64,000 nucleotides of DNA from a virus: IMG/VR virus record IMGVR_UViG_3300037184_000121, positions 43,603-107,602 of that record; one strand, written 5' to 3'. A program made the translations under genes and the position numbers. The stretch's first letter is position 1. The number at the start of each line of letters is the position of its first letter. Positions 1 to 64,000 of the stretch are shown in pieces. The notes below the pieces were generated by a model. It saw nothing but the letters and a program-made list of their open reading frames with translations, ran no database searches and had not been told where the DNA came from.

Positions 1-1
1 T

Positions 2-913
2 GGTGTGGCTCTTACAAATGCAACTGTGCCATTCCCCGCTGTTTCTGGTTTTTATTATGTCTATTGGGATTCTGTTGCTCAAGCTTTTGGGGTATCAACA
101 TCTATTGCCGTTACAACGGATGTTACGAAGCTTTTACTTGCCTCTGTTACTTATACGTATGTGGGATCTACATTTCCACCAGATCACAATATTCTTTCTG
201 GTTTAACAGATCTTAGACTTATTGGAGGTACAAATAGTTTATTGCAACGTTGGACTACAGTAGCAAGACCTGTAAATCCAGTAGTAGGGGAATTCGGTTT
301 TAATACTACTCTTGGAATATTAGAATATTGGGATGGAACTGCTTGGCAACAGGTTGTTGAAGCTTCTGCAAATGGAAATGTTCCATCTGGAGCTATGTTA
401 GATTTTGCGGGAACTTCTGCAAGTATACCAACTGGTTATCTTCCTTGTGATGGTTCAGTTGTATCTCAAGCAACTTATGCTAATTTATTCGCCGTCATTA
501 ATACAATATGGAATACAGGTGGAGAAGGGGTCGGAAATTTTAGACTTCCTAATTTTCAAAGAAGTGTTGCTGTCGGATCTGGTGGAACGGAAACTACTGA
601 ATTGGGGAGTACCGTTGGTAGCGTTGGGGGAGTGGAATCTGAAACACATACTCATACAGAAAACCCCCATATCCACAATCAGGCAAATAATGGGATACTT
701 AATGTAAATATAGGTACTAATATAGGTATTTATGATATTTCAGGAAATCCACCATCTCCATCCTCAGACATGGGGGCTACAAATACTGCGGGGGGTAATC
801 CATGTTATCGTTTAACAGCTGGAACTACAACTCAAAGTAATTCTGGTATGAGTAGTTTCACCAGTAATAATTTTCAACCTTCAGCTGTAGTTACCAAGAT
901 TATAAAATACTAA
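2..913 (+). CDS. Phage tail fibre protein with tail-collar domain (5' end outside window)
   Basis: The reading frame is open to the left edge, so the N-terminus lies outside the window. The visible 304 codons carry a phage tail collar domain: a GAMLDFAG-type entry, then GYLPCDGS (about residues 145-152) and NFRLPNFQ (about 180-187), as in microcystin-dependent-protein-like short tail fibres. The last part is Gly/Ser/Asn-rich, with a His-rich THTHTENPHIHN stretch and the typical fibre ending FQPSAVVTKIIKY. Proteins of this type sit at the tail tip and contact the host surface. It is probably the last gene of the structural module, since lysis and accessory genes follow. Confidence 0.85.
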   Translation, partial: GVALTNATVPFPAVSGFYYVYWDSVAQAFGVSTSIAVTTDVTKLLLASVTYTYVGSTFPPDHNILSGLTDLRLIGGTNSLLQRWTTVARPVNPVVGEFGFNTTLGILEYWDGTAWQQVVEASANGNVPSGAMLDFAGTSASIPTGYLPCDGSVVSQATYANLFAVINTIWNTGGEGVGNFRLPNFQRSVAVGSGGTETTELGSTVGSVGGVESETHTHTENPHIHNQANNGILNVNIGTNIGIYDISGNPPSPSSDMGATNTAGGNPCYRLTAGTTTQSNSGMSSFTSNNFQPSAVVTKIIKY

Positions 914-927
914 AAGGAAATTAAATT

Positions 928-1200
928 ATGAATGACTCTATAATTAGTTGTATTAAATGTACTGATGCAACAGGAAATGTAGACCACTATGATGTTTCTT
1001 TTTCTTTTTCTAATCTAGGATCTCTTCCTTTTACACCAATAGTAACTTTAAAATCATCAGATCTACAAAATTCTAATGATTTAAATGAAGTAAAAGCAAA
1101 AGCATGTACTCAAGCAACTCAATTAAAAGCTTTATATGTTTACCAAAATAGTCTTGTTTATTCAAAGCTTACAGATCTTAATGGCCCTGTAACTCTGTAA
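928..1200 (+). CDS. Small hypothetical protein after tail fibre
   Basis: A 90-residue protein preceded by AAAGGAAATT. I do not recognise it. It has two early cysteines (ISCIKC) and a Ser/Phe-rich stretch, with no membrane segment or signal. It lies 14 bases after the fibre gene and 13 before the protease, so it is probably co-transcribed with them and may be a fibre accessory protein; this role is only inferred from position. Confidence 0.6.
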   Translation: MNDSIISCIKCTDATGNVDHYDVSFSFSNLGSLPFTPIVTLKSSDLQNSNDLNEVKAKACTQATQLKALYVYQNSLVYSKLTDLNGPVTL

Positions 1201-1213
1201 AAGGAGAACTACT

Positions 1214-1990
1214 ATGCATAAATTTACCTGGAAACCAGATCTACCTGATTTTCGTGATCTTACGTATAAGGCTATCCATAAGTACAGCCTTTATGAACTT
1301 CCAGTAGCAGCAGATTTACGTTCTAGTTGTTCTCCTGTTGAAAATCAGGATCAGCTAGGCTCTTGCACAAGTTTCGCTTTGGCTGGAGCCCTTGAATTCT
1401 TGGAAGAGAAAGCTCTTTCAACAAAAACTGCTTCTGCTGAGATTCTTGCTTCTACCTATACTCCTTTTTCTCACCTTTTCATTTATTATAATGAACGTGA
1501 TATGGAAGGTGACGTAAATGAGGATGGAGGTGGGCAGCTTCGAGATGGAATTAAGACATTGGCTACCCTTGGAGGCTGTTCAGAGCTTACTTGGCCCTAT
1601 GATGAGTCTAAAGTGTTTGATAAGCCCTCCGATGCATCTTATCAGGAAGCTCTTCAGCATAAAATTACTTCTTACCTTAGTTTGAATTCTATATCTGATA
1701 TGAAGCATTGTCTTTCAGATGGATTTCCCTTTGCTTTTGGATTTACGGTCTACGACTCCTTTGAGTCTGAAGAAACAGCTCGAACGGGTATTCTGAAGAT
1801 GCCTACTTATACAGATAGTTGTGTGGGTGGACATGCAGTGCTGGCAGTTGGCTACAGTGATGCTGAGCAAATGTTCATCGTTCGTAATTCCTGGGGTTCA
1901 GGCTGGGGCTTACAGGGATACTTCAAGATGCCCTACCAATATATCATGAATGCAAATCTAGCCTCGGATTTCTGGACGATTCGTAAGTAA
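1214..1990 (+). CDS. Papain-like (C1A) cysteine protease
   Basis: 258 residues with the full C1 peptidase signature: Gln and catalytic Cys in DQLGSCTSFALAGALEF (about residues 45-61), catalytic His in GGHAVLAVGYSD (about 215), and Asn in NSWGSGWG (about 234-241). There is no signal peptide and little propeptide before the mature-like domain, so it is probably made in active form. A strong AAGGAG precedes the ATG. Such proteases occur next to tail genes of some large phages and could process virion proteins or attack host surface proteins; the substrate is unknown. Confidence 0.85.
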   Translation: MHKFTWKPDLPDFRDLTYKAIHKYSLYELPVAADLRSSCSPVENQDQLGSCTSFALAGALEFLEEKALSTKTASAEILASTYTPFSHLFIYYNERDMEGDVNEDGGGQLRDGIKTLATLGGCSELTWPYDESKVFDKPSDASYQEALQHKITSYLSLNSISDMKHCLSDGFPFAFGFTVYDSFESEETARTGILKMPTYTDSCVGGHAVLAVGYSDAEQMFIVRNSWGSGWGLQGYFKMPYQYIMNANLASDFWTIRK

Positions 1991-2000
1991 AGGAGATAAT

Positions 2001-2498
2001 ATGGACTGGGGAAATTTAATAAATCAAATTATCAGTGTTGTCTCACCTACCAATGTTCCAGTAGCGCAGCCTGACGATAATTTCGACGGGACTGAGCTGG
2101 AACTTGTAAGGGATACGTATTCTGAATTTTCTACACAGGGAAACCTTTCTATTGATGAGTCTTGGGAATGTTTTACTATAGAATGTCCTAAAGAATCCTA
2201 CGAAGGTTCCCATGTGTGTATTCCTTGTGGCACATATGAGATTGAATTGGTTGATAGCCCTAAGCATGGACCAAATACCCCTCAGTTAGAAGAGGTTCCT
2301 GGTAGATCTCTTATTCAGATGCATAGTTCAAATTATGCAATTAATCCAGAAACTAAGCAAGTATTTTTATTAGGATGTATTGCCCCAGGCACTCAAAAAG
2401 ATCCTAATGTAGTTTACAATTCTAAAGTAGCTATGGCTGCTGTTATGCAAAAGATAGATTGGGATAAACCAGTCAGAATAACAATTTCCGAGTCATAA
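2001..2498 (+). CDS. DUF5675-like protein
   Basis: 165 residues. From about residue 30 the pattern ELVRDTYSEFSTQG, then CGTYEIEL, VPGRSLIQMHSSNYA and LLGCIAPGT matches my recollection of the DUF5675 family, which is often found in phage genomes near or fused to lytic enzymes. Its biochemical role is unknown. A signal peptide is absent. It follows the protease by 10 bases with AAGGAG and is the last gene before a new promoter, so it likely ends the late structural transcript. Confidence 0.65.
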   Translation: MDWGNLINQIISVVSPTNVPVAQPDDNFDGTELELVRDTYSEFSTQGNLSIDESWECFTIECPKESYEGSHVCIPCGTYEIELVDSPKHGPNTPQLEEVPGRSLIQMHSSNYAINPETKQVFLLGCIAPGTQKDPNVVYNSKVAMAAVMQKIDWDKPVRITISES

Positions 2499-2521
2499 AT
2501 AAACCCTCCTGTAGTTCCCCC

Positions 2522-2550
2522 TTGACATTTTTCCTATCTAGATGTATACT
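2522..2550 (+). promoter_or_regulatory. Promoter, TTGACA-17-TATACT
   Basis: TTGACA at 2522-2527 and TATACT at 2545-2550 with a 17-base spacer. A GTG codon lies 6 bases after the -10 box, so the transcript of the following gene would be leaderless. Confidence 0.8.
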
Positions 2551-2556
2551 GTACTT

Positions 2557-2919
2557 GTGCAAGCATTTAATTTCATCTGTGTGTCTTGTGGCTCCCAACT
2601 CTTAGAGACTGGTGTGCTACTTGCAACAGCAGAGGGACCTTTTGTGTTTTGTGAAACCTGCAGAACGCTCTATTATATTGATGCTCTAGAAAATGCTGAG
2701 GGTCATCCAGTGGTAGTTGTGGAACCTACTCGTCTTGAGCCTGAACAAGAGTTCGATATTATTAGGGGGGCATTGAAACAGACTCCTTTAAAAGAACACT
2801 TAGATAAAGTGGAAGAGCGAAATGTTAATCCCCATTTCCAACAAGATTTGAAATCAATGATTACTGCTTCTGTAACTCCTAGCGATTTGATAAGGAAACT
2901 ACACAACTATCATGACTAA
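2557..2919 (+). CDS. Small zinc-ribbon-like protein, probably leaderless
   Basis: 120 residues. Two Cys pairs, C-V-S-C (about residues 8-11) and C-E-T-C (about 32-35), suggest one zinc site; the C-terminal half is charged and helical. An in-frame ATG at 2542 lies inside the -10 box and cannot be on the transcript, so I place the start at GTG 2557, matching the spacing of the other leaderless genes here. Function unknown. Confidence 0.6.
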   Translation: MQAFNFICVSCGSQLLETGVLLATAEGPFVFCETCRTLYYIDALENAEGHPVVVVEPTRLEPEQEFDIIRGALKQTPLKEHLDKVEERNVNPHFQQDLKSMITASVTPSDLIRKLHNYHD

Positions 2920-3205
2920 TTTTAAATGTTATGCCTGTTTGGTTAAACCCCCAGAACACAAGTTTAGTGAGTGCCTATCAGTTGAGTGTTCTTGTCAATG
3001 TGTGAGAGAGGTTTATTCGAAAGGTCCAAATCAGGTGCTTGAAGATGTAGCAGCGGATAGTCCAAATTTTTTAAAGATAAATAATGCAGAGATTAAGACT
3101 CTCCCAGATGCTACAAAAGAAGTGAAGGAGTTCAATAAAATAGATCGTTCCGAATGGCTACCTAAAAAGAAAAAAGATAAGAGATTCAAGCGCAGAGTGA
3201 GATAA
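2912..3205 (+). CDS. Small Cys-rich basic protein
   Basis: 97 residues overlapping the previous gene by 8 bases, consistent with coupled translation. The N-terminus has four or more cysteines (CYAC, ECLSVECSCQC), and the C-terminus is strongly basic (KKKKDKRFKRR), which suggests nucleic-acid contact. The knuckle resembles the CGH family but lacks the NLxYLE end. Function unknown. Confidence 0.6.
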   Translation: MTNFKCYACLVKPPEHKFSECLSVECSCQCVREVYSKGPNQVLEDVAADSPNFLKINNAEIKTLPDATKEVKEFNKIDRSEWLPKKKKDKRFKRRVR

Positions 3206-3209
3206 GACA

Positions 3210-3983
3210 ATCATAACCCTGAAGAGTAGTGAACATGTAGAACTTATTAAGAAAGCTGGCACAATCCTTTCGGATTGCCTCAGCTTTTTGTCGTTACAAG
3301 TACAACCTGGGGTGACAGGTTTACAGATTGATAAATTAGCAGATGATTTCATTCAGTCTCATGGTGGAACTGCTGCCTGTAAAGGATTTGAGGGATATAC
3401 AGCAGCAACCTGCATTTCAGTTAATGCCAATGCAGTTCATTGTATCCCAGATAATAAACCATTTTTAGAAGGGGATATAGTAAAACTAGATATAGTAGTA
3501 GATTACCATGGCTGGAAAGCTGATTCTGCTATAAGTGTTCTCATTCCTCCAGTTAAACCAGAAGTCAGAAAGCTTGCAGAAACCACGTATACAGCAATGC
3601 TACAGGGGATTTCAGCGTGTATTAATGGAAATACAGTCCAGAGTGTCAGTCAGGCAATTTATGACGCTAGAAACGAATATGGTATAGAATGTGGTGTAGT
3701 GAAAGAATTCACAGGGCATGGAATTGGACAAAATATCCATGAAGGGCCTTCTATTCCTAATGTGGTTATAAAAGAGAAGAATTCTCTCCTTGTTGAGGGG
3801 ATGGTGCTTTGTATTGAACCTATTTTCTGCCTTGGAAAACCTGATATCTATTATAAAAAGGGGGAATGGAATACTTGGATGATGGACGGAGGTTTTGTTT
3901 CTCACTGGGAACACACAGTATTAGTAACTAACAATGTTCCTGAAATTTTAACATTACGAAAGGAAGAACGAGATCTTTTATGA
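3210..3983 (+). CDS. map: Type I methionine aminopeptidase, apparent non-AUG start
   Basis: Removes the N-terminal Met from new proteins. The metal ligands are visible: Asp in VKLDIVV and Asp in GWKADSAIS, His in TGHGIGQNIHE, Glu in CIEPIF and Glu in HWEHTVLV. The family N-terminus reads I-T-L-K-S then an E-x-x-x-I-K-K-A-G helix, but no ATG, GTG or TTG precedes it after the in-frame stop at 3198. I place the start at ATC 3210, giving M-I-T-L-K-S and a normal length of 257 residues. The first ordinary start (TTG 3288) would remove the first helix. The enzyme call is firm; the start is not. Confidence 0.9.
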   Translation: MITLKSSEHVELIKKAGTILSDCLSFLSLQVQPGVTGLQIDKLADDFIQSHGGTAACKGFEGYTAATCISVNANAVHCIPDNKPFLEGDIVKLDIVVDYHGWKADSAISVLIPPVKPEVRKLAETTYTAMLQGISACINGNTVQSVSQAIYDARNEYGIECGVVKEFTGHGIGQNIHEGPSIPNVVIKEKNSLLVEGMVLCIEPIFCLGKPDIYYKKGEWNTWMMDGGFVSHWEHTVLVTNNVPEILTLRKEERDLL

Positions 3984-4390
3984 AATGTAAAGATGTTATT
4001 TGTGTTACATGTCACAATAAATTTTTTGGTGGTAGTACGGCTATGTATTGTTCTATATACTGTAGACCAAGGTATCAAAAAATAAAGAGAAATACCTTAC
4101 CAATTGCAAAGCGTTTTATAGGCTATTTAAGTGAGATTAAGATTGCAGCGGATTTGACTAGTAAGGAATATGAGCTTTTTTGGCCTGTTAGTATTGCTAA
4201 TTCGTGTGATTTAATTGCTTTAAAAGACAATAAGTTATTTCGTATACAAGTTAAAACTGTCCATCGGGATACAAATGGTAAAATAACAATACCACAGGTT
4301 GATGTTTTGAAATATGATATTTTAGCATTATTTGTTGATAACTCAGAACTGCTATATTTTGATACTACTAATAAACCTTTTTATTTTTAA
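3980..4390 (+). CDS. Zinc-finger plus PD-(D/E)XK-like nuclease
   Basis: 136 residues, overlapping the aminopeptidase stop by 4 bases. The N-terminus has C-V-T-C and C-S-I-Y-C pairs (about residues 8-30). The rest resembles small PD-(D/E)XK endonucleases: a Glu in IGYLSEIKIAADL, then Asp in NSCDLIALK and a Q-V-K in FRIQVKTV. This fold is found in phage homing nucleases and resolvase-like enzymes. Its AT-rich codons differ somewhat from the preceding gene, consistent with a mobile gene. The role is inferred. Confidence 0.65.
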   Translation: MKCKDVICVTCHNKFFGGSTAMYCSIYCRPRYQKIKRNTLPIAKRFIGYLSEIKIAADLTSKEYELFWPVSIANSCDLIALKDNKLFRIQVKTVHRDTNGKITIPQVDVLKYDILALFVDNSELLYFDTTNKPFYF

Positions 4391-4406
4391 CCCTAGAAAT
4401 TATCCC

Positions 4407-4435
4407 TTGACATTCTTATCTACTCCTGCTATACT
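4407..4435 (+). promoter_or_regulatory. Promoter, TTGACA-17-TATACT, leaderless arrangement
   Basis: TTGACA 4407-4412 and TATACT 4430-4435 with a TGC just before the -10. The ATG at 4442 is 6 bases after the -10. The spacer begins TTCTTATCTA, a variant of the TTGTTATCTT element. Confidence 0.85.
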
Positions 4436-4441
4436 TAAAAT

Positions 4442-4858
4442 ATGAGAACTGTCTTATTCATCTGCAGTGGTAACACTTGCCGAAGTCCAATGGCAATGAG
4501 TGTTGCCAGGACCTACCCTAAAATCTATGCATTTTCTAGGGGTCTTTCTGCTATGGATGGGGCTACAATGTCAGAGTGTGCTAAAAAGGCTTTAGAATTA
4601 GCTAAGATCCCAGTGTCTCCTCATAAATCCAGGATGCTGCGTCCTGCTGATGTTGCACGAGCTGATTTGATTCTGGTGATGACTACCGTTCATCTCAAGG
4701 ATATGAAGGTTGTATATCCAGAGGCTGCTGGTAAGACTTTCATGCTTAATCCCTTGGCTGATGTCGCTGATCCATTTGGTGATGAGTTGGAGCCATACGT
4801 TAAGTGTCTTGAGAAGATTCAGGACTGGATAGCTCCGTGGTTGGACCAGCAAAAATAA
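4442..4858 (+). CDS. Low-molecular-weight protein tyrosine phosphatase-like protein
   Basis: 138 residues. The phosphate-binding loop C-x5-R-S is at CSGNTCRS (residues 8-15) and the general-acid motif is DPFGD (about 106-110), both typical of the LMW-PTP/arsenate reductase fold. The loop matches phosphatases as well as arsenate reductases. It is uncommon in phages and may act on host phosphotyrosine proteins or low-molecular phosphoesters; the substrate cannot be told. No Shine-Dalgarno is present and the ATG lies at the predicted transcript start, so it is probably translated leaderless. Confidence 0.85.
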   Translation: MRTVLFICSGNTCRSPMAMSVARTYPKIYAFSRGLSAMDGATMSECAKKALELAKIPVSPHKSRMLRPADVARADLILVMTTVHLKDMKVVYPEAAGKTFMLNPLADVADPFGDELEPYVKCLEKIQDWIAPWLDQQK

Positions 4859-4861
4859 GAC

Positions 4862-4890
4862 TTGACAAGATAACAATGTCATGTTATACT
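4862..4890 (+). promoter_or_regulatory. Promoter with AAGATAACAA spacer element
   Basis: TTGACA 4862-4867, TATACT 4885-4890, extended -10 TGT. AAGATAACAA occupies 4867-4876. A leader of about 30 bases with GGGAGG precedes the ATG at 4924. Confidence 0.85.
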
Positions 4891-4923
4891 TTAGTAGATC
4901 AAAAAACCTGGGAGGGTACTAAA

Positions 4924-5580
4924 ATGGAAAGACACTTTTTGAAATGCTCGTACTGTGAAAGGCCGATGTCAGTTAATGTTGAGAATACTACTGAGATCGC
5001 TTTTATTCTAAAACAGAATTGTCCTTTGTGCGGAGAGCTTGCTCTTCGATATATGGGTCAAGTACGAAAGACAAATATTGTTCGTGGTGGAGTAAAGAGT
5101 GCTTGTGACTTGCGTTGCACCTCAGCAGTTGGCCCAAAGTGTGATTGCGTTTGCGCTAATGAAAATCACGGCACCCATCGTTTGGTGGTGTTTGATAAAG
5201 TTGTTGGTAAGCTGGAAGTTGTTGAAAAGGATTTGCTGAATAACAACGAGAATTACTTAGCCAGGATCAAGAGAATGGCGGCTGCAAAGAATAAGATCAA
5301 GGTTAATGTCATTACGTTCTTGAATTATCAAAATCGGGCTATCCTGGAATACCTTAAGCAGAATAAAGGGTATGCTTATAAGATGCCTTACGAAGATTAT
5401 CGCAAGTACAATATTTATCGTGAGATGCTGAAGAAAATTGACAAGATTGAAGACCTGAAGAGCATTCAGAAAAAGATCAACTCCTTGACGAAGCTGATTA
5501 AGCAGATCGGGACAGGTCTTGACTACTTGGAAGCTTTGAGTGCAGCGAAAGAGGCTGCTGAAGCAAAGGTGGTCGCATGA
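4924..5580 (+). CDS. Hypothetical protein with N-terminal zinc clusters and helical tail
   Basis: 218 residues, starting at ATG 4924 behind GGGAGG. An upstream in-frame start is ruled out because it lies before the promoter. The first 90 residues hold C-x2-C pairs (CSYC, CPLC) and a CDCVCANENHGTH cluster. The C-terminal 130 residues are Lys-rich and helical, probably coiled coil. The CDC-H pattern recalls phage zinc-binding proteins of unknown function. Possibly a nucleic-acid-binding scaffold; this is inference. Confidence 0.65.
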   Translation: MERHFLKCSYCERPMSVNVENTTEIAFILKQNCPLCGELALRYMGQVRKTNIVRGGVKSACDLRCTSAVGPKCDCVCANENHGTHRLVVFDKVVGKLEVVEKDLLNNNENYLARIKRMAAAKNKIKVNVITFLNYQNRAILEYLKQNKGYAYKMPYEDYRKYNIYREMLKKIDKIEDLKSIQKKINSLTKLIKQIGTGLDYLEALSAAKEAAEAKVVA

Positions 5581-5696
5581 ACATCTACGGGACTGAGAAG
5601 GGACCTTTTTTCTGGAATAAGAATGCAATCATAGTCAAACTGTGGAATAGCTTGACTAAAGCTGACTATGATGCTGTGAGACTGCGACTGAACTAA
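5577..5696 (+). CDS. Tiny protein, 39 residues
   Basis: Begins with an ATGA overlap on the previous stop, a strong sign of coupled translation. Contains aromatic and basic residues and no recognisable motif. Confidence 0.5.
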   Translation: MNIYGTEKGPFFWNKNAIIVKLWNSLTKADYDAVRLRLN

Positions 5697-5700
5697 TTAC

Positions 5701-5889
5701 ATGGGGTTAACACTTTTAACAGCAGCAGAACGTAAGATTCTCATTGATAAGCTTGTGGCAAATGATGTCACGGAGTATTTTCATATAGCTATTGGTGAAG
5801 GATCTTTGGAAGCAGGGAGAATTAGAAAGAATATTAGAAAACTCTATAATAAATTAGACGATGCAGAATTACTGAGTATCAAATTATGA
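5701..5889 (+). CDS. Small helical protein, 62 residues
   Basis: Starts 4 bases after the preceding stop without a clear ribosome site. Predicted largely helical (TAAERKILIDKL, then IRKNIRKLYNKL). Not recognised. Confidence 0.5.
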   Translation: MGLTLLTAAERKILIDKLVANDVTEYFHIAIGEGSLEAGRIRKNIRKLYNKLDDAELLSIKL

Positions 5890-5911
5890 ATAGGATTATC
5901 AAGGAGATCAT

Positions 5912-6133
5912 ATGATAGTTTGGGATGGATTTACTTTAGTTGGTTTAGTTATTGTTGGAATTGGATTTATATTGTATATTCTATCTATGGTCTTAGATGG
6001 AATTGAGAAAGTATATGAACCAGTTGTCAAAGTAGAAAATAGTCTTGGATTGCCTTTCGGTGTAAAAGCAATTGTAAATTATGTTATTGCTTTATTTGTA
6101 ATTGCTTTGTTGTGTAGATTTTTTAAAGTATAA
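5912..6133 (+). CDS. Small membrane protein with two helices
   Basis: 73 residues behind AAGGAG. Two hydrophobic segments (about residues 7-27 and 51-70) flank a short charged loop, so it is probably a two-pass inner-membrane protein. Function unknown; holin-like topology is possible but there is no other support for that. Confidence 0.6.
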   Translation: MIVWDGFTLVGLVIVGIGFILYILSMVLDGIEKVYEPVVKVENSLGLPFGVKAIVNYVIALFVIALLCRFFKV

Positions 6134-6145
6134 GAAGAGGATAAC

Positions 6146-6760
6146 ATGCGTGTAAGGTATAATTTAGTCAGGAAAAAATTTGGTAGGCTTTTAGTGACGA
6201 GTTTCCACCATAAGGATGAAAAATACAGAAGTAATTTCTGGAATTGTCAATGTGAATGTGGTAATATATTAGTACTTTCTGCATCAACTCTTCAAAGAAA
6301 GAAAAGACCTACAATATCATGTGGATGCTATAGATATGATAGGGTGTCGGGTCAGCCAGCTCCAAATAGATTACTTAAGGGTCGAGCAAATTTTAATTCC
6401 TTATTTCAGTCCTATATAAAAGCTGCTAAACAGCGAGAAATAATTTTTCTTCTAACACAAGAGGAATTTCGACAATTGACTAGTCAGAATTGTCATTATT
6501 GTAATAGTGAGCCACTGCAGAACCATAGTAAAAGGGAAACCTACGGTTCTTATTTATATAATGGTATAGATCGTTTAGATTCTGATAAATCTTATATCTT
6601 AGATAATTGCGTTTCTTGCTGCAAGGTATGTAATTATGCCAAACGAATTATGACAGTTGAAGAGTTTAAATTTTGGATTACACGAGTATATAATAATTTT
6701 GTAAACCGAAGATTGGAGGATCATCCCCTCTCCTCAGCTCCAATTTCTTATGAGCAATGA
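6146..6760 (+). CDS. HNH-type homing endonuclease with N-terminal CGC zinc domain
   Basis: 204 residues. The N-terminus has a W-x-C-x-C-x-C-G then SCGCY pattern (about residues 32-57), a zinc domain often seen on phage-borne nucleases and shared with the gene at 60166. The C-terminal half carries CHYC, NGIDRLDS and CCKVCNYAK, matching HNH nucleases of free-standing mobile genes. Likely cuts phage DNA lacking the insertion to spread itself. It lies between unrelated small genes and is AT-rich. Confidence 0.75.
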   Translation: MRVRYNLVRKKFGRLLVTSFHHKDEKYRSNFWNCQCECGNILVLSASTLQRKKRPTISCGCYRYDRVSGQPAPNRLLKGRANFNSLFQSYIKAAKQREIIFLLTQEEFRQLTSQNCHYCNSEPLQNHSKRETYGSYLYNGIDRLDSDKSYILDNCVSCCKVCNYAKRIMTVEEFKFWITRVYNNFVNRRLEDHPLSSAPISYEQ

Positions 6761-6986
6761 ATGTCCTTTACCGTGTAAGATTTGCTTTCACCCAGGAGAG
6801 CAGCATTTTGTATTTGAAGATACTGTTACCGAGTGGTTATTTAATGAGGATGTCGGTCATGAGGTCGAAGTAAATTCACCTTATCCTCGTCCTGTCTGTA
6901 ATGAATGTTCAAGGGATTGTGTTTTTGAAGAGATGACTAATTTGGAATTTGTGGAATGGAAATATGATAATCATCAATGTAAGTAA
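6750..6986 (+). CDS. CGH/NLxYLE family small protein
   Basis: 78 residues overlapping the HNH gene by 11 bases. N-terminal C-K-I-C-F-H then a second His at QH, a middle C-N-E-C-x3-C, and the C-terminal tag TNLEFVEWKYD, nearly identical to tags at 31139 and 31507. This variant uses C-x2-C rather than C-x-C. Function unknown. Confidence 0.65.
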   Translation: MSNECPLPCKICFHPGEQHFVFEDTVTEWLFNEDVGHEVEVNSPYPRPVCNECSRDCVFEEMTNLEFVEWKYDNHQCK

Positions 6987-8415
6987 TGTGAAGAGCCAGC
7001 TTGTGGGTGAACTTGATCCCAGAGTGATCTCAGCCCTACGTGCTAAACTATCTGCAGAGATGGTTGGAGCCTTTTTTGCTCGTCGAGCCAATCCCTATGC
7101 AGGAGTCAGATACTTTTTCACTCCAAAGACTCAGATGTTTCCTACAGGCATGATCCATTACGTGCGTGATATTCTTGATAAATATGGAGTTGCTTGGGAG
7201 ATCGTTGATTTACGTCCTATTGCACAGCCTGGGACTGAAATGCCTTTGCATGGTGTAATCCTACGTGATTATCAGCAGGAAGCGGTAGATCTAGCTGTCC
7301 AGAAGCAACGAGGTATCATAAGAGCTGGTACGGGGGCAGGTAAGAGTGCTGTTCTATCAGGTATCATTGGTCGGCTGAATATGAAGACTCTCATCCTGAT
7401 CCATAAGCAAGACATCTTCTATCAGTTGATCAGAACCTTTGAGAAAAATCTTCAGATACCTATTGGAAAGATCGGTGACGGTGAATGCGAATTTCAGAAT
7501 GTGACGGTAGCTATGGTTCAGACAGTTGCTCATGTCTTCAATCCAAAGGTTAAGGTCCTGGCAAAGGATAATAAGATTCTGAAGGAGAAGGCAGACGTTA
7601 TTAGGCAGTTTCTTTCAGGTGTCGAGTGTGTTCTGGTAGATGAAGCCCATCATATTGCTGCAGATACCTTTTGGGATGTAATGCAGAATATTCCTAAAGC
7701 TACCTATCGTATCGGGGTGACAGCGACTGCATTTAGGGAAGATAATATGGATCTGATGCTTGAGGGAGCCTTGGCGAAGAAATTTGTGGACATCTCTTCC
7801 TCTGATTTGATTGATCGTAAATTTTTAGTCCCTCCGTCTATCTATCTGTATCCCATAGATCATCCAAGGCGTAAAAAAGATGATCCCTATGCTGTTGTCT
7901 ATGGTGAAGAGATCGTTAACAACATAGAACGTAATATGCTGATCTGCAATCTCGCTCTGAAGGCTAAACATGCAGGGAAAGCTGTGCTGATAGCGGTGAC
8001 ACAGATTGAGCATGGAGAAACTTTAGAAAAGCTGTTGCAATCTGTAGATAAATCTGCTATATTTGTTAATGGTCAGTCAAAATCTGAAACCCGTAAGCAG
8101 ATTCTGCAAGAGCTTGGTCAGGGTACAGTGAGAATTGTTGTGGCTACAAATATCTACTCAGAAGGAGTGGATATGCCAGCTCTGTCAGTCTTAATAAACG
8201 CTGCAGGAGCTGCCTCTGGCATTCATTCCTTGCAGTTGCTTGGTCGAGTGCTTAGAACAGCTCCAGGTAAGACGAAAGCCTGGGTTGTGGATTTGCAAGA
8301 TGATGGGAAGTTTTTAAACAATCATTCAAAGGAACGGGTCAACATTTATACGACGGAACCTCGTTATAAACTGATTCCTGTGAAGGATATTTCGGAGGTG
8401 AATTTTAATGACTAA
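6964..8415 (+). CDS. Superfamily II DNA/RNA helicase (UvsW/RAD25-like)
   Basis: 483 residues counted from ATG 6964. Helicase motifs in order: Q-rich entry LRDYQQEAVDLA, motif I GTGAGKSAVL, motif II VDEAHH, motif III GVTATAF, motif V NIYSEGVDMPAL, motif VI LLGRVLRT. About 80 residues precede the helicase core. Size and motifs fit phage T4 UvsW-like enzymes, which remodel forked or branched DNA during recombination-dependent replication and can dissociate R-loops. It overlaps both neighbours, so it is translated with the following phosphoesterase. Confidence 0.85.
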   Translation: MIIINVSNVKSQLVGELDPRVISALRAKLSAEMVGAFFARRANPYAGVRYFFTPKTQMFPTGMIHYVRDILDKYGVAWEIVDLRPIAQPGTEMPLHGVILRDYQQEAVDLAVQKQRGIIRAGTGAGKSAVLSGIIGRLNMKTLILIHKQDIFYQLIRTFEKNLQIPIGKIGDGECEFQNVTVAMVQTVAHVFNPKVKVLAKDNKILKEKADVIRQFLSGVECVLVDEAHHIAADTFWDVMQNIPKATYRIGVTATAFREDNMDLMLEGALAKKFVDISSSDLIDRKFLVPPSIYLYPIDHPRRKKDDPYAVVYGEEIVNNIERNMLICNLALKAKHAGKAVLIAVTQIEHGETLEKLLQSVDKSAIFVNGQSKSETRKQILQELGQGTVRIVVATNIYSEGVDMPALSVLINAAGAASGIHSLQLLGRVLRTAPGKTKAWVVDLQDDGKFLNNHSKERVNIYTTEPRYKLIPVKDISEVNFND

Positions 8416-9052
8416 GATTGATTGCATCAGTGACTTGCATATGTACTTTGGGCCTAAGCTCGAAGGTGGGGATATTCTCATTATGTCGGGGGATATTTCA
8501 TTTGTCGGCAATGCTATAGACTTTGCTGAGTTCGATTTTTGGCTTGGCAAGATCAAGCACCAGTATAAAGCTATTATTGTGACTCCAGGAAATCATGATC
8601 TGGGCAGTCAGCGTAATCCTTCCTTGTTTAAATCATTGATTACGAATGCTACCTATTTGGTGAATGAACCTGCTACCATCTTGGGTCTGAAGTTCTGGGT
8701 AAGTCCGATGACACCTACCTTTATGAATTGGGCATGGATGGCAGACCGTGGTGCATCGATTAAGAGATATTGGGACATGATCCCTGAAGGAACGGATGTA
8801 ATTGTGACACATGGACCACCATTTGGTATTTTGGATGCTTGCCCTGACATGGATGATTCTACAAAGCTGGTAAACGTCGGATGTGAGGAACTTTTGAAAG
8901 CGGTGCAGCGAATTAAGCCTCGCTTGCACATTTTTGGACATATTCATGAGGGTCATGGTCAAGTCACGATTGATGGAACTACTTTTATCAATGCTTCCAT
9001 TATGAATGGTCAGTATCAGCCAGTGAATAGTCCGATTACAATAAATATTTAA
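8408..9052 (+). CDS. Calcineurin-like metallophosphoesterase
   Basis: 214 residues with the full metal-binding set: D-x-H in SDLHMYFGP, GDIS, GNHD, THGPP and GHIHEGHG. Enzymes of this fold cleave phosphodiester or phosphomonoester bonds; the substrate is not evident. It starts inside the helicase stop region, which suggests a joint DNA-processing function, but this is inference. It is one of three such enzymes in the window. Confidence 0.85.
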   Translation: MTKIDCISDLHMYFGPKLEGGDILIMSGDISFVGNAIDFAEFDFWLGKIKHQYKAIIVTPGNHDLGSQRNPSLFKSLITNATYLVNEPATILGLKFWVSPMTPTFMNWAWMADRGASIKRYWDMIPEGTDVIVTHGPPFGILDACPDMDDSTKLVNVGCEELLKAVQRIKPRLHIFGHIHEGHGQVTIDGTTFINASIMNGQYQPVNSPITINI

Positions 9053-9061
9053 AATTAGCTA

Positions 9062-9090
9062 TTGACAGAAAGTTATTTACCTGATATAAT
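9062..9090 (+). promoter_or_regulatory. Promoter upstream of tRNA-like RNA
   Basis: TTGACA 9062-9067, 17 bases ending in TGA, then the consensus TATAAT 9085-9090. The only promoter here with the exact TATAAT. Transcription would begin at about 9096, at the 5' edge of the tRNA-like fold. Confidence 0.85.
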
Positions 9091-9094
9091 TATA

Positions 9095-9183
9095 GTGAGT
9101 GGTGTACAGCGTAATGGGGAACGGTGCCCCATCCCTTTATAAGGGGTTGCTCATAGATACGAGTTCGACTCTCCTCACCCTCA
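9095..9183 (+). tRNA. tRNA-like RNA, possible degenerate tRNA-Ile(UAU)
   Basis: A stem ATCCC/GGGGT around the 7-base loop TTTATAA would give anticodon UAU with U33 and a purine at 37. Downstream is a T-arm-like GAGTTCGACTC. The ends pair as GTGAG/CTCAC, or as GAG-GGTG/CACCCTC with a bulged T. The D-arm region is poor and instead forms GGGG/CCCC, no CCA is encoded, and the T stem has a mismatch. It could be a decayed or unusual tRNA, or another small structured RNA. Its own promoter supports that it is transcribed. Confidence 0.4.
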
Positions 9184-9224
9184 AAATTTTGTATGTGTTA
9201 AATGAAATAATAGAGGTGATCCAA

Positions 9225-10220
9225 GTGAAAAAGTTACTAGCCGTACTAGCCGTGGTTTTAGTGTCGAGGTTTAGTTTTGCAGATCCGTCTACAATTGGTA
9301 CACAACCACCTTCAGCTGGGTGGAATTTCGGTAACGTAACTTATGGACAAGAGGGGGGATCTCTTATCCTTAATTCATTGAGTGATCGTTATGGGATTGC
9401 ACAGTTTCAAACTGCAAATACCAACGGTCAAACTACTCAAATGCTTGGGAACGCAGATTACATCCCAGAAGCAGCCGTTAAGAATCAATTGGCGATTGAT
9501 GGCTACACTCAGGCATGGGATTATAATCCTCAGTATGCGGGGATTGATGCTTCCTATTACAATCAGTCCCTCCCTACGAATATTCCTTTAACTGAATTAA
9601 GCTTTACTGGACTGGCAGGAGATCCAACTGCTCTGCAAAACGTCTATGTTCCTACTTCTGAATACAATGCTCTGTCAGCTCAGGGGCAAGCAGCCAGTAT
9701 CAGCACTTTGAATACTGGTCTTGCCACCACGAATACCCAGGTGGCAGCAAATACAGCAGGTATCACTTCCATAAATAATATGAGTGATCCTACAACAGTG
9801 TTGAACCAGGCTGTGAATGGTAACACTGTAGCGATTGCAAATGAAACAGTTAGAGCTACAACCACAGAGAATTCTTTGTACACAGGGCTTAATAATGAAA
9901 CAGCACGAGCCCAAGGTGCCGAAGCTGGGCTGCAGAATCAGGTTAATGCTACCAATAGTAAGGTAGCTAACCTAGATAACCGTGTTGACAAGTTGGAACA
10001 GGTTAAGGCTATGGTTGATATGAATGTACGTATTCTTGATGCAAAGAAGTATTCAGTAGGTTTCTTTGATACTTGGGATGTGTCCAATAGTAGGAACTTT
10101 GCCTTTGGTGCTCGTTTGACATACAAGCTTGGTTCGTCGTATGAGGAACGTCAACTTGAGAAGCAGCAGAAGCAGATTGAAGCCTTACAGCGAGTATTGA
10201 CCAAGATTGCTAATCAGTAA
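9225..10220 (+). CDS. Secreted trimeric-autotransporter-like coiled-coil protein
   Basis: 331 residues counted from GTG 9225, which follows GAGGTGAT. Starting there gives a clean signal peptide (KKLLAVLAVVLVSRFSFA). The middle is rich in Asn, Thr, Ala and Gln with long heptad-like stretches (LYTGLNNETARAQGAEAGLQ), as in YadA-like stalks. The end has LDNRVDKLEQ then Tyr/Phe-rich FAFGARLTYKLG resembling a YadA anchor, followed by a second coiled coil. The anchor is atypical. Likely exported to the periplasm or outer membrane; a role in altering the infected cell surface is inferred. The tRNA-like RNA shares its promoter. Confidence 0.65.
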   Translation: MKKLLAVLAVVLVSRFSFADPSTIGTQPPSAGWNFGNVTYGQEGGSLILNSLSDRYGIAQFQTANTNGQTTQMLGNADYIPEAAVKNQLAIDGYTQAWDYNPQYAGIDASYYNQSLPTNIPLTELSFTGLAGDPTALQNVYVPTSEYNALSAQGQAASISTLNTGLATTNTQVAANTAGITSINNMSDPTTVLNQAVNGNTVAIANETVRATTTENSLYTGLNNETARAQGAEAGLQNQVNATNSKVANLDNRVDKLEQVKAMVDMNVRILDAKKYSVGFFDTWDVSNSRNFAFGARLTYKLGSSYEERQLEKQQKQIEALQRVLTKIANQ

Positions 10221-10228
10221 ATTAGCCC

Positions 10229-10257
10229 TTGACAAAAGTAGATAAGTATGATAGACT
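10229..10257 (+). promoter_or_regulatory. Promoter, TTGACA-17-TAGACT, leaderless arrangement
   Basis: TTGACA 10229-10234, TAGACT 10252-10257, TGA before the -10. The ATG at 10263 is 5 bases downstream. The spacer holds AGTAGATAA. Confidence 0.85.
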
Positions 10258-10262
10258 GTAGT

Positions 10263-10418
10263 ATGAAGAAATTACCTTATCAGACAAAAGCGAAATGTCC
10301 AGTGTGCAATGAATTCAAATGGACGGATTTAAAATCTAAACAAAGGGCAGCTAGAGGTTGGTCTTGTACTGATTGTGTAGCTAAGAAATTTGGTATAACC
10401 TTTGAGGAAAGACAATGA
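10263..10418 (+). CDS. Tiny zinc-ribbon protein, leaderless
   Basis: 51 residues with C-P-V-C (about residues 12-15) and C-T-D-C (about 36-39), enough for one zinc ribbon. It begins exactly at the predicted transcript start and ends in an ATGA overlap with the next gene. Function unknown. Confidence 0.65.
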   Translation: MKKLPYQTKAKCPVCNEFKWTDLKSKQRAARGWSCTDCVAKKFGITFEERQ

Positions 10419-10603
10419 GTGAGACAGACGATATTTTTGATATTGATGATTTCCTAAAAAAGAAGAAAGCTCCTGCTTATATTCAGAAAGTATGGGATAA
10501 GCATCTAAGATATCTCAATGAGTGTGAGCAAGCTGCAGAAAAAGGTTTAGAAATAACCCAAGCTCTTAGAACTATTAAAACTGCTCTTGAGAAAATTAAA
10601 TGA
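10415..10603 (+). CDS. Small acidic/helical protein
   Basis: 62 residues: an Asp-rich N-terminus (ETDDIFDIDDFL) followed by basic helices. Overlaps both neighbours by 4 bases, so it is translationally coupled. Not recognised. Confidence 0.6.
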   Translation: MSETDDIFDIDDFLKKKKAPAYIQKVWDKHLRYLNECEQAAEKGLEITQALRTIKTALEKIK

Positions 10604-10788
10604 GCTTTATAACTAACGACAATACATGTGAGTGTGGGCATCCGAAATCGAACCATGTTTATAACAACAAGTTCGAATCAGTCTGGTGTGAGCTGAATCA
10701 GAAGGTGTGTGATTGTTGGCAATACAAAGCGAGATATGTTGAGAGTAGAGAATATGTGGATCTTCAAATAGTTAGGGATTACAAATAA
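10600..10788 (+). CDS. CGH/NLxYLE family small protein, diverged tail
   Basis: 62 residues with knuckle C-E-C-G-H-x4-H near residue 10 and second C-D-C-W-Q-Y near residue 43. The usual tag is replaced by REYVDLQIVRDY, which keeps an aromatic/Leu spacing but not NLxYLE. Coupled to the preceding gene by an ATGA overlap. Confidence 0.65.
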   Translation: MSFITNDNTCECGHPKSNHVYNNKFESVWCELNQKVCDCWQYKARYVESREYVDLQIVRDYK

Positions 10789-10807
10789 CTCAAGGGAGGG
10801 TTATCCA

Positions 10808-11038
10808 ATGGCTCATAAACCTTATACAGCAGCAGAGAAGGCTAGGATTGTGGCGAAGGGAGAAGCAAGACTTGGGAATCAGCATTTCATTGGGATGACT
10901 GAGGTTGTTCCTGAAGTGCAAGTTCTTGAAACCTCAGAGCAGAAGGCTGAAAAGGCGCAAGCAAAGTTTCATGCTATGTACACTGATTTATTCGCTAAAG
11001 CGATTACTAATCTGCAGGATGGTCGGGATCTGAGGTGA
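10808..11038 (+). CDS. Small Lys/Glu-rich protein
   Basis: 76 residues behind GGGAGG. Helical and charged, with no Cys cluster or membrane segment. Not recognised. Confidence 0.55.
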   Translation: MAHKPYTAAEKARIVAKGEARLGNQHFIGMTEVVPEVQVLETSEQKAEKAQAKFHAMYTDLFAKAITNLQDGRDLR

Positions 11039-11355
11039 AGATCCTAATTTCTATTCTGTGTTTAGGTCTATTGACTCCTGTGTATGCTGCAGAGTCATAT
11101 CAGGACCTATCCAGGGAATATAATCAGGTCTATAGAGAGTTTCTTAGAAATAAGATTGAGAAGTTTCCTAAGAAAGCGACTATAGCGATTTTCTTGAAGG
11201 ATGGAACGAGTGTAAAGGGAACCTTTGAAGGCTTTTCCAAATATGATGATGGTGTTTGGATTATGCCTCTGGGTAAGCATGGATTATTTGCAGATGAGGC
11301 ATATGATATTCGGCAGATCCAGGATGTAAGTCTAATTATACTAAGGAGAATCTAA
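11035..11355 (+). CDS. Exported small protein with LSm/SH3-like beta domain
   Basis: 106 residues from GTG 11035, coupled to the previous stop by GTGA. A signal peptide is visible (KILISILCLGLLTPVYAA). The body AIFLKDGTSVKGTFEGF then DVSLIIL resembles the strand pattern of an LSm-like barrel, but an RNA role is unlikely if it is exported. Likely periplasmic. Function unknown. Confidence 0.55.
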   Translation: MKILISILCLGLLTPVYAAESYQDLSREYNQVYREFLRNKIEKFPKKATIAIFLKDGTSVKGTFEGFSKYDDGVWIMPLGKHGLFADEAYDIRQIQDVSLIILRRI

Positions 11356-11507
11356 TGAAAGAGAAATTATTGCTTGCATTATTCTTTGTATTGGTGGGGG
11401 GGAGTTTTGTTGCTATTACCCTCTCTGTCACAAAATTATTCGTTGCTAACGTGAATAGTGTAACAACAAGTTATTTTCCAGAAGGAAACTCTGGCATAGG
11501 TGAATAG
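11355..11507 (+). CDS. Small single-pass membrane protein
   Basis: 50 residues; start shares its base with the preceding stop (TAATG). One long hydrophobic segment (about residues 4-30) and a short polar tail. Probably anchored in the inner membrane and co-expressed with the exported protein before it. Confidence 0.6.
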   Translation: MKEKLLLALFFVLVGGSFVAITLSVTKLFVANVNSVTTSYFPEGNSGIGE

Positions 11508-11509
11508 TC

Positions 11510-12007
11510 ATGAATTATGGGGAGTTCTTAGCAGAAGCTCTTGGTGGTATTTTAATCTCCTATAAAGAGCATGGTAGCTCTCAGGGAGATTATGTTGCGA
11601 TCATTGAAAAAGATCATGACTGGCATATTTATAAAGGGAGTTATGGATCTTGTACTGGTTGTGATTGGTTAAAGGGTACTCGAATTTATAGTGAAGAAGA
11701 CTACAAGAAGTATGATCAAGATACGTATGATAGGGAAGCTCTTGAGAAGTGCGAAATCCTTCAATCGGTTAAGGACGAATATTTAAAAGAGAATGAGCCT
11801 TTCCTTATCATTCCAAAGTCTCAGATGCCTGAAACCTTAGAAGATTTGAAAGCTCTTTTGCCAGCGAACACAAGAACGATTGCTGACGAGAATTATAATG
11901 ACTTGGATTTGGATGCAGTGATTTTTGAGCAGATGAAAAATTTTCGATTGAATAACTTAGAGTATTTAGAAAAGAAAATTGAAGGCAAGGAGAGTTATGG
12001 CGAATAA
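11510..12007 (+). CDS. Hypothetical protein ending in the NLEYLE tag
   Basis: 165 residues. There is no N-terminal CGH knuckle, only a CTGC pair near residue 45 and an acidic middle. Near the C-terminus is FRLNNLEYLEKKIEGK, the same tag as the small Cys-rich proteins. It shows that the tag can be attached to a different, larger domain. Function unknown. Confidence 0.6.
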   Translation: MNYGEFLAEALGGILISYKEHGSSQGDYVAIIEKDHDWHIYKGSYGSCTGCDWLKGTRIYSEEDYKKYDQDTYDREALEKCEILQSVKDEYLKENEPFLIIPKSQMPETLEDLKALLPANTRTIADENYNDLDLDAVIFEQMKNFRLNNLEYLEKKIEGKESYGE

Positions 12008-12218
12008 AGGTGATAAGTTCTTAGCTAAGAGCATTGTTCCTCATGTCCAGGATCAGATTGTGGAATTTGTTGGCATTCAGGAGATCGGGATCGAGGATTA
12101 TCCTTCATTCGCTATTTATAATTTGACACAGGATATAGCAGGGCACCCAAAGAATAGTACCGTTAGTAAGTCTACTCTTATCGATTACGGTTTTGTTCTG
12201 CCTGAAGAGGCACCATAA
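11997..12218 (+). CDS. Small hypothetical protein
   Basis: 73 residues from ATG 11997, overlapping the previous gene by 11 bases and preceded by AAGGAGAG. Compact with hydrophobic strands (QIVEFVGIQEIGIEDY). Not recognised. Confidence 0.55.
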   Translation: MANKGDKFLAKSIVPHVQDQIVEFVGIQEIGIEDYPSFAIYNLTQDIAGHPKNSTVSKSTLIDYGFVLPEEAP

Positions 12219-12231
12219 AGGAGAGATGAGT

Positions 12232-12396
12232 ATGAAAAAACTACTGAAGAAAGTCCTAATTAGCAAGAGGGAGAAGATTCCAGTTCAAGATCCTGTACAG
12301 GTACTTATTGCTCGTTTATGTGATCCTTTAGATCCCATATATGATGCAGAATTTGTAAAAGGTATGAATGAAACAAATCCCTTTAACACAAAATAA
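12232..12396 (+). CDS. Small basic protein
   Basis: 54 residues; ATG 12232 is 9 bases from AAGGAG, better spaced than ATG 12226. Strongly basic N-terminus (MKKLLKKVLISKREK). Not recognised. Confidence 0.5.
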   Translation: MKKLLKKVLISKREKIPVQDPVQVLIARLCDPLDPIYDAEFVKGMNETNPFNTK

Positions 12397-12829
12397 AGTA
12401 GCTCTAGTAGATGATGACACCTATGAGGCTATTGGTTCCTTGAAATGGTATGCCCTTAAGGATAAGCAAAGATGGTATGCAGGTCGGGCTGTAGGCTCTG
12501 GTATTAGAGCAATAATGCGTATGCATCATTGCATTGTTGGTCAACCCTTAAATAATGATGAGGTAGATCACATTGATGGTGATGGTCTGAATAATCAAAG
12601 ATCGAATTTAAGGATTGTTTCTAAAAGATTAAATCAAGGTAATCAGATAAATAGAATCAACCCTAAATCTTCAAAATATGTTGGAGTTTCTTTTAGAAAA
12701 GCAACTGGAAGATGGGAAGCAGGTCTTAAGATTAATAATAAAAGAAAACATCTAGGATATTTTTTCTCCGAACAAGAAGCACATGAAGCTTACTTAAACG
12801 CTTTAAGTAATTTAAATGAAAATAAGTAA
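12368..12829 (+). CDS. HNH endonuclease with AP2 DNA-binding domain
   Basis: 153 residues. The HNH part has MRMHHCIVG, DEVDHIDGDGLNNQRSNLRIVS (catalytic His in VDHIDGD). The C-terminal part SKYVGVSFRKATGRWEA through LGYFFSEQEAHEAYL is an AP2 domain. This HNH-AP2 pairing is common in phage free-standing homing nucleases. It overlaps genes on both sides, so its insertion did not break the operon. Confidence 0.9.
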   Translation: MKQIPLTQNKVALVDDDTYEAIGSLKWYALKDKQRWYAGRAVGSGIRAIMRMHHCIVGQPLNNDEVDHIDGDGLNNQRSNLRIVSKRLNQGNQINRINPKSSKYVGVSFRKATGRWEAGLKINNKRKHLGYFFSEQEAHEAYLNALSNLNENK

Positions 12830-12974
12830 TAATGGTAGTTTCTTAGACGTATCAGTATCTCACGGTTTGTTTAATATGAATGCCCAGGTCAAATTGGTAA
12901 ACCTTTTGATTGGGTACGCTATATTAGGTTTGATTATTGCTGTCCGTTGGTATCGTAAACATAAAAATAAATGA
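12816..12974 (+). CDS. Small membrane protein coupled to MFS transporter
   Basis: 52 residues starting inside the end of the HNH gene and ending with an ATGA overlap on the transporter start. One hydrophobic segment (about residues 24-43) then a basic tail (RWYRKHKNK). It may assist or simply couple translation of the transporter; the link is from gene order only. Confidence 0.6.
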   Translation: MKISNNGSFLDVSVSHGLFNMNAQVKLVNLLIGYAILGLIIAVRWYRKHKNK

Positions 12975-14143
12975 ACTTTCTATTTGTCCTTGCAGCACTA
13001 GTTCACTTCAGTCAGGGTATTGCGTCCCTGGCTGGTCAACCTTTATACTATTACCTGAGAGAACACCTGGGTATCAGCGTTTCCACTATTATGCTGATTG
13101 GTTCACTCACGAATCTACCATGGATGCTGAAACCTTTGTATGGATTCCTTAGTGACTCATACCCCATTTTTTCCCTCCGTCGTAAACCCTACATTTTTAT
13201 CAGTGGAGCTATCTGTAGCATTATGGCCCTTGTGATCGGGCTTTCCCCTATTGTTTCCCTTAGCGTGTTGATCGGATTCCTTTTCATTTATGCCATTGGG
13301 CAAGCAGGAGATAATGTTGCCGTGAATGGTCTTGTGGTGGAGCAGGGGGTGAAGGATGGGACTGTGGGCAAGTATCAAAGTGTCCAATGGGCAAGCCTTG
13401 GTGTAGCGACTATCATTACAGGTATCCTGGGCGGCTATATCTCTGAAAAGGCTGATTATCACTTTGCCTATTTGGTGATTGCTTTATTTCCTGCATCTAT
13501 TATGGTGCTATCCTTCTGGCTCAAAGAAGAGAAGTGTAAGAAGATTATCAGAACGATTGGTTCTATGCATCCTACTAAAGAGTTTTTTGTTAAGCTGAAT
13601 AATCGGCAGCTCATCCTTTCAACTGCTTTCCTATTCCTGTTTTGGTTTGATCCATCCTTTGGGACTCCATTAATGGACAAGATGCGTAACACCCTTCATT
13701 TTTCGAAGATTTGGATTGGATGGCTGGATACCATTGGCTCAGCATTTGGTATCGTTGGAGCGTTGATTTATTTTAAGTACAATAAGGGTCTAAATGTTAA
13801 AAAATGGCTGTATTATAGCGTTATTTTGAATGGTATCTTTACATTCGCCTATCTGTGGCTTACTCCCACAACTATACTGATTTATAGTGTTGTTTTTAAT
13901 GTCACTGGTCAGTTTACTCATCTTTTGATGCTTGGGATGATGGCCTATATGTGTCCAGAGGGCACTGAAGCCACTACATTTGCCCTTCTAACGGCTATTG
14001 TTAACTTTGGGTCATTCTGTTCAGGCATCGTTGGGGCAAAGTTATTTGGGCTATTTGGATACAATGGATTGGTCATTATTTCGGCAGCAGCAGGGTTTCT
14101 CTGTTTGCCATTTATACCATTTCTACAGGTGCGAAATAAATAA
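12971..14143 (+). CDS. MFS transporter of folate-biopterin (BT1) type
   Basis: 390 residues with about 12 hydrophobic segments. The N-terminal signature QGIASLAG, then SLTNLPWMLKPLYGFLSDS and LRRKPYIF matches the BT1 folate/pteridine transporter family within the major facilitator superfamily. The start is coupled by ATGA. A complete transporter is unusual in a phage. It could import folate or pterin for nucleotide synthesis in the infected cell, but the substrate is inferred only from family resemblance. Codon use resembles neighbours less than most genes, being richer in C at third positions in its first third. Confidence 0.8.
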   Translation: MNFLFVLAALVHFSQGIASLAGQPLYYYLREHLGISVSTIMLIGSLTNLPWMLKPLYGFLSDSYPIFSLRRKPYIFISGAICSIMALVIGLSPIVSLSVLIGFLFIYAIGQAGDNVAVNGLVVEQGVKDGTVGKYQSVQWASLGVATIITGILGGYISEKADYHFAYLVIALFPASIMVLSFWLKEEKCKKIIRTIGSMHPTKEFFVKLNNRQLILSTAFLFLFWFDPSFGTPLMDKMRNTLHFSKIWIGWLDTIGSAFGIVGALIYFKYNKGLNVKKWLYYSVILNGIFTFAYLWLTPTTILIYSVVFNVTGQFTHLLMLGMMAYMCPEGTEATTFALLTAIVNFGSFCSGIVGAKLFGLFGYNGLVIISAAAGFLCLPFIPFLQVRNK

Positions 14144-14188
14144 AGCTTGCAAATAACGAGCAAGTGTGAAGAGAGCTAAAAATAAGCC

Positions 14189-14217
14189 TTGACAAGATAA
14201 CAATCTTGTGTTATACT
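14189..14217 (+). promoter_or_regulatory. Promoter with AAGATAACAA element, leaderless arrangement
   Basis: TTGACA 14189-14194, TATACT 14212-14217, TGT before the -10. AAGATAACAA at 14194-14203. ATG 14223 is 5 bases after the -10. Confidence 0.9.
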
Positions 14218-14222
14218 GAAGT

Positions 14223-14441
14223 ATGGATAAATGTTTTGCATGTGGTAAGAAAATAGATAAAGAACCTCGTTTAGCTTTTACATTTGAAGGTGAGCAGGTT
14301 TTTGTTGGCTCAAATTGCTATAAGCATATTTCGAATATGACAATCCATGGATGGCAATATTCAGAAGATAAACCACGATTGTATACAACTATGTTGCCTC
14401 TGTGTAATTGTCATTGGCCTTGGAAAGGGAGGACACAATGA
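14223..14441 (+). CDS. Small zinc-binding protein, leaderless
   Basis: 72 residues. C-F-A-C near the N-terminus, a Cys near residue 32 and C-N-C-H-W-P-W near the end. The start coincides with the predicted transcript start. The first 35 residues resemble zinc-ribbon proteins that often stand alone in phages. Function unknown. Confidence 0.6.
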   Translation: MDKCFACGKKIDKEPRLAFTFEGEQVFVGSNCYKHISNMTIHGWQYSEDKPRLYTTMLPLCNCHWPWKGRTQ

Positions 14442-14731
14442 AAAAACTAAAAATGAATAATGATTTATGTCAATTGTGCCAAGAGCGTGAGCATAATACT
14501 ATTGTGACCTTCGATATAAATACTTGTGCTGATTTGAACACTCCAGAATTCGTTTGCGATATTTGCCATGAGCTTAGATTAATTCAAAAGGGATGGATTC
14601 AGGATAAAAGAACTAGTAATTGGGTAAATCCTAAGTTTGCAGAGAAAAATACAGGAGATGCTTGCATTATGTGTAGGGCTGCTATGCATAAACAATGTGA
14701 AGCAGAAGGTTGTGAGTGTCAGGATTGCTAA
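14438..14731 (+). CDS. Cys-rich protein with three zinc pairs
   Basis: 97 residues, coupled by ATGA. Cys pairs C-Q-L-C, C-D-I-C and C-I-M-C, with a terminal CEAEGCECQDC cluster. Probably binds two zinc ions. Not recognised; partner of the preceding zinc protein by position. Confidence 0.6.
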   Translation: MKKLKMNNDLCQLCQEREHNTIVTFDINTCADLNTPEFVCDICHELRLIQKGWIQDKRTSNWVNPKFAEKNTGDACIMCRAAMHKQCEAEGCECQDC

Positions 14732-14740
14732 AATAATCCC

Positions 14741-14769
14741 TTGACAAGATAACAATGTTCTGTTATACT
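14741..14769 (+). promoter_or_regulatory. Promoter with AAGATAACAA element, leaderless arrangement
   Basis: TTGACA 14741-14746, TATACT 14764-14769, TGT before the -10. AAGATAACAA at 14746-14755. ATG 14777 is 7 bases after the -10. Confidence 0.9.
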
Positions 14770-14776
14770 GAAATAT

Positions 14777-15007
14777 ATGAAAAAACTAATTTCTATTATA
14801 ATTATTCTGTTTAGTTTGAATTCTATTGTGAATGCAACTGAGCTTCGTTATGTCCCACCTCAACCAGTTCAGAATAGCAGCAATGGAAATTCTCACACAG
14901 CGGATTATGTAGCTATTTCAGTGGGCATTGCGGCATTGATTATTTGGATATACCAGATGCATCATAAGCATAAACAAGAGACAGAAATATTGAAAGGGAG
15001 GATTTAA
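14777..15007 (+). CDS. Small exported or membrane protein, leaderless
   Basis: 76 residues: a signal-like N-terminus (MKKLISIIIILFSLNSIVNA), a polar Pro/Asn/Ser stretch, then a second hydrophobic segment (about residues 47-62) and a His/Lys tail. Topology could be periplasmic loop with cytoplasmic tail, as in some spanin or holin subunits, but no specific family match is seen. Confidence 0.6.
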   Translation: MKKLISIIIILFSLNSIVNATELRYVPPQPVQNSSNGNSHTADYVAISVGIAALIIWIYQMHHKHKQETEILKGRI

Positions 15008-15009
15008 AA

Positions 15010-15372
15010 ATGAGAGGTCATAAATGTACTCAGAATCCAAGTCAACCATTTCGTGTCTCTCTTAATACTGACGGAATACCTGTGGTTAATTGCACTCAGG
15101 TTAAAAATCGTATCCGAGGAATTAGTAAGCAGGATTTTACAAGTTTTGATGCGGCTATAATGTTTAATCGCTTGCATGAATTGGGGGCAAGAGTAGGCAA
15201 GATCAATGACTTGCTCATCACCTTTGATGGCATTGCAAAGCATTGGGCTTGGAAACTAGAAAAGCTTGAATGGAATGTTAATCGTAGGCAGATTCGAGAT
15301 GCTATTGAATTAGTCTCTAGGAGAAAAGGATCTCTTGGTAATGGACCTTCAGAACAACTGGAAGGAGAATAA
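15010..15372 (+). CDS. Hypothetical protein, 120 residues
   Basis: Starts right after the membrane protein. Contains two early cysteines and a basic helical C-terminus (WNVNRRQIRDAIELVSRRK). No recognised domain. Confidence 0.55.
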   Translation: MRGHKCTQNPSQPFRVSLNTDGIPVVNCTQVKNRIRGISKQDFTSFDAAIMFNRLHELGARVGKINDLLITFDGIAKHWAWKLEKLEWNVNRRQIRDAIELVSRRKGSLGNGPSEQLEGE

Positions 15373-15373
15373 T

Positions 15374-15886
15374 ATGCTAAAAGGAACTCATCATTTAAAA
15401 GAGACACGTCTTGCCATTAGTTATTCAAAGCAAGGAGTTCTTTTTACTAAAGAGCATAGTGGTAAAATAAGTAAAGCTCTTAAGAATAAACACAAAACTC
15501 TTGCTCATCGTAAAGCTATTAGCTTGGGTCGAAGAAATGGTCTTAAAAGGAATAGGGTAGTTTGTAAGATAGAGAAAGGAATTAGTAGAATGAATGTTCC
15601 TTTGCGTTATTTTTTGTCTAAATTGAAGATGAAGTTGACCAATAGAAATGAGTCTAGATTTTTGAGGATAAAAAAGACCATTTTAAATTTTGTCCAGACA
15701 CATAAACGTTTACCTCATAAGCATTCTTCCTATAATTATGCAGAGCTGCCAGATTGGTCTAAAAAAGAACGGGTATTAAATTATCGGTTGTCTTATTTCA
15801 CTAGTAAAGGCTCTGGATTTGATCCTAGATTTAAACAGCAGCTTGAAGATTTGCGTAGTGAACTTGGTATTGGAAGAGGGATTTAA
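15374..15886 (+). CDS. NUMOD-type DNA-binding protein, possible homing nuclease remnant
   Basis: 170 residues from ATG 15374 behind GGAG. The first 55 residues resemble NUMOD3 repeats (FTKEHSGKISKALKNKHKT, then LAHRKAISLGRRNG), DNA-binding modules of homing nucleases. The remaining basic helices have no recognised HNH or GIY-YIG core. It may be a nuclease that lost its catalytic domain or a free-standing regulator. Confidence 0.6.
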   Translation: MLKGTHHLKETRLAISYSKQGVLFTKEHSGKISKALKNKHKTLAHRKAISLGRRNGLKRNRVVCKIEKGISRMNVPLRYFLSKLKMKLTNRNESRFLRIKKTILNFVQTHKRLPHKHSSYNYAELPDWSKKERVLNYRLSYFTSKGSGFDPRFKQQLEDLRSELGIGRGI

Positions 15887-15891
15887 AAGAG

Positions 15892-16074
15892 ATGATTAGG
15901 TATTTTGTCAAAAGTCAACGGTTTCAATTTAGCGTTAAGGATGAATTTTTATGTGGTGGGAAACCACTATGGGATCAGACACTGATGGATTTAGCAGGGA
16001 TTGGTATAAATTATATTCCAGCGGATAATTTAAAATATTTAGAAAAGTGTTGGGAAGAATCTATAAATGAATAG
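15892..16074 (+). CDS. Small protein ending in the NLKYLE tag
   Basis: 60 residues with only two Cys and no CGH knuckle, but the C-terminus is PADNLKYLEKCWEES, the family tag. It heads a run of four true family members and is coupled to the next by an 8-base overlap. Confidence 0.65.
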   Translation: MIRYFVKSQRFQFSVKDEFLCGGKPLWDQTLMDLAGIGINYIPADNLKYLEKCWEESINE

Positions 16075-16282
16075 TATTCCTTGTAAATGTAGTCATGGAT
16101 TAGAGGAGCATTTTCTAAATTCATCAAATAGGATTACATGCAGAGTGTGTGCTGCTCCAATATTTAGCATGAGCAAGGAAGAATGGAATTTAAAAAAGAA
16201 AGAATTAAGGTTTTATTGGGTACATCCATACAAGAGAGATAACCTCAAATATTTGGAGCAGTTGGTGAGTAACAATGACTGA
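16067..16282 (+). CDS. CGH/NLxYLE family small protein
   Basis: 71 residues: C-K-C-S-H-x4-H at residues 6-15, C-R-V-C at 25-28, and tag RDNLKYLEQL at about 59-67. A Lys/Glu helix fills the middle in place of the second C-x-C. Confidence 0.7.
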   Translation: MNSIPCKCSHGLEEHFLNSSNRITCRVCAAPIFSMSKEEWNLKKKELRFYWVHPYKRDNLKYLEQLVSNND

Positions 16283-16502
16283 GCAAGAGCGTCAAGAACA
16301 GCGCATTAACTTTTATAAAATAAGGGCTATGTCTCCTTGCCTCTGCAGCCATGAATCTATCGATCATACCTGTTGGGTAGATGCTGATGGAAGTGGAAAA
16401 GGACTTGTGTATCCTGATTTTAGATACTGTGACACAAGGTATTGTGAATGTGAGAAGTATAAACAAGACAATCTAAGATACCTGGAGAGTTTAAGTGAGT
16501 AA
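16275..16502 (+). CDS. CGH/NLxYLE family small protein
   Basis: 75 residues. After a 20-residue basic helix come C-L-C-S-H-x4-H, then C-D-T-R-Y-C-E-C-E-K-Y and the tag DNLRYLESL at the extreme C-terminus. Overlaps both neighbours by 8 bases. Confidence 0.75.
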   Translation: MTEQERQEQRINFYKIRAMSPCLCSHESIDHTCWVDADGSGKGLVYPDFRYCDTRYCECEKYKQDNLRYLESLSE

Positions 16503-16689
16503 AGATTTTCCTTGTGAGTGTGGACACATAAGGCAGTCAGAGGAAACCCTCAACAGTATTTGTGTATCATGGCATGATGATAGAGATAATGATCATCAAT
16601 TAGCTGCATGTCGCTACTGTGATTGTAAGAGATACAGACCAAGTAATTTAAAGTATTTAGAAAGGTTGGCTGAAAAGTATGAATATTGA
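16495..16689 (+). CDS. CGH/NLxYLE family small protein
   Basis: 64 residues from GTG. C-E-C-G-H near residue 7, C-R-Y-C-D-C-K-R-Y near 45, tag NLKYLERLAEKYEY at the end. The second knuckle His of the usual pair is not at the standard spacing. GTGA junction with the preceding gene. Confidence 0.75.
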   Translation: MSKDFPCECGHIRQSEETLNSICVSWHDDRDNDHQLAACRYCDCKRYRPSNLKYLERLAEKYEY

Positions 16690-16861
16690 AATGAAAGATG
16701 ATGAAGTATTTGATTTTTTAAGTAAGAAATTGACCGTTCTTCAAGTTGATATAAAATATAATGAGAATGGGCCTACTTGGTTAGCACAGATGGAGAAGAT
16801 AAAATCCTTAACTAGAGCTGTGGAAGTTATAGTTAATAGGAAATTTAATGAACCTGAGTAA
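16679..16861 (+). CDS. Small helical protein
   Basis: 60 residues overlapping the previous gene by 11 bases. Mostly helical and charged, no Cys. Not recognised. Confidence 0.55.
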   Translation: MNIEMKDDEVFDFLSKKLTVLQVDIKYNENGPTWLAQMEKIKSLTRAVEVIVNRKFNEPE

Positions 16862-16891
16862 TAAAGCCCTTGACAGCACTGGATAATTATA

Positions 16892-17233
16892 ATGTCAAAC
16901 AGTAATAGATATATAAGTGTTTTGAAATGCAAATGTAATCATAAATATTATGAGCATGAGTTTTTCGATAGCAAGGATATAGGGTTTGATATTGATCCTC
17001 GTCCAGAAGCATGTATTTATTGCGAATGTCTTGATTTTGTAGATTGGAGAATAAATAGGTGGTGTATTTGTGGTCATGCTGAAAGTGAACACCATCTTGG
17101 CATTGTATCAGGTTCTACTATTTGTCGTGAGTGTCTTAGGTTTAATATAAATCGTAATACTCATCCATTTAGGCCAGATAATCTAAGATATTTGGAATGG
17201 AAATGGGAAGAAAAATTAGCTCTTGACAAGTAG
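16892..17233 (+). CDS. Double-module CGH/NLxYLE family protein
   Basis: 113 residues carrying two knuckle modules in tandem: C-K-C-N-H-x4-H with C-I-Y-C-E-C, then C-I-C-G-H-x4-HH with C-R-E-C, and a single C-terminal tag RPDNLRYLEWKWEEK. It looks like a fusion or duplication of two family units that kept only the last tag. A TTGACA at 16870 lies upstream but without a -10 at normal spacing. Confidence 0.75.
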   Translation: MSNSNRYISVLKCKCNHKYYEHEFFDSKDIGFDIDPRPEACIYCECLDFVDWRINRWCICGHAESEHHLGIVSGSTICRECLRFNINRNTHPFRPDNLRYLEWKWEEKLALDK

Positions 17234-17251
17234 ATAAAGATCTGCTAGACT
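17223..17251 (+). promoter_or_regulatory. Promoter, TTGACA-17-TAGACT
   Basis: TTGACA 17223-17228, TAGACT 17246-17251, TGC before the -10. It overlaps the end of the preceding gene. Spacer holds AGTAGATAA. A 30-base leader with AAAGGTGG leads to ATG 17282. Confidence 0.85.
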
Positions 17252-17281
17252 TAGGAAACAAGAGAAAGGTGGATAACAAAT

Positions 17282-17452
17282 ATGGACATTTTAATGACCC
17301 AAGAAGAAATGGACAACCTTATAATACAGCATCGTCAGTTGATTTATGATTATCAGCATTGCCATGCTATCAATACAGTTAAAGGTATGTTTGGATGGAC
17401 TGAGGACCCCACTACACCTTATTTTTGGCCTAGTAAAGAGCTTGTAAAGTAG
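17282..17452 (+). CDS. Small hypothetical protein, 56 residues
   Basis: Directly follows a promoter and ribosome site. Acidic and aromatic, with two Cys/His near the middle (YQHCHAINT). Not recognised. Confidence 0.6.
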   Translation: MDILMTQEEMDNLIIQHRQLIYDYQHCHAINTVKGMFGWTEDPTTPYFWPSKELVK

Positions 17453-17470
17453 TTGAATTTATGTTATACT
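17442..17470 (+). promoter_or_regulatory. Promoter, TTGTAA-17-TATACT
   Basis: A weaker -35 (TTGTAA 17442-17447) with TATACT 17465-17470 and TGT before it. It overlaps the preceding stop codon. Confidence 0.55.
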
Positions 17471-17488
17471 TGCTACAGGAGATATAAT

Positions 17489-17680
17489 ATGAGTAAGAAG
17501 AAATCTTTTATTAAGTCAACAGATAAAGAGAGAATAGAATTTCTTAGAACAGCTATCAGGCAAGCTACAGAACGAGATGGTGTGCCTTGCATGTGCATTC
17601 TCTGTGAGGCTCTTCAGTTCGACTACATGGCTATGAAAGGTGAGATAAATCTGAAGACTGGCAAAAGAAATGAAGCCTAA
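17489..17680 (+). CDS. Small protein with C-x-C-x2-C
   Basis: 63 residues from ATG 17489 behind AGGAG. Basic N-terminus and a CMCILC cluster mid-protein. Not recognised; leads into the helicase operon. Confidence 0.6.
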   Translation: MSKKKSFIKSTDKERIEFLRTAIRQATERDGVPCMCILCEALQFDYMAMKGEINLKTGKRNEA

Positions 17681-17837
17681 TGCTATAACAAGTTGTCAAT
17701 CTAAGAAACGCTATGATGGGGAAGCTGAGGCAGAACAGACAGCTATGTATTTGTATACTTATAAAGCAGTGGTAGTTAAATCTTATCATTGTACAGTATG
17801 TCTTGGATGGCATCTCACTAGACGAGGAACAGTATAA
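17670..17837 (+). CDS. Small zinc-type protein before DnaB
   Basis: 55 residues. A Ser-Cys near the N-terminus with YHCTVCLGWHLTRR near the end gives a Cys/Cys/His set seen in small phage proteins near replication genes. The stop overlaps the helicase start (TAATG). Confidence 0.6.
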   Translation: MKPNAITSCQSKKRYDGEAEAEQTAMYLYTYKAVVVKSYHCTVCLGWHLTRRGTV

Positions 17838-19213
17838 TGGATTCTACACTAGAAGGTAAATTTTTAGCACATGTTTTAAAAAGTCCCAGTGGCTTAGCCA
17901 TAGCCCAGCAAAAAGGTATAACCTCAGATTTTTTCCAGGAAGATGTATCCAAAAAATTGTTTGATATTAACCGTTGGTACGTTAATACCTATGGAGTTCT
18001 TCTTTCTGCCAGCGAATTAGAGGGTTCCTTAAAGCAAGCTACTACCCTGGACGATGAATTTAAGAAATCTATTCTTAAATCATTCTTCGAGTTGCAGCTT
18101 CTTCCGTTAGATACAGATATCAATTTTCTTTGTGATCAATTCAGCACTTATTATAAAAAGAATCTGTTAGAGACTGCCTTAAGACGTGCAGGGGCAAAAT
18201 ATTCTAATAATGAAATTGAAGATTCTATTGCAGCCTTGAAATATGATTTGGTTAAGATTGACAGTAAATTTCGAGTTGAAGAGAGTCGATCAGGTCAACT
18301 TGATGAGTTTGGGGATCGAATTTTTGCTGAATATGAGGATCGTAAGGTAAATCCAAGTAAATATGAAGGCTTAAAATTAGGCTTTGGAGAACTTGACAAG
18401 ATAATTGGTGGACTTGTGAAATCTAGTGTGTCTATTTTGCTTGCCCCTCCTAAAGATTTTAAGACAGCTTTAGCAATGACTATTTGTTATAATGTTGCAA
18501 AACGAGGGGTATATTCAGTTTATTTTGCAAATGAAGGTACAATCGAACTTTTTTACATGCGGTTTGCAGCAATGGAGCTTAGTATACCTCTATCTAACAT
18601 AAAAGATGGAAATATGACAGGCATGGAAGAATCAAGATGGATTCAATTTATAACCTCAGTTAGAGAAGGTAAACATCAGATCCTAAATAAGATATATTTT
18701 GCAGAAGTACCACTGTCATTAAGTACACCCACCTATCTTGCTGAATTGCTTAAGAAACTTAGAGAAGAAGGTAAGAATGTTGGCTTAGTTGTTATTGATC
18801 ACTTTGGTCGTATGACTACTACAGATAAGACTATTTCACAAGATTGGCAAAAAAAAGGGGTAGTTGCTGAGGAATTGTGTAATTTGGCACGATCTGAACG
18901 TGTTCCTTTCTTTTTATTGACACATGTAAAATCTCAAAGTGCAAAAGATGCTTTAGAAGACAATGCAGATTTCTCAGCATACGATATCGAAAGGTCGGGA
19001 CAGCCCCTTAAAGATGTTGATTATGTCTTTAGTTGGCGTATAGAAAATCGTGAAGAATTTGATAGGAATGGCAAAAAAGGATTTGCTCGCCTTGCCTTAG
19101 TACTTTCCAGACATTCAGAAACATGTGGTTCAGTATTACAAATCAATGGAAAATATATGCAGATCCAAGAAATGAAGATAGGTGGCACCAATCAGGTAAA
19201 TAACAATGAGTAG
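17837..19213 (+). CDS. DnaB-like replicative helicase with altered P-loop
   Basis: 458 residues. N-terminal helical domain (about 1-150) and RecA-like motor (about 170-450). Walker A reads APPKDFKTALAM: the Lys-Thr is kept but the preceding Gly is Phe. Walker B-like VVIDHFGRM, then FFLLTHVKS and a QPLKDVDYVFSWR end segment fit the DnaB family. It should unwind the phage fork with the primase encoded next. The Gly loss may be tolerated in this lineage or alter nucleotide binding. Confidence 0.8.
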   Translation: MDSTLEGKFLAHVLKSPSGLAIAQQKGITSDFFQEDVSKKLFDINRWYVNTYGVLLSASELEGSLKQATTLDDEFKKSILKSFFELQLLPLDTDINFLCDQFSTYYKKNLLETALRRAGAKYSNNEIEDSIAALKYDLVKIDSKFRVEESRSGQLDEFGDRIFAEYEDRKVNPSKYEGLKLGFGELDKIIGGLVKSSVSILLAPPKDFKTALAMTICYNVAKRGVYSVYFANEGTIELFYMRFAAMELSIPLSNIKDGNMTGMEESRWIQFITSVREGKHQILNKIYFAEVPLSLSTPTYLAELLKKLREEGKNVGLVVIDHFGRMTTTDKTISQDWQKKGVVAEELCNLARSERVPFFLLTHVKSQSAKDALEDNADFSAYDIERSGQPLKDVDYVFSWRIENREEFDRNGKKGFARLALVLSRHSETCGSVLQINGKYMQIQEMKIGGTNQVNNNE

Positions 19214-19883
19214 AAAGAAAGGAAGTAAAAATAAAGTCCACAAACAATTTTGTCTTAATGGGCATGATGTACTTATTTGTGGCAGATCTAACACTGGTAA
19301 TTGTAGAGATTGTGAACGGGCTAGAGGACTACAATATTATCAAGATCATACAGAAGAAGTAAATGCTACAAATAATAGATGTTATGCTAGAGATCGATTA
19401 AAAATATTGAAAAATCAAAAAGTATATGAAAAAGAAAATAGATCAAAAATTCTTGCTACGAAATTAGCACGTAGAAAGGTAAGACGTGCAACTGATCCAG
19501 TTTTTAAGTTAAAAGAGAAATTAAGGGGCAGACTTCATACGGCTCTTGTAGGAAAAAAGAAACAAGGATCTGCAGTTAAGGATTTAGGATGTGGAGGGGA
19601 ATTTCTAAAAGATTATATTGCTGCTAAATTCTCTGCTAGTATGACTTGGGATAATTGGGGTAAAATATGGGAGTTAGATCATATAGTTCCATTGTGGAAG
19701 TTTAATTTAGAAGATAGAGAACAGTTCTTAAAGGCAGTTCACTATACTAATCTTCAACCATTAACTGTAGAAGATCATGCTAGAAAATCAGCGAATGAAG
19801 TTAGAGAATGGATAAAGTATCAACAGGAATTGAAAAAGACTAGAGGAATAGATAAATGCCAAGACTCACCATTAAAGAGCTAG
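19206..19883 (+). CDS. HNH endonuclease with CxxGHD zinc domain (copy 1 of 3)
   Basis: 225 residues. N-terminal FCLNGHDVLICGR then C-R-D-C is a zinc motif shared with genes at 33387 and 54631. Central basic helix, then KDLGCGGEFLKDYIAAKF and the HNH core WELDHIVPLWKF, ending YTNLQPLTVEDHARKSA. The core matches HNH nucleases of free-standing phage type. It sits between helicase and primase zinc domain, overlapping both, as homing genes often do. Confidence 0.8.
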   Translation: MSRKKGSKNKVHKQFCLNGHDVLICGRSNTGNCRDCERARGLQYYQDHTEEVNATNNRCYARDRLKILKNQKVYEKENRSKILATKLARRKVRRATDPVFKLKEKLRGRLHTALVGKKKQGSAVKDLGCGGEFLKDYIAAKFSASMTWDNWGKIWELDHIVPLWKFNLEDREQFLKAVHYTNLQPLTVEDHARKSANEVREWIKYQQELKKTRGIDKCQDSPLKS

Positions 19884-20353
19884 TTGAATCCTACGGTGTA
19901 AGGCTGTGGCCTATTGGGGAAGGCATCCTTCGAGGAAGCTGTCCGATGCATACTAATGTGAATACCCCTTCCTTCACTGTTTATGTCAACACAGATTCTT
20001 ACTTTTGTTTCGGGGAAGGCGTTGGTGGAGATGCAGCAAATTTTCTTTCCAGGATGGAACATATCTCATATGCTGAAGCAAAGAAGCGCATGGATGGTGA
20101 TACAAGTTTTCAAGAGGAGTTCGATCAGATGATGGATGCGGGATCTGTTAAAGAAGAGATCAGTTACCTTCACCAGCTCAATTCTTCTGCCAGCAAGATT
20201 TGCCGAGATACCATGTATGCTCATCCAGAGCAAGTAGGTAACATTCTAACGTTTTTACAGAGACTTGATAAAGATGTATTGACAAAACCAGTAACTAGAG
20301 ATATACTTAAGCAGGGAATAGAGGAATCGTGGAATCTGAGAGGTGGTTTATGA
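19856..20353 (+). CDS. Primase zinc-binding (CHC2) domain as a separate protein
   Basis: 165 residues. The DnaG-type zinc finger is C-P-M-H (about residues 29-32) with SYFCFGEGVGGDAANFL (about 48-64). The fourth ligand, normally Cys in CFGCG, is Glu here. No TOPRIM domain follows; that half is encoded at 38321. The zinc domain would recognise start sites or template for primer synthesis. The gene also contains an internal promoter near its end. Confidence 0.75.
   Translation: MPRLTIKELVESYGVRLWPIGEGILRGSCPMHTNVNTPSFTVYVNTDSYFCFGEGVGGDAANFLSRMEHISYAEAKKRMDGDTSFQEEFDQMMDAGSVKEEISYLHQLNSSASKICRDTMYAHPEQVGNILTFLQRLDKDVLTKPVTRDILKQGIEESWNLRGGL
20279..20307 (+). promoter_or_regulatory. Intragenic promoter for SSB-RecA operon
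   Basis: TTGACA 20279-20284 and TATACT 20302-20307, spacer 17, inside the primase zinc-domain gene. It has no TG extension, but spacing and boxes match the window's consensus. It would feed the genes from 20350 onward. Confidence 0.65.
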
Positions 20354-20550
20354 AATACAATATTTCAAAAAGGTTCAGTGATAGTGTGAAAGCAACTGAT
20401 GGGACGCTGAAAAGTTTCACGACAGAATTGAATGTAGATATTGAAGCTGATTCTGCTGAAGCTCTTATTGCTGAGAGTGATAAACTCTTTGCTCAGGTCA
20501 AGTGGCTCGTCGAACATGACGAAGAAAAGATTTTCGGGACAGGAGCTTAA
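20350..20550 (+). CDS. Small hypothetical protein
   Basis: 66 residues from ATG 20350, coupled to the previous stop by ATGA. Beta-rich start (KYNISKRFSD) then an acidic helix (DIEADSAEALIAESDKLF). Not recognised. Confidence 0.6.
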   Translation: MKYNISKRFSDSVKATDGTLKSFTTELNVDIEADSAEALIAESDKLFAQVKWLVEHDEEKIFGTGA

Positions 20551-20551
20551 T

Positions 20552-21067
20552 ATGGCACTAACAGATGAACAGATGGCAGAGAAACTAGAAGAGGTAAAGA
20601 AGATCCAGGTATTTCTTGATCCAGATCCTACGGTCAAAGGATTGGTTTCTTTGAACTATAAATTGGCTGAATTGCAGTTGGCTAAAGATCATGTTTCAGC
20701 TCTTCTTCTTGAGGCTATGAAAAGTATGGCAGAGCATGAGATCTTAGAAAAAGAGGCCCTAAATGCTCATGATCGTCAACAGGATCTTCTCATTGCGACT
20801 GATGCTTCTATCCAGGCTCAGAAATCAGCAGAGGCACGAAGTATTCATGCTCGTATAAAGATGCCTGACTTAGTATATGCACTTCATCTTGAAGAAGTTG
20901 CTCAATTAAAGGCTTCTTGGTACATGAAATGTTTAGCACTTGTGGCTTCCAATTTAGAAAGTGCTAATAGTAATCTCAGCAGACAAATTACCGTCATTCA
21001 GATGGATCAGAATCTGCAGGGCAATGGTAATGGCAATCGGGGTTCGATCAAGAACATTAATATATAA
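20552..21067 (+). CDS. Helical protein upstream of SSB-like gene
   Basis: 171 residues. Long helices (LVSLNYKLAELQLAKDHV, ALHLEEVAQLKASW) suggest coiled coil, with an Asn/Gly-rich end (GNGNGNRG). No family recognised. Its place before the SSB-like and RecA genes suggests a recombination or replication accessory. Confidence 0.6.
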   Translation: MALTDEQMAEKLEEVKKIQVFLDPDPTVKGLVSLNYKLAELQLAKDHVSALLLEAMKSMAEHEILEKEALNAHDRQQDLLIATDASIQAQKSAEARSIHARIKMPDLVYALHLEEVAQLKASWYMKCLALVASNLESANSNLSRQITVIQMDQNLQGNGNGNRGSIKNINI

Positions 21068-21080
21068 AAGGAGAATTGAA

Positions 21081-21833
21081 ATGGCAAAATTAGGACGTTA
21101 CGTACCAGTTGAAAGACCTGACATTGATGATGGTGTTTATTTGGCGAAGATTCTATCAGCTGAGGTTAAAACATGGCCTGATGGCAATTCATCTGTAAAT
21201 TGGAAGTTTGAATTGTCTCAACCTCCATTTATTGGGAAGAAAGTATGGACATGGGGATCAACGGGTGCTGTGCCTACTCCAAGAGCTAAACTTACTACTT
21301 GGGGTTTTGTTTTAGGTCAAACACTAGAACAGCTCAAAGATGAAAACTTTGATACTAAGGTACTCGAAGGTTTTTATGTTAAGATCACAATCAAAACCTG
21401 GGAAAAAGAGAGTGGAGGTACAAAACAAGCAGTTACAGATATCAACTACCTAAATGAAGCTGATGTCTCAATGCTGCAGCTATGGCTTGGTCAGGCTGGT
21501 GTAACGGGAGCTATTAAGGTTGCAGTAAAGGCTAATCCTTCCCTTACATTTACTCCTGCACCAGTTCAAGCACCAGCTCCAGTAGTGGCAGCTCCTGTAC
21601 CAGTCGTAGCTCAACCAGTGTTTGTTCAGGCGGGACTCCCAGTTACAACAGCTTCACAAGTACAGGTAGCAGCTCCAGTTGTTCAGGTTCAACCAGTACA
21701 AGCACCAGTTGTAGTAGCTCCTGTGACAGCTCCAGGCTTTGCTCCAGGCTTTGCTCCAGTAGTTGCTCCAATGCAGCCAGTGCCAGTAACAGCAGCTCCA
21801 GCAGTTAAGAAATCATCTGGATTCCCTTTCTAA
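21081..21833 (+). CDS. SSB-like single-stranded DNA-binding protein
   Basis: 250 residues from ATG 21081 behind AAGGAG. The first 140 residues (GVYLAKILSAEVKTW, WKFELSQPPFIGKKVW, GFYVKITIKTW) resemble the DUF669/OB-like phage ssDNA-binding proteins. Then comes a linker of about 90 residues made almost only of Pro, Ala, Val and Gln, and a short tip KKSSGFPF. Ending in Pro-Phe recalls the partner-binding tip of bacterial SSB, though acidic residues are lacking. Adjacent RecA supports the role. Confidence 0.7.
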   Translation: MAKLGRYVPVERPDIDDGVYLAKILSAEVKTWPDGNSSVNWKFELSQPPFIGKKVWTWGSTGAVPTPRAKLTTWGFVLGQTLEQLKDENFDTKVLEGFYVKITIKTWEKESGGTKQAVTDINYLNEADVSMLQLWLGQAGVTGAIKVAVKANPSLTFTPAPVQAPAPVVAAPVPVVAQPVFVQAGLPVTTASQVQVAAPVVQVQPVQAPVVVAPVTAPGFAPGFAPVVAPMQPVPVTAAPAVKKSSGFPF

Positions 21834-21863
21834 GGGATAGTAATTTAATATAGGAGAAACAAC

Positions 21864-22868
21864 ATGTCTGATGAAAAAGGACTCAAAGCCTTTCTAGCAA
21901 AGATCAGTGAGAATCGTAAAACGGTGGTATCTCAAATTAAGCATATGGATGATCGTCCTGCTTTTGAGGTAATTCCATCAGGAAGTTTAGCTATTGATGA
22001 TGTGCTTGGTGCAGGTGGATTTCCTCGTGGTAGGGTCATTGAAGTTTTTGGACCTGAATCAGGTGGAAAGACTACCTTGTGCCTCTTAGCTATCGCTTCT
22101 TGTCAACGGGCGGGAGGGATTGCTGCTTTCATTGATGCAGAAAACTCCATCTCACTTGATTGGGCTGCTAAACTTGGGGTTGATGTTGAGAATCTTGTTT
22201 TCAATCAACCTGATAGTGGAGAACAGGCTTTATCGGTTGTTCGAGATATGATTGAATCTAATCTATTCGACATGATCGTTGTTGATAGCGTTGCAGCTCT
22301 TACACCTCAGTCGCAGCTTGCAGGAGAGATCGGTGATCAGACAATGGCATTACAGGCTCGTATGCTTGGGGCTGCAGTTCCATTGCTGGTACATGCAGCA
22401 GCTAGTTCAAAGACTGTACTTCTGTTCATTAATCAGTTGCGTGATACGATGGCTATGTATGGTCCTAAAGAGACAACTCCAGGAGGGAAGTCACTGAAAT
22501 TCTACAGCAGCATTCGTCTTGGCGTTAGCAAGGTCAGTGGTTCTGAGATTAAAGTAACGAAGGATAATGGTGAAGTGGGCGAAACAGGAGAAGTCTTGGG
22601 TCATCGAGTGAAAGTCAAAGTAGTTAAGAATAAGGTTGGTCGTCCTATGCGTGAGGCTGAATTCAATCTGCGATTCACTCAGGGTATTGATCGATTCGAT
22701 GAGCTTATTACCCTTGGTATCTCCAGAGACATCATTAAGAAAAGTGGTCCTATGGTTGCCTTTGGACCTATCAATGCTAAAGGTTTGGAGAAGTTTACCG
22801 AAGCTCTTAAGGCTGATGAAGCTTTGCAGAAGACATTAGAAGAGGCCATTCGAGGCGTTACAAAGTAA
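21864..22868 (+). CDS. recA: RecA recombinase
   Basis: 334 residues. Walker A GPESGGKTTL (about residues 57-66), Walker B MIVVDSVAAL, and the RecA-type loops SQLAGEIGDQ and LFINQLRDTM are all present, followed by GGKSLKFYSSIRL. This is the bacterial RecA type rather than T4 UvsX. It promotes strand exchange on ssDNA coated by the preceding SSB-like protein. The C-terminal domain is short and lacks the acidic tail common in bacteria. Confidence 0.95.
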   Translation: MSDEKGLKAFLAKISENRKTVVSQIKHMDDRPAFEVIPSGSLAIDDVLGAGGFPRGRVIEVFGPESGGKTTLCLLAIASCQRAGGIAAFIDAENSISLDWAAKLGVDVENLVFNQPDSGEQALSVVRDMIESNLFDMIVVDSVAALTPQSQLAGEIGDQTMALQARMLGAAVPLLVHAAASSKTVLLFINQLRDTMAMYGPKETTPGGKSLKFYSSIRLGVSKVSGSEIKVTKDNGEVGETGEVLGHRVKVKVVKNKVGRPMREAEFNLRFTQGIDRFDELITLGISRDIIKKSGPMVAFGPINAKGLEKFTEALKADEALQKTLEEAIRGVTK

Positions 22869-22870
22869 AC

Positions 22871-23323
22871 ATGGCTATCCTAAAACTAAAAGGCAGTTTG
22901 TTTGACGCTCCAAAGGGGTCTCTCTTAATTCATGCTTGCAATGCCAGAGGAGTTTGGGGTACTGGCATTGCAGTAGAATTCAAGAAGAGATTTCCTGAGA
23001 GCTATGCCTTTTATCATGGGTTCTGTGAGCAAGAAAAAGATAAACTTGTAGGAGTTTCAATTCTGTGTCCAGAAGAGAATGGCTATGCAGTTGGTTGCAT
23101 AATCTCATCGAATGGATATGGCAAATTTAAAGATTCTCCCGCTGATATTTTAAAGAGTACCCGTTTAGCATTACCCAGCATATTGCAGGAGAATAGACCC
23201 ATTCATAGTAATATGTTTAATTCAGGGCTCTTCAATGTACCCTGGAATGACACTGAGAAGATTTTATCTGAAGTTCTAGATGAAGTAGGCTACAAATCAG
23301 ATTGGACAGTTTGGCAGATATAA
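22871..23323 (+). CDS. Macro domain protein (ADP-ribose binding)
   Basis: 150 residues: LLIHACNARGVWGTGIAVEFKKRF (start of the macro domain with the Asn-x-x-Gly-x-Gly-x-G loop) and IISSNGYGKFKD, resembling Poa1p-type ADP-ribose-1''-phosphatases. It binds or hydrolyses ADP-ribose derivatives. Such activity could reverse ADP-ribosylation or clear tRNA-splicing by-products, which would connect with the RNA-repair genes at 52-57 kb; the link is inference. The start follows RecA by 2 bases. Confidence 0.8.
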   Translation: MAILKLKGSLFDAPKGSLLIHACNARGVWGTGIAVEFKKRFPESYAFYHGFCEQEKDKLVGVSILCPEENGYAVGCIISSNGYGKFKDSPADILKSTRLALPSILQENRPIHSNMFNSGLFNVPWNDTEKILSEVLDEVGYKSDWTVWQI

Positions 23324-23335
23324 AGGAGATTAATC

Positions 23336-24646
23336 ATGGCTGATTCAAAGTTGGTCCGAGATATAGTTAGAGAGATTGAACGAATTTCTGGAAAGTTAGG
23401 GCTGCAGCCTTCCCAGTTGGGTAAAGCACAGTTCAAAGAGTTGTCTAAGATTTCCGAATGGGATCTCCGCAAGGTTGGAGGCTACGCTACTCTCTTGAGT
23501 ACATATTATCCAGTTCCCGATAAGTCTCTTAAGGATATCCAGCTTCTTAAAGAGCGCAAGTCTTATGTTTCAAAGCTCGAAAAGAAATATGGGTCATGGG
23601 AAGTGTTTTCAGAACAGCTTACGGAATCCTTGACAAAGCGATTAGAGACTATGCGGGTTGAGCCTGTCATTCTAAATGAAAAGGCTACAAAAGAGTATAT
23701 TAAGACTGTTTCAAAACGTGAACTGCACGATAGTACCCCACGATCTATTTGTGTGGCCTTGACTGATGTTCACTTTGGAACACATATTGATAAAGAAGAG
23801 CTTGGTGGGAAGAATGAATTCAATTGGAATATTGCTGCCCGTCGTTTTGGGTTCATTATTGAACAGCTTGAGACGTATAAAATGGAACTGAGACATTTGC
23901 ATGAAGAAGTCGTATTCCTGCTTGGTGGTGATCTGATCGGCGGGATTATCCATAATCAGGAAGGCCCAGACTATGACTTGATCACCTTTCAGGTCAATGG
24001 GGCTTTGAGTTATTTCATTCAAGCATTTGAGCATATCAAGGCATTCTACCCTAAGATTCGGGTGGTTTGCCAGCCTGGGAACCATGGGCGTATGATGCAC
24101 AAAGAAGATAAAGGCCGAGCGTTATCACAAAAGTATGACTCGTATGAGAATATTATATTCTTTGCCTTGGCTAAGTATTTTGAGAAAGATCCAAAAGTCT
24201 CTATCACTGTACCAAAGTCACCTTATGCCGAAGTGACTGTGCAGGGCCATAGAATCTATATGACTCATGGAGATGGGGTATTCATTACAGGTAATCCTGG
24301 CAAGAGTATCAATACAGAGAAAATTGAAACACAGGTCCATCGTATCAATGAAGAAGAACGTTCAAAGAATCGCCAGCCATTCGAATTGTTCGTCTTTGGT
24401 CATGTGCATCAAGCAGCTCACTTCCAGACAAACAGTGGTATTCAGATTCTGATTAATGGTAGTATGATCGGGACAGATAGTTATGCTCAAGGTGTCGGCA
24501 TCATGAGCAATAACCCAGTCCAGGTCATGTGGGAAATGAATTCCAAGTTTTCTGTTGGAGATTCCCGCTGGTTATTCGTTGCAGCAGCAGATGAAGATAA
24601 GCGTCTTGAGAACATTATTAAACCATACAATTACGAGCTTCAATAA
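23336..24646 (+). CDS. Large calcineurin-like metallophosphoesterase
   Basis: 436 residues. About 130 N-terminal residues, including LGLQPSQLGKAQFKELS, come before the catalytic core: LTDVHFGTH, LGGDLIGG, QPGNHGRM, and VFGHVHQAAHF. The N-terminal part looks helical and may bind DNA. Family members include nucleases and phosphodiesterases. The replication setting suggests a DNA substrate, unproven. Confidence 0.8.
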   Translation: MADSKLVRDIVREIERISGKLGLQPSQLGKAQFKELSKISEWDLRKVGGYATLLSTYYPVPDKSLKDIQLLKERKSYVSKLEKKYGSWEVFSEQLTESLTKRLETMRVEPVILNEKATKEYIKTVSKRELHDSTPRSICVALTDVHFGTHIDKEELGGKNEFNWNIAARRFGFIIEQLETYKMELRHLHEEVVFLLGGDLIGGIIHNQEGPDYDLITFQVNGALSYFIQAFEHIKAFYPKIRVVCQPGNHGRMMHKEDKGRALSQKYDSYENIIFFALAKYFEKDPKVSITVPKSPYAEVTVQGHRIYMTHGDGVFITGNPGKSINTEKIETQVHRINEEERSKNRQPFELFVFGHVHQAAHFQTNSGIQILINGSMIGTDSYAQGVGIMSNNPVQVMWEMNSKFSVGDSRWLFVAAADEDKRLENIIKPYNYELQ

Positions 24647-24655
24647 AGGAGATTT

Positions 24656-26056
24656 ATGGCACGAAATCCACGTAAGCATCATAAAGATACATTTTTCACA
24701 TCTCAATTCGACAATATACCTCCTCAGTTGATGCCAAATCTTTCTGCGAAGGATTATATCGAGGTCTTGAAAGAGGCTCGTTGGAATAACGACTACAAGA
24801 ATGCCGTGACGATAGAATACCTTGGGGCAAAATCCATCGATGAAGTGGTTTATGCAGATTACAAGTGTTCTCTGGCTACTTCATTGGTCCTACGTAATAT
24901 TCTTCCTGAATTCATTGAGAGCAAGGGCCTGAAGGTTGATAAAGTTGCAGCTGTTGAATCTGATGGCGATTATGCGCCTTCCTATAGCTCTATCGAGGTT
25001 GCTCCTGGGAAGATGGAAAACCGATTAGTCTATGGAGATTACTTTGTGTCCAGCGATACACAGAAGTATCTTATTCATCTGGAAGATTCATATCCTGATT
25101 CTTTTAGATTTAAGATTGCCAGCAAGAAAACCACTACCCCAGATGCTAATATTTTATCGGAAGAGATGATAAAGTATGGAGAAACTCACAATTTCCTTAA
25201 GGGTCAGAAGATTGATCCTAATTGTAACTTTGTGAAATTTAATCGTAAATTCACTTGGGATGATCTTATTCTGTCCGATAAGATTAAGACTGAGATTCAG
25301 ATGAATCTAAAGAATCTCATCGAGTATCGTGAGATCTATAAGAAAAATGGTTTACAGGTTAAACGTGGTTTGATTCTTGCAGGTGAGCCAGGGACAGGTA
25401 AAACTGTACTAGCTAAGATTCTTTGTAACCAGATTGATTGGACATTCGTTTGGGTTACATCAAAGAATCTGGAAAATGCTAAACGTGTTGCTCAGATTGT
25501 TGAGCTGTGCCGAGATCTTTCTCCAGCTATTCTATTCTTGGAGGATATTGATCTATTCGGAGGGTCACGAGAATCAAACAACAATCCTATGCTGCTTGGA
25601 GAGTTGCTGAATCAGTTGGATGGTATTGAAGAGAACACGGACATCATTGTTATTGGCAGCACAAATAATAAAGAGGTTCTGGAAAAAGCCTTAGTAGCTC
25701 GTCCAGGTCGTTTCGATAAGGTCATCGATTTCCCTCTGCCAGATTATGAGGAGAGATTGAAGATGCTTAAGGTGTTCAGCAATGGCTTACTAGATGAGAA
25801 TCTTCCCTTCCTTGATAAGATTGCCAAAGAATACACAAAGAAGACAGGGGCTCAGATTCGTGAGTTAGTTAATATGGCTATTATTTTTGCCGTGGATTCA
25901 AAATCCTACGCTGAAGATAAGAAGCTCATTATTACCGAAGCACATTTCAATAAAGCAATGAAAGCTGTAGCAGGTAAAGACTTTAAGGCAGTCACTGGAT
26001 TCAGCACAGGTGGACGCAACAACATTGGCAGCAGTTTTGATGCATTCGATGATTAA
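24656..26056 (+). CDS. AAA+ ATPase (FtsH/Bcs1-like module)
   Basis: 466 residues. A unique N-terminal region of about 230 residues precedes the AAA module: Walker A LAGEPGTGKTVLAKIL, Walker B AILFLEDIDLFGG, sensor VIGSTNNKEVLE, and arginine-finger region ARPGRFDKVIDFPLP. No protease domain follows, so it is probably a remodelling ATPase rather than a protease. The target is unknown; neighbours suggest replication or recombination complexes. Confidence 0.85.
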   Translation: MARNPRKHHKDTFFTSQFDNIPPQLMPNLSAKDYIEVLKEARWNNDYKNAVTIEYLGAKSIDEVVYADYKCSLATSLVLRNILPEFIESKGLKVDKVAAVESDGDYAPSYSSIEVAPGKMENRLVYGDYFVSSDTQKYLIHLEDSYPDSFRFKIASKKTTTPDANILSEEMIKYGETHNFLKGQKIDPNCNFVKFNRKFTWDDLILSDKIKTEIQMNLKNLIEYREIYKKNGLQVKRGLILAGEPGTGKTVLAKILCNQIDWTFVWVTSKNLENAKRVAQIVELCRDLSPAILFLEDIDLFGGSRESNNNPMLLGELLNQLDGIEENTDIIVIGSTNNKEVLEKALVARPGRFDKVIDFPLPDYEERLKMLKVFSNGLLDENLPFLDKIAKEYTKKTGAQIRELVNMAIIFAVDSKSYAEDKKLIITEAHFNKAMKAVAGKDFKAVTGFSTGGRNNIGSSFDAFDD

Positions 26057-26076
26057 TCTTAAGGAGATATAATAAA

Positions 26077-26502
26077 ATGGCAAAGACAAAATATGTAGAA
26101 GCAGATATGACAGTCCATGCATTGGTAGATAGCATTATGAATACTTGGCCTGATAGATTCATGCATGTTCAAAGAAATGATCTTTTGATTATCATGAAAG
26201 ATGCTCCAAAGAGTTCTTATAAAGCAAAGACGAAAGTTATGAATGGCTTCTATCGAATGCTTACCAAAAAGAAAATTGTCATTGAAATTCACAAGCAGGA
26301 ATGGGATCTAAGTAAGCCAGCAGACCGAGTATTGATGCTTTATAGAGAACTATGGCGCATTGATCTCAATGCTAAGACAGGGGATTATAAGTTGATAAGG
26401 CCAGATCTCACAGACTTTACAGCAATCCTTGACAAAGTTGGCTTGCATAAAGAGACAGTCGATACATATTTTATCAAAATCATTAAGCCAGAAGAAAAGT
26501 AA
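26077..26502 (+). CDS. Degenerate phage metallopeptidase-like protein
   Basis: 141 residues. Overall layout resembles the small putative phage metallopeptidases, whose core reads LYHELLHI. Here the matching segment is LYRELWRI, with both zinc-binding His replaced by Arg, and a following RPDLTDF where RxHD is usual. If the homology is right it has lost catalysis and may be a binding or regulatory subunit. The match is from memory and moderate. Confidence 0.45.
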   Translation: MAKTKYVEADMTVHALVDSIMNTWPDRFMHVQRNDLLIIMKDAPKSSYKAKTKVMNGFYRMLTKKKIVIEIHKQEWDLSKPADRVLMLYRELWRIDLNAKTGDYKLIRPDLTDFTAILDKVGLHKETVDTYFIKIIKPEEK

Positions 26503-26505
26503 GTC

Positions 26506-26850
26506 ATGATTAAGCAAGTCCTCATATTGCGGCATGATCTCAAGGTGCGAAAGGGTAAACTAATCGCTCAGGGGGCTCATGCTGCAATAGGGGCTTTAGC
26601 CAAAGCCAAAGCAGAAGATATCAAGAAATGGGAAGAGAATGGATGTACGAAGATCTGTGTATCAGTGCCTGATGAGAATTCTTTGCTGCAGCTCAGGTTG
26701 GATGCATGGGTCGCTCAACTTCCCTATTATCTGGTGCAAGATGCAGGTCGTACAGAGTTTCACGGTGAGGCTACATATACTGCCTTGGGTATTGGCCCAG
26801 CTTCAGCAGAAGAGATTGATAAGCTAACTGGAAAATTACCACTTCTATAA
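26506..26850 (+). CDS. Peptidyl-tRNA hydrolase 2 (PTH2) family protein
   Basis: 114 residues covering the whole PTH2 fold: KVRKGKLIAQGAHAAIGA near residue 14, DAGRTEF near 84, and the closing GIGPASAEEIDKLTGKLPLL. PTH2 is typical of archaea and eukaryotes, where it frees tRNA from stalled peptidyl-tRNA. It occurs in some phages. It may support translation late in infection. The stop overlaps the next start (TAATG). Confidence 0.9.
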   Translation: MIKQVLILRHDLKVRKGKLIAQGAHAAIGALAKAKAEDIKKWEENGCTKICVSVPDENSLLQLRLDAWVAQLPYYLVQDAGRTEFHGEATYTALGIGPASAEEIDKLTGKLPLL

Positions 26851-28091
26851 TGTACATCAGTAAAATTATCTTAGAGAATTTTCAGGCATTTGACAAGGGA
26901 GAATTTGTTCTTTCTCCGAACCTGAATATTCTAGTTGGAGTCACAAATGTGGGAAAGAGTTCTGTAGCAAGGGCTCTTTCTCTTGTGCTGTTTAACCAGT
27001 GGGATAAGAGTTGGTGCAGATTTGGGGCTAAGTATTGCAGAGTGTCCATCCTGACTGATACTGGTATTGAAGTGATCCGTGAGAAGGGTGAGAAAGTCAA
27101 TCGCTATATACTACGGTTGCCCAGCCAGCCAGAGCAGCTATTTGAATCCTTTGGTACAACGGTGCCAGAGCAGGTCCAGCAAGCTCTAAGGATTCATGAG
27201 GTCCAGGTTGATACAACAGATAAGCTCAACTTGAATTTGGCAGGACAGATGGATGCTCTTTTCCTGCTATCTCAGACTGGCAGCTATCGTGCTAAAGTTT
27301 TGGGTAAGCTTTCAGGTGCTACGTATTTGGATCATGCCATTCGGGAACTTAACAAAGACAAGAGGCAAGTTACAGCAGAGAAGAATTCCAAGGATCTTGA
27401 AATCGTTGAGTTACAGGCCCAGGTATCTAAATTAGAATCAATTGAGTCATATTCTGATGTTATAAAGGCACTTGAGGGCAGATTAGAGTCCTTAAGATGC
27501 TCTCAAGAGCGTGTAGAGCGCATAAGGAGCCTATTTGAGCGTGTAAAAGTGCTAAAAGCTGCTTGGCTAAGGGAAACAGAGATTGAGGCTCTTTTAGGGC
27601 AAGTTGAAGTAGGTAAGATTGATCAATTAGTTCAGAAATCTGTTAAATTGTCTACCTTAAGTTTACTTTTTAGCAAATTTACTGAATTTCATACAGTATT
27701 TGAGCACCAGACTAAACTACAAACCCTTTTAAGTCAAATAGACCTTGATTCAATTAGCCAGTTAGAACCAAAAGTGAATAGAGTAAAAAAGCTAGTTATA
27801 TTATCTGCTAAGTACAATGCTTGGCAGGGAATGTACTCTAAACAGAATCTAATTAATAACCTATTGACCCCTGTTGATATTTCTGTTATATCTGTATTGG
27901 CTGAGAAAGCATCTAATTTAAAACGAGTTAATGATTTATCGGTTAGGATTAGTAGAAATCAAAAGGAACTTGTAAGTAAAGCTGATGAGTTGGGGCAAGT
28001 AGAGCAGCAATATCAAGAGGCTAAGGAACAGTATAGTGAGATGCTTAAAGCTAATGGGACCTGCCCTATTTGTGGAGTGAGTACGATATGA
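26850..28091 (+). CDS. SbcC/Rad50 N-terminal half ending at the zinc hook
   Basis: 413 residues. The ATPase N-lobe begins ILENFQAFDKGEF and has Walker A VGVTNVGKSSVA (about 31-42). A long coiled coil follows (about 170-400), and the protein stops after C-P-I-C-G, the Rad50 zinc-hook motif, six residues from its end. The C-terminal lobe is encoded separately at 31485. The two halves would need to assemble to form an ATPase head, with the nuclease at 29322. Function: DNA end processing in recombination-dependent replication. Confidence 0.9.
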   Translation: MYISKIILENFQAFDKGEFVLSPNLNILVGVTNVGKSSVARALSLVLFNQWDKSWCRFGAKYCRVSILTDTGIEVIREKGEKVNRYILRLPSQPEQLFESFGTTVPEQVQQALRIHEVQVDTTDKLNLNLAGQMDALFLLSQTGSYRAKVLGKLSGATYLDHAIRELNKDKRQVTAEKNSKDLEIVELQAQVSKLESIESYSDVIKALEGRLESLRCSQERVERIRSLFERVKVLKAAWLRETEIEALLGQVEVGKIDQLVQKSVKLSTLSLLFSKFTEFHTVFEHQTKLQTLLSQIDLDSISQLEPKVNRVKKLVILSAKYNAWQGMYSKQNLINNLLTPVDISVISVLAEKASNLKRVNDLSVRISRNQKELVSKADELGQVEQQYQEAKEQYSEMLKANGTCPICGVSTI

Positions 28092-28324
28092 AGAAGTGTC
28101 CTCCTGAGCCAACAGATGAATGTCGTAATTGTTTTCATTTTGATTATCAACATATTGGAGCTGATGAATTTATAATTCCTTGTGCCGAGATATTGCAGAC
28201 CGTATATGATACGACAGAAAAGATAATTCTTGTTATAAAAAGATGTGAATGCAGTAATTATGAACCATTGGATAATTTAAAATATTTGGAAAAAGAATAT
28301 GAATACAGGGCCTTACACGCTTAA
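28088..28324 (+). CDS. CGH/NLxYLE family small protein
   Basis: 78 residues from ATG 28088, coupled by ATGA to the Rad50-like half. Motifs: C-R-N-C-F-H-x5-H, a single Cys at PCAEI, C-E-C-S-N-Y, and tag DNLKYLEKEYEY. A variant with C-x2-C in the knuckle. Confidence 0.75.
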   Translation: MKKCPPEPTDECRNCFHFDYQHIGADEFIIPCAEILQTVYDTTEKIILVIKRCECSNYEPLDNLKYLEKEYEYRALHA

Positions 28325-28502
28325 ATTAATTCATGATAAATGTCCTTGTGGTCATGCTAGGTATGATCATTATAGTGAGAAATTTGATTATGGATGTATT
28401 CATAGAATGGGTAGATATACTGGAAAGAAATGTATCTGCCCTGGATTTTCTGAAGATAATTTGATTTATTTGGAGAAGCTCTGTGTCAATAGAGATAGTT
28501 GA
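28299..28502 (+). CDS. CGH/NLxYLE family small protein
   Basis: 67 residues overlapping the preceding member by 26 bases. C-P-C-G-H-x4-H, a middle Cys, C-I-C-P-G-F and tag DNLIYLEKL. Confidence 0.75.
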   Translation: MNTGPYTLKLIHDKCPCGHARYDHYSEKFDYGCIHRMGRYTGKKCICPGFSEDNLIYLEKLCVNRDS

Positions 28503-28686
28503 TTTTAGCCCTTTATGTCATTGCAATCATAGGAAGTATGAACACATTTATGATATGACTTGTAGTGGAAGAACTTTAATTGAAGAAAGGAAAGGTGTAT
28601 TATACTATTTGTCATGCAATTGCAAAAAATATAAATTAAATAATCTTGCTTATTTAGAACAAAAGTATGAGGAGAGTTTAGTATGA
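28483..28686 (+). CDS. CGH/NLxYLE family small protein
   Basis: 67 residues from GTG. C-H-C-N-H-x4-H near residue 12, C-N-C-K-K-Y near 47, tag NNLAYLEQKYEES. Overlaps the preceding member by 20 bases. Confidence 0.75.
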   Translation: MSIEIVDFSPLCHCNHRKYEHIYDMTCSGRTLIEERKGVLYYLSCNCKKYKLNNLAYLEQKYEESLV

Positions 28687-28784
28687 ATTTAGGATTTGGA
28701 TATGTTTGTTTTTATTGTGAAGGGGATACAAGTAATGCAAGTGGAATTTGTGAAAGATGCAGAAAAGATAGAGGCAGTAAATGA
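28683..28784 (+). CDS. Tiny zinc-ribbon protein, 33 residues
   Basis: C-F-Y-C (residues 9-12) and C-E-R-C (24-27) make a minimal zinc ribbon. Joined by 4-base overlaps to genes on both sides, supporting expression. Confidence 0.6.
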   Translation: MNLGFGYVCFYCEGDTSNASGICERCRKDRGSK

Positions 28785-29155
28785 AATGTATTATTGCAGG
28801 TAGTAGAACAATTACAGATCCATTAGAGCTTGAGAAGGCTATTAAGCTTAGTGGCTTTTCACCCATAGATGAGGTTGTATGTGGAGGGGCAGTTGGGGCT
28901 GATGAATTAGGAAGACTTTGGGCTATTAAGAATAGCATTCTCCTTAAATTCTTTTTTCCTGATTGGGAAACTTATGGCAAGTCAGCAGGTCCTCTAAGAA
29001 ATACTCAAATGGCTACTTATGTGGGTCCTGAAGGTGGATTGATAGCTTTGCATGATGGGATCTCTAAGGGAACGGCTGATATGATTCGAAAGGCAGAAAG
29101 ATTTAATTTGAAAGTATATGTGCATTTGGTGAAGAAGGAAGAGAAAGAATCATGA
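28781..29155 (+). CDS. SLOG-family (DUF2493/YpsA-related) Rossmann-like protein
   Basis: 124 residues. IIAGSRTITD at the N-terminus, VVCGGAVGADELGRLWA and a GISKGTADMIRKAE end match the DUF2493/YspA branch of SLOG proteins, which bind nucleotides or nucleotide-derived signals. One of three SLOG or deoxyribosyltransferase-like proteins in the window. Role unknown. Confidence 0.75.
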   Translation: MKCIIAGSRTITDPLELEKAIKLSGFSPIDEVVCGGAVGADELGRLWAIKNSILLKFFFPDWETYGKSAGPLRNTQMATYVGPEGGLIALHDGISKGTADMIRKAERFNLKVYVHLVKKEEKES

Positions 29156-29325
29156 TGAAAAAATGCAGCAAGTGTAGACATTTTTTAGAACAGCATATTA
29201 ATATAGATTCTAGACTGCTTAGATCTAGATATGTATCTTTTCTTATTCCCAGTTCCTATGGAGAGCACCCTTTTTATAAAGGATGTTCCATAAGGGATTG
29301 TAAATGTCACGAGTTTGCTTTATGA
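29152..29325 (+). CDS. CGH family small protein without tag
   Basis: 57 residues. C-S-K-C-R-H-x4-H at the start and C-S-I-R-D-C-K-C-H-E-F at the end, stopping where the NLxYLE tag would begin. ATGA junctions on both sides. Confidence 0.65.
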   Translation: MMKKCSKCRHFLEQHINIDSRLLRSRYVSFLIPSSYGEHPFYKGCSIRDCKCHEFAL

Positions 29326-30245
29326 AAATTCTTTACTTTACCGATGCTCATTTAAGATCACAGTCTGATAGACCTAAATGGAGAGTAGATGATCATTATG
29401 TTTCTCAATTTGAAGAGCTTCAGGAAATTCGGGATTTAGCTGTAATCCATAATGTAGATCTTATAATCTCTGGTGGGGATACAATACATCATCCTGATGT
29501 AAGTCATGCATTGGTTGGGGATATTATAAATTGGTGTAAAACTCTTCCTTGTGCTTTCTACTCAGTGGTGGGTAATCATTGTTGTTTTGCTTATCGAACA
29601 GCTGATTTGAGAAGCAGCGGATTGGGAGTCCTGTTTGAGTCGGGTATGGTGGGACGATTGGATGAGTTGGTATTTGAAAAAGAGAAAGTGGTTATTCATG
29701 GTATACATGCATTTCTTGATCCCCATCAAGGAAACTATTTGTTTGAATCTAAGTATGATGGCTATAAGAAATATATTGTAAGTCATAATTTTGTAATCAA
29801 AGAAGATGTGATCTTTGATGCTGTGAAACCGAAAGATATTAAAACAAACGCAGATATCATTTTTTTGGGTCATTATCATAAGGGATCGGATTTAGTAGAA
29901 GGAATGACAAGATTTATTAATCCTAGTTCTCTTAGTCGTTGGGCAATAAATGAGCAGCATAAACCAACTATTCTAATTTTAGATACTACAACTAATGAAA
30001 TTATTCCTATTGAATTGAAAAGCTCTAGGCCAGCCAATGAAATCTTCGACTTGGCAGGGGCTGCAGAGATGAAATCTACTGAGATGAATTTACAGACATT
30101 CGTGGATAGTTTGAATAACTCAACTTTTGAAAATGTGGATGTTAGCCAAGTGGTCTTGACAAAGGGAAAAGAACAAGGTATACTTAAAGAGATACTGGAT
30201 TTGTGTCTAAAGAAAGTGGAAGAAGCTAAGGAACAGTTAAAGTGA
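29322..30245 (+). CDS. SbcD/Mre11-like nuclease
   Basis: 307 residues from ATG 29322. Phosphoesterase motifs: FTDAHLRS, SGGDTIHH, VVGNHCC, and SHNFVIKE then LGHYHKG. Size and setting between the two Rad50-like halves point to the nuclease partner of an SbcCD or gp46/47-type complex. NHCC replaces the common GNHD. The promoter for downstream genes lies inside its 3' end. Confidence 0.85.
   Translation: MKILYFTDAHLRSQSDRPKWRVDDHYVSQFEELQEIRDLAVIHNVDLIISGGDTIHHPDVSHALVGDIINWCKTLPCAFYSVVGNHCCFAYRTADLRSSGLGVLFESGMVGRLDELVFEKEKVVIHGIHAFLDPHQGNYLFESKYDGYKKYIVSHNFVIKEDVIFDAVKPKDIKTNADIIFLGHYHKGSDLVEGMTRFINPSSLSRWAINEQHKPTILILDTTTNEIIPIELKSSRPANEIFDLAGAAEMKSTEMNLQTFVDSLNNSTFENVDVSQVVLTKGKEQGILKEILDLCLKKVEEAKEQLK
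30156..30184 (+). promoter_or_regulatory. Intragenic promoter in SbcD-like gene
   Basis: TTGACA 30156-30161 and TATACT 30179-30184, spacer 17, no TG extension. Would transcribe the small genes and Rad50-like C-half downstream. Confidence 0.55.
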
Positions 30246-30379
30246 AAATTTGCATATGTGGCCATGGTGAAAAAGAGCATGAATCAGATTCTCAATGGGA
30301 TAGGGAATCGGGGGATGAATGGTATATGACATGGTGTTTAATAGAAGGATGTAAATGTGGAGAATATACAAATGGATAA
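30242..30379 (+). CDS. CGH family small protein without tag
   Basis: 45 residues from GTG on a GTGA junction. C-I-C-G-H-x4-H, then C-L-I-E-G-C-K-C-G-E-Y. The tag is absent. Confidence 0.65.
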   Translation: MKICICGHGEKEHESDSQWDRESGDEWYMTWCLIEGCKCGEYTNG

Positions 30380-30596
30380 TTATCAAAGAACAGAAGGATG
30401 GGCAGCTTGTGATAGGATAAAAGAATTAGTTTCTAAAGGATTACCTGTTCCATTTTCAGAATTATATCTTGTAACCACTTTTAAAAATTCAGATGGAGAA
30501 TTAGCTAGAGCAGAATGGAAGAAATATTTAGAAGATAACGATTATGAAATGAGTATTCTTCATTTACAATATGCTAAGAAGGAGTCTAAAATATGA
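30372..30596 (+). CDS. Small hypothetical protein
   Basis: 74 residues from ATG 30372, overlapping the previous gene by 8 bases. Mixed helical, ends in a Lys/Glu tail. Not recognised. Confidence 0.55.
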   Translation: MDNYQRTEGWAACDRIKELVSKGLPVPFSELYLVTTFKNSDGELARAEWKKYLEDNDYEMSILHLQYAKKESKI

Positions 30597-30847
30597 GTAT
30601 TGAACAAGATCTATTAAGTTTAAAATCTAAAGGTGAACAGCTTAATACTGCCAAAATTCAAAATGCTACTAAGCTTGCAGCTCTTGAACAAGAAAAAGAG
30701 AAGCTGCTATTAGAAGCTAAGGAATTAGGTATCGCACCAGAGGCTATTGAGGCTACATTGAAGAGCGAAGAGGCAGCTATTCAGGCAGAAGTTACAAAGA
30801 TTGGCACTGAACTAGCAAGGGTCTTAGATGAAATCAGTCGAATATAA
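30593..30847 (+). CDS. Coiled-coil protein
   Basis: 84 residues, almost all heptad-like (LAALEQEKEKLLLEAKEL, then IQAEVTKIGTELARVL). Could pair with another coil such as the split Rad50-like arms, but there is no direct evidence. Confidence 0.6.
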   Translation: MSIEQDLLSLKSKGEQLNTAKIQNATKLAALEQEKEKLLLEAKELGIAPEAIEATLKSEEAAIQAEVTKIGTELARVLDEISRI

Positions 30848-31139
30848 GAGTATTTGCCGAGCTTGTGATCATCTCCATCAAGGATATGTTTGCAATTGGC
30901 AAGTCAATAAAGTTGGCACTATCAAACTAAGGCCAACCTATTCCAGTCTATGGGGTTTACTTCCAGGACATACACATAGTGAAGAAGATGTCTCACGTAT
31001 AGAAGATCATGCAACTAATTTGTATAAAGAAGAGACATTTGAATATAGGCAAGAAGTCGATTGTGGCTGCAGATGCTACATACCCAGTGAGAATTTAGAA
31101 TTTTTAGAATGGAAATATGATGAGACTGGGAAGATATAG
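30828..31139 (+). CDS. CGH/NLxYLE family protein, long form
   Basis: 103 residues. C-R-A-C-D-H near residue 10 and VCNW, an insert of about 50 residues, then C-G-C-R-C-Y and tag ENLEFLEWKYDETG. The longer insert distinguishes this subgroup, whose tag ends EWKYD. Confidence 0.7.
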   Translation: MKSVEYKSICRACDHLHQGYVCNWQVNKVGTIKLRPTYSSLWGLLPGHTHSEEDVSRIEDHATNLYKEETFEYRQEVDCGCRCYIPSENLEFLEWKYDETGKI

Positions 31140-31278
31140 TTACTGTATTTGTGGCCATACTTTGTATCAGCATACATTCTTTTTATGTGAAAAGTGTTTG
31201 AGTAGCAAAATTTGTTGGCACCAATTTAAACTAGATAATTTAAAATACTTAGAAAAACAATATGCAAAGAAATTATAA
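31117..31278 (+). CDS. CGH/NLxYLE family small protein
   Basis: 53 residues. C-I-C-G-H-x4-H, C-E-K-C, a lone Cys-Trp-His, and tag LDNLKYLEKQYAKK. The start may be ATG 31117 or 31120. Overlaps both neighbours. Confidence 0.7.
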   Translation: MMRLGRYSYCICGHTLYQHTFFLCEKCLSSKICWHQFKLDNLKYLEKQYAKKL

Positions 31279-31507
31279 ATGTCAAAATTGTGAATGCTAT
31301 CATCAAGCATCTTATAATGCTCTCATAGGGTTTCAAGAGGATAAGCCAGTATATGAATTGGGGAATCCTGAAAGTGTTTGTGAAGATTGTATTCGATTAC
31401 CTAAATTTGAAAATAATGTATTAGGGTGTTGTAAATATCAGCCACGATATATAACTAATTTAGAATTCTTAGAGTGGAAATATAATGAATCTGATAAATC
31501 AATTTGA
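31262..31507 (+). CDS. CGH/NLxYLE family small protein
   Basis: 81 residues. C-Q-N-C-E-C-Y-H, C-E-D-C, C-C-K-Y and tag TNLEFLEWKYNESD. The knuckle is diverged, but the tag closely matches 6750 and 30828. Confidence 0.7.
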   Translation: MQRNYKCQNCECYHQASYNALIGFQEDKPVYELGNPESVCEDCIRLPKFENNVLGCCKYQPRYITNLEFLEWKYNESDKSI

Positions 31508-32123
31508 TCAACTAAAGAACAACTATCATAGAAAAGCAGGGCAGCTACAAGCCTTGAAAGATCGAGTTGCAGTATGTCAAGAGAAGGTTATCCAGTTGAC
31601 AGATAAAGAAGATACTACGCTGAAAGCCAGTCTCTTCCTTCAGTCCCTGTCAGATCAGACTCGCTTGCAAGTCCTTGATAAAATCTCTGGCATTGTGACT
31701 GATGCCTTGCAGACAGTAAAGGATAAGAATCTTGTATTTTCTATGCAGCTGGTAGTTAAGGCTAATCAGCCTACCCTGGAAATGGGGATCTTGGATAAGT
31801 TGTCAGGTCAGACCTACGATGTGCTTACCTCTTTTGGTGGTGGGATCTGCGATATCGTTTCCTTGGCCTTGCGGGTAGCTTTATTAGTGAAGTGGCAACC
31901 ATCCTTGTCTCGTGTGTTGATCCTGGATGAATCTTGCAAGCATGTGGCTCAGAAAGATCAGGAGCTATTAGCCGAGTTTGTTAAGAAGCTTTCAGAAGCA
32001 CTTAATTGTCAGTTCATTTGGATTAGTCATAGCGAAGTTTTACAGCAAGCCGCGCATAAGATTTTTGAGGTAACTAAACATGACGGAATATCAACAGTCA
32101 CAGAAAAAAGCTCCAGTCTTTAA
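31485..32123 (+). CDS. SbcC/Rad50 C-terminal half
   Basis: 212 residues. A short coiled coil (about 1-45) then the ABC signature SFGGGICDIVSLALRVAL, Walker B RVLILDES and H-loop IWISHSE. It lacks Walker A, which is on the separate N-half at 26850. Its coil is much shorter than that of the N-half, so the two arms would not match in length. Overlaps the preceding tagged protein by 23 bases. Confidence 0.9.
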   Translation: MNLINQFDQLKNNYHRKAGQLQALKDRVAVCQEKVIQLTDKEDTTLKASLFLQSLSDQTRLQVLDKISGIVTDALQTVKDKNLVFSMQLVVKANQPTLEMGILDKLSGQTYDVLTSFGGGICDIVSLALRVALLVKWQPSLSRVLILDESCKHVAQKDQELLAEFVKKLSEALNCQFIWISHSEVLQQAAHKIFEVTKHDGISTVTEKSSSL

Positions 32124-32658
32124 CGAAGATGCTACACTTAGAGGTGCTTGGAGACGAGTTTTTGCGAGAGCCCCTATTGTTAGGGAAATAAGAGAAGAGG
32201 GCCGTAGAACAGTTCCTCGTTATACTAAAGATGGGTCCAGACATAAAGTAGATTCTGTACAGTACTTGTGTCAAGTTTGTAATCAATGGGCACCTGCTAA
32301 GATGATTGAAGTAGATCATATAATTCCAGTGATCGATGTAGATAACATTTCTGGAAAGGTGCAGGATTGGAATGAGTACAAGCGAAGACTCTTCTGTGAG
32401 AAGAAGAATTTGCAGCGAATCTGCGATACTTGTCATGATAAGAAAACTTATGAAGAGCGTATGATTCGACAGTCACATAAAGATAGAGTGATTTTAGATC
32501 AATTAGAAGAACGTCTTAAGAGTGCTTGGACGATTCATGAAGAAGTAGACCTTAAGAAGCAGGTTACAAAATTTCTTAGCAAGAAGAAAGCTCAAGAAAC
32601 TCGTGATAGGGCTCTCAAATTAAAGCAGATCATTGTTAGTAAATTAAAGGAAGATTGA
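32080..32658 (+). CDS. HNH endonuclease
   Basis: 192 residues. LCQVCNQWAP then EVDHIIPVIDVDN and LQRICDTCHDKKT give a zinc-stabilised HNH core. Basic helices follow. Similar proteins act as homing or packaging-linked nucleases; position beside recombination genes does not decide. The first 43 bases overlap the Rad50-like C-half. Confidence 0.8.
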   Translation: MTEYQQSQKKAPVFNEDATLRGAWRRVFARAPIVREIREEGRRTVPRYTKDGSRHKVDSVQYLCQVCNQWAPAKMIEVDHIIPVIDVDNISGKVQDWNEYKRRLFCEKKNLQRICDTCHDKKTYEERMIRQSHKDRVILDQLEERLKSAWTIHEEVDLKKQVTKFLSKKKAQETRDRALKLKQIIVSKLKED

Positions 32659-32921
32659 TGAATACTCCCGCCATTTGTGGATGGGTTGCTACATTACTAT
32701 TCGCTCTTTCATATCTTCCACAAATTTTTCATACCTATAAAATAAAAAAGGTAGGAGATATTAGTGTTAGTTTATGGTGGATATTGCTTGTAGCTTATAC
32801 ATGTGGGATCTGGTACGGGATTGATTTAAAGCAATGGCAGCTTATCTGTGGATATTTTTGGGGTTTCGCTTGTAGTTTTATCTATTTGGTGTTATACTAC
32901 AAATACAGGGGTAACAAGTAA
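32658..32921 (+). CDS. SemiSWEET/PQ-loop membrane protein
   Basis: 87 residues from ATG 32658 overlapping the HNH stop. Three hydrophobic segments with the PQ motif in FALSYLPQIFHTYKIKK, then DISVSLWWILLV, matching a SemiSWEET (one PQ-loop triple-helix unit). These dimerise to form small sugar transporters. In a phage it could change host sugar flux; the substrate is unknown. Confidence 0.8.
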   Translation: MNTPAICGWVATLLFALSYLPQIFHTYKIKKVGDISVSLWWILLVAYTCGIWYGIDLKQWQLICGYFWGFACSFIYLVLYYKYRGNK

Positions 32922-33380
32922 ATGTATAGACTAACAGATGAACTAGCAAAGTTGGTTATGTCGAAAATTAAGTCTCCTGAATTAGAGTCTGCAGGGAATA
33001 CGGCTTTCTTACCCAGGAATCTAAACAGCGTTGGTATTATTGATCCTATTTGTTGTGTTGGATCAGCCTTTCATTATATTTTGGAGAGTCCTAAACCTGT
33101 GATTTACCAGGATATTCCATTTGTGCCCGTTGGGGTACAGGGATATTTCTTGTACCGTAAAGAAGAGCTGTCCTCTCCTGAAGAGCCCTTTGAGGTCAAT
33201 AGAGTATTCATTGATCCGACAGCTCAGGACCCAGAGGAAAGAATTGATGTACGAGATGCCTCAATTGTGCTACCTAGCGACATAGAGAAATTAACAGCCC
33301 AGACTATTAGTACTATGGATCAATTGATTAAAAAAGAACCTCTATTGATCGATTGTCTTGACTGGAAAGATAACAGATAA
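32922..33380 (+). CDS. Hypothetical protein, 152 residues
   Basis: Follows the SemiSWEET-like gene without a gap. Contains CCVGSAFHYILESP and many Pro and acidic residues; globular-looking, no recognised fold. Confidence 0.6.
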   Translation: MYRLTDELAKLVMSKIKSPELESAGNTAFLPRNLNSVGIIDPICCVGSAFHYILESPKPVIYQDIPFVPVGVQGYFLYRKEELSSPEEPFEVNRVFIDPTAQDPEERIDVRDASIVLPSDIEKLTAQTISTMDQLIKKEPLLIDCLDWKDNR

Positions 33381-33386
33381 CGTTAT

Positions 33387-33920
33387 ATGAAAAAAGGTGA
33401 GAGAAAACAATTTTGTATAAGAGGCCATGATACCTTTATTTGTGGTAGAGGTAAAAATCATACCTGTAATAAATGTGTAAATATTTTATGCCAAAGATCA
33501 TATAAAATTAATTGGAAAAAACGAAATGAAGCGCATAGGAAATATGCAGAAAAACATCAGAGTAAACTTAAAAAATACAGAACAACGTATATAATTACAA
33601 GAAGAAATGTTGATATCTATTTTAAATTGAAGACAAACTTGAGATCTAGACTTTATAGTGCTATTAAACGTAATTATAAATCTGGATCAGCCATTAAAGA
33701 TCTTGGCTGTTCCATTGAGTTTTTAAAACAATATATTGAATCGAAATTTTATGGTGGTATGGCATGGAAGAATTGGGGCTTAGTTTGGCAGCTAGATCAT
33801 ATTAAAGAACTTCATACATTTGATCTTACTAATAGAGAACAATTACTTAGGGCTGTTCATTATACCAATCTTCAACCTCTAACAATTGAAGACCATAAAA
33901 AGAAATCAAATAAAGGATAA
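33387..33920 (+). CDS. HNH endonuclease with CxxGHD zinc domain (copy 2 of 3)
   Basis: 177 residues. FCIRGHDTFICGR with C-N-K-C at the start and WQLDHIKELHTF plus YTNLQPLTIEDHKKKS at the end are close to the gene at 19206. The linker between is shorter. A paralogous mobile nuclease. Confidence 0.8.
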   Translation: MKKGERKQFCIRGHDTFICGRGKNHTCNKCVNILCQRSYKINWKKRNEAHRKYAEKHQSKLKKYRTTYIITRRNVDIYFKLKTNLRSRLYSAIKRNYKSGSAIKDLGCSIEFLKQYIESKFYGGMAWKNWGLVWQLDHIKELHTFDLTNREQLLRAVHYTNLQPLTIEDHKKKSNKG

Positions 33921-33924
33921 AATA

Positions 33925-34317
33925 ATGGAAAACAAAAAGCCAAATAATTTTAGAGAAGCAGCTTTGTCACATATTCCTGCAGATCTTGTAGCGTCTATGA
34001 CAAAGGCAGCAGCGGTAACAACGGATGGTCTATCCCCTCTTGAAGCCATAGCTAAGAATACTGGTACTCAATTGCTGCCCCAGAGAGTGGATGCACCAGT
34101 AGCTCCTAAGCATATTTCATTGGCAGTGGATGGACACGTTATTAAAGTGGCCCTAGATCCTACGCAAGGAGCAGTCACTATGCTCCTATATCTATTGGCT
34201 ACGGTGTGGTCAAAGGATAAGAAAGTTGCAAAGGTATTGAAGCAGTTTAATTTTCACTTCTTTGATGAGAATAACATTCAACTCTACCCAAAAGTGAAAC
34301 GTAATGGTCGCAATTAA
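33925..34317 (+). CDS. Hypothetical protein, 130 residues
   Basis: Starts at ATG 33925. Helical first half, then a beta-like half (KHISLAVDGHVIKVALDPTQ). Not recognised. Precedes the DNA polymerase with one small family gene between. Confidence 0.55.
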   Translation: MENKKPNNFREAALSHIPADLVASMTKAAAVTTDGLSPLEAIAKNTGTQLLPQRVDAPVAPKHISLAVDGHVIKVALDPTQGAVTMLLYLLATVWSKDKKVAKVLKQFNFHFFDENNIQLYPKVKRNGRN

Positions 34318-34462
34318 TTATCCTTGTATTTGTGGTCATTCTAAAATTAACCACAACAATATAAATACACAGACTTGGTGTTTAGTTGCAAGGTGTGATT
34401 GTAGTTTTTTTAACCCTGATAACCTTAGATATTTGGAGAAGAAAAGTGGATCTGCAGAATAA
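34304..34462 (+). CDS. CGH/NLxYLE family small protein
   Basis: 52 residues overlapping both the previous gene and the polymerase start. C-I-C-G-H-x4-H near residue 8, a Cys at WCLV, C-D-C-S-F-F near 31, tag DNLRYLEKKS. A compact, near-consensus member. Confidence 0.75.
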   Translation: MVAINYPCICGHSKINHNNINTQTWCLVARCDCSFFNPDNLRYLEKKSGSAE

Positions 34463-36980
34463 AGCTTGTATAAAATGTCCTCTGAATGAACTTAGAACTT
34501 GTGTCCTTAATGGAACAGGTAATGAGCAATCAAAGCTCATGTTTGTGATGGATGCCCCCTCCAAAGAGGATGATATGTACAAGGAGCCCTTTCGTGGGCC
34601 AGCCAGTAGAAAGCTAGATGCACTTTTGGCTAGATTTGGTATTCATAGAAGTCAAGTATATTTTACATACGCAACAAGGTGCCGAGCTAATTTAAAGACG
34701 ATGGAAGGTGTGCGTCCAGCTCATTTTGAAGAGATCCAGGCTTGCTCTGAGTATCTTGTTAAAGAGATTGAGTCTATTAAGCCGTATGTCATTGTGGCTA
34801 TGGGAACAGAGTCTATTTCGGCTGTGCTAGATATTAAAAAGCCGAAGGTTGGGGAGTTGCGGGGAATTGAAACCTGGAGTGATAGATTTAATTGTAAGGT
34901 CTTTCCTACACTCAGCCCAGGAGCCATTTTAAGGAATCCGAACCAAGAAGAAGTATTGATTCAGGATCTTCGCAGGGCTATTGAATCTTCTAAATACCAG
35001 CCTATGACTGTTGTAGAGAAAGGCAATTATATTGTCATTGATAGCATTGAGAGATTGGATGCCTTCTATGATAGAATCATGGAGCAGGAAGAGGTAGCTG
35101 TAGACTTAGAAACGACAGGATTTGATTGGCAGACAGATAAGATCATTTGTTGCTCTTTCTCATGGGCTGCTAATACTGGAGTATTGTTACCTATTACTAA
35201 GTGGATCGGTGTACCCCATGAGAAAAAAGTTGTAAAAGATAAGAAGGTTACACGAAAGGGGGTCACGACTATAAAGCAGGTTGAGTCTTTGGAAAAAACT
35301 ATTGAAGATACTTATCAACCATGGTGGGGTGATCAGCAGGAATATGTGATGGCTAAATTCCGCGCTATCATGGAAAGCAATATTAAGTTTATAGCCCAGA
35401 ATGGCAAGTTCGATTGGAAATTCCTTTTACAGATGGGATGGGATCTTAAGCCACTAGCCTATGATACTCTTCTGTTACATTACTTGCTCCGTGAAACTTC
35501 TAAGGGTGAGCATAACCTGGAGGACATGTCCCTTCAATATCTTGGAAAAGGTCAGCACAAAAAAGAGTTGGATGATTGGTTTAAAGCCAATAAGATGAAT
35601 GATGATGAAAAGAAGAACTATGCTAGAGTTCCTACCGATTTGCTATTCTCCTATGGTGCAGCCGATGCTGATGTAACCTTGCAGCTTAAGAACATCTTCC
35701 TTCCTCGTGTAGAGGCCGAAGGGATGAGCGAATTATTTTATCGCCTTGTGATGCCCTTAAATTATACACTAACCATTATGGAGTTTGGGGGATTTAAGGT
35801 TGACCGTAAGGCATTAGCTAAAGCTAGGGCTGATCTGGAACAACAATTAATTAACAAAGAAAAAGAAATTAAGACTATCGTTGGTGAGGTTGATTTGGAT
35901 TCTCCTAAACAACTTTCTAAATTGCTATTTGAAACGTTGAAGCTTACACCTGTCAAACAGACGAAGACAGGATTTTCAACAGATGAAGAAGTCATGCTCA
36001 TTCTAAAAGACAAGCACCCCGTACCAATGAAGATTGTCGAGTACAGAGGTATTGCTAAGCTGCTTAGGACTTATGTTATTGGAATTGAAGAACGCTTAGA
36101 TGCAAATGATCGTCTTCATACAAAATTTCTTCAGGAAGGTACAGAATCAGGACGACTTTCCAGCCGAGATCCAAACTTTCAGAATTTCCCTCGTGATGCT
36201 AAGGCTATTAAGAATTCTTTTATCGTCGATCCAGGTAATGTATTAATTGAGGCTGATGAAGGGCAGAATGAGTTTAGATGGTGGGGAATTTATTCAAATG
36301 ATTCTCAGTTGGTTCGAGATCTAAATGAAGGAGTAGACATCCATAAACTTGTGGCTTCTTTAGCCAACAAGATTCCAATTGAACAAGTAACCAAAGATCA
36401 ACGTCAGAAAGCTAAGTCTATCGTTTTCGGTCTGATGTTTAATATGGGAGCTGAAGAACTTTCTAAGAAGCATGGTGTTACAGTCGAATACGCTGAGCAG
36501 GTTAAAGCTCTGTTCTTCGCTCGTTATCCAACAGCCAAACAGTGGAAGTACGAGATTGTTAAATTTGCGAAAAAGAACTTATACGTCCAGAATCGTTTTG
36601 GTCGAGTGCGTCACCTCTTAGCAATCAATAACCCAGATAATAAGGTTGCCTATGCTGATGAACAGGGTGCAGTAAACTCTCCTATTCAGGGGGCTGCATC
36701 CGATTACGTATCCAATTCAGCCAATAGAATTTTTATGCGCTTCAAAGAAGAAGGGCTGCATGGCAAGCTCCGTAACCTGATTCATGATGCTATTTACGTA
36801 GAGGCTCCCCAAGTTGAGTTGATCCAGACCTTGAAGATCATTAAAGAAGAGATGGAACGTAGAATTCTGGGTATCCAGGTTCCTTTGGTAGCTGAGTTTA
36901 AGGTTGGTAAGCGTTGGGGTCGAATGCACAAGCTGGAAGTAAATAACATTCTTAATAAACAGGTAGCAAAATCGATATAA
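34446..36980 (+). CDS. Family A DNA polymerase with N-terminal UDG-like domain
   Basis: 844 residues from GTG 34446, which follows GGAG and overlaps the small gene before it. Residues 1-190 resemble family 4 uracil-DNA glycosylase, with CIKC and two later Cys as possible Fe-S ligands, but the active-site segments read MDAPSKEDD and TLSPGAIL, so the catalytic His is Ser. Then the 3'-5' exonuclease (DLETTGFDW, AQNGKFDW, YGAADADV) and polymerase (RLSSRDPNFQN, ADEGQNEFRW, KSIVFGLMF, HDAIYVEA). The tyrosine of the O-helix is Phe, and motif C has HDA for HDE. Confidence 0.95.
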   Translation: MDLQNKACIKCPLNELRTCVLNGTGNEQSKLMFVMDAPSKEDDMYKEPFRGPASRKLDALLARFGIHRSQVYFTYATRCRANLKTMEGVRPAHFEEIQACSEYLVKEIESIKPYVIVAMGTESISAVLDIKKPKVGELRGIETWSDRFNCKVFPTLSPGAILRNPNQEEVLIQDLRRAIESSKYQPMTVVEKGNYIVIDSIERLDAFYDRIMEQEEVAVDLETTGFDWQTDKIICCSFSWAANTGVLLPITKWIGVPHEKKVVKDKKVTRKGVTTIKQVESLEKTIEDTYQPWWGDQQEYVMAKFRAIMESNIKFIAQNGKFDWKFLLQMGWDLKPLAYDTLLLHYLLRETSKGEHNLEDMSLQYLGKGQHKKELDDWFKANKMNDDEKKNYARVPTDLLFSYGAADADVTLQLKNIFLPRVEAEGMSELFYRLVMPLNYTLTIMEFGGFKVDRKALAKARADLEQQLINKEKEIKTIVGEVDLDSPKQLSKLLFETLKLTPVKQTKTGFSTDEEVMLILKDKHPVPMKIVEYRGIAKLLRTYVIGIEERLDANDRLHTKFLQEGTESGRLSSRDPNFQNFPRDAKAIKNSFIVDPGNVLIEADEGQNEFRWWGIYSNDSQLVRDLNEGVDIHKLVASLANKIPIEQVTKDQRQKAKSIVFGLMFNMGAEELSKKHGVTVEYAEQVKALFFARYPTAKQWKYEIVKFAKKNLYVQNRFGRVRHLLAINNPDNKVAYADEQGAVNSPIQGAASDYVSNSANRIFMRFKEEGLHGKLRNLIHDAIYVEAPQVELIQTLKIIKEEMERRILGIQVPLVAEFKVGKRWGRMHKLEVNNILNKQVAKSI

Positions 36981-36986
36981 TTGTGG

Positions 36987-36992
36987 TATACT
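36987..36992 (+). promoter_or_regulatory. Possible extended -10 promoter
   Basis: TGG then TATACT just after the polymerase gene, with no good -35 at 17 bases. Could act as an extended -10 promoter for 37008 onward. Confidence 0.4.
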
Positions 36993-37007
36993 TTGAAGGA
37001 GATAGAT

Positions 37008-37136
37008 ATGAAGAAGTGTAAATGTGGGCATAAAGAAGATTCTCATTTTACTTGGATGGATTATGGAGTTTATGATTACACCTGTAGGAATGTAAGTTGT
37101 AAGTGCAAGAAATTTAGTCAGGGAAAAAAGTCATGA
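37008..37136 (+). CDS. CGH family small protein without tag
   Basis: 42 residues behind AAGGAGAT. C-K-C-G-H-x4-H and C-R-N-V-S-C-K-C-K-K-F. Stops right where the tag would start; ATGA junction with MazG. Confidence 0.7.
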   Translation: MKKCKCGHKEDSHFTWMDYGVYDYTCRNVSCKCKKFSQGKKS

Positions 37137-37459
37137 AAGCGAATGAGTATCAGGCTTGGTCTGAGAAGACGGCTATTTATCCCAAAGATGCATCTATGGC
37201 CTACGTGATTTTGGGGCTTACCAATGAGGCAGGAGAAGTAGCAGGTAAGTATAAGAAATGCATTCGTGATGACGGGGGAATACTAACGGCTGAACGTAGA
37301 GTTCAGCTTATTGATGAGGCTGGAGATGTATGTTGGTATTTGGCTAGACTTGCCGAAGAATTGGGCACAACTCTCGAAGACATTATGCAGAGAAATCATG
37401 ATAAATTGGAAGATCGATTAGCTCGAAATGTGATTAAGGGATCAGGAGATAACCGATGA
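37133..37459 (+). CDS. MazG-like nucleotide pyrophosphohydrolase
   Basis: 108 residues. LTNEAGEVAGKYKKC and IDEAGDVCWYLARL carry the paired E-x2-E and E-x2-D metal-binding motifs. It would hydrolyse NTP or dNTP to the monophosphate, affecting pools or alarmones during infection. Coupled to the next gene by an ATGA overlap. Confidence 0.9.
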   Translation: MKANEYQAWSEKTAIYPKDASMAYVILGLTNEAGEVAGKYKKCIRDDGGILTAERRVQLIDEAGDVCWYLARLAEELGTTLEDIMQRNHDKLEDRLARNVIKGSGDNR

Positions 37460-37965
37460 TAAAAATTTATCTCGCTACCAAAATGACTGGAAAAGATAAG
37501 AAAGAACAGGTAGAACATGCTCAATATGTTACTGAGATTCTTAAAAAGTATGATGTTCAGGTAGTTAGTCCTGTTTTAGAGGAGAAAGTTCTTGCCCTTC
37601 CTGGCCCTCTGTTAAATACTGATGAAGTTAAACTAAGAAAATTTTGGAAAAGGGACAAAGAAATAATAACTAGAGAAGTACATGCTATAGTTATTGATGG
37701 AGCAGATCAGAAGTCTTTTGGTGTGGAACGGGAATATGGTCTATCCAGATATTGTATGTGGAAGCCTACCGTTTTGTATATGCCTAAGACCTTTTTGAAT
37801 GTTTCTCAATTTGAGGATGATTGGGTATCAGATGATTTGGATGCAATTGGCAAATATCTTCAAGAGAATTTTGGCACGAGGCGTAAGCGTGTTTTGTGGC
37901 GTATTAAGATGTTGTCACGAAGTTTACCTAAATGGATTGTTGACCAGATGTACCAATTCAGATAA
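37456..37965 (+). CDS. Nucleoside deoxyribosyltransferase-like protein
   Basis: 169 residues. IYLATKMTGKDKKE, AIVIDGADQKSFGVEREYGLSR and a Rossmann-like layout match nucleoside 2-deoxyribosyltransferase or related DUF4406-type proteins. Expected to act on nucleosides or nucleotides. Between MazG and DUF5664 genes, forming a nucleotide-metabolism cluster. Confidence 0.7.
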   Translation: MIKIYLATKMTGKDKKEQVEHAQYVTEILKKYDVQVVSPVLEEKVLALPGPLLNTDEVKLRKFWKRDKEIITREVHAIVIDGADQKSFGVEREYGLSRYCMWKPTVLYMPKTFLNVSQFEDDWVSDDLDAIGKYLQENFGTRRKRVLWRIKMLSRSLPKWIVDQMYQFR

Positions 37966-37985
37966 ATTAGATGGGAGAATGAATT

Positions 37986-38324
37986 ATGAGTGGTAATGCA
38001 AAGCACTTCGATGATGGTAAACCAGAGATGCAGTTCCTGCTAGAGATGGAAGGTCTAGAAGAAGTTGCAGCCTGTGGAACACATGGACAGAGGAAGTATG
38101 GTGATCGCTATAACTTCAAACATGGAATGCCGTGGATGAAGCTCTTAGGTTCTTGCAGTAGACATCTTCGTGCCTTCATTAAGGGACAGGAGATTGATCC
38201 TGAGAGTGGATTGCCTCACTTGGCCCATCTCATCTATGATGCGCTGATGTTACTGGATTACACAAAGCATACTGAGTACCGCGAGTTCGATAATAGGTAT
38301 TCAACACTAAAGGATCGAAAGTGA
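37986..38324 (+). CDS. DUF5664 (dATP/dGTP diphosphohydrolase N-domain-like) protein
   Basis: 112 residues. HFDDGKPEMQFLL, GQRKYGDRYNFKHGMPW, SCSRHLRAFIKG and LPHLAHLIYDALML match the DUF5664 family, often labelled dATP/dGTP diphosphohydrolase N-terminal. Its enzymatic activity on its own is not certain. Coupled to the primase core by 4 bases. Confidence 0.8.
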   Translation: MSGNAKHFDDGKPEMQFLLEMEGLEEVAACGTHGQRKYGDRYNFKHGMPWMKLLGSCSRHLRAFIKGQEIDPESGLPHLAHLIYDALMLLDYTKHTEYREFDNRYSTLKDRK

Positions 38325-38977
38325 TTTCAACAGTACTTCCAGCATACAAATATCTGACTGAACAACGTAAGCTTACTGAAGATACAATTCGGATTTTTAG
38401 TTTAGGCTATGTTGCTCAGAATGGTGAAGTATATGTTGGTGCTGATTTCACTGGGACACTTCCTGCTATGGACAAGAGATTTTATCACTCTACCATGTTC
38501 CCTATTTTTGATCTGTATGGAACATGTATTGCAGTGTCTTCTCGCCCATTAGGTCCTACACAGACAAAGTATATCAATACCCATTATGAGAAGTCCGAGC
38601 ACTTGTATGGATTGTCTGTAACCTGGAAAGAATGTCTTAAAGAACAGGCTGTCTATGTAGTTGAGGGGAATGTAAGTCTGCTGCAGATGTATCAAGCAGG
38701 ACTTAAGAATTGTGTTGCTATGCTTGGCTCTAAGTTATCCCTTCGACAAGTATGTTTGCTCAGTCGTTTTGTGAAAAAGATTATCCTCGTTCCAGATGCA
38801 GATAAGGCAGGTAATGAGTTCCTTAAGAAGATGAAAGAGAATATCCCTACAAGACTTTATGAAGCTGATGTTAAATTTACCTATGTAGCGTTGCCTGTAT
38901 CTCAAGACCCAGACGACTATTTTAGGCAACATTCCAAACAAGATTTTCTAGATCTCTCTCAACAGGAGTTAATATGA
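38321..38977 (+). CDS. Primase catalytic half with TOPRIM domain
   Basis: 218 residues from GTG. Resembles the DnaG RNA-polymerase core: YHSTMFPIFDLYG and SSRPLGPTQTKYINT, then TOPRIM VVEGNVSLLQMYQAG, LVPDADKAGNEF and DPDDYF. It lacks a zinc finger; that domain is encoded 18 kb away at 19856. The C-terminal helicase-interaction domain is also missing. The two parts may assemble at the fork. Confidence 0.85.
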   Translation: MISTVLPAYKYLTEQRKLTEDTIRIFSLGYVAQNGEVYVGADFTGTLPAMDKRFYHSTMFPIFDLYGTCIAVSSRPLGPTQTKYINTHYEKSEHLYGLSVTWKECLKEQAVYVVEGNVSLLQMYQAGLKNCVAMLGSKLSLRQVCLLSRFVKKIILVPDADKAGNEFLKKMKENIPTRLYEADVKFTYVALPVSQDPDDYFRQHSKQDFLDLSQQELI

Positions 38978-39540
38978 GTAATGAAAAAGCATGGTATATT
39001 GTAAGTACACAAGGCATTGGTGCAAGGGGTGCCCTTCAGATTCAATCATTGCTAGATAGGATGGGATATGATGGCTTGCTATGGAGTCCAACACTTAAGG
39101 TTCCTATCCTGAAGTATGGAAAGACTCAGAATAATGATAAGACTCTATTCCCTAGTTATGTATTTATCAACACTGTCATTACCGATAGTAAGCTGGAGCA
39201 AGCTCTGATTGAAGCAAAGATTGGACGTTTTCTGAAACTGCCTGGGGAGACTCTTCCTACGAAAATCTCTGAAGCAGATATTGATCACATAAAAAAATTG
39301 GAGGAGTCAGATGTCGAACCTGTACCTGAAGAGATTATCTCTATTGATATAGGTAATTTAGTTGAGATTTGCGTTGGACCTTTTATTGGATTCAAAGGTA
39401 TTGTCACTAAGATATCAGGGCATAGTGCTTCTATTGATACCCTTGTTTTTGGTCGATCAACACCTGTAAGTGTTAATATTGCTCATTTATCCAAGTTGAC
39501 GGAGAATAATCCAGATGAAAAAGAAATCAAAGGGTCATAA
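38974..39540 (+). CDS. NusG-like transcription factor
   Basis: 188 residues. An NGN domain with AWYIVSTQGIGARGA and LFPSYVFINT, then a KOW motif at VGPFIGFKGIVTKISG. It matches specialised NusG paralogues (RfaH/LoaP class), which bind RNA polymerase and alter pausing or termination. It is the first of three transcription-like genes in a row, suggesting control of phage or host polymerase. Confidence 0.85.
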   Translation: MSNEKAWYIVSTQGIGARGALQIQSLLDRMGYDGLLWSPTLKVPILKYGKTQNNDKTLFPSYVFINTVITDSKLEQALIEAKIGRFLKLPGETLPTKISEADIDHIKKLEESDVEPVPEEIISIDIGNLVEICVGPFIGFKGIVTKISGHSASIDTLVFGRSTPVSVNIAHLSKLTENNPDEKEIKGS

Positions 39541-39955
39541 GCTGGTAGAAGTTGTTAAAGATAATTTAGGAACACCCAGGCAGATAATTCATGATGTGAC
39601 AGAGATTAGTATGGCTCATGAGGATCTTGAGATCCTGGCTCAAAAGCATTCTCAATTGATTGATCAACGAAATGATCCTGTGTTGCGAAAGCATACAGTA
39701 CGCCGACAAGAAAAGTTGCTGAGAAAAATATTTAAGGCTGCATCCCAGGTATTGACCGATTCTCAGTTTCAAATTTTTACCATGCGTTATGTTTATAATA
39801 TGCCAGAATCCGAGATAACTCAACAGGTTGGGTGTGTACAGAATTATATTTCCAGGATTTTGAAAGCATCCATTAAGAAGATTCAGAAGAGTTTGCGACT
39901 TCCTATCAATTTAACAGGATTCACAAAAGATCGTAAGGTCAAGGAAATTGAATGA
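39515..39955 (+). CDS. Sigma region 4-like DNA-binding protein
   Basis: 146 residues overlapping the NusG-like gene by 26 bases. From about residue 75: LTDSQFQIFTMRYVYNMPES, then EITQQVGCVQNYISRILKA, a helix-turn-helix like sigma-70 region 4. The N-terminal helices are not recognised as region 2. It may act as a promoter-specificity factor or late transcription activator. Confidence 0.65.
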   Translation: MKKKSKGHKLVEVVKDNLGTPRQIIHDVTEISMAHEDLEILAQKHSQLIDQRNDPVLRKHTVRRQEKLLRKIFKAASQVLTDSQFQIFTMRYVYNMPESEITQQVGCVQNYISRILKASIKKIQKSLRLPINLTGFTKDRKVKEIE

Positions 39956-40557
39956 AAAGTCCAAAACGACGAGGACCCTATAAAAGTAGGTACAACCGTA
40001 TTTATCTTAGGGATAAACTATCTGAACGAGAATTGGAATTGATGGAAAAGGATCTCGTAGATCATTCCGTTCAGGTCGCTCTTAGGATAAAGAATATAGG
40101 ATTCCCCAAGGAGCAGATTGAGATAGTAGTTAAGAATGCTGTTGAAAGGGCTCTGCAGACTTATCAATTTGGAAGTGGCGGGAGCCTTGGAGATCTAGTT
40201 AAGATGCATGTAATGGGGGATTTAAGGGCCGAATATAACAAAGCCTACCCAGATAAGGTTTCCAGTATAATATGGCCTGATTTAGTTGAAAAGAAGCCCT
40301 TTGACAGACTTCTAGAGATCCTTGAAGGGATTAAATTACTTCCCCATGAAATAGTATGTGAGATTTTTGAAGAAGCTAATCAGATGCTTAATGGACGGCA
40401 GCAGAAATTGTTATCTACTGTCTATAAAACTCCAGGTATTACTTATGTTGAGGTTTGTAAGCAGTTTGGGGCTCGTGGTGTAATGACTTATCGAGAGATT
40501 AAGATAATTTATGCTCAGCTACTGGAGACATTGAAATTTTTAGAGATTGTGTTATAA
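39952..40557 (+). CDS. Possible diverged sigma-like factor
   Basis: 201 residues coupled by ATGA. ALQTYQFGSGGSLGDLVKMH then a helix with LRAEYNK recalls sigma region 2 spacing, and LNGRQQKLLSTVYKTPGITY then VCKQFGARG resembles region 4. Similarity is faint. With the two preceding genes it would complete a transcription module. Alternatively an unrelated helix-turn-helix protein. Confidence 0.45.
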   Translation: MKSPKRRGPYKSRYNRIYLRDKLSERELELMEKDLVDHSVQVALRIKNIGFPKEQIEIVVKNAVERALQTYQFGSGGSLGDLVKMHVMGDLRAEYNKAYPDKVSSIIWPDLVEKKPFDRLLEILEGIKLLPHEIVCEIFEEANQMLNGRQQKLLSTVYKTPGITYVEVCKQFGARGVMTYREIKIIYAQLLETLKFLEIVL

Positions 40558-40568
40558 GGAGAATTTAA

Positions 40569-41312
40569 ATGAGTGAAGAAACTACACCACAACCAGAATC
40601 AATACCATCTCAGATTCCAATTCCTCCAAAAACTGGTGTAAAGCGTCATAAAGGAGTATTAGAAAATCTTCCTGTTGAGGTGAGGGAAGACATGGAAAAT
40701 GTCATGCGTACTACCAATCCATCAGCAGCTTATGAGTATATGAAAACCAAGTATGGGGCTCAGTTTCCGATTTTGAATGAACTTCCTAGGACTTCATTTC
40801 ACCATTATTTTAAAAAGCATAAAGTGAAGATGGCGAAGGAGCTATCTCTACAGATTGCAAGTGCTGCTCCTCCAAAAGAACTTCTTACTGTGATCGAAAA
40901 CCTTGGAAATCCTCAGATAAATATATTAGATAAACGTGCTGCTTTAACAGCTCTTTTTAATGCTGTTGAGGCTCGTAATAAGCTGTTGTTGGAACGACAA
41001 GCTAATTTCCTTGACCCTTATATTGAAAAACTCCTCCAGGAAGGCCGCAAAGAACAACGTGTAATCATTGAAAAGGTAACACTTATGCAGGATCAGCTAT
41101 CTAAAGAATCTGATAAAGATTGGTTAGCTGAAGCTGTTTATATCGAGAATATTTTTACTGTAGCAGCTATTACTGCCTATAAATTGGTCCATCAGGACCA
41201 GTCTAAGTATTCCCTTTTTATGACTACTTTAACGTCAACACTTACCGATTGTATGAAAGCCTATCGTTTAGTACGAGAGGCCCTAACCGAGAATGAAAAT
41301 AACAAATCTTAA
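40569..41312 (+). CDS. Hypothetical protein with proline-rich head
   Basis: 247 residues behind AAGGAG. A Pro/Glu-rich start of about 25 residues, then helices with TTNPSAAYEYMKTKY and ELPRTSFHHYFKKHKVKM, which could be a DNA-binding segment, and a long helical end. Not recognised; its place after sigma-like genes suggests a regulatory or packaging-linked role. Confidence 0.55.
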   Translation: MSEETTPQPESIPSQIPIPPKTGVKRHKGVLENLPVEVREDMENVMRTTNPSAAYEYMKTKYGAQFPILNELPRTSFHHYFKKHKVKMAKELSLQIASAAPPKELLTVIENLGNPQINILDKRAALTALFNAVEARNKLLLERQANFLDPYIEKLLQEGRKEQRVIIEKVTLMQDQLSKESDKDWLAEAVYIENIFTVAAITAYKLVHQDQSKYSLFMTTLTSTLTDCMKAYRLVREALTENENNKS

Positions 41313-41327
41313 CATCAAAAATAGCCA

Positions 41328-41356
41328 TTGACATTTATCCATATTCCTGTTAGACT
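41328..41356 (+). promoter_or_regulatory. Promoter, TTGACA-17-TAGACT
   Basis: TTGACA 41328-41333, TAGACT 41351-41356, TGT before the -10. GGGAGG precedes ATG 41392. Confidence 0.85.
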
Positions 41357-41391
41357 TAAGTAGATCAAAAATATTCTTAGGGAGGATATAA

Positions 41392-41853
41392 ATGGATCTT
41401 CGAAAAGCTCAGACGATGGTGACAGACATGATGAAGCACCATAGCTTGATCGGTTGGAGCTTTAAATTTGATCGAGCTGTTAATCGCCTTGGGATGTGCA
41501 GCCATAGTCGTAGAGTGATCTTTTTAAGCACTCATGCTACTTCAGTCAACAGTGAAGCAGTTGTTTTAAACACGATTTTGCATGAAATCGCCCATGCCTA
41601 GGTTAGCGTTGATCACGGTCATGATGATGTTTGGCGCAACAAAGCTATTTCAATTGGGTGTGATGGGCAACGTTGCAGCAATATCGCAGTAAAAGCTCCT
41701 CCTAAATACACCATTGCCTGTAAGAGCTGCAATCAGATTCGAGGTCGTTTGTATCGCCTAACGCAGAGATATGCTACTCGTTTAGAATTTATGTGGTGCT
41801 CTTCCTGTGGGAAAGAACAGTCTAAGGGCAAATTAGTTTTGACGGCTGTATAA
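41392..41853 (+). pseudogene. SprT-like metalloprotease interrupted by in-frame TAG
   Basis: The frame encodes TILHEIAHA, then TAG at 41599-41601, then VSVDHGHDDVWRNKA and a zinc ribbon C-K-S-C/C-S-S-C, ending at 41853. Joined, the halves make a complete SprT-like domain (HExxH, third His, C-terminal zinc ribbon) of about 153 residues. The stop lies directly after HExxH+A, where CAG (Gln) would differ by one base. It is either a recent nonsense mutation or read through. Other genes here end normally in TAG, which argues against a general recoding. Confidence 0.8.
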
Positions 41854-41859
41854 AAGGTC

Positions 41860-41888
41860 TTGACAAGATAACCTTTGGGGGCTATACT
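41860..41888 (+). promoter_or_regulatory. Promoter with AAGATAACCT element, leaderless arrangement
   Basis: TTGACA 41860-41865, TATACT 41883-41888. AAGATAACCT at 41865-41874. ATG 41894 is 5 bases after the -10. Confidence 0.85.
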
Positions 41889-41893
41889 TTAGT

Positions 41894-41995
41894 ATGATGC
41901 CGAGTGATCACATGTTGCAGAGTTACTACCAGACTGGAACTGAACCTATAGAAGAGGTTGAGGAAGAAATTTTGGTTGATGAGGATGAGGATTAG
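41894..41995 (+). CDS. Tiny acidic protein, leaderless
   Basis: 33 residues; the second half is almost all acidic (EEVEEEILVDEDED). Such acidic peptides can mimic DNA, but nothing specific supports that. Starts at the predicted transcript start and ends 3 bases before the VWA gene. Confidence 0.55.
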   Translation: MMPSDHMLQSYYQTGTEPIEEVEEEILVDEDED

Positions 41996-41998
41996 ATT

Positions 41999-43267
41999 AT
42001 GAGTATGCTTACAGTGATGGAAAAAGTAACAATCCGCTTGATCCAGTCAAGTCCCTTTTATGCCAGTCTCCTATCACAGATGCGTAAGATCGAGTGTGTA
42101 GGAGATCTTGCAAAGCAGATTCCTACTGAGGCAGTTGCCGTTGAGAATGGCAGAATCAATTTCTATTTCAATCCGAAGTTCCTTGAGACTCTTACCGTCG
42201 AGGAAGCGGTTGCAGTTCTTACTCATGAGTGTAACCATGTGGTTCTAGGACATCTGACTCGTATGCGTGATGAGTATAAAGAGAATGGTTCCCTTGCCAA
42301 CATAGCTCAAGACATGAATGCCAATCAAAATATTCAGCACCTTCCCCATGGGGCTTGCACCGTTCAATCAATCACAGCAGAGTTTGCTAAGAAGGGAATC
42401 AAATTGAATCTGAAGGATGACGATACCTCTGAGAATCATTATAAGGAATTGAATAAACATTCCAATAAAATGTCAGTAGAGCAGAACGCTGATGGCACCT
42501 ATGATCTTGTTATTAAAGATGCAAACGGTAAAGAGGTCGGGCGAATCAAAGTATCACCCTGCAGCAATAAGGATAAGCAATCTGAAGGTAACATGAAGGG
42601 AGATATCCCTGAGTTGGCTAAAGAAGTGATCCGACAGGCGGTTAAAGAAGCGGCTGAGGCAACACAGAAGGCTCGTGGGCACCTTCCTTCTGGCCTGGAA
42701 GAGGCTATCGGGGAATGGCTTAAGCCTCCAGTGATTTCCTGGAGAACCTTGCTAAAACGATTTCTGGCTGCATCCATTAAGTCGGGGAGTAAGAGAAGCT
42801 GGAAGCGTCCTAATCGTCGCTTTGGTGACTTGCAGAAGGGTAAGCTGAGTGATCGAATGGTCAGTGTCACGATTGCCATTGATACCAGTGGCAGTATATC
42901 CACTGAGGATTTTAAATCCTTTATTTCTGAAATGAGAGCTATACAGTCCTGTTATAAGGGAACGATGACAGTCATGGAATGTGATGCTGAGATTCAGAAG
43001 ACCTATAAACTGAACAAGTATAAAAAGATCCAAACTAATTTTAAAGGAAGAGGTGGGACAAGCTTTAGACCTGTGTTTGAGTATATTAAAGAGAAAAGAT
43101 TGAAAACAGATTTGCTTGTGTTTTTTACAGATCTTTGGGGTGATCAGGAAAACTGCCAAAAACCCCCTTACCCTGTTCTGTGGGTTTCTACGACAAGTGA
43201 TCAAAAGGTCCCATTTGGACATGTAATATCTTTAGTAGATAATCCTGATAAAAGGGATAAAAAATAA
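41999..43267 (+). CDS. DUF2201-like metallopeptidase with VWA domain
   Basis: 422 residues. Residues 70-90 hold VLTHECNHVVLGHLTR, an HExxHxxxGH zincin motif. A long linker follows, and a C-terminal VWA-like domain has VTIAIDTSGSIS (MIDAS D-x-S-x-S) at about 300. This architecture matches DUF2201 putative metal-dependent peptidases, which are usually encoded next to a MoxR AAA ATPase, as here. The substrate is unknown. Confidence 0.85.
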   Translation: MSMLTVMEKVTIRLIQSSPFYASLLSQMRKIECVGDLAKQIPTEAVAVENGRINFYFNPKFLETLTVEEAVAVLTHECNHVVLGHLTRMRDEYKENGSLANIAQDMNANQNIQHLPHGACTVQSITAEFAKKGIKLNLKDDDTSENHYKELNKHSNKMSVEQNADGTYDLVIKDANGKEVGRIKVSPCSNKDKQSEGNMKGDIPELAKEVIRQAVKEAAEATQKARGHLPSGLEEAIGEWLKPPVISWRTLLKRFLAASIKSGSKRSWKRPNRRFGDLQKGKLSDRMVSVTIAIDTSGSISTEDFKSFISEMRAIQSCYKGTMTVMECDAEIQKTYKLNKYKKIQTNFKGRGGTSFRPVFEYIKEKRLKTDLLVFFTDLWGDQENCQKPPYPVLWVSTTSDQKVPFGHVISLVDNPDKRDKK

Positions 43268-43270
43268 CCC

Positions 43271-43299
43271 TTGACGGATTGTTATTTACATGCTATACT
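43271..43299 (+). promoter_or_regulatory. Promoter, TTGACG-17-TATACT
   Basis: TTGACG 43271-43276, TATACT 43294-43299, TGC before the -10. The spacer has TTGTTATTTA, a variant of TTGTTATCTT. GGGAG precedes ATG 43332. Confidence 0.8.
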
Positions 43300-43331
43300 A
43301 AGGCGTACTAGAAAACTAAGGGAGATTAAAA

Positions 43332-44444
43332 ATGAGAATCGATGACGCAAAACGGTATATCAAAAATATCATAGAGAAGCAGACTCCAGTTACAGTAGCT
43401 ATGGTAGGACCGTCAGGTGTCGGTAAGTCTGCTATTGAAAAACAGCTTGCTCAGGAATTAGGCATTGAGTTCCTTGATCTACGTCTTGCTACTCAAGAGC
43501 CTTCTGACTTGATTGGTATTCCTTATCAAAAATGTACCGAAGATTGCAAAGTTGTTACAGATAAAGATGGCAATCGACAGGTCATTCACGGAACGCATGA
43601 GACTCATTGGGCTAGACCAGCATGGTTCCCTAAGCCTGGGACTCATGGTGTGATCTGCTTGGAAGAGTTGAATCGTGCTCCTAATGATGTTCGTCAATGC
43701 ATCTTTCAGTTCATTTGGGATCGGGTGCTTCATACTCAGGTACTGCCTGAAGGTTGGACTATTGTTTTGTCTATGAATCCAGAGACCGATGATGGCTCCT
43801 ATCAGGTTGAGACTCTGGATAAGGCTCTTATTCGTCGTTGCTCTGTAGTTGTTGTTGAACCTAATGTGGCTGCATGGGAAAAATGGGCTAACATTCCTGG
43901 CAACGTACCCCCAGAGATCACAGGATTTATCGGAACGCATAAAGATATGTTGTTTGTTCCTGAAAAATTCGAATTCCCTGTCACTCGTACACCTGCCAGC
44001 TGGGGTGATACTCTTTCCCTCCTTTGGAAAGATAAGGTGATGCCCCAGGATTTGGAGTATGAAATCCTCTCAGGCATTGTCGGCAAAGAAGCGGCTGCTC
44101 TTTTCATCAAGTATATGGACAAGAATTATGAGCGTCCCGTTAATGGTGAAGAGGTCCTTAAAGACTTCTCTGAGGTAAAAGATAAAGTTATGAAGCAGCT
44201 CAAGAAGGCTGATGAGATGTACGTTACCATTAAACAGATTATTGGTATCGCTGAAGCCTCTAATAAGAAACTCACGAAAAAGCAGATGGAGAATCTTATT
44301 GAGTTCATCGATGTCCTATCAGCAGATACAGCAGCAATGATTGTACATGAACTTCCGTCAGAGATTGTTAGTGCCTTGGTCGAGTTGGATGAAAGAATCC
44401 TGAAGGTTGGGAAAGCATCCCGCACAGCACGAGAGGATAAGTAA
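43332..44444 (+). CDS. MoxR-family AAA+ ATPase
   Basis: 370 residues. Walker A VGPSGVGKSAIEK, Walker B VICLEELNRAP, sensor-1 LSMNPETDD and ALIRRCSVVVVEP with an arginine finger fit the MoxR/dynein-like AAA group. MoxR ATPases act with VWA proteins to remodel or mature complexes. The VWA gene directly upstream is the likely partner, although each has its own promoter. Confidence 0.9.
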   Translation: MRIDDAKRYIKNIIEKQTPVTVAMVGPSGVGKSAIEKQLAQELGIEFLDLRLATQEPSDLIGIPYQKCTEDCKVVTDKDGNRQVIHGTHETHWARPAWFPKPGTHGVICLEELNRAPNDVRQCIFQFIWDRVLHTQVLPEGWTIVLSMNPETDDGSYQVETLDKALIRRCSVVVVEPNVAAWEKWANIPGNVPPEITGFIGTHKDMLFVPEKFEFPVTRTPASWGDTLSLLWKDKVMPQDLEYEILSGIVGKEAAALFIKYMDKNYERPVNGEEVLKDFSEVKDKVMKQLKKADEMYVTIKQIIGIAEASNKKLTKKQMENLIEFIDVLSADTAAMIVHELPSEIVSALVELDERILKVGKASRTAREDK

Positions 44445-44639
44445 ATGGATGCTAAAGATATAGCGGCTGCTGAACTTCAGCTGAAGCAGTTGACAGCAAA
44501 ATGCTTGGACAATGGTGTAGCCTTGATCCTTCTGGATATGGAAATTGATGCCCGAAAAGCCTATCCAGGCACCGTTGATGTAGATCCGTATGCCAGAAAG
44601 ATTGTTGCTTATTTGCGTGAACATATGGTGAAGCCATGA
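44445..44639 (+). CDS. Small helical protein after MoxR gene
   Basis: 64 residues following the MoxR stop without a gap. Helical start (AAAELQLKQLTAKCL). Not recognised. Confidence 0.6.
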   Translation: MDAKDIAAAELQLKQLTAKCLDNGVALILLDMEIDARKAYPGTVDVDPYARKIVAYLREHMVKP

Positions 44640-44806
44640 GCTGGATATTCCACGATTGTTATAAGACACTGAAGGAAGCACAAGGAGCTGGAGAAGATAT
44701 TGTAAAATTGGGATTTGCAAAGGGTGTGAAAGTGTCAAAGACAGGAAAGAAAAGTAAGCCATTTATGATGTACATTTTACCAATCAAAGAGAGGGAGGAA
44801 AAGTAA
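44636..44806 (+). CDS. Small basic protein
   Basis: 56 residues coupled by ATGA. Lys-rich second half (KVSKTGKKSKPF). Not recognised. Confidence 0.55.
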   Translation: MSWIFHDCYKTLKEAQGAGEDIVKLGFAKGVKVSKTGKKSKPFMMYILPIKEREEK

Positions 44807-44807
44807 C

Positions 44808-44993
44808 ATGCCTAGTTATACTGCTTATCCAAAGGAAGCTGATACAAAGTCTAGGAAGGCTCGTAAAGGGGATCGCGCTAAGACATTTCTTGCCAACAAA
44901 GCTGCTGGTAGGAAACTTCGTAATGCTCGTAGAGCTGAACGGGATGCCCGATTAGAAGCTCAGCAAGCTCTTGAAGAGGGAACCGAGGAATAA
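44808..44993 (+). CDS. Small Arg/Lys/Ala-rich protein
   Basis: 61 residues behind GGGAGG; highly basic helix (RKLRNARRAERDARLE) with an acidic end. May bind nucleic acid. Not recognised. Confidence 0.55.
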   Translation: MPSYTAYPKEADTKSRKARKGDRAKTFLANKAAGRKLRNARRAERDARLEAQQALEEGTEE

Positions 44994-44994
44994 C

Positions 44995-45249
44995 ATGAGC
45001 AAGTGGGAAGAGCTGAATGATTTCTCAATGTATGATGGAAAGACTCCCTGTGTATTATGTAAGGGGGAATCTCAGCAGACTATCGTTGGGGATCATTGGA
45101 AATGCTCTGCTTGTGCCCATATCTTTAATAAAGATGGCTCACCTATAGGGATCGATTGCTACTGTGATGCCTGTAGGAAGCAGCAGGAAGAGGCAGAAAG
45201 CTTGGAAGAGGAGTTAAACAAGGCAACCAAGGAACCAGAGCAGGAATAA
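44995..45249 (+). CDS. Zinc-ribbon protein with acidic tail
   Basis: 84 residues from ATG 44995. C-V-L-C, C-S-A-C and C-Y-C-D-A-C clusters, then a Glu-rich helix. Last gene before a terminator. Confidence 0.6.
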   Translation: MSKWEELNDFSMYDGKTPCVLCKGESQQTIVGDHWKCSACAHIFNKDGSPIGIDCYCDACRKQQEEAESLEEELNKATKEPEQE

Positions 45250-45253
45250 TTTA

Positions 45254-45293
45254 GCCAGAGGGTGTGCCCTCCCTCATGCCCTCTGGCCTTTTT
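45254..45293 (+). terminator. Rho-independent terminator
   Basis: A 9-base-pair stem GCCAGAGGG/CCCTCTGGC with a 16-base loop, followed by CTTTTT. The only clear intrinsic terminator I found in the window; it closes the MoxR transcript. Confidence 0.85.
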
Positions 45294-45307
45294 AAAAGGA
45301 GATTAAA

Positions 45308-45544
45308 ATGCAGCTTAATTTAGTTGAACGGGATATTAAAATTAAAGAAGAAGCCCTTCAGCGTTGTAAGTACAACCTGGAATGTCTCCGTCGATCTCCA
45401 GGAGTTGCAGAGTATCAGGAAGGTATAAAATTAATTGGTCAGGAAGCATTCTATCTTCAAGATCAATTGGATCAATACTATGTTGTGCAATCTATATTGA
45501 GAGAGGAACAAGGTTCTTGTGATGAAATGCTTCCAAAGGCTTAG
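45308..45544 (+). CDS. Coiled-coil small protein
   Basis: 78 residues behind AAGGAG. Helical with heptad-like repeats (LVERDIKIKEEALQRCKYNL). Not recognised. No promoter is visible between it and the terminator, so it relies on read-through or an unseen start. Confidence 0.55.
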   Translation: MQLNLVERDIKIKEEALQRCKYNLECLRRSPGVAEYQEGIKLIGQEAFYLQDQLDQYYVVQSILREEQGSCDEMLPKA

Positions 45545-45770
45545 AGGGTTATTAAATCTTATTATACCAAAACACAAATACTATTTAATAACTAATGTGT
45601 TTTGCACATTGGATGATCCGAATCAATTTGATGTTATAAAAATATGTATGGAATGTGGGGGTAAGGAAACCTTATCTATGGATAAAGAAACCTTATTAGA
45701 AGTTGTAAAGAAATTTCCAAATGCATTTGATGAACGATTGAGAGGTTATCTTCAAACATGGATGAGATGA
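45522..45770 (+). CDS. Small hypothetical protein
   Basis: 82 residues overlapping the previous gene by 23 bases. One C-M-E-C pair mid-protein. Not recognised. Confidence 0.55.
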   Translation: MKCFQRLRGLLNLIIPKHKYYLITNVFCTLDDPNQFDVIKICMECGGKETLSMDKETLLEVVKKFPNAFDERLRGYLQTWMR

Positions 45771-45952
45771 GTTTGATTTGTATCAACTGTGGTCATACAT
45801 TTAAATTTCATCAACAAAGCACATTTGAGCTTTGGTACTGTGATTATGATGATAGTTGCCAATGTAATGATTTTAAGCAGAAACGAGCTGCTGGAACCGA
45901 TGGTGACGAGATCGAGGTTCAGTATGATAGTGAAAGCTACCGATGGAACTAA
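45767..45952 (+). CDS. CGH family small protein, altered tail
   Basis: 61 residues from the ATGA at 45767 (an ATG 9 bases earlier is possible). C-I-N-C-G-H-x4-H, C-D-Y-D-D-S-C-Q-C-N-D-F, then an acidic tail in place of the NLxYLE tag. Confidence 0.65.
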   Translation: MSLICINCGHTFKFHQQSTFELWYCDYDDSCQCNDFKQKRAAGTDGDEIEVQYDSESYRWN

Positions 45953-46068
45953 CCTGTAGTTGTGGTCATTGTCGAGAGATTCATCATGAGGTCCAGGTTT
46001 GGATGGGTCGAAAAATTTGTTTGGTATATGGCTGTGAGTGTAGAAATCTAGTTGTAAAGGAGAGTTAA
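45943..46068 (+). CDS. CGH family small protein, short form
   Basis: 41 residues. C-S-C-G-H-x4-HH near the start and C-E-C-R-N-L at the end, the last residues perhaps a remnant of the tag. Overlaps the previous gene by 10 bases. Confidence 0.6.
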   Translation: MELTCSCGHCREIHHEVQVWMGRKICLVYGCECRNLVVKES

Positions 46069-46069
46069 A

Positions 46070-46225
46070 ATGGCACTTAGAAAAAAAGGTACACCAGCAA
46101 AGATTAGTCTATTAACAGAAAGCGAATTGACAACACTTAGAAGTTTAGTTAGCAAAGCTCTTAAAGCAGGATATGAGCCTTCTGATGTTTTCCCAGAAAG
46201 TAAGCCAAATAAGGGTAAAAAATAA
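46070..46225 (+). CDS. Small basic helical protein
   Basis: 51 residues with an AAGGAG-type site inside the end of the previous gene. ISLLTESELTTLRSLVSKAL forms a helix; the tail is Lys-rich. Similar in style to 47020. Not recognised. Confidence 0.55.
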   Translation: MALRKKGTPAKISLLTESELTTLRSLVSKALKAGYEPSDVFPESKPNKGKK

Positions 46226-46228
46226 GTC

Positions 46229-46257
46229 TTGACATTGTTATCTTTTGGGGGTATACT
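46229..46257 (+). promoter_or_regulatory. Promoter with TTGTTATCTT element, leaderless arrangement
   Basis: TTGACA 46229-46234, TATACT 46252-46257. TTGTTATCTT at 46235-46244, the reverse complement of AAGATAACAA. ATG 46263 is 5 bases after the -10. Confidence 0.9.
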
Positions 46258-46262
46258 TTAGC

Positions 46263-46358
46263 ATGGATGAGAAAATTGAAAATGAAGTATCTGCAGCTGG
46301 ATGTCAGTGTGATGAATGTTTAAATGTTTTTGTTAGCTATAAGAGTTGGCAGAATTAA
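46263..46358 (+). CDS. Tiny protein with C-x-C-x2-C, leaderless
   Basis: 31 residues: GCQCDEC in the middle, aromatic end. Starts at the predicted transcript start. Confidence 0.55.
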   Translation: MDEKIENEVSAAGCQCDECLNVFVSYKSWQN

Positions 46359-46368
46359 GGAGATTGGG

Positions 46369-46605
46369 ATGCCATATATTGAATGTGGTGAATGCGATTT
46401 TGGAACTGAGGATGGTCTTCAGGCTATGGTGCAGCATGTTTTGGATACTCATACAGGCTACACTCCTGAACAGGCCCAGCAATACGCTGAGAGCTGGCTG
46501 GAAGATGCCTATGAACGAGAGGAAGCAGCGAGTATTGAACGTGCAGAATACTTTCGGATTCATGGCATTGACCCAGATGATATTGATAGGGACCCATTAG
46601 AATGA
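46369..46605 (+). CDS. C2H2 zinc-finger small protein
   Basis: 78 residues from ATG 46369 behind AAGGAG. C-G-E-C then HVLDTH gives a C2H2 finger (about residues 6-27), followed by an acidic helix. Related in layout to 57807. Might bind DNA or a partner protein. ATGA junction with the deaminase. Confidence 0.65.
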   Translation: MPYIECGECDFGTEDGLQAMVQHVLDTHTGYTPEQAQQYAESWLEDAYEREEAASIERAEYFRIHGIDPDDIDRDPLE

Positions 46606-47018
46606 ATGATCGGCATAATCGGTTTCTTAAAGCAGCTCATGAGATGGCTCTCAAGAGTACTGAGATGAAACGTCAGTTTGGTGTCGTCATTGTAGATGGG
46701 AACAAGATCCTGGCAACAGGTCGTAATAGAAAGTCTCACCCGAAAATTCCTACAATTACCAGTCAGAATGGTGAGCGTAGGTATTTTGGATTACATGCAG
46801 AGTGTGATGCTCTCTTGAAATGTGACTTCTCCGTTAAACGGGCGGCAGTTTATATCTGGGGGCAGAATGTTTCAACAGGGAATCTGTGTCATAGTGGACC
46901 TTGTGATCTTTGCCAAAGACTTTTGATAGCTCGTGGGATCAAGCAAGCAATTTTTCCGACGCAAGATGGATATGAGATCCTTTCACTTACTGATAGAAAA
47001 TTAAATGGAGGTAATTAA
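46602..47018 (+). CDS. Cytidine/deoxycytidylate deaminase-like protein
   Basis: 138 residues. HAECDALL (His and catalytic Glu) and SGPCDLCQRLL (two Cys) form the zinc-deaminase site. Overall size and PCDLC spacing fit the dCMP/cytidine deaminase family. A nucleotide role (dCMP to dUMP) is likely, but the substrate could differ, as the family is broad. Confidence 0.8.
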   Translation: MNDRHNRFLKAAHEMALKSTEMKRQFGVVIVDGNKILATGRNRKSHPKIPTITSQNGERRYFGLHAECDALLKCDFSVKRAAVYIWGQNVSTGNLCHSGPCDLCQRLLIARGIKQAIFPTQDGYEILSLTDRKLNGGN

Positions 47019-47019
47019 C

Positions 47020-47166
47020 ATGGCCTTGATTAATAATAAAAATACTGGGAAAGTTATTGCTGCAATTGAAAAGAAATTACAAAGACCTTTGACTGTTAAG
47101 GAGTTGTATAGCATTCTTCATGGGGATAACTCAGTTCTTTCTACAAAGAAAGAAGGTAAGAAGTAA
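47020..47166 (+). CDS. Small basic helical protein
   Basis: 48 residues behind GGAGG. Contains VIAAIEKKLQRPLTVKELY. Not recognised. Stop shares a base with the lipoprotein start. Confidence 0.55.
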   Translation: MALINNKNTGKVIAAIEKKLQRPLTVKELYSILHGDNSVLSTKKEGKK

Positions 47167-47441
47167 TGAAATATTTTTGGTTTGTTATTCCTTTGATGTT
47201 AATTGGTTGCTCCAGTGTTCGTTTCGTTACTGTTAGTCATGGGCAGCTAGTTACACAGGATAACAGATCTGTTAACATCCTTGGCAATCCACCGATGGTT
47301 TGCCACTATGAGAATTCTCCTCAGACATTCTCAGGTTATTTCATGTATCAAAGAGAAGATGGAGCAATCTTGTTGGATGACTTTGGGCGTGGAACTGTTG
47401 AGTTATATGATAGTCCAGTATGCACATTGGGGTTAGAATGA
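47166..47441 (+). CDS. Small lipoprotein
   Basis: 91 residues. Signal sequence with lipobox L-I-G-C (Cys at about residue 15). The mature part is beta-rich with a further Cys pair. Probably anchored to the inner or outer membrane. It could be a superinfection or lysis factor, but no family is recognised. Confidence 0.7.
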   Translation: MKYFWFVIPLMLIGCSSVRFVTVSHGQLVTQDNRSVNILGNPPMVCHYENSPQTFSGYFMYQREDGAILLDDFGRGTVELYDSPVCTLGLE

Positions 47442-47773
47442 GCGAGACTGTAGAAGACATCTTTAATCATACCTGGAAAGAGGGATGGCAGCTTGATTTG
47501 GAATACATCCTGCCTCGTGTGGTATTTCATAAGGGTAGTGGGACTTGCTACATGTATAGTTTAAAGGATTTTGACGATCATCTACGGACTTGCGAATTGA
47601 CAAATTTAGAATACTTAGAAGGTAGGTTATTTTACCGTGAGCATTGTATGCAGTTGCTTCAGAAACGGATGACAGATAGACTAGTAGAAGGTCGTAAGAT
47701 AGTTTCATTTAAAACTTATGGATACGATGGAATAAATCTTGAGGTTACTACAATTATTAAAGGAGATAAATAA
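47438..47773 (+). CDS. Hypothetical protein with internal NLEYLE segment
   Basis: 111 residues from ATG 47438 (ATGA overlap). Mid-protein LTNLEYLEGRLFYREH matches the family tag, but here it is followed by about 50 more residues. No CGH knuckle, only scattered Cys. It shows the segment in a third context. Confidence 0.55.
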   Translation: MSETVEDIFNHTWKEGWQLDLEYILPRVVFHKGSGTCYMYSLKDFDDHLRTCELTNLEYLEGRLFYREHCMQLLQKRMTDRLVEGRKIVSFKTYGYDGINLEVTTIIKGDK

Positions 47774-47775
47774 TC

Positions 47776-48015
47776 ATGCGTAAAGGAACAAGTCATTCAG
47801 AAGAGACTAAAGCTAAGATTGCAGCGGCTAAGGTTGGTAAGACATTCACACCAGAACACTCAGCAAAGATTGCTGATGCTCTTAAGGGTCGCAAGAAAAC
47901 ACCAGCTCATAAGTTGGCTATCAGTGAAGGTATCAAAGCTTCTAAAGCTGCAAAGGCTGCTGCACTTGTTGCTGCTACACCAGTAGTTGAAGCTCCAGAA
48001 GTATTGGGTCAATAA
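47776..48015 (+). CDS. Free-standing NUMOD3-like DNA-binding protein
   Basis: 79 residues. Three NUMOD3-type units: HSEETKAKIAAAKVGK, TPEHSAKIADALKGRK, TPAHKLAISEGIKA, then an Ala-rich tail. NUMOD3 normally guides homing nucleases to DNA; here no nuclease is attached. May be a decayed nuclease or a DNA-binding regulator. Confidence 0.75.
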   Translation: MRKGTSHSEETKAKIAAAKVGKTFTPEHSAKIADALKGRKKTPAHKLAISEGIKASKAAKAAALVAATPVVEAPEVLGQ

Positions 48016-48221
48016 TGGACTTGTCACTCTGCGAATTCATTGCTGCCATTAAGAAAGATCCTACAGCTAAAATAGAGAATCTTTCCATAAGGGAATTCTA
48101 TGCTCTGAAGGCCCATATATTGGTGTGCCAGATTTGTAGTGAGACAGTAGATGAGATAGTGGCAAAGGCTGATGAGATGCCTCATGTAACAGATGGCTGG
48201 GATATTACAAGGTATAATTAG
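48015..48221 (+). CDS. Small hypothetical protein
   Basis: 68 residues; its start shares a base with the preceding stop. Helical, C-Q-I-C pair mid-protein. Not recognised. Confidence 0.55.
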   Translation: MDLSLCEFIAAIKKDPTAKIENLSIREFYALKAHILVCQICSETVDEIVAKADEMPHVTDGWDITRYN

Positions 48222-48223
48222 CT

Positions 48224-48478
48224 ATGTCTAATAATTCAAGAGATACCTATATTCAGATGTTCGATGCTTTGCTGTCCCAGGAGCTATGCTATAGTTCTTC
48301 TTCAGCAACAGAGGCGAATATCCGTAATGCCATGAAGAGGATACTTGGAAAGGCTATTAGGAGCAATGTTATTAAGTTGTATTCCAATCTTGTGCTAGAT
48401 GAGAATTTAAACGTTCATTTCACAATCGTTGATGCTGATAATACTCCATTTGACTTGGTGCTTTACTATGGTAAGTAA
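48224..48478 (+). CDS. Hypothetical protein, 84 residues
   Basis: Mixed helix and strand with a hydrophobic end. No recognised motif. Confidence 0.55.
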   Translation: MSNNSRDTYIQMFDALLSQELCYSSSSATEANIRNAMKRILGKAIRSNVIKLYSNLVLDENLNVHFTIVDADNTPFDLVLYYGK

Positions 48479-48710
48479 TCCTGATGAATTTGATGAGGAG
48501 CAGCTGAAGAGATTTGAACGTGCTATGTCTCCTTGTAGAACCTGTAGACATATTCGTATGGCTCATTCATCTCTTTCTATAAATAAAGGAAAGTGTTTAG
48601 ATTCACGATTAACAAATAAAGAAGTGCATGAGCCTTGTGCTTGTCGGCTATTCATTCCTGCAGAGAATTTAGAGTATTTAGAATGGGTTGCTGAGAATAA
48701 GGGAAAATGA
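48468..48710 (+). CDS. CGH/NLxYLE family protein, long form
   Basis: 80 residues. C-R-T-C-R-H-x4-H near 20, a single Cys, C-A-C-R-L-F near 60 and tag AENLEYLEWVAENK. Begins 11 bases inside the preceding gene. Confidence 0.7.
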   Translation: MVSNPDEFDEEQLKRFERAMSPCRTCRHIRMAHSSLSINKGKCLDSRLTNKEVHEPCACRLFIPAENLEYLEWVAENKGK

Positions 48711-48961
48711 ATATGTATAAAAAACTAGATTGTACATGTGGTCATGAATATATGCAGCATGAATACAATAAAGGGTATAGCCTTGATTCTTGCTGGTGTG
48801 CTTGCATCCATTATGATCCAGCAGGGCATAATCCAGAGCTGGAGAATGTCCTGTGTCCTCGTTGTAGATTGGTTCGATTGGAACGAGTAGATAGGCATTA
48901 TATATGCATTGCTTGCCAGTATGTGATGCTGGAATCTCAGGTCCTGGAGCTAGTCGGATGA
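48707..48961 (+). CDS. CGH family protein fused to a zinc ribbon
   Basis: 84 residues. C-T-C-G-H-x4-H, C-W-C-A-C-I-H-Y, then instead of the tag a second module C-P-R-C/C-I-A-C. The knuckle half is therefore used with a different C-terminal domain. Confidence 0.7.
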   Translation: MNMYKKLDCTCGHEYMQHEYNKGYSLDSCWCACIHYDPAGHNPELENVLCPRCRLVRLERVDRHYICIACQYVMLESQVLELVG

Positions 48962-49086
48962 GTAATTTTAGGGTGATTTGGGTAGTGAGGGGGCTCATTC
49001 TTCTTAATGCATCTGCAGCTATTGGAATAGTAAAAATCTTATGGAGGTATATTTATGAAAAAAGAGAAAGTAAAGCAAACTCGTGA
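48958..49086 (+). CDS. Small single-pass membrane protein
   Basis: 42 residues on an ATGA junction. Hydrophobic segment about residues 5-26, then basic. Overlaps the next gene's ribosome site. Confidence 0.5.
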   Translation: MSNFRVIWVVRGLILLNASAAIGIVKILWRYIYEKRESKANS

Positions 49087-49174
49087 AGTGACAAAAGAGG
49101 ACTACCCTAAGACATTTAATCTGTTGAGAGAATTAGAAGAACTATTGAAAGATCGAGAGGATTACCGATGGTAA
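49055..49174 (+). CDS. Tiny charged helical protein
   Basis: 39 residues behind TGGAGG. Lys/Glu-rich helix. Overlaps genes on both sides. Confidence 0.5.
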   Translation: MKKEKVKQTREVTKEDYPKTFNLLRELEELLKDREDYRW

Positions 49175-49353
49175 ATCCACAAGCAGCTGTCCAGGAACTT
49201 ATAGTTTACGTTGCAGGTCTCAATTATTTTGAAAAAAAGCAGGAGATCATGTATGCCCTTCTGGATCTTGCGTGGTCCCTACGGGATGCTGAGACTACAG
49301 AAGAGTTGCCTGAAGAGTTTCAAGGTGGGCGGGAAGCTCCCTGGTGCGATTAA
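49168..49353 (+). CDS. Small hypothetical protein
   Basis: 61 residues, acidic at the end. Stop shares a base with the exonuclease start (TAATG). Not recognised. Confidence 0.55.
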   Translation: MVNPQAAVQELIVYVAGLNYFEKKQEIMYALLDLAWSLRDAETTEELPEEFQGGREAPWCD

Positions 49354-49928
49354 TGAAATATATTGCATTCGACGTTGAGGCAGGAGGCACCGAAGTTGAT
49401 CATTCGATGCTCTCTGCCTACTTTGTGGTCATTGATGAGGATCTTAAGACAGTATATGGTGAGCTTGATCTACTGATTAAACCAGACAACGGTAACTATG
49501 TGGTGACAGCCGAGGCCCTAGGAGTCAATAGGATTAATCTCATTGAGCATGATAAGGTTGCTATCACCGAAAGCAAGGCTGGTACGTTGCTCTACAATTT
49601 CTTAAAAACTCATGCCCCAAATGGCACCGTGAAGCTGACACCTCTAGGGCATGGGATTGCTTTTGATGTACAGTTCGTTAAAAGGCATCTGCTTAATAAA
49701 AGCTTTAATCAATTTGTATCCTATCGTATGCTAGATACCTCTAGTATAATTCAGTTCATGAAGCTTGTAGGTCAGGTTCCACGAGATTTAGCAGGATCAT
49801 TATCTGAGATAGCTACATATTTTGGGGTTTCAACTGTGACCAATATTGCTCATACAGCGAAGGGTGATACTTGGATGGTCATAGAGATATTACGAAAGCT
49901 AAGAGATTCAGAAATGGGGCTTATATGA
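49353..49928 (+). CDS. DnaQ-like DEDDh 3'-5' exonuclease
   Basis: 191 residues from ATG 49353. ExoI FDVEAGG (D and E), ExoII GHGIAFDVQF (D), and ExoIII HTAKGDTW (H and D) form the DEDDh site. It may trim DNA or RNA 3' ends. The phage polymerase already has its own proofreading domain, so this is probably a separate repair or degradation enzyme. Confidence 0.8.
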   Translation: MKYIAFDVEAGGTEVDHSMLSAYFVVIDEDLKTVYGELDLLIKPDNGNYVVTAEALGVNRINLIEHDKVAITESKAGTLLYNFLKTHAPNGTVKLTPLGHGIAFDVQFVKRHLLNKSFNQFVSYRMLDTSSIIQFMKLVGQVPRDLAGSLSEIATYFGVSTVTNIAHTAKGDTWMVIEILRKLRDSEMGLI

Positions 49929-50209
49929 AAGTTAGATTCTTTGAATTAGAGATAAATGGTAAGACATTACTGCAGCTTGGGGATAAGCAGCTTCCAAGTA
50001 AAGGTAATGGCTGGCTGATGGTTGGCCTTCGAATTCCTAGCATTATATTGCCTTTTCAAAAACGGAATGATCTTGGAGAATGGGAACGGACCTTTGCTCT
50101 CTCCCTTCCTACACTATTCCAGGTTACAAATGTAGCTGATATTTCGTGGGAAATGCATAAACGAGTGCTTGGATTTGGATTTGCTATTTGCTATCAATAT
50201 GGTTATTGA
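49925..50209 (+). CDS. Hypothetical protein, 94 residues
   Basis: Starts at ATG 49925, coupled by ATGA. Beta-rich (FFELEINGKTLLQLGD). Not recognised. Confidence 0.55.
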   Translation: MKVRFFELEINGKTLLQLGDKQLPSKGNGWLMVGLRIPSIILPFQKRNDLGEWERTFALSLPTLFQVTNVADISWEMHKRVLGFGFAICYQYGY

Positions 50210-50240
50210 AATAGCTCTATTTATAGACTAAAATAACCCA

Positions 50241-50269
50241 TTGACATTCATCTCTTTTCATGCTATACT
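50241..50269 (+). promoter_or_regulatory. Promoter, TTGACA-17-TATACT, leaderless arrangement
   Basis: TTGACA 50241-50246, TATACT 50264-50269, TGC before the -10. ATG 50275 is 5 bases after the -10. An earlier in-frame start at 50260 would be inside the promoter. Confidence 0.85.
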
Positions 50270-50274
50270 TAAGT

Positions 50275-50463
50275 ATGGAAAAATCTAAGTGGCAATTAGA
50301 ACCTGCACTTACAAGTAAAGGTGAGCCGTGGTGGATCTTATGTTATTATTGTGAAAAGCAGATCGATTACATTAAAGATTCTAAAGGTAGTTGGAAAAGA
50401 GTTGGGGGAGTAGGTAGTAAATTAGCAAGACATACAAGATGTTATGGAGAATTCACAAAGTAA
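50275..50463 (+). CDS. Small hypothetical protein, leaderless
   Basis: 62 residues: Trp-rich start with C-Y-Y-C, basic second half. Not recognised. Confidence 0.6.
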   Translation: MEKSKWQLEPALTSKGEPWWILCYYCEKQIDYIKDSKGSWKRVGGVGSKLARHTRCYGEFTK

Positions 50464-50474
50464 AAGGAGAAATT

Positions 50475-51074
50475 ATGAGAATGCCCCATAAAATATCCTT
50501 GATTGGCCTTATGATATGCCTTATGATATGCCTGTTCTCCATTCCTTTAGATGGAGTGACATCTCATGCAAGTCGGGCAACTGAAGTAGCCAGTATTAAA
50601 ACGGAACTAGCTTATTATAGACAAGCTGCAATTTTGAATGATATTTTATTCAAGGAAGGTACGCCAGTTCATATGACTATTGTTGTAACTATGCTGAAGG
50701 AAATAGATAAGAATTTGATTAAGTATTATCCAGAAGGTCCATTTACTAGAAATGATTTTATTGCCTTGGCCTGGGTTGAATCTGAGTTTAAACAGTTTGA
50801 AGGTGGGGCTCATGGAGAGCGAGGAATTTTTCAAATCATGCCAGATGAGTTCCGAGACTTCGATATTCACAAGAATTATTATAATGTTGATGTAAATACT
50901 CATATGGCTTTTCGAGTTCTTGGATCAAAGTACAAACGGTATCATGATTATAAAAAGGCAATCATGGCTTACAATGGATTGGTTAAATACAAGAATGGAA
51001 AGTACTCCCAAAAGTATTGGAAGGCATTCGAGAAACGCAGACTTACAATTGATATGGCCTTATCAGCCAACTAA
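50475..51074 (+). CDS. Secreted lytic transglycosylase-like protein
   Basis: 199 residues from ATG 50475 behind AAAGGAG. A hydrophobic signal (about 6-30) is followed by an SLT domain: ALAWVESEFKQF with catalytic Glu, ERGIFQIMPDEF and IMAYNG. Signal and domain point to action in the periplasm on peptidoglycan, either at lysis or for DNA entry. The signal holds a 12-base tandem duplication giving L-M-I-C twice. Confidence 0.8.
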   Translation: MRMPHKISLIGLMICLMICLFSIPLDGVTSHASRATEVASIKTELAYYRQAAILNDILFKEGTPVHMTIVVTMLKEIDKNLIKYYPEGPFTRNDFIALAWVESEFKQFEGGAHGERGIFQIMPDEFRDFDIHKNYYNVDVNTHMAFRVLGSKYKRYHDYKKAIMAYNGLVKYKNGKYSQKYWKAFEKRRLTIDMALSAN

Positions 51075-51088
51075 AGCGGGGAAGTATC

Positions 51089-51637
51089 ATGAATCTATTA
51101 TGGCTATCACTTGGATTGTTTAGTGTAGGACTCGTTGAATATGTGGTGGATCAGTATCAGAAGCTTCTCCTAAGCCGTCTACACTTCTGGAGTACGGTCG
51201 GATTTCAGTTGATAAATAAAACGTTCGAGTGTGCAATTAATTTGTACATATTTGGAACTATAGTTGTATTTTGGGAAAAGTTTCAGCATGGGAATCATGA
51301 CTTTCTATTGCTGTCTCCCTATGTAGCTTATACGTTGGGAACTGTGGCTGGGACTGGATTAGCTCTTCATATTTATACATGGTTTAAGAAAAGGAAAGAT
51401 CACGAGCGTACTTTAAAATTGATTTCGAAGACGGATAAGAAGGGTAAGAAACGTTCAAAGAAGAAATATAATAAAATGGTGAACGATGCTGTCACCAAGA
51501 TGTCTACTGAAACACTTCTTGATCCTGTGGAAACAGAGGATTTAAAAGCGCAGATAAAAGAGCGAGTAATTGAAGCAGCAACTCAAAAAATATCAGATCG
51601 AGTAGATGAAGCACTTGACCAGGAGAAGAATTCATGA
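51089..51637 (+). CDS. Multi-pass membrane protein with charged tail
   Basis: 182 residues. Hydrophobic segments at about 2-18, 46-64 and 74-95, then a Lys-rich cytoplasmic tail of about 80 residues. Could be a lysis or anti-superinfection factor given the transglycosylase before it; unproven. Confidence 0.65.
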   Translation: MNLLWLSLGLFSVGLVEYVVDQYQKLLLSRLHFWSTVGFQLINKTFECAINLYIFGTIVVFWEKFQHGNHDFLLLSPYVAYTLGTVAGTGLALHIYTWFKKRKDHERTLKLISKTDKKGKKRSKKKYNKMVNDAVTKMSTETLLDPVETEDLKAQIKERVIEAATQKISDRVDEALDQEKNS

Positions 51638-52107
51638 GCCTTACTAGAATCCAAAAGACTTTCGTTAAGCTGGCTTCTAACTACGGGTTGCCTATGGGCC
51701 GATATAAGACTAAGAGACATAAGTATGTGAAGTGGCAACCAATTAAAGTGAGGATTGAAGTGATTGATGCTGTGACTGGTGAGAAGACATCTGGTAAAGG
51801 TTGTGAAGAATCTGCGGCAAAGCTTAGGAAGTGGTTGAAGCTGCGTAATGTCAGAGCTGAATTTACTGATGTAGTATTGAAGAAGAATACTACATGGTTT
51901 AAACTGAATGCTGAAGAGTTCATTGACTATCCCATAATAGTTAAAGTGGGCAATTATAAAAGTCCTTATTTAATAAAAAGAATTCAAGATCGGGTAGCGA
52001 TCAAAGGTAAAGTAACCATTTCAATTCAGCTTGAGACGACGGATAATATCGATTACTTAAGCATTCTTAGTAAGAAAAAAGAACAACTGGCAAGGAAAAA
52101 GAAATGA
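51634..52107 (+). CDS. Hypothetical basic protein
   Basis: 157 residues coupled to neighbours by 4 bases on both sides. Basic, beta-containing (IKVRIEVIDAVTGEKTSGK). Directly precedes the RNA ligase, so an RNA-binding aid is conceivable, but no motif supports it. Confidence 0.55.
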   Translation: MSLTRIQKTFVKLASNYGLPMGRYKTKRHKYVKWQPIKVRIEVIDAVTGEKTSGKGCEESAAKLRKWLKLRNVRAEFTDVVLKKNTTWFKLNAEEFIDYPIIVKVGNYKSPYLIKRIQDRVAIKGKVTISIQLETTDNIDYLSILSKKKEQLARKKK

Positions 52108-53234
52108 CTCCAGAGCAATATTTTAAAATTAATTCTTTGTGGGATCTTGAGACATTGAAGAAATGGGCTCAACATAACTCTGTCTATGTCATTCAATCAG
52201 ATAGAATCCCAGGCGTTGTTATGCTGCATTACCAGGACTCTTGCACCTGGGACAATAATTGGAATACTTTTGCTCGTATGTCTCGTGGACTCATTCTTGA
52301 TATGAAGAATAGGAAGGTCCTTGCTTATCCTTTTGATAAGTTCTTTAATCTAGGGCAGATGCCAGAGACAAGTTATGACAGCCTCTCTGAGCTTGGGGGC
52401 TTTGAAACCAGTGAGAAGCTTGATGGCAGTATGATTATTGGCTTTATTGATCCTAATACTGATAAACTTACTTTTACTACGAAGGGTTCATTTGACTCTG
52501 AGCATGGGGCATATGCTAATTCATTGTTATTTACTCCTGAACAATTACATGCTTTACGTGCTTATGCAAATCAAGGTACGCTGATGTTTGAGTTGATTGC
52601 TAAACAATTCCAGATCGTGGTAGATTATAAAAAGAAGGGCTATGCTGAAGGTCTTTACCTGATTGGCTATAGGTATGATATCTCAGATAAACTTGCCTCT
52701 TTCAATGCTTTGGCTGGCATAGCCGAGGAGTTAAACTTACCTACTTTTAAGACCTATTCCTTCAATGGCCTGGATCAACTGATTGCTCTTGCAAGGGATC
52801 TCCCAGTGCTTGATGAAGGCTTTGTCCTGCGGTTTCCAGGGGATTTAATGGTCAAAGTCAAGGGTAGTGCTTATCTGGCAGCGCATCGGTTTATAAGCCA
52901 TTTGAGTGATAGGAACATCTTAGAAGCTGTGGCTGATGGGACAGCTTCAAACTTAGCTACTCTAGCTCCAGAGGAGTACAGACAGGATGTATTAGATAAG
53001 ATTGATCATTTTCAAAAACGAGTTGCAGATCTGGAGAAAGAATGTTATACTTGGTTTAGTAGGGCTCCAAAGGATGGTCCTAGAAAGGATTTTGCTTTCT
53101 GGGTCCAGGCTAATGTCCCTTCTCATTTTAAAGGATTTATGTTTCAGTTGTTGGATGGAAAAATAGTTGATCGAAAACAGCTGTTTAGAGTTCTTGAAGA
53201 GATTGATAAGATTGATGGGCGAACTAAAATATGA
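52104..53234 (+). CDS. T4 Rnl1-type RNA ligase
   Basis: 376 residues. ARMSRGLILD and YPFDKFFNLG lead to nucleotidyltransferase motif I EKLDGS (about residue 108, lysine adenylated). Later DEGFVLRFPG (motif IV) and LMVKVKGSAY (motif V) complete the core, followed by a helical C-terminal domain. Rnl1-type ligases seal cleaved tRNA after end healing. The matching end-healing enzyme is encoded at 55915, so the two probably form an RNA-repair pathway. Confidence 0.9.
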   Translation: MTPEQYFKINSLWDLETLKKWAQHNSVYVIQSDRIPGVVMLHYQDSCTWDNNWNTFARMSRGLILDMKNRKVLAYPFDKFFNLGQMPETSYDSLSELGGFETSEKLDGSMIIGFIDPNTDKLTFTTKGSFDSEHGAYANSLLFTPEQLHALRAYANQGTLMFELIAKQFQIVVDYKKKGYAEGLYLIGYRYDISDKLASFNALAGIAEELNLPTFKTYSFNGLDQLIALARDLPVLDEGFVLRFPGDLMVKVKGSAYLAAHRFISHLSDRNILEAVADGTASNLATLAPEEYRQDVLDKIDHFQKRVADLEKECYTWFSRAPKDGPRKDFAFWVQANVPSHFKGFMFQLLDGKIVDRKQLFRVLEEIDKIDGRTKI

Positions 53235-53389
53235 GAGCATTGATGTCTGCTATTATTTTATTAGTTACTTTTGTTGTTGCATTCTTTGTTACTACTGCAT
53301 TTTTTGATACAATTGAAAGGCATACAGGATATTATAAACAAGGTCTTGAGGACTCAAGGAGCATTTATGAAACCTATTTTAAGTTCTAA
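53231..53389 (+). CDS. Small membrane protein
   Basis: 52 residues, ATGA overlap with the ligase. Hydrophobic segment about residues 6-24, polar end. Function unknown. Confidence 0.6.
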   Translation: MRALMSAIILLVTFVVAFFVTTAFFDTIERHTGYYKQGLEDSRSIYETYFKF

Positions 53390-53570
53390 GTGGAACTATG
53401 TGATGTGTGGTATAAATATTATGGTAGCGGCGTTGGGGGCTACATTTCATATTTTATGGGTGCTAGGGATAGGAGCATTCTTTGTAGTATTCAATTATTA
53501 TGTAGCTGAAATGAATAAGGAGATTGAAGATGAATCAATCCGAAAATCAGTCACCGAAACAAAAGAGTAG
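53367..53570 (+). CDS. Small membrane protein
   Basis: 67 residues from ATG 53367 behind AAGGAG. Two close hydrophobic segments (about 11-48), acidic tail. Overlaps both neighbours. Confidence 0.6.
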   Translation: MKPILSSKWNYVMCGINIMVAALGATFHILWVLGIGAFFVVFNYYVAEMNKEIEDESIRKSVTETKE

Positions 53571-53754
53571 ACTTTATATTTTTACACTACAAAGTGATGA
53601 TGGAACTATCCAGAGAATTTTTACTGGTGATAACTATGATCAATTGTGGTTGACTGCAGTAACTGAATCAAAAGCAATAAGTGGCTATTGGTCTGCCCAC
53701 GATATTCAGGGCAGATTTATTAATGGCAACTTTCGTGCAAAAGTGACAAGATAA
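53530..53754 (+). CDS. Small hypothetical protein
   Basis: 74 residues from ATG 53530 behind AAGGAG. Beta-rich (RLYIFTLQSDDG, IQRIFTGDNY). Not recognised. Confidence 0.55.
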   Translation: MNQSENQSPKQKSRLYIFTLQSDDGTIQRIFTGDNYDQLWLTAVTESKAISGYWSAHDIQGRFINGNFRAKVTR

Positions 53755-53777
53755 ATAATTAAAGGAGACTTAATACC

Positions 53778-54050
53778 ATGCCAGAAAATCCATTACTACC
53801 TCAGACACCAAAGCCATATGAAGCAGTTAAGCCTTGGGTCAGAGATCTAGTTACAGACAAACCAGTAGCAAAGCCAGTGGTTCCACCACTAGTTGATAAA
53901 CCAGTTGTTCCTCCAGTGGTAAAACCAGTTGTGCCTCCAGTCGTTGATAAGCCAGTCGATGCAGTTGTACCCGCACCAGCTCCAGCGGCTGCTCCAGCCC
54001 CTGCTGCAGCTCCAGTTGTGACACCAACACCTCCTCCAGTTTCAAAATAG
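53778..54050 (+). CDS. Low-complexity Pro/Val/Ala repeat protein
   Basis: 90 residues built from degenerate KPVVPP and DKPV units and an Ala/Pro run. Probably an extended stalk or spacer. Similar low complexity occurs in the SSB-like linker. No folded domain. Confidence 0.6.
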   Translation: MPENPLLPQTPKPYEAVKPWVRDLVTDKPVAKPVVPPLVDKPVVPPVVKPVVPPVVDKPVDAVVPAPAPAAAPAPAAAPVVTPTPPPVSK

Positions 54051-54087
54051 GGTAGGAGGAAGACTGTAAATATAGGAGGTAAATATT

Positions 54088-54627
54088 ATGTCTTTTCGCG
54101 CATATATCAGCGGAAAAATGTCAAATCGTTACGTTGAGGATGTAAAATCTGAGAGAGCAAAAACTGTTAAGGAATTGGCTCGTTATTCTATACATGGGAT
54201 TGATCCTGCAGCGGCAGAGAGTCAACTCTGGCCTGTTTCTAAAGGTGCAAAAATTAGTAGTACTTTTAAAAGACGAGTGATGGAGGCTATGGTTAAAAAT
54301 GATTTATGGCTTATCCGTCGTTCAGATCTAGTCATATATATCACAGCTGATGTGGCTTCTGAGGGTTCATTACTTGAGGTAGCCTATGCTAAAATGATTG
54401 GTCTACCTGTGGTGATTGTTGCTCCTGAAAGAGTGAAGGGTAACTTTATGGGGTGGCTTGGAATTTATGTGCCTCAAGATCACACTTTTTCTACTATTGA
54501 AGAAGCATGTAGTTTTATTAATCGACGATATAAGAAAGAGTATGAGAGGAATCATAAATATTTCGAATTAGCTATTAAAAAGGCAGCTATACAAGTAAAT
54601 AAAGGTAATAAAAAGAATAAGAAATAA
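54088..54627 (+). CDS. Nucleoside deoxyribosyltransferase/SLOG-like protein
   Basis: 179 residues behind GGAGG. AYISGKMSNRYVED, LIRRSDLVIYITADVASEGS and LEVAYAKMIGLPVVIV resemble DUF4406 or nucleoside 2-deoxyribosyltransferase proteins. The Ser-Glu-Gly segment may be the base-binding or catalytic site. Third such protein in the window. Confidence 0.65.
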   Translation: MSFRAYISGKMSNRYVEDVKSERAKTVKELARYSIHGIDPAAAESQLWPVSKGAKISSTFKRRVMEAMVKNDLWLIRRSDLVIYITADVASEGSLLEVAYAKMIGLPVVIVAPERVKGNFMGWLGIYVPQDHTFSTIEEACSFINRRYKKEYERNHKYFELAIKKAAIQVNKGNKKNKK

Positions 54628-54630
54628 ATT

Positions 54631-55323
54631 ATGCCAGTAAAAGGGTTTAGGAAAAAATATTGTCCTAAAGGACATGATACCTTTGTGACAGGTAGAGAAA
54701 GTTGGGGTAGGTGTTCAATATGTGAAAAAGAACGCTATATATCCCATCCTAAAATTAAATTACAATTCTGTCATAAAGATCATGATCTAAATATTTTTGG
54801 TAGAGATCCTGATGGGCATTGTGCTGAATGCAGACGATTAAGATGTATAGAATATAGGCAGAAGAATGCTAGTAAGGAACTTAAGAGAGCAGAAAAATAT
54901 AGAAGCACTCACGAAGCTGAAAGGCAACTCTACTATATTAATAACAAAGAAAAGATTGATGCTCATAATAAGCAGTATGCGAAGGATCATCCAGAAGTTT
55001 TAAAAGCAATATCTATTAAGAATAATGCAAAGCGTAAATTGAGGGTTGTCGCTTGGACGGATTGGGATAAAATTGCTGAATTTGAAAAAGGTCAACCAGA
55101 GGAAGGAATGACTGAAGATCATATAATTCCTTTATGTGGAAGAAAAGTAGCTGGTTTACATGTATCTTGGAATTTACAATGGTTAACACGATCTGTAAAT
55201 AGTAGCAAGAATAATCGTATAGATCTACTATGGGCTTCAGAATGGTATGGAAAAATACTTGAAGAAGCAGGATTAAAAGAAGAAGGCTTGACAAAGTATT
55301 CTATTCCTGGTATACTTACTTAG
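54631..55323 (+). CDS. HNH endonuclease with CxxGHD zinc domains (copy 3 of 3)
   Basis: 230 residues. Two N-terminal units: YCPKGHDTFVTGR with C-S-I-C and FCHKDHDLNIFGR with C-A-E-C. The HNH core is TEDHIIPLCGRKVAGLHVSW with a following LQWLTRSVNSSKNN. The zinc part is shared with 19206 and 33387, while the core is of a different subtype, so domains have been reshuffled. Confidence 0.8.
   Translation: MPVKGFRKKYCPKGHDTFVTGRESWGRCSICEKERYISHPKIKLQFCHKDHDLNIFGRDPDGHCAECRRLRCIEYRQKNASKELKRAEKYRSTHEAERQLYYINNKEKIDAHNKQYAKDHPEVLKAISIKNNAKRKLRVVAWTDWDKIAEFEKGQPEEGMTEDHIIPLCGRKVAGLHVSWNLQWLTRSVNSSKNNRIDLLWASEWYGKILEEAGLKEEGLTKYSIPGILT
55288..55316 (+). promoter_or_regulatory. Promoter inside HNH gene 3' end
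   Basis: TTGACA 55288-55293, TATACT 55311-55316, TGG before the -10, inside the HNH coding region. GGAGG precedes ATG 55337. Confidence 0.75.
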
Positions 55324-55336
55324 GAGGTGCTAAACA

Positions 55337-55450
55337 ATGTTTAATTCATTGAATGCAGCCACTGATATTACTGAATGGGTTCTTGGTTACGTTGTCCTCA
55401 TCGTTGTTGCAGCATTTGTTGTTCATCTCGTAGAATCTTTACGAAAGTAG
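55337..55450 (+). CDS. Tiny membrane protein
   Basis: 37 residues with one hydrophobic helix (about 14-31) and ribosome site GGAGG. Function unknown. Confidence 0.6.
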   Translation: MFNSLNAATDITEWVLGYVVLIVVAAFVVHLVESLRK

Positions 55451-55456
55451 GTTAAC

Positions 55457-55918
55457 ATGGCCCTTGATCCTGATTTGGTAAGAATTGATTTACTTCGTGT
55501 GAAGCGTAAACTTTTTCTACAGTACCAAGAGGGTTCTAAGGAGCGTCAGGACTTTGTAGTTGCTTCTAAGCTTTCGGAGCTTGGCTATCTTTCTAAGCTG
55601 GCTGATCCTGCAACAGTCGAATTAGTGTTTGAAGAGTACAGTAGACAGCAGAGATCTGAAATTGTTACTATACTAATTGGTATCGGATTTGGAGTATGTT
55701 TATCTGTAATGTTGCTAGGCTTTCACCAATCGCATCTTACAAATTTATGGCTGTCATTTTATTATCTGCCTGGAGTTTGGGGTGTGGCTTGGAGTGCTAT
55801 TCATGTATTTCATATGATTGATCAGTGGAGAAAGTTTCAGCCATTCCAAAAAGAATATGCAGTTCTTCGTCGGAAGATTGATAAATTGGAAAATGAATTG
55901 AAAGGATTAGTTCAGTGA
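55457..55918 (+). CDS. Membrane protein with two helices and coiled ends
   Basis: 153 residues. Hydrophobic segments at about 71-88 and 95-115 between charged helical ends. Coupled by GTGA to the HD-kinase gene. Function unknown. Confidence 0.65.
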   Translation: MALDPDLVRIDLLRVKRKLFLQYQEGSKERQDFVVASKLSELGYLSKLADPATVELVFEEYSRQQRSEIVTILIGIGFGVCLSVMLLGFHQSHLTNLWLSFYYLPGVWGVAWSAIHVFHMIDQWRKFQPFQKEYAVLRRKIDKLENELKGLVQ

Positions 55919-57120
55919 GTAGTGTTCAAGACTTTCATGATCGAATCGTTACACTTCAACCAGTAGATCTCTTTCAGTATGAGAATGAGATCCCTGAGTT
56001 CAAGCTGCTTCATGCTTGTGAACAAAGTCCTGAACATCATGCTGAGGGGAATGTCCTGATTCACTGTAACATGGCAGGTCAGACTGTTCTGCAGCTTATG
56101 GAAGCTGAACATATCGAGGAAAAGTATAAAGTTCTTCTTTATATTGCCACTATTCTGCATGATATTGGTAAGCCTTGCACGAGTGTCTTTAATCAGAAGA
56201 AGAACAAGATCACTGCCTATGGTCATGATGATGCTGGTGTTCCCCTTGCTAATGAATTCCTGAAGAAGTATTTTCCTGAATTCAATTACAAGCAGCGTGA
56301 GATTGTCTGCAGACTTATTGAGCATCATATGGAACCTCGCCTGTGGATGAAGGATGGAACTGCTTCTGTCACAAAGATGAAGATGCTGTCTCTTGCCGTG
56401 AACACGAAGCTTCTGTATGTTCTGTCTCAGGCTGATACCCTGGGCCGAACTGCTAATGATATGAAGCTGAGTATGCATCTGCTTGAGCTGTTCAAACAAA
56501 ATTGTGAGGATATTGGCGTATGGGATCGGTCCTATCGTGTGCCTCTTGCTACTCATTTGGATAACGCTTCTTATTCATTGGCCCGATGGAATATTCTGAT
56601 GCATAAGGCTCCTGAAGATTCAGATACTTACAACGAAGCTCAAGAGATAATGATTCAACCTCCCAAGCCTAACTTTCAGTTGTTGCTATTGGTCGGGGCT
56701 CCAGGATCGGGTAAGTCTACCGTTCGTGAGCAATTGCTGGCCCAGAATCCAGGTCTCAAGGTGATCAGTATGGATGAGAGGCGCAAAGAGCTTACTGGTG
56801 ATGTTAATGATCAGTCGCGTAACAATGAGGTCTTTGGCTGGCAACAGCGAGAGCTACGTAAAGCCATGGAAGCAAGGCAGAATACCGTTATTGATGCTAC
56901 TAATACCAGTAGAAAACTTCGTAGAGTATTATGGGACATTGCTCGTGAGAATGGGGCTCTATGTTCCGCTATCTATTTTGATTTAACTCTTGAGACTTTG
57001 CTAGAAAGAAATTCTAAAAGAGAGAAAAGAGTACCTGATGAGGTAGTTAAACGTTTTTATAATACTATGCAATCAATAACGCCTTGGGAGGCAGATTTAG
57101 TTCAAATCCTTGATAAATAA
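55915..57120 (+). CDS. HD-domain/5'-polynucleotide kinase fusion (HD-Pnk type)
   Basis: 401 residues from GTG. The N-terminal HD phosphohydrolase (about 30-200) has a leading HCN, then TILHDIGKP and YGHDDAG. The C-terminal kinase (about 250-400) has P-loop LVGAPGSGKSTVREQL, VISMDERRKEL and TVIDATNTSRKLRR. This layout matches bacterial HD-Pnk end-healing enzymes, in which the HD part removes 2',3'-phosphates and the kinase phosphorylates 5'-OH ends. With the RNA ligase at 52104 it would restore cut tRNA. Confidence 0.9.
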   Translation: MSSVQDFHDRIVTLQPVDLFQYENEIPEFKLLHACEQSPEHHAEGNVLIHCNMAGQTVLQLMEAEHIEEKYKVLLYIATILHDIGKPCTSVFNQKKNKITAYGHDDAGVPLANEFLKKYFPEFNYKQREIVCRLIEHHMEPRLWMKDGTASVTKMKMLSLAVNTKLLYVLSQADTLGRTANDMKLSMHLLELFKQNCEDIGVWDRSYRVPLATHLDNASYSLARWNILMHKAPEDSDTYNEAQEIMIQPPKPNFQLLLLVGAPGSGKSTVREQLLAQNPGLKVISMDERRKELTGDVNDQSRNNEVFGWQQRELRKAMEARQNTVIDATNTSRKLRRVLWDIARENGALCSAIYFDLTLETLLERNSKREKRVPDEVVKRFYNTMQSITPWEADLVQILDK

Positions 57121-57121
57121 C

Positions 57122-57310
57122 ATGCGAAATGCATTGATTTTGCTATGTCTTTTAGCTGTATCCTTCCTAATAACCTCCTGTGCTTTCATCGAACCTGATT
57201 GTCATGACACTTGGCACCCTCGAATTACCTGGCACGATTACCAACCTCCTAAAACGTCTCCTGACTTCGATATGCATATTTCTGGGGATACTGTAAAAAA
57301 TAACCCTTGA
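57122..57310 (+). CDS. Small lipoprotein
   Basis: 62 residues from ATG 57122. Signal with lipobox I-T-S-C (Cys at about 20), then a short His/Trp/Pro-rich mature part. Resembles outer spanin size, but no inner partner is obvious. Confidence 0.7.
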   Translation: MRNALILLCLLAVSFLITSCAFIEPDCHDTWHPRITWHDYQPPKTSPDFDMHISGDTVKNNP

Positions 57311-57335
57311 CATTGTTATCTTCTCCTGTTATACT
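57307..57335 (+). promoter_or_regulatory. Promoter with TTGTTATCTT element
   Basis: TTGACA 57307-57312, TATACT 57330-57335, TGT before the -10. TTGTTATCTT at 57313-57322. Overlaps the lipoprotein stop. GGGAGG precedes ATG 57372. Confidence 0.9.
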
Positions 57336-57371
57336 GTAATAGGTTCAGATAAAAATAACTGGGAGGTTATC

Positions 57372-57743
57372 ATGAATACCATGAACGAATACGCTGTGAA
57401 GGTAGATACTGAGTTGTTTGATCTGATTGCGTTGTCCCATAAGTATCGAGGGCGAAGCTATCGTAAAGACTTTACTACACGAGTGGCAAAGTTTATTGTC
57501 AATACAGATCATATTTCTGCATGTCTTTTAGTCGTTGCTGCCCCCTGTCAACTGATTAGTAAGCTTGTTGAAACTAATTGGGAGATTGTTCCTTATATCG
57601 TTAAATTCACTAAGACGCATAGTATTCCGAAGGTTTATGATATGTTGGCTGCACGATATCGGGATGATCTTCGTCGTTTAGAGCTTCGTATGGACTCACA
57701 AGATTATGCTTGGGTTGTGGAAAAGTTTACAAAAGAATCCTAA
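57372..57743 (+). CDS. Hypothetical protein, 123 residues
   Basis: Sole gene between two promoters, so probably expressed as a single-gene unit. Mixed helix with SRKLVETNW-like segments; no recognised motif. Confidence 0.6.
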   Translation: MNTMNEYAVKVDTELFDLIALSHKYRGRSYRKDFTTRVAKFIVNTDHISACLLVVAAPCQLISKLVETNWEIVPYIVKFTKTHSIPKVYDMLAARYRDDLRRLELRMDSQDYAWVVEKFTKES

Positions 57744-57753
57744 AAATTAGCTA

Positions 57754-57782
57754 TTGACAAGACTGACTTTCGGGGTTATACT
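57754..57782 (+). promoter_or_regulatory. Promoter, TTGACA-17-TATACT
   Basis: TTGACA 57754-57759, TATACT 57777-57782. The spacer begins AAGACTGAC, a weak relative of AAGATAAC. GGGAG precedes ATG 57807. Confidence 0.85.
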
Positions 57783-57806
57783 AAAGGGTAAGAAAGGGAG
57801 ATTACA

Positions 57807-58184
57807 ATGGCACGAAAAAAGAAAAAAGAAGTTTGGCTGAATGAATGTCCACACTGCGATAACTTTGATGCTGAGACTTGGGATTTAGTTCAAGCCCATA
57901 TCACGGATGTTCATGCAACAGTCTATGAGAAAGCCAGTCGTGGAGATTACACCACGAAGATGCCTTATGTTACCAATAAAAAAGATCCTGAAGCATGTGA
58001 TGCTTACCATCTTGATCAGATGAGACTCAATGGATTATTCCGACATGACTTAGAAGTTGAGCATAATGTTGTTGACAATCCTAAAAAAGAAAAGTTGTTT
58101 GAAATTGCTTGGGAACAAGGTCGTTCATATGGATTCAGTGAGGTAGCTATTCACTATGAGGCGCTTGTTGAGTTGGTGAAATAA
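57807..58184 (+). CDS. C2H2 zinc-finger protein
   Basis: 125 residues. ECPHCDNFDAETWDLVQAH with a following DVH forms a C2H2 finger (about residues 12-36). The rest is helical and acidic. Comparable to the finger at 46369. Confidence 0.65.
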   Translation: MARKKKKEVWLNECPHCDNFDAETWDLVQAHITDVHATVYEKASRGDYTTKMPYVTNKKDPEACDAYHLDQMRLNGLFRHDLEVEHNVVDNPKKEKLFEIAWEQGRSYGFSEVAIHYEALVELVK

Positions 58185-58185
58185 T

Positions 58186-58254
58186 ATGAACGAATTACTC
58201 ATTGTCTTAATCGTAATCTTAGTCATTCTCGTAATAGGGAGAAAAAGTGTCTAA
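58186..58254 (+). CDS. Tiny hydrophobic peptide
   Basis: 22 residues, almost entirely a membrane helix (LLIVLIVILVILVIG). The next gene's GTG overlaps its end. Expression is likely from the tight overlap, but the size makes it uncertain. Confidence 0.45.
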   Translation: MNELLIVLIVILVILVIGRKSV

Positions 58255-58441
58255 TCCGTTCATTGGCCTGGAGGATGAGATTGACTTACGCCGAGCAGTT
58301 CGTGCTATCCATAAGCATGAAGGTTGGGCAGGAATCTGGAGAGCTATTGGGGAGCTTGCCCGTTCATTGGAGATTGTTGGAGATATTGTCATTGAGATCC
58401 ATGAAGAGGAAAAGAAAAAGGGAGGTAATTCCGATGTCTGA
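58247..58441 (+). CDS. Small helical protein
   Basis: 64 residues from GTG behind GGGAG. Charged helices, acidic/basic end. Not recognised. Confidence 0.55.
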   Translation: MSNPFIGLEDEIDLRRAVRAIHKHEGWAGIWRAIGELARSLEIVGDIVIEIHEEEKKKGGNSDV

Positions 58442-58595
58442 GCCTAATAAATTAGAAGCAACATTGATGGCAGCACTTAAAGACCTGGGGTATCAGGTGT
58501 GGTGGAATGGCTATGATATTGTCACGAATACTGACAATTATACGAAGTCTACTATTGAGATCTTAATTAATAAGGGCTGGGTAAAGGGAGAATAA
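58434..58595 (+). CDS. Small hypothetical protein
   Basis: 53 residues from ATG 58434 behind GGAGG. Trp-rich mid-section (YQVWWNGYD). Not recognised. Confidence 0.55.
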   Translation: MSEPNKLEATLMAALKDLGYQVWWNGYDIVTNTDNYTKSTIEILINKGWVKGE

Positions 58596-58601
58596 ATAGC
58601 A

Positions 58602-58703
58602 ATGTTAATAAGATTTACCCAAGATCAAGTAACAGTGTTTCTTTGGAGTTTGATTATAGGTATAGTGATATCAATTTTAATTGATATAATTAAGGGAGAA
58701 TAA
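58602..58703 (+). CDS. Tiny membrane protein
   Basis: 33 residues: one hydrophobic helix (about 12-29). GGGAG 14 bases upstream. Confidence 0.5.
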   Translation: MLIRFTQDQVTVFLWSLIIGIVISILIDIIKGE

Positions 58704-58707
58704 TATT

Positions 58708-58938
58708 ATGATACGAGATGATAAGGACTGGGAGAACTTGGTTCGTAACATAGCGAATGGCTCAGCTGATACTCGTGAATGCATCCATGAGGCAGCTGGC
58801 TATCTGTGGGATTCTTATAATTGGGAACGATTGAAGAACACATGCTTTGGGCGATTCATACGTGAGTCTGTTAGTCCGTGTCCAGATTTACTTCTTCGTT
58901 CTCTTTATCGGCGGGAGGTCCTAGCATATGGCGTGTAA
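58708..58938 (+). CDS. Small hypothetical protein
   Basis: 76 residues behind GGGAG. Helical with two Cys. Not recognised. Overlaps the next gene by 11 bases. Confidence 0.55.
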   Translation: MIRDDKDWENLVRNIANGSADTRECIHEAAGYLWDSYNWERLKNTCFGRFIRESVSPCPDLLLRSLYRREVLAYGV

Positions 58939-59509
58939 GAAGTGTGGAGATCCTGGAATTAGCAAAGAGTTTAAATGTAATCGCTGCCATGTGAAGGATG
59001 GAAGATTCAAATGGTGTGTCATTACTCGTGCCTCTGATACTGAGGATGGTAATCTCTATGATGAGGTGTCAGATTTGATGATAACGGATGCAGAGATTGT
59101 AGATAAGAATGGTATTAAGAAGCTGGGTGGAACAGCTGGGATGCTTGTCTTTAAGAGGCCCCTCTTCAGGCAGGGTGAGATCTTCCCGATGGAACCAGAC
59201 TTTGAACGTGAGTTGGGCTGGGGTCGTAAGGCATCCAAGTGGGATGTTTCCTATGAGATATTCAGCTCCAGGGATTATAAGAAAGCAATCTTACGGGCAC
59301 TCCAGGCTTCCGAAGAAGTTGATAAAAAGCAAACTAATTTAGAGATGCTGGAGCAGAAATCTATTGAAAAGGAACAGCTGACAGATAGACAACAGAAGCT
59401 GAAGGCTGCACAAGATCCTATTAAGCTCATCTATGATTGGATCAAGCAAAGTCATATATCGCTGAAGGAAGCTAAAGCACTGATTATGGAGGTAACTAGT
59501 AATGGGTAA
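58928..59509 (+). CDS. Zinc-headed protein with helical tail
   Basis: 193 residues. C-K-K-C and C-N-R-C near the start form a zinc ribbon, then a beta-rich middle (MLVFKRPLFRQGEIF) and a helical, Gln/Glu-rich end. Not recognised. Confidence 0.6.
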   Translation: MACKKCGDPGISKEFKCNRCHVKDGRFKWCVITRASDTEDGNLYDEVSDLMITDAEIVDKNGIKKLGGTAGMLVFKRPLFRQGEIFPMEPDFERELGWGRKASKWDVSYEIFSSRDYKKAILRALQASEEVDKKQTNLEMLEQKSIEKEQLTDRQQKLKAAQDPIKLIYDWIKQSHISLKEAKALIMEVTSNG

Positions 59510-59690
59510 GTCAAAGGCAGTTAAACAAGATAATATTGAGCAGCTGAGGAATGAGCTGGAATGCCTTAAGGATGAACTAGATAGCAATGAATCAGAACAA
59601 ATAGAGCTTCGCAGCATAGCAAGGTATCTTGAAGGAGAGATCCAAAAGGTAGAAGCAAAACTAGATGAATTGGATGCTACCTATGAGTAG
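59502..59690 (+). CDS. Coiled-coil small protein
   Basis: 62 residues, nearly all coiled coil (LRNELECLKDELDSNESEQI). Overlaps both neighbours by 8 bases. Confidence 0.6.
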   Translation: MGKSKAVKQDNIEQLRNELECLKDELDSNESEQIELRSIARYLEGEIQKVEAKLDELDATYE

Positions 59691-60024
59691 GGAATATCAG
59701 CTATCAGTCAGGCAAGCTCTCAAATTGGTTTCTGTAATGGATGACAATCTGAAGAGGGCTGACTTCAAAGACTTCCGTAGGCTTGGGGTAGACTTTGGTG
59801 GCTACACTGACCGTAGTGGTCAGGGTCATTCGGGCTGCAGCAAAGTGGATTGCATGACATCCATTGTTAAGTATTTGATGGGTGAGAGCCTGGGTCCATG
59901 CCATACAGATGTAGCTATATGGCTGGAGGAGAAGGTCCCAGGTTGGATGAATGAGATCGGTTATAAAGAACCTACTGTGAGTGAACTAGAAAACAATGCT
60001 AGAGGAGAGGATTCCAATGATTAA
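59683..60024 (+). CDS. Hypothetical protein, 113 residues
   Basis: Starts at ATG 59683 inside the preceding gene. Contains GGYTDRSGQGHSGCSKVDC, a Gly/Cys/His loop, then helices. Not recognised. Confidence 0.55.
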   Translation: MSREYQLSVRQALKLVSVMDDNLKRADFKDFRRLGVDFGGYTDRSGQGHSGCSKVDCMTSIVKYLMGESLGPCHTDVAIWLEEKVPGWMNEIGYKEPTVSELENNARGEDSND

Positions 60025-60166
60025 AGTAATCAAAGCAAAGAATGAATCCAGACCAAGGGATAAGAAACGTGATAGAATACTACTGCAGATAGGCAATAAG
60101 AAATGGCATCTGTCATCCTTAGAGGCTTACTTTCTGTACTCGCAGCTATCCAGGTGCCACTTCTAA
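60017..60166 (+). CDS. Small basic protein
   Basis: 49 residues; starts inside the preceding gene and ends with a TAATG overlap. Basic start (IKVIKAKNESRPRDKKRDR). Not recognised. Confidence 0.5.
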   Translation: MIKVIKAKNESRPRDKKRDRILLQIGNKKWHLSSLEAYFLYSQLSRCHF

Positions 60167-60426
60167 TGCGACGATCAGATATGAAGGTAGGGTTGCGGAT
60201 TGGTAGGCTGGTATTTATAGAGTTCCGAGAATCTGATTGGGTATTCCGATGTGACTGTGGTAAGATATATTTTACCAAAGGACTTAATTGGCTATCACGT
60301 TCTTGTGGATGCTATAAAAGAGAGCTGAGTGCTGAGAAGTGTCGAACCATGTATCCTACTGGCAATCAAAGACGAGGTTGGAATGGTCAGTTCATTAAAT
60401 CAAGGGAGGATGATGATAATGGATAA
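60166..60426 (+). CDS. Stand-alone CGC zinc domain protein
   Basis: 86 residues. VGLRIGRLVFIEF, RCDCGKIYF and SCGCYKRELS match the N-terminal domain of the HNH nuclease at 6146, but no nuclease core follows. It is either a remnant of a homing gene or an independent DNA-binding module. The start is chosen from the TAATG overlap. Confidence 0.65.
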   Translation: MRRSDMKVGLRIGRLVFIEFRESDWVFRCDCGKIYFTKGLNWLSRSCGCYKRELSAEKCRTMYPTGNQRRGWNGQFIKSREDDDNG

Positions 60427-60601
60427 TAGATTCTATTCCGCATTGGATATAGATATTATGATAGGGTTGGATGACTTAGCTCACAACCGAATGTACCAAA
60501 GTGTCAATGGTAAGATGCAGCAAGTAAATAACTATGGCAGACGCAATAAGAATGAGGTATGCTACTGCAAAGAGCTTAAGAGGTTGAGGATTAAGAGATG
60601 A
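60419..60601 (+). CDS. Small hypothetical protein
   Basis: 60 residues from ATG 60419 behind GGGAGG. Basic end with one C-Y-C. Not recognised. Confidence 0.55.
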   Translation: MDNRFYSALDIDIMIGLDDLAHNRMYQSVNGKMQQVNNYGRRNKNEVCYCKELKRLRIKR

Positions 60602-60840
60602 ATAAAGATTATCCTTGTAAATGTGGTCATCTATATTCTGATCATAGGAATAGTAAATATCCAAATTTACTTCCTTATGCATACAATGATTGCCGATATG
60701 AACTAGGGAGTACAAGGCTTTGTTTATGTTCTGATTTTAAACAAGATAACCTTCGCTACTTAGAAGAAAAGTACCGTGAGCTATCCCAGAAAGCCTACGA
60801 TCTACACAAGAAATCTTATGAGCGATCTAGACTATCCTAA
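60598..60840 (+). CDS. CGH/NLxYLE family small protein
   Basis: 80 residues. C-K-C-G-H-x4-H near 6, a middle Cys, C-L-C-S-D-F near 43, tag DNLRYLEEKYRE at about 52, then about 20 more residues. Coupled by ATGA. Confidence 0.75.
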   Translation: MNKDYPCKCGHLYSDHRNSKYPNLLPYAYNDCRYELGSTRLCLCSDFKQDNLRYLEEKYRELSQKAYDLHKKSYERSRLS

Positions 60841-61063
60841 GCCTGAAGAGTATTGCCAGAACTGCGGTGGGGCTAAGTTCACCCATGTAGATTTCGATAA
60901 GTTCATAGGTAGGACAATAGATGACAATACTTATAAAGAGTTGGTCGATGAAGCTATCACGAAGAAAGAATTGTATGGTAACATGTGTTTGGAATGGAAG
61001 AGAGACAATCTTAAGTACTTGGAAACCATGTCAATAAAGAGATTGACAGAGGGCCAAAAATGA
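60818..61063 (+). CDS. CGH/NLxYLE family protein
   Basis: 81 residues from ATG 60818. C-Q-N-C-G-G-x4-H, a 35-residue insert, a single Cys at MCLEW and tag RDNLKYLETM. The second C-x-C is reduced to one Cys. Confidence 0.7.
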   Translation: MSDLDYPKPEEYCQNCGGAKFTHVDFDKFIGRTIDDNTYKELVDEAITKKELYGNMCLEWKRDNLKYLETMSIKRLTEGQK

Positions 61064-61146
61064 TTGACAAAGGCTCTCTTATTATTGACAGAGGCATAGA
61101 TATTGACACTAACCAGGCACTATTGTTACTAAGTATGGCTGAATAG
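61060..61146 (+). CDS. Doubtful tiny ORF with repeated TTGACA
   Basis: 28 residues on an ATGA junction. The DNA contains TTGACA at three spots (61063, 61085, 61102), which in protein give I-D repeats. It could instead be a decayed promoter cluster; no good -10 follows. Between 61147 and 61214 I see no further gene. Confidence 0.3.
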   Translation: MIDKGSLIIDRGIDIDTNQALLLLSMAE

Positions 61147-61214
61147 TTAAGTATATTGAGGTTATTTACTGACAGGTAGGAAAATGCACCGACGTTTGAA
61201 GGTAGGAGCAGAGA

Positions 61215-61376
61215 ATGTTATACCTTAAGCGATTGTTAGTAGGTGTCGCAGCGTTGCCGATAGCTCTTTTGATTGTAACCCTGCTGGTATTAGCTGAGAT
61301 ATTGCTGCTGCCTATACTGTGGTTCCTAATAGTTGTTTGGTGGGTTCATGCATTCGGTCAGAAGATAATAGCATGA
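61215..61376 (+). CDS. Small two-helix membrane protein
   Basis: 53 residues behind AGGAGCAG. Nearly all hydrophobic (about 7-47), probably one long or two short helices. Overlaps the next gene. Confidence 0.6.
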   Translation: MLYLKRLLVGVAALPIALLIVTLLVLAEILLLPILWFLIVVWWVHAFGQKIIA

Positions 61377-61534
61377 AGGTATTTAATTGCTGGTGCCGTA
61401 AGTGTAGCCCAGTAAGATTGTTGCAGGAAGGTAATGGATCTATTATATTTGAATGCCTTCAATGTCACGGATCTGTTACAGTTATATTAGATCCTGGGGA
61501 AGTGTGGGAGGAGAGAAGATCGTATGGTGGATAG
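61373..61534 (+). CDS. Small zinc-ribbon protein
   Basis: 53 residues from ATG 61373. C-W-C-R-K-C and C-L-Q-C pairs, acidic end. ATGA junction. Confidence 0.6.
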   Translation: MKVFNCWCRKCSPVRLLQEGNGSIIFECLQCHGSVTVILDPGEVWEERRSYGG

Positions 61535-61734
61535 TAATTTTACTTGCGCTTGTGGTCATACGAAAGCTTATCATTATCTTGATGAACGTCACGATATACC
61601 TAGATGTACCTAGATGTACCATGTGTCAGCATGAGCAATATAGTAGTATTGAATCTGGAATTAGTGCTTATTATCCTTGGCATCTATTTAAACCAGATAA
61701 CCTTAAACACTTGGAGAGATTAAGTGAAGGCTAA
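61524..61734 (+). pseudogene. Frameshifted CGH/NLxYLE family gene (10-bp duplication)
   Basis: From ATG 61524 the frame reads C-A-C-G-H-x4-H and stops at a TAG within the repeat at 61601-61620, where TAGATGTACC occurs twice in tandem. Removing one copy joins it to the other frame, C-T-M-C-Q-H-E and tag KPDNLKHLERLSEG ending at 61734, restoring a normal family member of about 66 residues. The second half cannot be read from the usual start without this change. Confidence 0.8.
61601..61620. repeat. 10-bp perfect tandem repeat
   Basis: TAGATGTACC twice in tandem; it creates the frameshift and the in-frame stop of the gene around it. Confidence 0.95.
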
Positions 61735-61897
61735 TTTAATTTGTAAGTGTGGACATAAGAAGTTTAGGCATGAGGAAGAGACTTATTCTTTAGTAGCGGC
61801 TTGCTTAGACTGTAAGCCTGGATATTTGTATTCCGATATATGGATGCATGAATTTAAACCAGATAACCTTAGATTCTTGGAGAGCTTGAGTGAATAA
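61724..61897 (+). CDS. CGH/NLxYLE family small protein
   Basis: 57 residues from GTG on a GTGA-type junction. C-K-C-G-H-x4-H, C-L-D-C, tag KPDNLRFLESLSE. Very similar in its tail to the frameshifted neighbour, so they are probably recent duplicates. Confidence 0.75.
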   Translation: MKANLICKCGHKKFRHEEETYSLVAACLDCKPGYLYSDIWMHEFKPDNLRFLESLSE

Positions 61898-62186
61898 GTT
61901 CCCTTGTGTTTATTGTGGGCAGCGCGAGAATGAATACTTTCATACCCTGGAAGCAATCATTGCTTCCAGGGTTAAAGAGCGCATCGAGGCTATGAAATGT
62001 AATGAGATGGATAAAGCTCATCTTATTCATTATTCTATAAATGATTTGATAGATCAAGGATTCAAGCAGGGTTGGGATGGGCACAATTATACACCACTAG
62101 ATAACCTTCGTTATCTGGAAATGAAATCCCTTGAAAAGGAGAAGCAAAATGAGACGAGATCAACCGAAGCTAGAGAAGGCATTTAA
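61890..62186 (+). CDS. CGH/NLxYLE family protein with helical insert
   Basis: 98 residues from GTG. C-V-Y-C-G-Q near 6 and a His after, a helical insert of about 45 residues, tag LDNLRYLEMKSLEKE and an extra charged tail. The insert is encoded partly by a 29-base palindrome. Confidence 0.65.
   Translation: MNKFPCVYCGQRENEYFHTLEAIIASRVKERIEAMKCNEMDKAHLIHYSINDLIDQGFKQGWDGHNYTPLDNLRYLEMKSLEKEKQNETRSTEAREGI
61944..61972. repeat. 29-bp perfect inverted repeat in coding sequence
   Basis: Two 14-base arms (ACCCTGGAAGCAAT and its reverse complement) around one C. Could form a strong hairpin in the mRNA or be a dyad for a protein. No T-run follows, so a terminator is unlikely. Confidence 0.9.
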
Positions 62187-62394
62187 AGAATTAAGAGATC
62201 GTATTGCATTACGTGATAAGCAGATCAAGCATCGAGAAAATATAGTAGACTTCCTTGTGCAGAAGAATAGGGATCTAGAATTGGATGTATTGGTTGCCAG
62301 GATCGAGTATGATAGGCTTCTGGCTGGTAAACGACCCTTGACAATCAAGTATCATATTGCTAATAAAGTTGCAGATGAATTGTTTGGGGAATAA
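62149..62394 (+). CDS. Coiled-coil basic protein
   Basis: 81 residues from ATG 62149 behind AAGGAG. Basic, helical (LRDRIALRDKQIKHRENIVD). Not recognised. Confidence 0.6.
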   Translation: MRRDQPKLEKAFKELRDRIALRDKQIKHRENIVDFLVQKNRDLELDVLVARIEYDRLLAGKRPLTIKYHIANKVADELFGE

Positions 62395-62402
62395 ATTAGG
62401 TC

Positions 62403-62431
62403 TTGACAAGATAACCTTCTCATGTTAGACT
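62403..62431 (+). promoter_or_regulatory. Promoter with AAGATAACCT element
   Basis: TTGACA 62403-62408, TAGACT 62426-62431, TGT before the -10. AAGATAACCT at 62408-62417. AAGGAG precedes ATG 62453. Confidence 0.9.
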
Positions 62432-62452
62432 GGCTTACAAAAGGAGATTTAA

Positions 62453-62653
62453 ATGACTAGTGAACAGTCACATCAGGCAGGTAGATTTGTTTCAATCATC
62501 GTTTGCATGGTGATTAATGCAGTGTTGGCCTTTTACATTGGGAAGCAGTTCCATTCACTTCCTATTGGATTAATAATCTATTTTATGCTAGGGAGGTTGG
62601 ATCACATTGCGGATACCTTAAATGAACTAAAGCGTGATCGAGGGCTAAAATGA
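62453..62653 (+). CDS. Small two-helix membrane protein
   Basis: 66 residues with hydrophobic segments at about 10-30 and 36-47. Coupled by ATGA to the next gene. Confidence 0.6.
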   Translation: MTSEQSHQAGRFVSIIVCMVINAVLAFYIGKQFHSLPIGLIIYFMLGRLDHIADTLNELKRDRGLK

Positions 62654-62805
62654 ACCTATTAGCATTGACATTGGTTAGCCATTTGACAGTTGCAGCGTTT
62701 AAGCCTATGAATCTATGGAAGGTTGTCACGAGGACCCAGACAGCAGAAGAGGTCGTGAAACCGTTACCTGCGGCTATTGCTGAGGCATTTGGAAGGGCTG
62801 CTTAA
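62650..62805 (+). CDS. Small Ala-rich protein
   Basis: 51 residues. Hydrophobic start, Ala-rich end. Not recognised. Confidence 0.5.
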   Translation: MNLLALTLVSHLTVAAFKPMNLWKVVTRTQTAEEVVKPLPAAIAEAFGRAA

Positions 62806-62819
62806 GATCGAGGTGCCAT

Positions 62820-62969
62820 ATGAAGTACAAAGTGTTTGTACCTGATTCCCCTACAATCGTTGGGGGCTGGAACAGAGTTGATATCATTGAGGCAGAGAAT
62901 GAGCAGCAAGCCTTAGCCATGGCTAAAAAGAAGCATGGAGATAAGGTTATGGTACGCAAAGTAAAATAG
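62820..62969 (+). CDS. Small hypothetical protein
   Basis: 49 residues behind GAGGTG. Strand-helix pattern (YKVFVPDSP, then EQQALAMAKKKHGDKVMVR). Not recognised. Confidence 0.55.
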   Translation: MKYKVFVPDSPTIVGGWNRVDIIEAENEQQALAMAKKKHGDKVMVRKVK

Positions 62970-62983
62970 GGTCCAATGGCCCC

Positions 62984-63012
62984 TTGACAAAAGAAGATAA
63001 GTATGATAGACT
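62984..63012 (+). promoter_or_regulatory. Promoter, TTGACA-17-TAGACT
   Basis: TTGACA 62984-62989, TAGACT 63007-63012, TGA before the -10; spacer has AGAAGATAA. An ATG at 63018 in the leaderless position opens a 6-codon reading frame ending just before the real gene. Confidence 0.85.
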
Positions 63013-63039
63013 TAAGTATGAAAAGGGAGGCGAAATAAC

Positions 63040-63207
63040 ATGAAATGCTCTAAGTCTTTCAAACAAGATTTAATTAAGTATTGGGGCATGACTGAACTTG
63101 GAAAGGGTCAATCATATGACGAAGTAATCCTTGGGATGAAGAAGCTTAATCGCTTGACACTTCCTGAGATTAAAGAGATTCGAGCTGCCCAAAGGGAGGG
63201 CAAGTAA
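63040..63207 (+). CDS. Small basic protein
   Basis: 55 residues behind GGGAGG. Helical and charged. Not recognised. Confidence 0.55.
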   Translation: MKCSKSFKQDLIKYWGMTELGKGQSYDEVILGMKKLNRLTLPEIKEIRAAQREGK

Positions 63208-63208
63208 T

Positions 63209-63337
63209 ATGGTTCAGGTAAATCCTGTACATGTAGTCTTAGCATTAGGGATATTATTTGGCGTTGGTTATGCACTTGGTTGGTGCAATGGGACTTTAGG
63301 TGCTTTCAGGAGTTTAAGAAATAGGGGTGGAAACTAA
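63209..63337 (+). CDS. Small membrane protein
   Basis: 42 residues with one Gly-rich hydrophobic helix (about 7-25) and basic tail. Stops 1 base before the next start. Confidence 0.55.
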   Translation: MVQVNPVHVVLALGILFGVGYALGWCNGTLGAFRSLRNRGGN

Positions 63338-63338
63338 T

Positions 63339-63539
63339 ATGAAAGATTATAATGAATTGCCTGATGATGAGCTGGCTACCAGATTGGAAGGAATGAGAAA
63401 ACGGGCTCAGGAAAGATTGATGATTCCTGATATCAAGGCTACTAAGACAGTTGAGAAGCTAACCATTGTAGAACGTGTAGACTATCAGGGATTTAAAACC
63501 TATGAGATTACCCATAAGGGCGGCTGGATTCTAATATGA
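63339..63539 (+). CDS. Small hypothetical protein
   Basis: 66 residues from ATG 63339 behind GGGGTGG. Charged first half, then EKLTIVERVDYQGFKTYEI beta-like. Not recognised. Confidence 0.55.
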   Translation: MKDYNELPDDELATRLEGMRKRAQERLMIPDIKATKTVEKLTIVERVDYQGFKTYEITHKGGWILI

Positions 63540-63573
63540 AAAGTAATCAATTTGCATATTAAGGGAGAATAAA

Positions 63574-63774
63574 ATGGCTAAGAAAACTAAGAAAGCATTT
63601 CCAAGAGTGCCAGAGCCTCATACCACTAAGTTTCGGGCTCCAGGCACGAAGCGCATATCAGCCTTTGAACGTGGGCTGGTGAACTGGATTGAAGATAGCT
63701 ATGATCCAGATAAGCATTTGGAGGGTCGCTGGCTGGATGACAATCAGCTTGACTTCCACGATGGCAACTTCTAA
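63574..63774 (+). CDS. Small hypothetical protein
   Basis: 66 residues behind GGGAG. Basic start, acidic end. Not recognised. Overlaps the next gene by 14 bases. Confidence 0.55.
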   Translation: MAKKTKKAFPRVPEPHTTKFRAPGTKRISAFERGLVNWIEDSYDPDKHLEGRWLDDNQLDFHDGNF

Positions 63775-63925
63775 AGAAGCAAAGGTAAGCAGGAAGGGTA
63801 TAACCTGCAGCTGTGGTAAGTTCACAGCATTTAGTATGTGGGTATTTGCTCATTGGAATATTGAGATCTCATTTACCTGTGAATGCAAAAAGAAATTTAA
63901 TTTAGTGAGTGGGACAATACTGTGA
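63761..63925 (+). CDS. Small protein with C-x-C-G and C-x-C-K-K
   Basis: 54 residues. C-S-C-G-K near 16 and C-E-C-K-K-K near 42 resemble the CGH family but lack the two His and the tag. A distant relative is possible. Confidence 0.5.
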   Translation: MATSKEAKVSRKGITCSCGKFTAFSMWVFAHWNIEISFTCECKKKFNLVSGTIL

Positions 63926-64000
63926 AGAAGAATAAGATAGTCAAGTGTACTTGCAAGCTGCTTAAGACCCGTCACGGCTGGGGCTGTCAATGTGATGAGG
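63922..64000 (+). CDS. CGH-like small protein, cut by window edge
   Basis: From GTG on a GTGA junction. C-T-C-K then a His and C-Q-C-D-E before the edge, in family spacing. The end, including any tag, lies outside. Confidence 0.5.
   Translation, partial: MKKNKIVKCTCKLLKTRHGWGCQCDE

What the first reader, a model, noticed from the sequence alone, without database searches (positions are those of the whole stretch)
26850..32123. Rad50/SbcC split exactly at the zinc hook
The N-half ends six residues after C-P-I-C-G, the hook motif, and the C-half with signature, Walker B and H-loop is a separate gene 3.4 kb downstream. The SbcD-like nuclease and about ten tiny genes lie between. Coil lengths differ greatly (about 230 versus about 45 residues), so the arms cannot pair fully. 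It implies a two-subunit Rad50 or a new coil partner, such as the coiled-coil protein at 30593.
Basis: partly seen in the sequence, partly recalled or inferred. Interest (0 to 1): 0.7.

Follow-up and report, generated by a model that had tools for sequence, protein, structure and literature searches.

The report
Phage Rad50 split at zinc hook
A large, mostly uncultured group of phages makes the DNA-repair motor Rad50 as separate proteins cut at its zinc hook, together with a small, previously unnamed coiled-coil partner, so the long arm of this well-known machine must be built in a different way.

Summary
The split is real, old and common; it is not an artefact. The window's N-half (26850-28091) carries Walker A and Q-loop and stops 4 residues after CPICG. 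The C-half (31485-32123) carries signature, Walker B and H-loop. No single-chain Rad50 was found in the 107.6-kb record. I found 106 distinct N-halves in viral contigs and bacterial prophages. The C-half is separate wherever it was found. CxxC lies in the last 32 residues of 100 of 106 N-halves and is invariant in a 47-sequence alignment at 24% mean identity.

That 84-aa coiled coil lies in the module in 83 loci holding all four genes, and in 15/15 bacterial loci not used to build its profile. It is fused to the C-half once; SbcD is fused to the N-half twice.

The N arm is built of ~47-residue repeats and varies from ~106 to 340 residues. The coiled-coil protein and the C-half stub do not scale with it, so a classical full-length antiparallel coil is not possible. 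Most likely this is a composite Mre11-Rad50 complex whose coil partner is this small protein. Assembly and the small protein's role are inferred, not shown.

The parts
26850..28091 (+). Rad50 N-half: ATPase N-lobe (Walker A, Q-loop) plus ~240-residue arm ending in the zinc-hook motif
   Evidence: (phrog_16465 E 4.8e-42; phrog_77 SbcC E 5.5e-8)
26937..26960 (+). Walker A GVTNVGKS (residues 30-37); G30, G35, K36 invariant in 47 relatives
27609..28061 (+). arm repeat units (~45-47 residues each; predicted helices 254-295, 310-337, 346-402)
28062..28073 (+). zinc-hook CPIC (C405, C408), invariant in 47 relatives, followed by G and 4 more residues before the stop
29304..30245 (+). SbcD/Mre11-like metallophosphoesterase
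   Evidence: (phrog_100 E 6e-10)
30593..30847 (+). 84-aa coiled-coil partner (cc; helix-turn-helix, turn LGIAPE), conserved module member
31485..32123 (+). Rad50 C-half: ~45-residue coil stub plus ATPase C-lobe
   Evidence: (phrog_15167 E 5e-31)
31830..31865 (+). ABC signature region SFGGGICDIVSL
31914..31931 (+). Walker B VLILDE (D148, E149 invariant)
32028..32030 (+). H-loop H182
28781..29155 (+). YAcAr/SLOG-domain gene, syntenic in the five closest relatives but not part of the core module
32080..32658 (+). HNH endonuclease gene, syntenic neighbour in the close relatives

Best explanation
This is a naturally split Rad50/SbcC working with SbcD. The N-half and C-half are predicted to pair their lobes into one composite ABC ATPase head. 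The C-half's short coil lies against the base of the N-half arm, where SbcD also docks. The N-half arm alone carries the zinc hook, so two N-halves join tip to tip. The descending coil of single-chain Rad50 is gone. Its place is taken by the small coiled-coil hairpin protein (cc, 30593-30847), probably packing along the ~47-residue arm repeats. The complex would process DNA ends and hairpins for phage recombination and replication. Shown: the split, motif partition, gene linkage, hook conservation, repeat arm, fusions. Inferred: physical assembly, zinc binding, the cc-arm contact, the nuclease function.
For: Walker A/Q-loop lie only in the N-half and signature/Walker B/H-loop only in the C-half, so neither half alone can form a Rad50-type site. 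The best solved relatives of both halves are archaeal Rad50 by sequence and Rad50/Mre11-Rad50 by fold. Rad50 family models align the N-half up to the hook region (window residues 162-409 to 207-442 of 878). The hook cysteines are invariant in 47 sequences at 24% mean identity; CxxC is in the last 32 aa of 100/106 N-halves. All four genes are on one strand in 83/83 loci that hold all four, and cc ends a median 11 nt before C. A cc profile trained elsewhere hits exactly once per locus in 15/15 held-out bacterial loci (666 ORFs of 60-130 aa), each time upstream of C. Natural fusions: SbcD-N in L071 and L106, cc-C in L062. The N arm varies 145-340 aa among 84 loci and does not track cc + C stub length (Spearman 0.03); the arm repeats at lag 47. 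RecA (window 21864-22868), UvsX, resolvase, helicase or sliding-clamp genes lie in or near these loci.
Against: No complex could be modelled and no experiment exists. cc is small and helical, so profile similarity could partly reflect composition; the held-out test and synteny speak against that. Five N-halves (L072, L084, L096, L110, L123) end in CPxT/CPxN...C instead of CxxC, a sixth (L109) has CPLRELC, and Microbacterium phage Magritte's N-half has no hook. In Tunturi_5, Magritte and the L096 and L073 viruses the parts are unlinked. The AlphaFold model of the N-half has pTM 0.42, so the arm's path is not settled.
Confidence: 0.8

Rival explanations
1. Same split complex, but the N arm is stabilised by itself (zig-zag helical bundle of its ~47-residue helices) or by the second N arm, and cc is a small regulator, adaptor or loader rather than a coil partner.
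For: Each arm unit is predicted as a single helix with short breaks; cc length does not scale with the arm.
Against: In a zig-zag, adding one unit would move the hook from tip to base. One-unit indels occur between close relatives that all keep the hook (window vs L009, a clean 45-residue gap; L010 two gaps). cc is found in essentially every module and is fused to the C coil in L062, the shortest arm measured in a module with a complete C-half nearby.
Confidence: 0.35
2. The halves act separately: N and C are independent SMC/RecF-like ATPases with other partners and do not make one Rad50 head.
For: Parts are unlinked in some phages (Tunturi_5, Magritte, L096, L073 viruses).
Against: Complementary loss of ATPase motifs, tight co-occurrence, SbcD-N and cc-C fusions, best fold matches to the two Rad50 lobes.
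Confidence: 0.05
3. Artefact or decay: frameshift, intron, intein or assembly error in a full-length gene.
For: Small genes lie between the halves.
Against: The same break point in over 80 distinct loci, including isolates and bacterial genomes; no intron family match; cc and often SbcD lie between the halves throughout.
Confidence: 0.01
4. cc is the detached Rad50-binding helix-loop-helix of Mre11/SbcD.
For: cc often starts in the last codons of SbcD (4-nt overlap in L005-L010) and is a helical hairpin.
Against: SbcD keeps a C-terminal helical tail of its own (read from sequence); cc is nearly always directly upstream of C but not always next to SbcD (29 loci N-cc-C-SbcD); its profile resembles the C-half coil stub.
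Confidence: 0.08

Closest known systems
Rad50/SbcC (E. coli SbcC, archaeal Rad50, T4 gp46) with Mre11/SbcD (gp47)
   Same: ATPase motifs, lobes, SbcD neighbour, CxxC hook at the arm end
   Different: One chain with the hook in the middle (505 of 1048 in SbcC, 287 of 560 in gp46) against two chains cut at the hook, a missing descending coil, a repeat-built N arm and an extra subunit
Engineered Rad50 catalytic domain from separately expressed lobes (PDB 1F2T/1F2U, 1II8: separate N and C chains)
   Same: Two chains make one head; shows that such a split can work
   Different: Man-made, lacks arm, hook and cc
PHROG families 16465 (exonuclease), 15167 (ATPase), 18563 (unknown)
   Same: Window N and C match 16465 and 15167; cc relatives in the alignment match 18563
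   Different: Listed as separate families; nothing found describes them as one Rad50 system
Other SMC-like phage or defence ATPases (RecF, RecN, GajA, PtuA)
   Same: P-loop N-lobe similarity
   Different: Weaker and confined mostly to the P-loop; in PADLOC the window C-half has no match

Membership tests
Rad50/SbcC | Walker A and Q-loop N-lobe | tested here: met
   G30, G35, K36 invariant, Q133 at least 90%; PDB hits to archaeal Rad50
Rad50/SbcC | Signature, Walker B, H-loop C-lobe | tested here: met
   G118 G119 D148 E149 H182 invariant in 11; PDB hits to archaeal Rad50
Rad50/SbcC | CxxC zinc hook at the arm end | tested here: met
   C405/C408 invariant in 47; 100/106 distinct N-halves; metal binding not testable
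Rad50/SbcC | SbcD/Mre11 partner in the module | tested here: met
   83 four-gene loci, all same strand; two SbcD-N fusions
Rad50/SbcC | Single polypeptide with both lobes | tested here: not met
   No fused N+C ORF in any locus; C-half separate and unlinked in four further viruses
Rad50/SbcC | Two antiparallel coil arms of matching length | tested here: not met
   N arm ~145-340 aa; C stub about 45-50 aa, not scaling
Split Rad50 module (proposed) | Small cc protein next to N or C | tested here: met
   15/15 held-out bacterial loci; 83 four-gene loci
Split Rad50 module (proposed) | Physical N-C-cc-SbcD complex with ATPase and nuclease activity | not testable with these tools
   no multimer modelling or bench work

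The most novel reading that the evidence does not exclude
A modular Rad50 arm: each ~47-residue repeat of the N arm is one helix that is completed by one copy of the cc hairpin into a three-helix segment. Arm reach would then be set by repeat number and filled by several cc copies per arm (about four for the window: (240-50)/47). This would explain why cc is a separate constant-length protein, why the arm length is roughly quantised, and why cc is fused to the C-half in L062, whose arm is about one repeat beyond the C stub.
Probability: 0.35. Interest if true: 0.82.

Novelty: new variant of a known kind. Interest (0 to 1): 0.64.

Why it matters
What the long Rad50 arm and hook do is a long-standing question, and in ordinary Rad50 the arm cannot be exchanged without cutting into the ATPase chain. 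Here nature has separated head, arm, hook and a likely coil partner into exchangeable parts, with arm lengths differing by whole repeats between close relatives. This would allow direct tests of arm length, hook function and subunit exchange. It would also give a function to PHROG families now listed as 'exonuclease', 'ATPase' and unknown, and to a small protein that belongs to a conserved machine.

Tried and rejected
Assembly or frameshift artefact and intron: rejected by over 80 independent splits and no Rfam intron match. Hidden full-length Rad50 in the genome: none found. Classical full-length antiparallel coil between N, cc and C: rejected because the lengths do not co-vary. Zig-zag arm: disfavoured by one-unit indels with the hook retained, but not excluded. 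cc as the detached Mre11 helix-loop-helix: disfavoured by gene order and by SbcD keeping its own helical tail. Structure search did not resolve the arm path. cc versus the N arm by profile comparison: no convincing homology (prob 16); cc versus the C stub prob 71, treated as suggestive only. IQ-TREE timed out; FastTree used instead. A search for more cc-C fusions found only L062's own contig.

Full report
CHECK OF THE OBSERVATION. The N-half is 26850-28091 (413 aa); it has Walker A GVTNVGKSS and ends CPICGVSTI, four residues after CPICG rather than six. The C-half is 31485-32123 (212 aa) with GGG signature, VLILDE and H182. An SbcD-like phosphoesterase lies between them (phrog_100), with small ORFs. 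The window is the last 64 kb of a 107,602-base phage record; searches of the whole record found one N-lobe and one C-lobe and no full-length SbcC. The record may be a fragment, so absence there is weak alone, but relatives settle it. No intron family matches the region.

THE SPLIT IS OLD AND WIDESPREAD. PHROGs already hold the two halves as two families, 16465 and 15167. Close relatives L005-L010 keep the order N - SbcD - cc - C - HNH. Wider scans of viral contigs gave 34 loci by the C-half and 80 by the N-half, partly the same contigs, and 15 bacterial loci, mostly Firmicutes. I built profiles of N, SbcD, cc and C from the viral loci. There are 106 distinct N-halves; 83 of those loci hold all four genes on the held stretch, all on one strand, in the orders N-SbcD-cc-C (49), N-cc-C-SbcD (29), SbcD-N-cc-C (4) and one other. 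No ORF contains both N and C. Where C was missing nearby, it was found as a separate gene elsewhere in four of eight such viruses. Among 50,697 phage records only three isolates (vB_BboS-125, Tunturi_5, Magritte) and one uncultured genome turned up in six protein searches, which may explain why the system has gone unnoticed. A FastTree of 73 split systems and five single-chain outgroups separates the split group from SbcC, T4 gp46 and SPO1 gp21.9 (support 0.96 for the single-chain clade). The outgroup sample is small, so a single origin is likely, not proven.

THE HOOK IS KEPT. In a 47-sequence alignment with 24% mean identity the invariant columns are G30, G35, K36, R41, F138 and the hook cysteines C405 and C408. 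CxxC lies in the last 32 residues in 100 of 106 distinct N-halves, with the first cysteine a median 14 residues from the end. Exceptions: L072, L084, L096, L110 and L123 end CPxT or CPxN ... C, L109 has CPLRELC, and Magritte's N-half (gp155) shows no hook at all.

THE THIRD PROTEIN. The 84-aa protein at 30593 (cc) is not a chance neighbour. A cc profile made from viral loci hits exactly once in each of the 15 bacterial loci, out of 666 ORFs of 60-130 aa, each time upstream of C. Relatives occur next to N in Tunturi_5 (gp180), in vB_BboS-125 (gp34) and in Magritte (gp245). In L063, L067 and L047 the profile missed cc, but a small ORF with a similar helix-turn-helix pattern sits in the expected place; that is a reading by eye. 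In L062 cc is fused to the front of C: AlphaFold gives helix 2-55, a turn, helices 61-77 and 79-160, then the lobe (mean pLDDT 89.5). In L071 and L106 SbcD is fused to N. The two kinds of fusion link SbcD with N and cc with C. Profile comparison gives cc versus the C-half coil stub prob 71, E 3.8e-5, against 16 for cc versus N; coiled-coil composition may contribute.

THE ARM. The N arm (lobe end to hook) is about 240 aa in the window. Across 84 loci it runs 145-340 aa with clusters near 150, 193, 240, 293 and 340, while cc (median 84) and the C stub stay about constant. Arm against cc + C stub has Spearman 0.03; taken singly the correlations are weak and of opposite sign (cc -0.27, C stub 0.40) and depend on which start codon each ORF was given. 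L062 has about 106-109. Averaged over 79 arms the sequence resembles itself most at lag 47, well above the helical background; the z of 20.9 is against block-shuffled arms and ignores relatedness. The window's own arm peaks at 45, and L009 lacks a clean 45-residue stretch of it. Four single-chain coil segments long enough to test gave no peak as strong as the window's, though one (Brevibacillus SbcC, C arm) peaks weakly at 47. AlphaFold predicts single helices 157-249, 254-295, 310-337, 346-402, but pTM is 0.42. So the N arm cannot be matched by one full-length descending coil.

HOW IT MOST LIKELY WORKS. Shown: motif partition, linkage, hook conservation, repeats, fusions. From established Rad50 knowledge: head formation needs both lobes, and P. 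furiosus Rad50 lobes made as separate chains form a head (PDB 1F2T/1F2U and 1II8 as two chains, retrieved). Inferred: N and C make one head, SbcD docks at its base, two N arms meet through zinc, cc replaces the lost coil. The modular version, one cc per arm repeat, is the most novel reading. It fits the constant cc length, the stepwise arms and the fusion in the short-armed L062, but rests on one fusion and on spacing. A zig-zag arm is less likely because close relatives differ by one unit yet keep the hook.

WHAT IT IS NOT. The tiny Cys-rich genes between the halves are not part of the module: in L005-L010 most are absent and SbcD, cc and often C abut or overlap.

NOVELTY. The proteins belong to the Rad50/SbcC superfamily by motif and fold, but two defining features of Rad50 fail (single chain, matched coils). 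I therefore file it as a new variant of a known kind. Eight paper searches of the held open-access library found no description of a split phage Rad50; subscription papers and preprints were not searchable.

Noticed in passing
28070-28324, 28299-28502, 28483-28686, 29152-29325, 30242-30379, 30828-31139, 31117-31278, 31262-31507; also about 10600, 15862-17230, 34298, 36981, 48411, 60595-62180 and L002 10463: A family of about 20 tiny Cys-rich paralogues (CxCGHx5H ... CxC) with a shared 'DNLxYLExxY' tail is scattered over this phage genome; eight of them are inserted inside the Rad50 operon. A profile of the eight finds about 25 frames in the record, the weakest doubtful; no Pfam match for the three tested.
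   Followed up: partly
L072 9992-11428, L096 9998-11290, L110 9941-11404, L123 9950-11299, L084 9941-11242: A sub-clade of N-halves ends in CPxT/CPxN...C instead of CxxC, with cc nearby (not in L084) but no C or SbcD within the held stretch; C was found far away in two of the viruses.
   Followed up: partly
L071 8957-11338, L106 8957-11374: Natural fusion of SbcD to the Rad50 N-half in one chain of 793-805 aa; BFVD entry A7KV18 (769 aa) is the best viral fold match to the window N-half and may be another.
   Followed up: partly
26506-26850: PTH2-type peptidyl-tRNA hydrolase (PF01981, E 1.6e-34) in a phage, directly upstream of the N-half and syntenic in close relatives.
   Followed up: no
32655-32921: Single PQ-loop/SemiSWEET-like membrane protein (PF04193, E 8.7e-9) in a phage genome.
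   Followed up: no
34386-36980: DNA polymerase A with an N-terminal uracil-DNA-glycosylase-superfamily domain and a 3'-5' exonuclease domain in one chain.
   Followed up: no
41999-43267: DUF2201 VWA/putative metallopeptidase protein; an AAA ATPase (24656-26056) in the same genome could be its partner (partnership is a guess).
   Followed up: no
L017 14494-15627 and the ~1.1-kb gap class in L049, L099, L101, L103, L111, L120, L122, L128: In L017 a sliding-clamp-like gene sits between cc and C; other loci show a gap of the same size there, contents not checked.
   Followed up: partly
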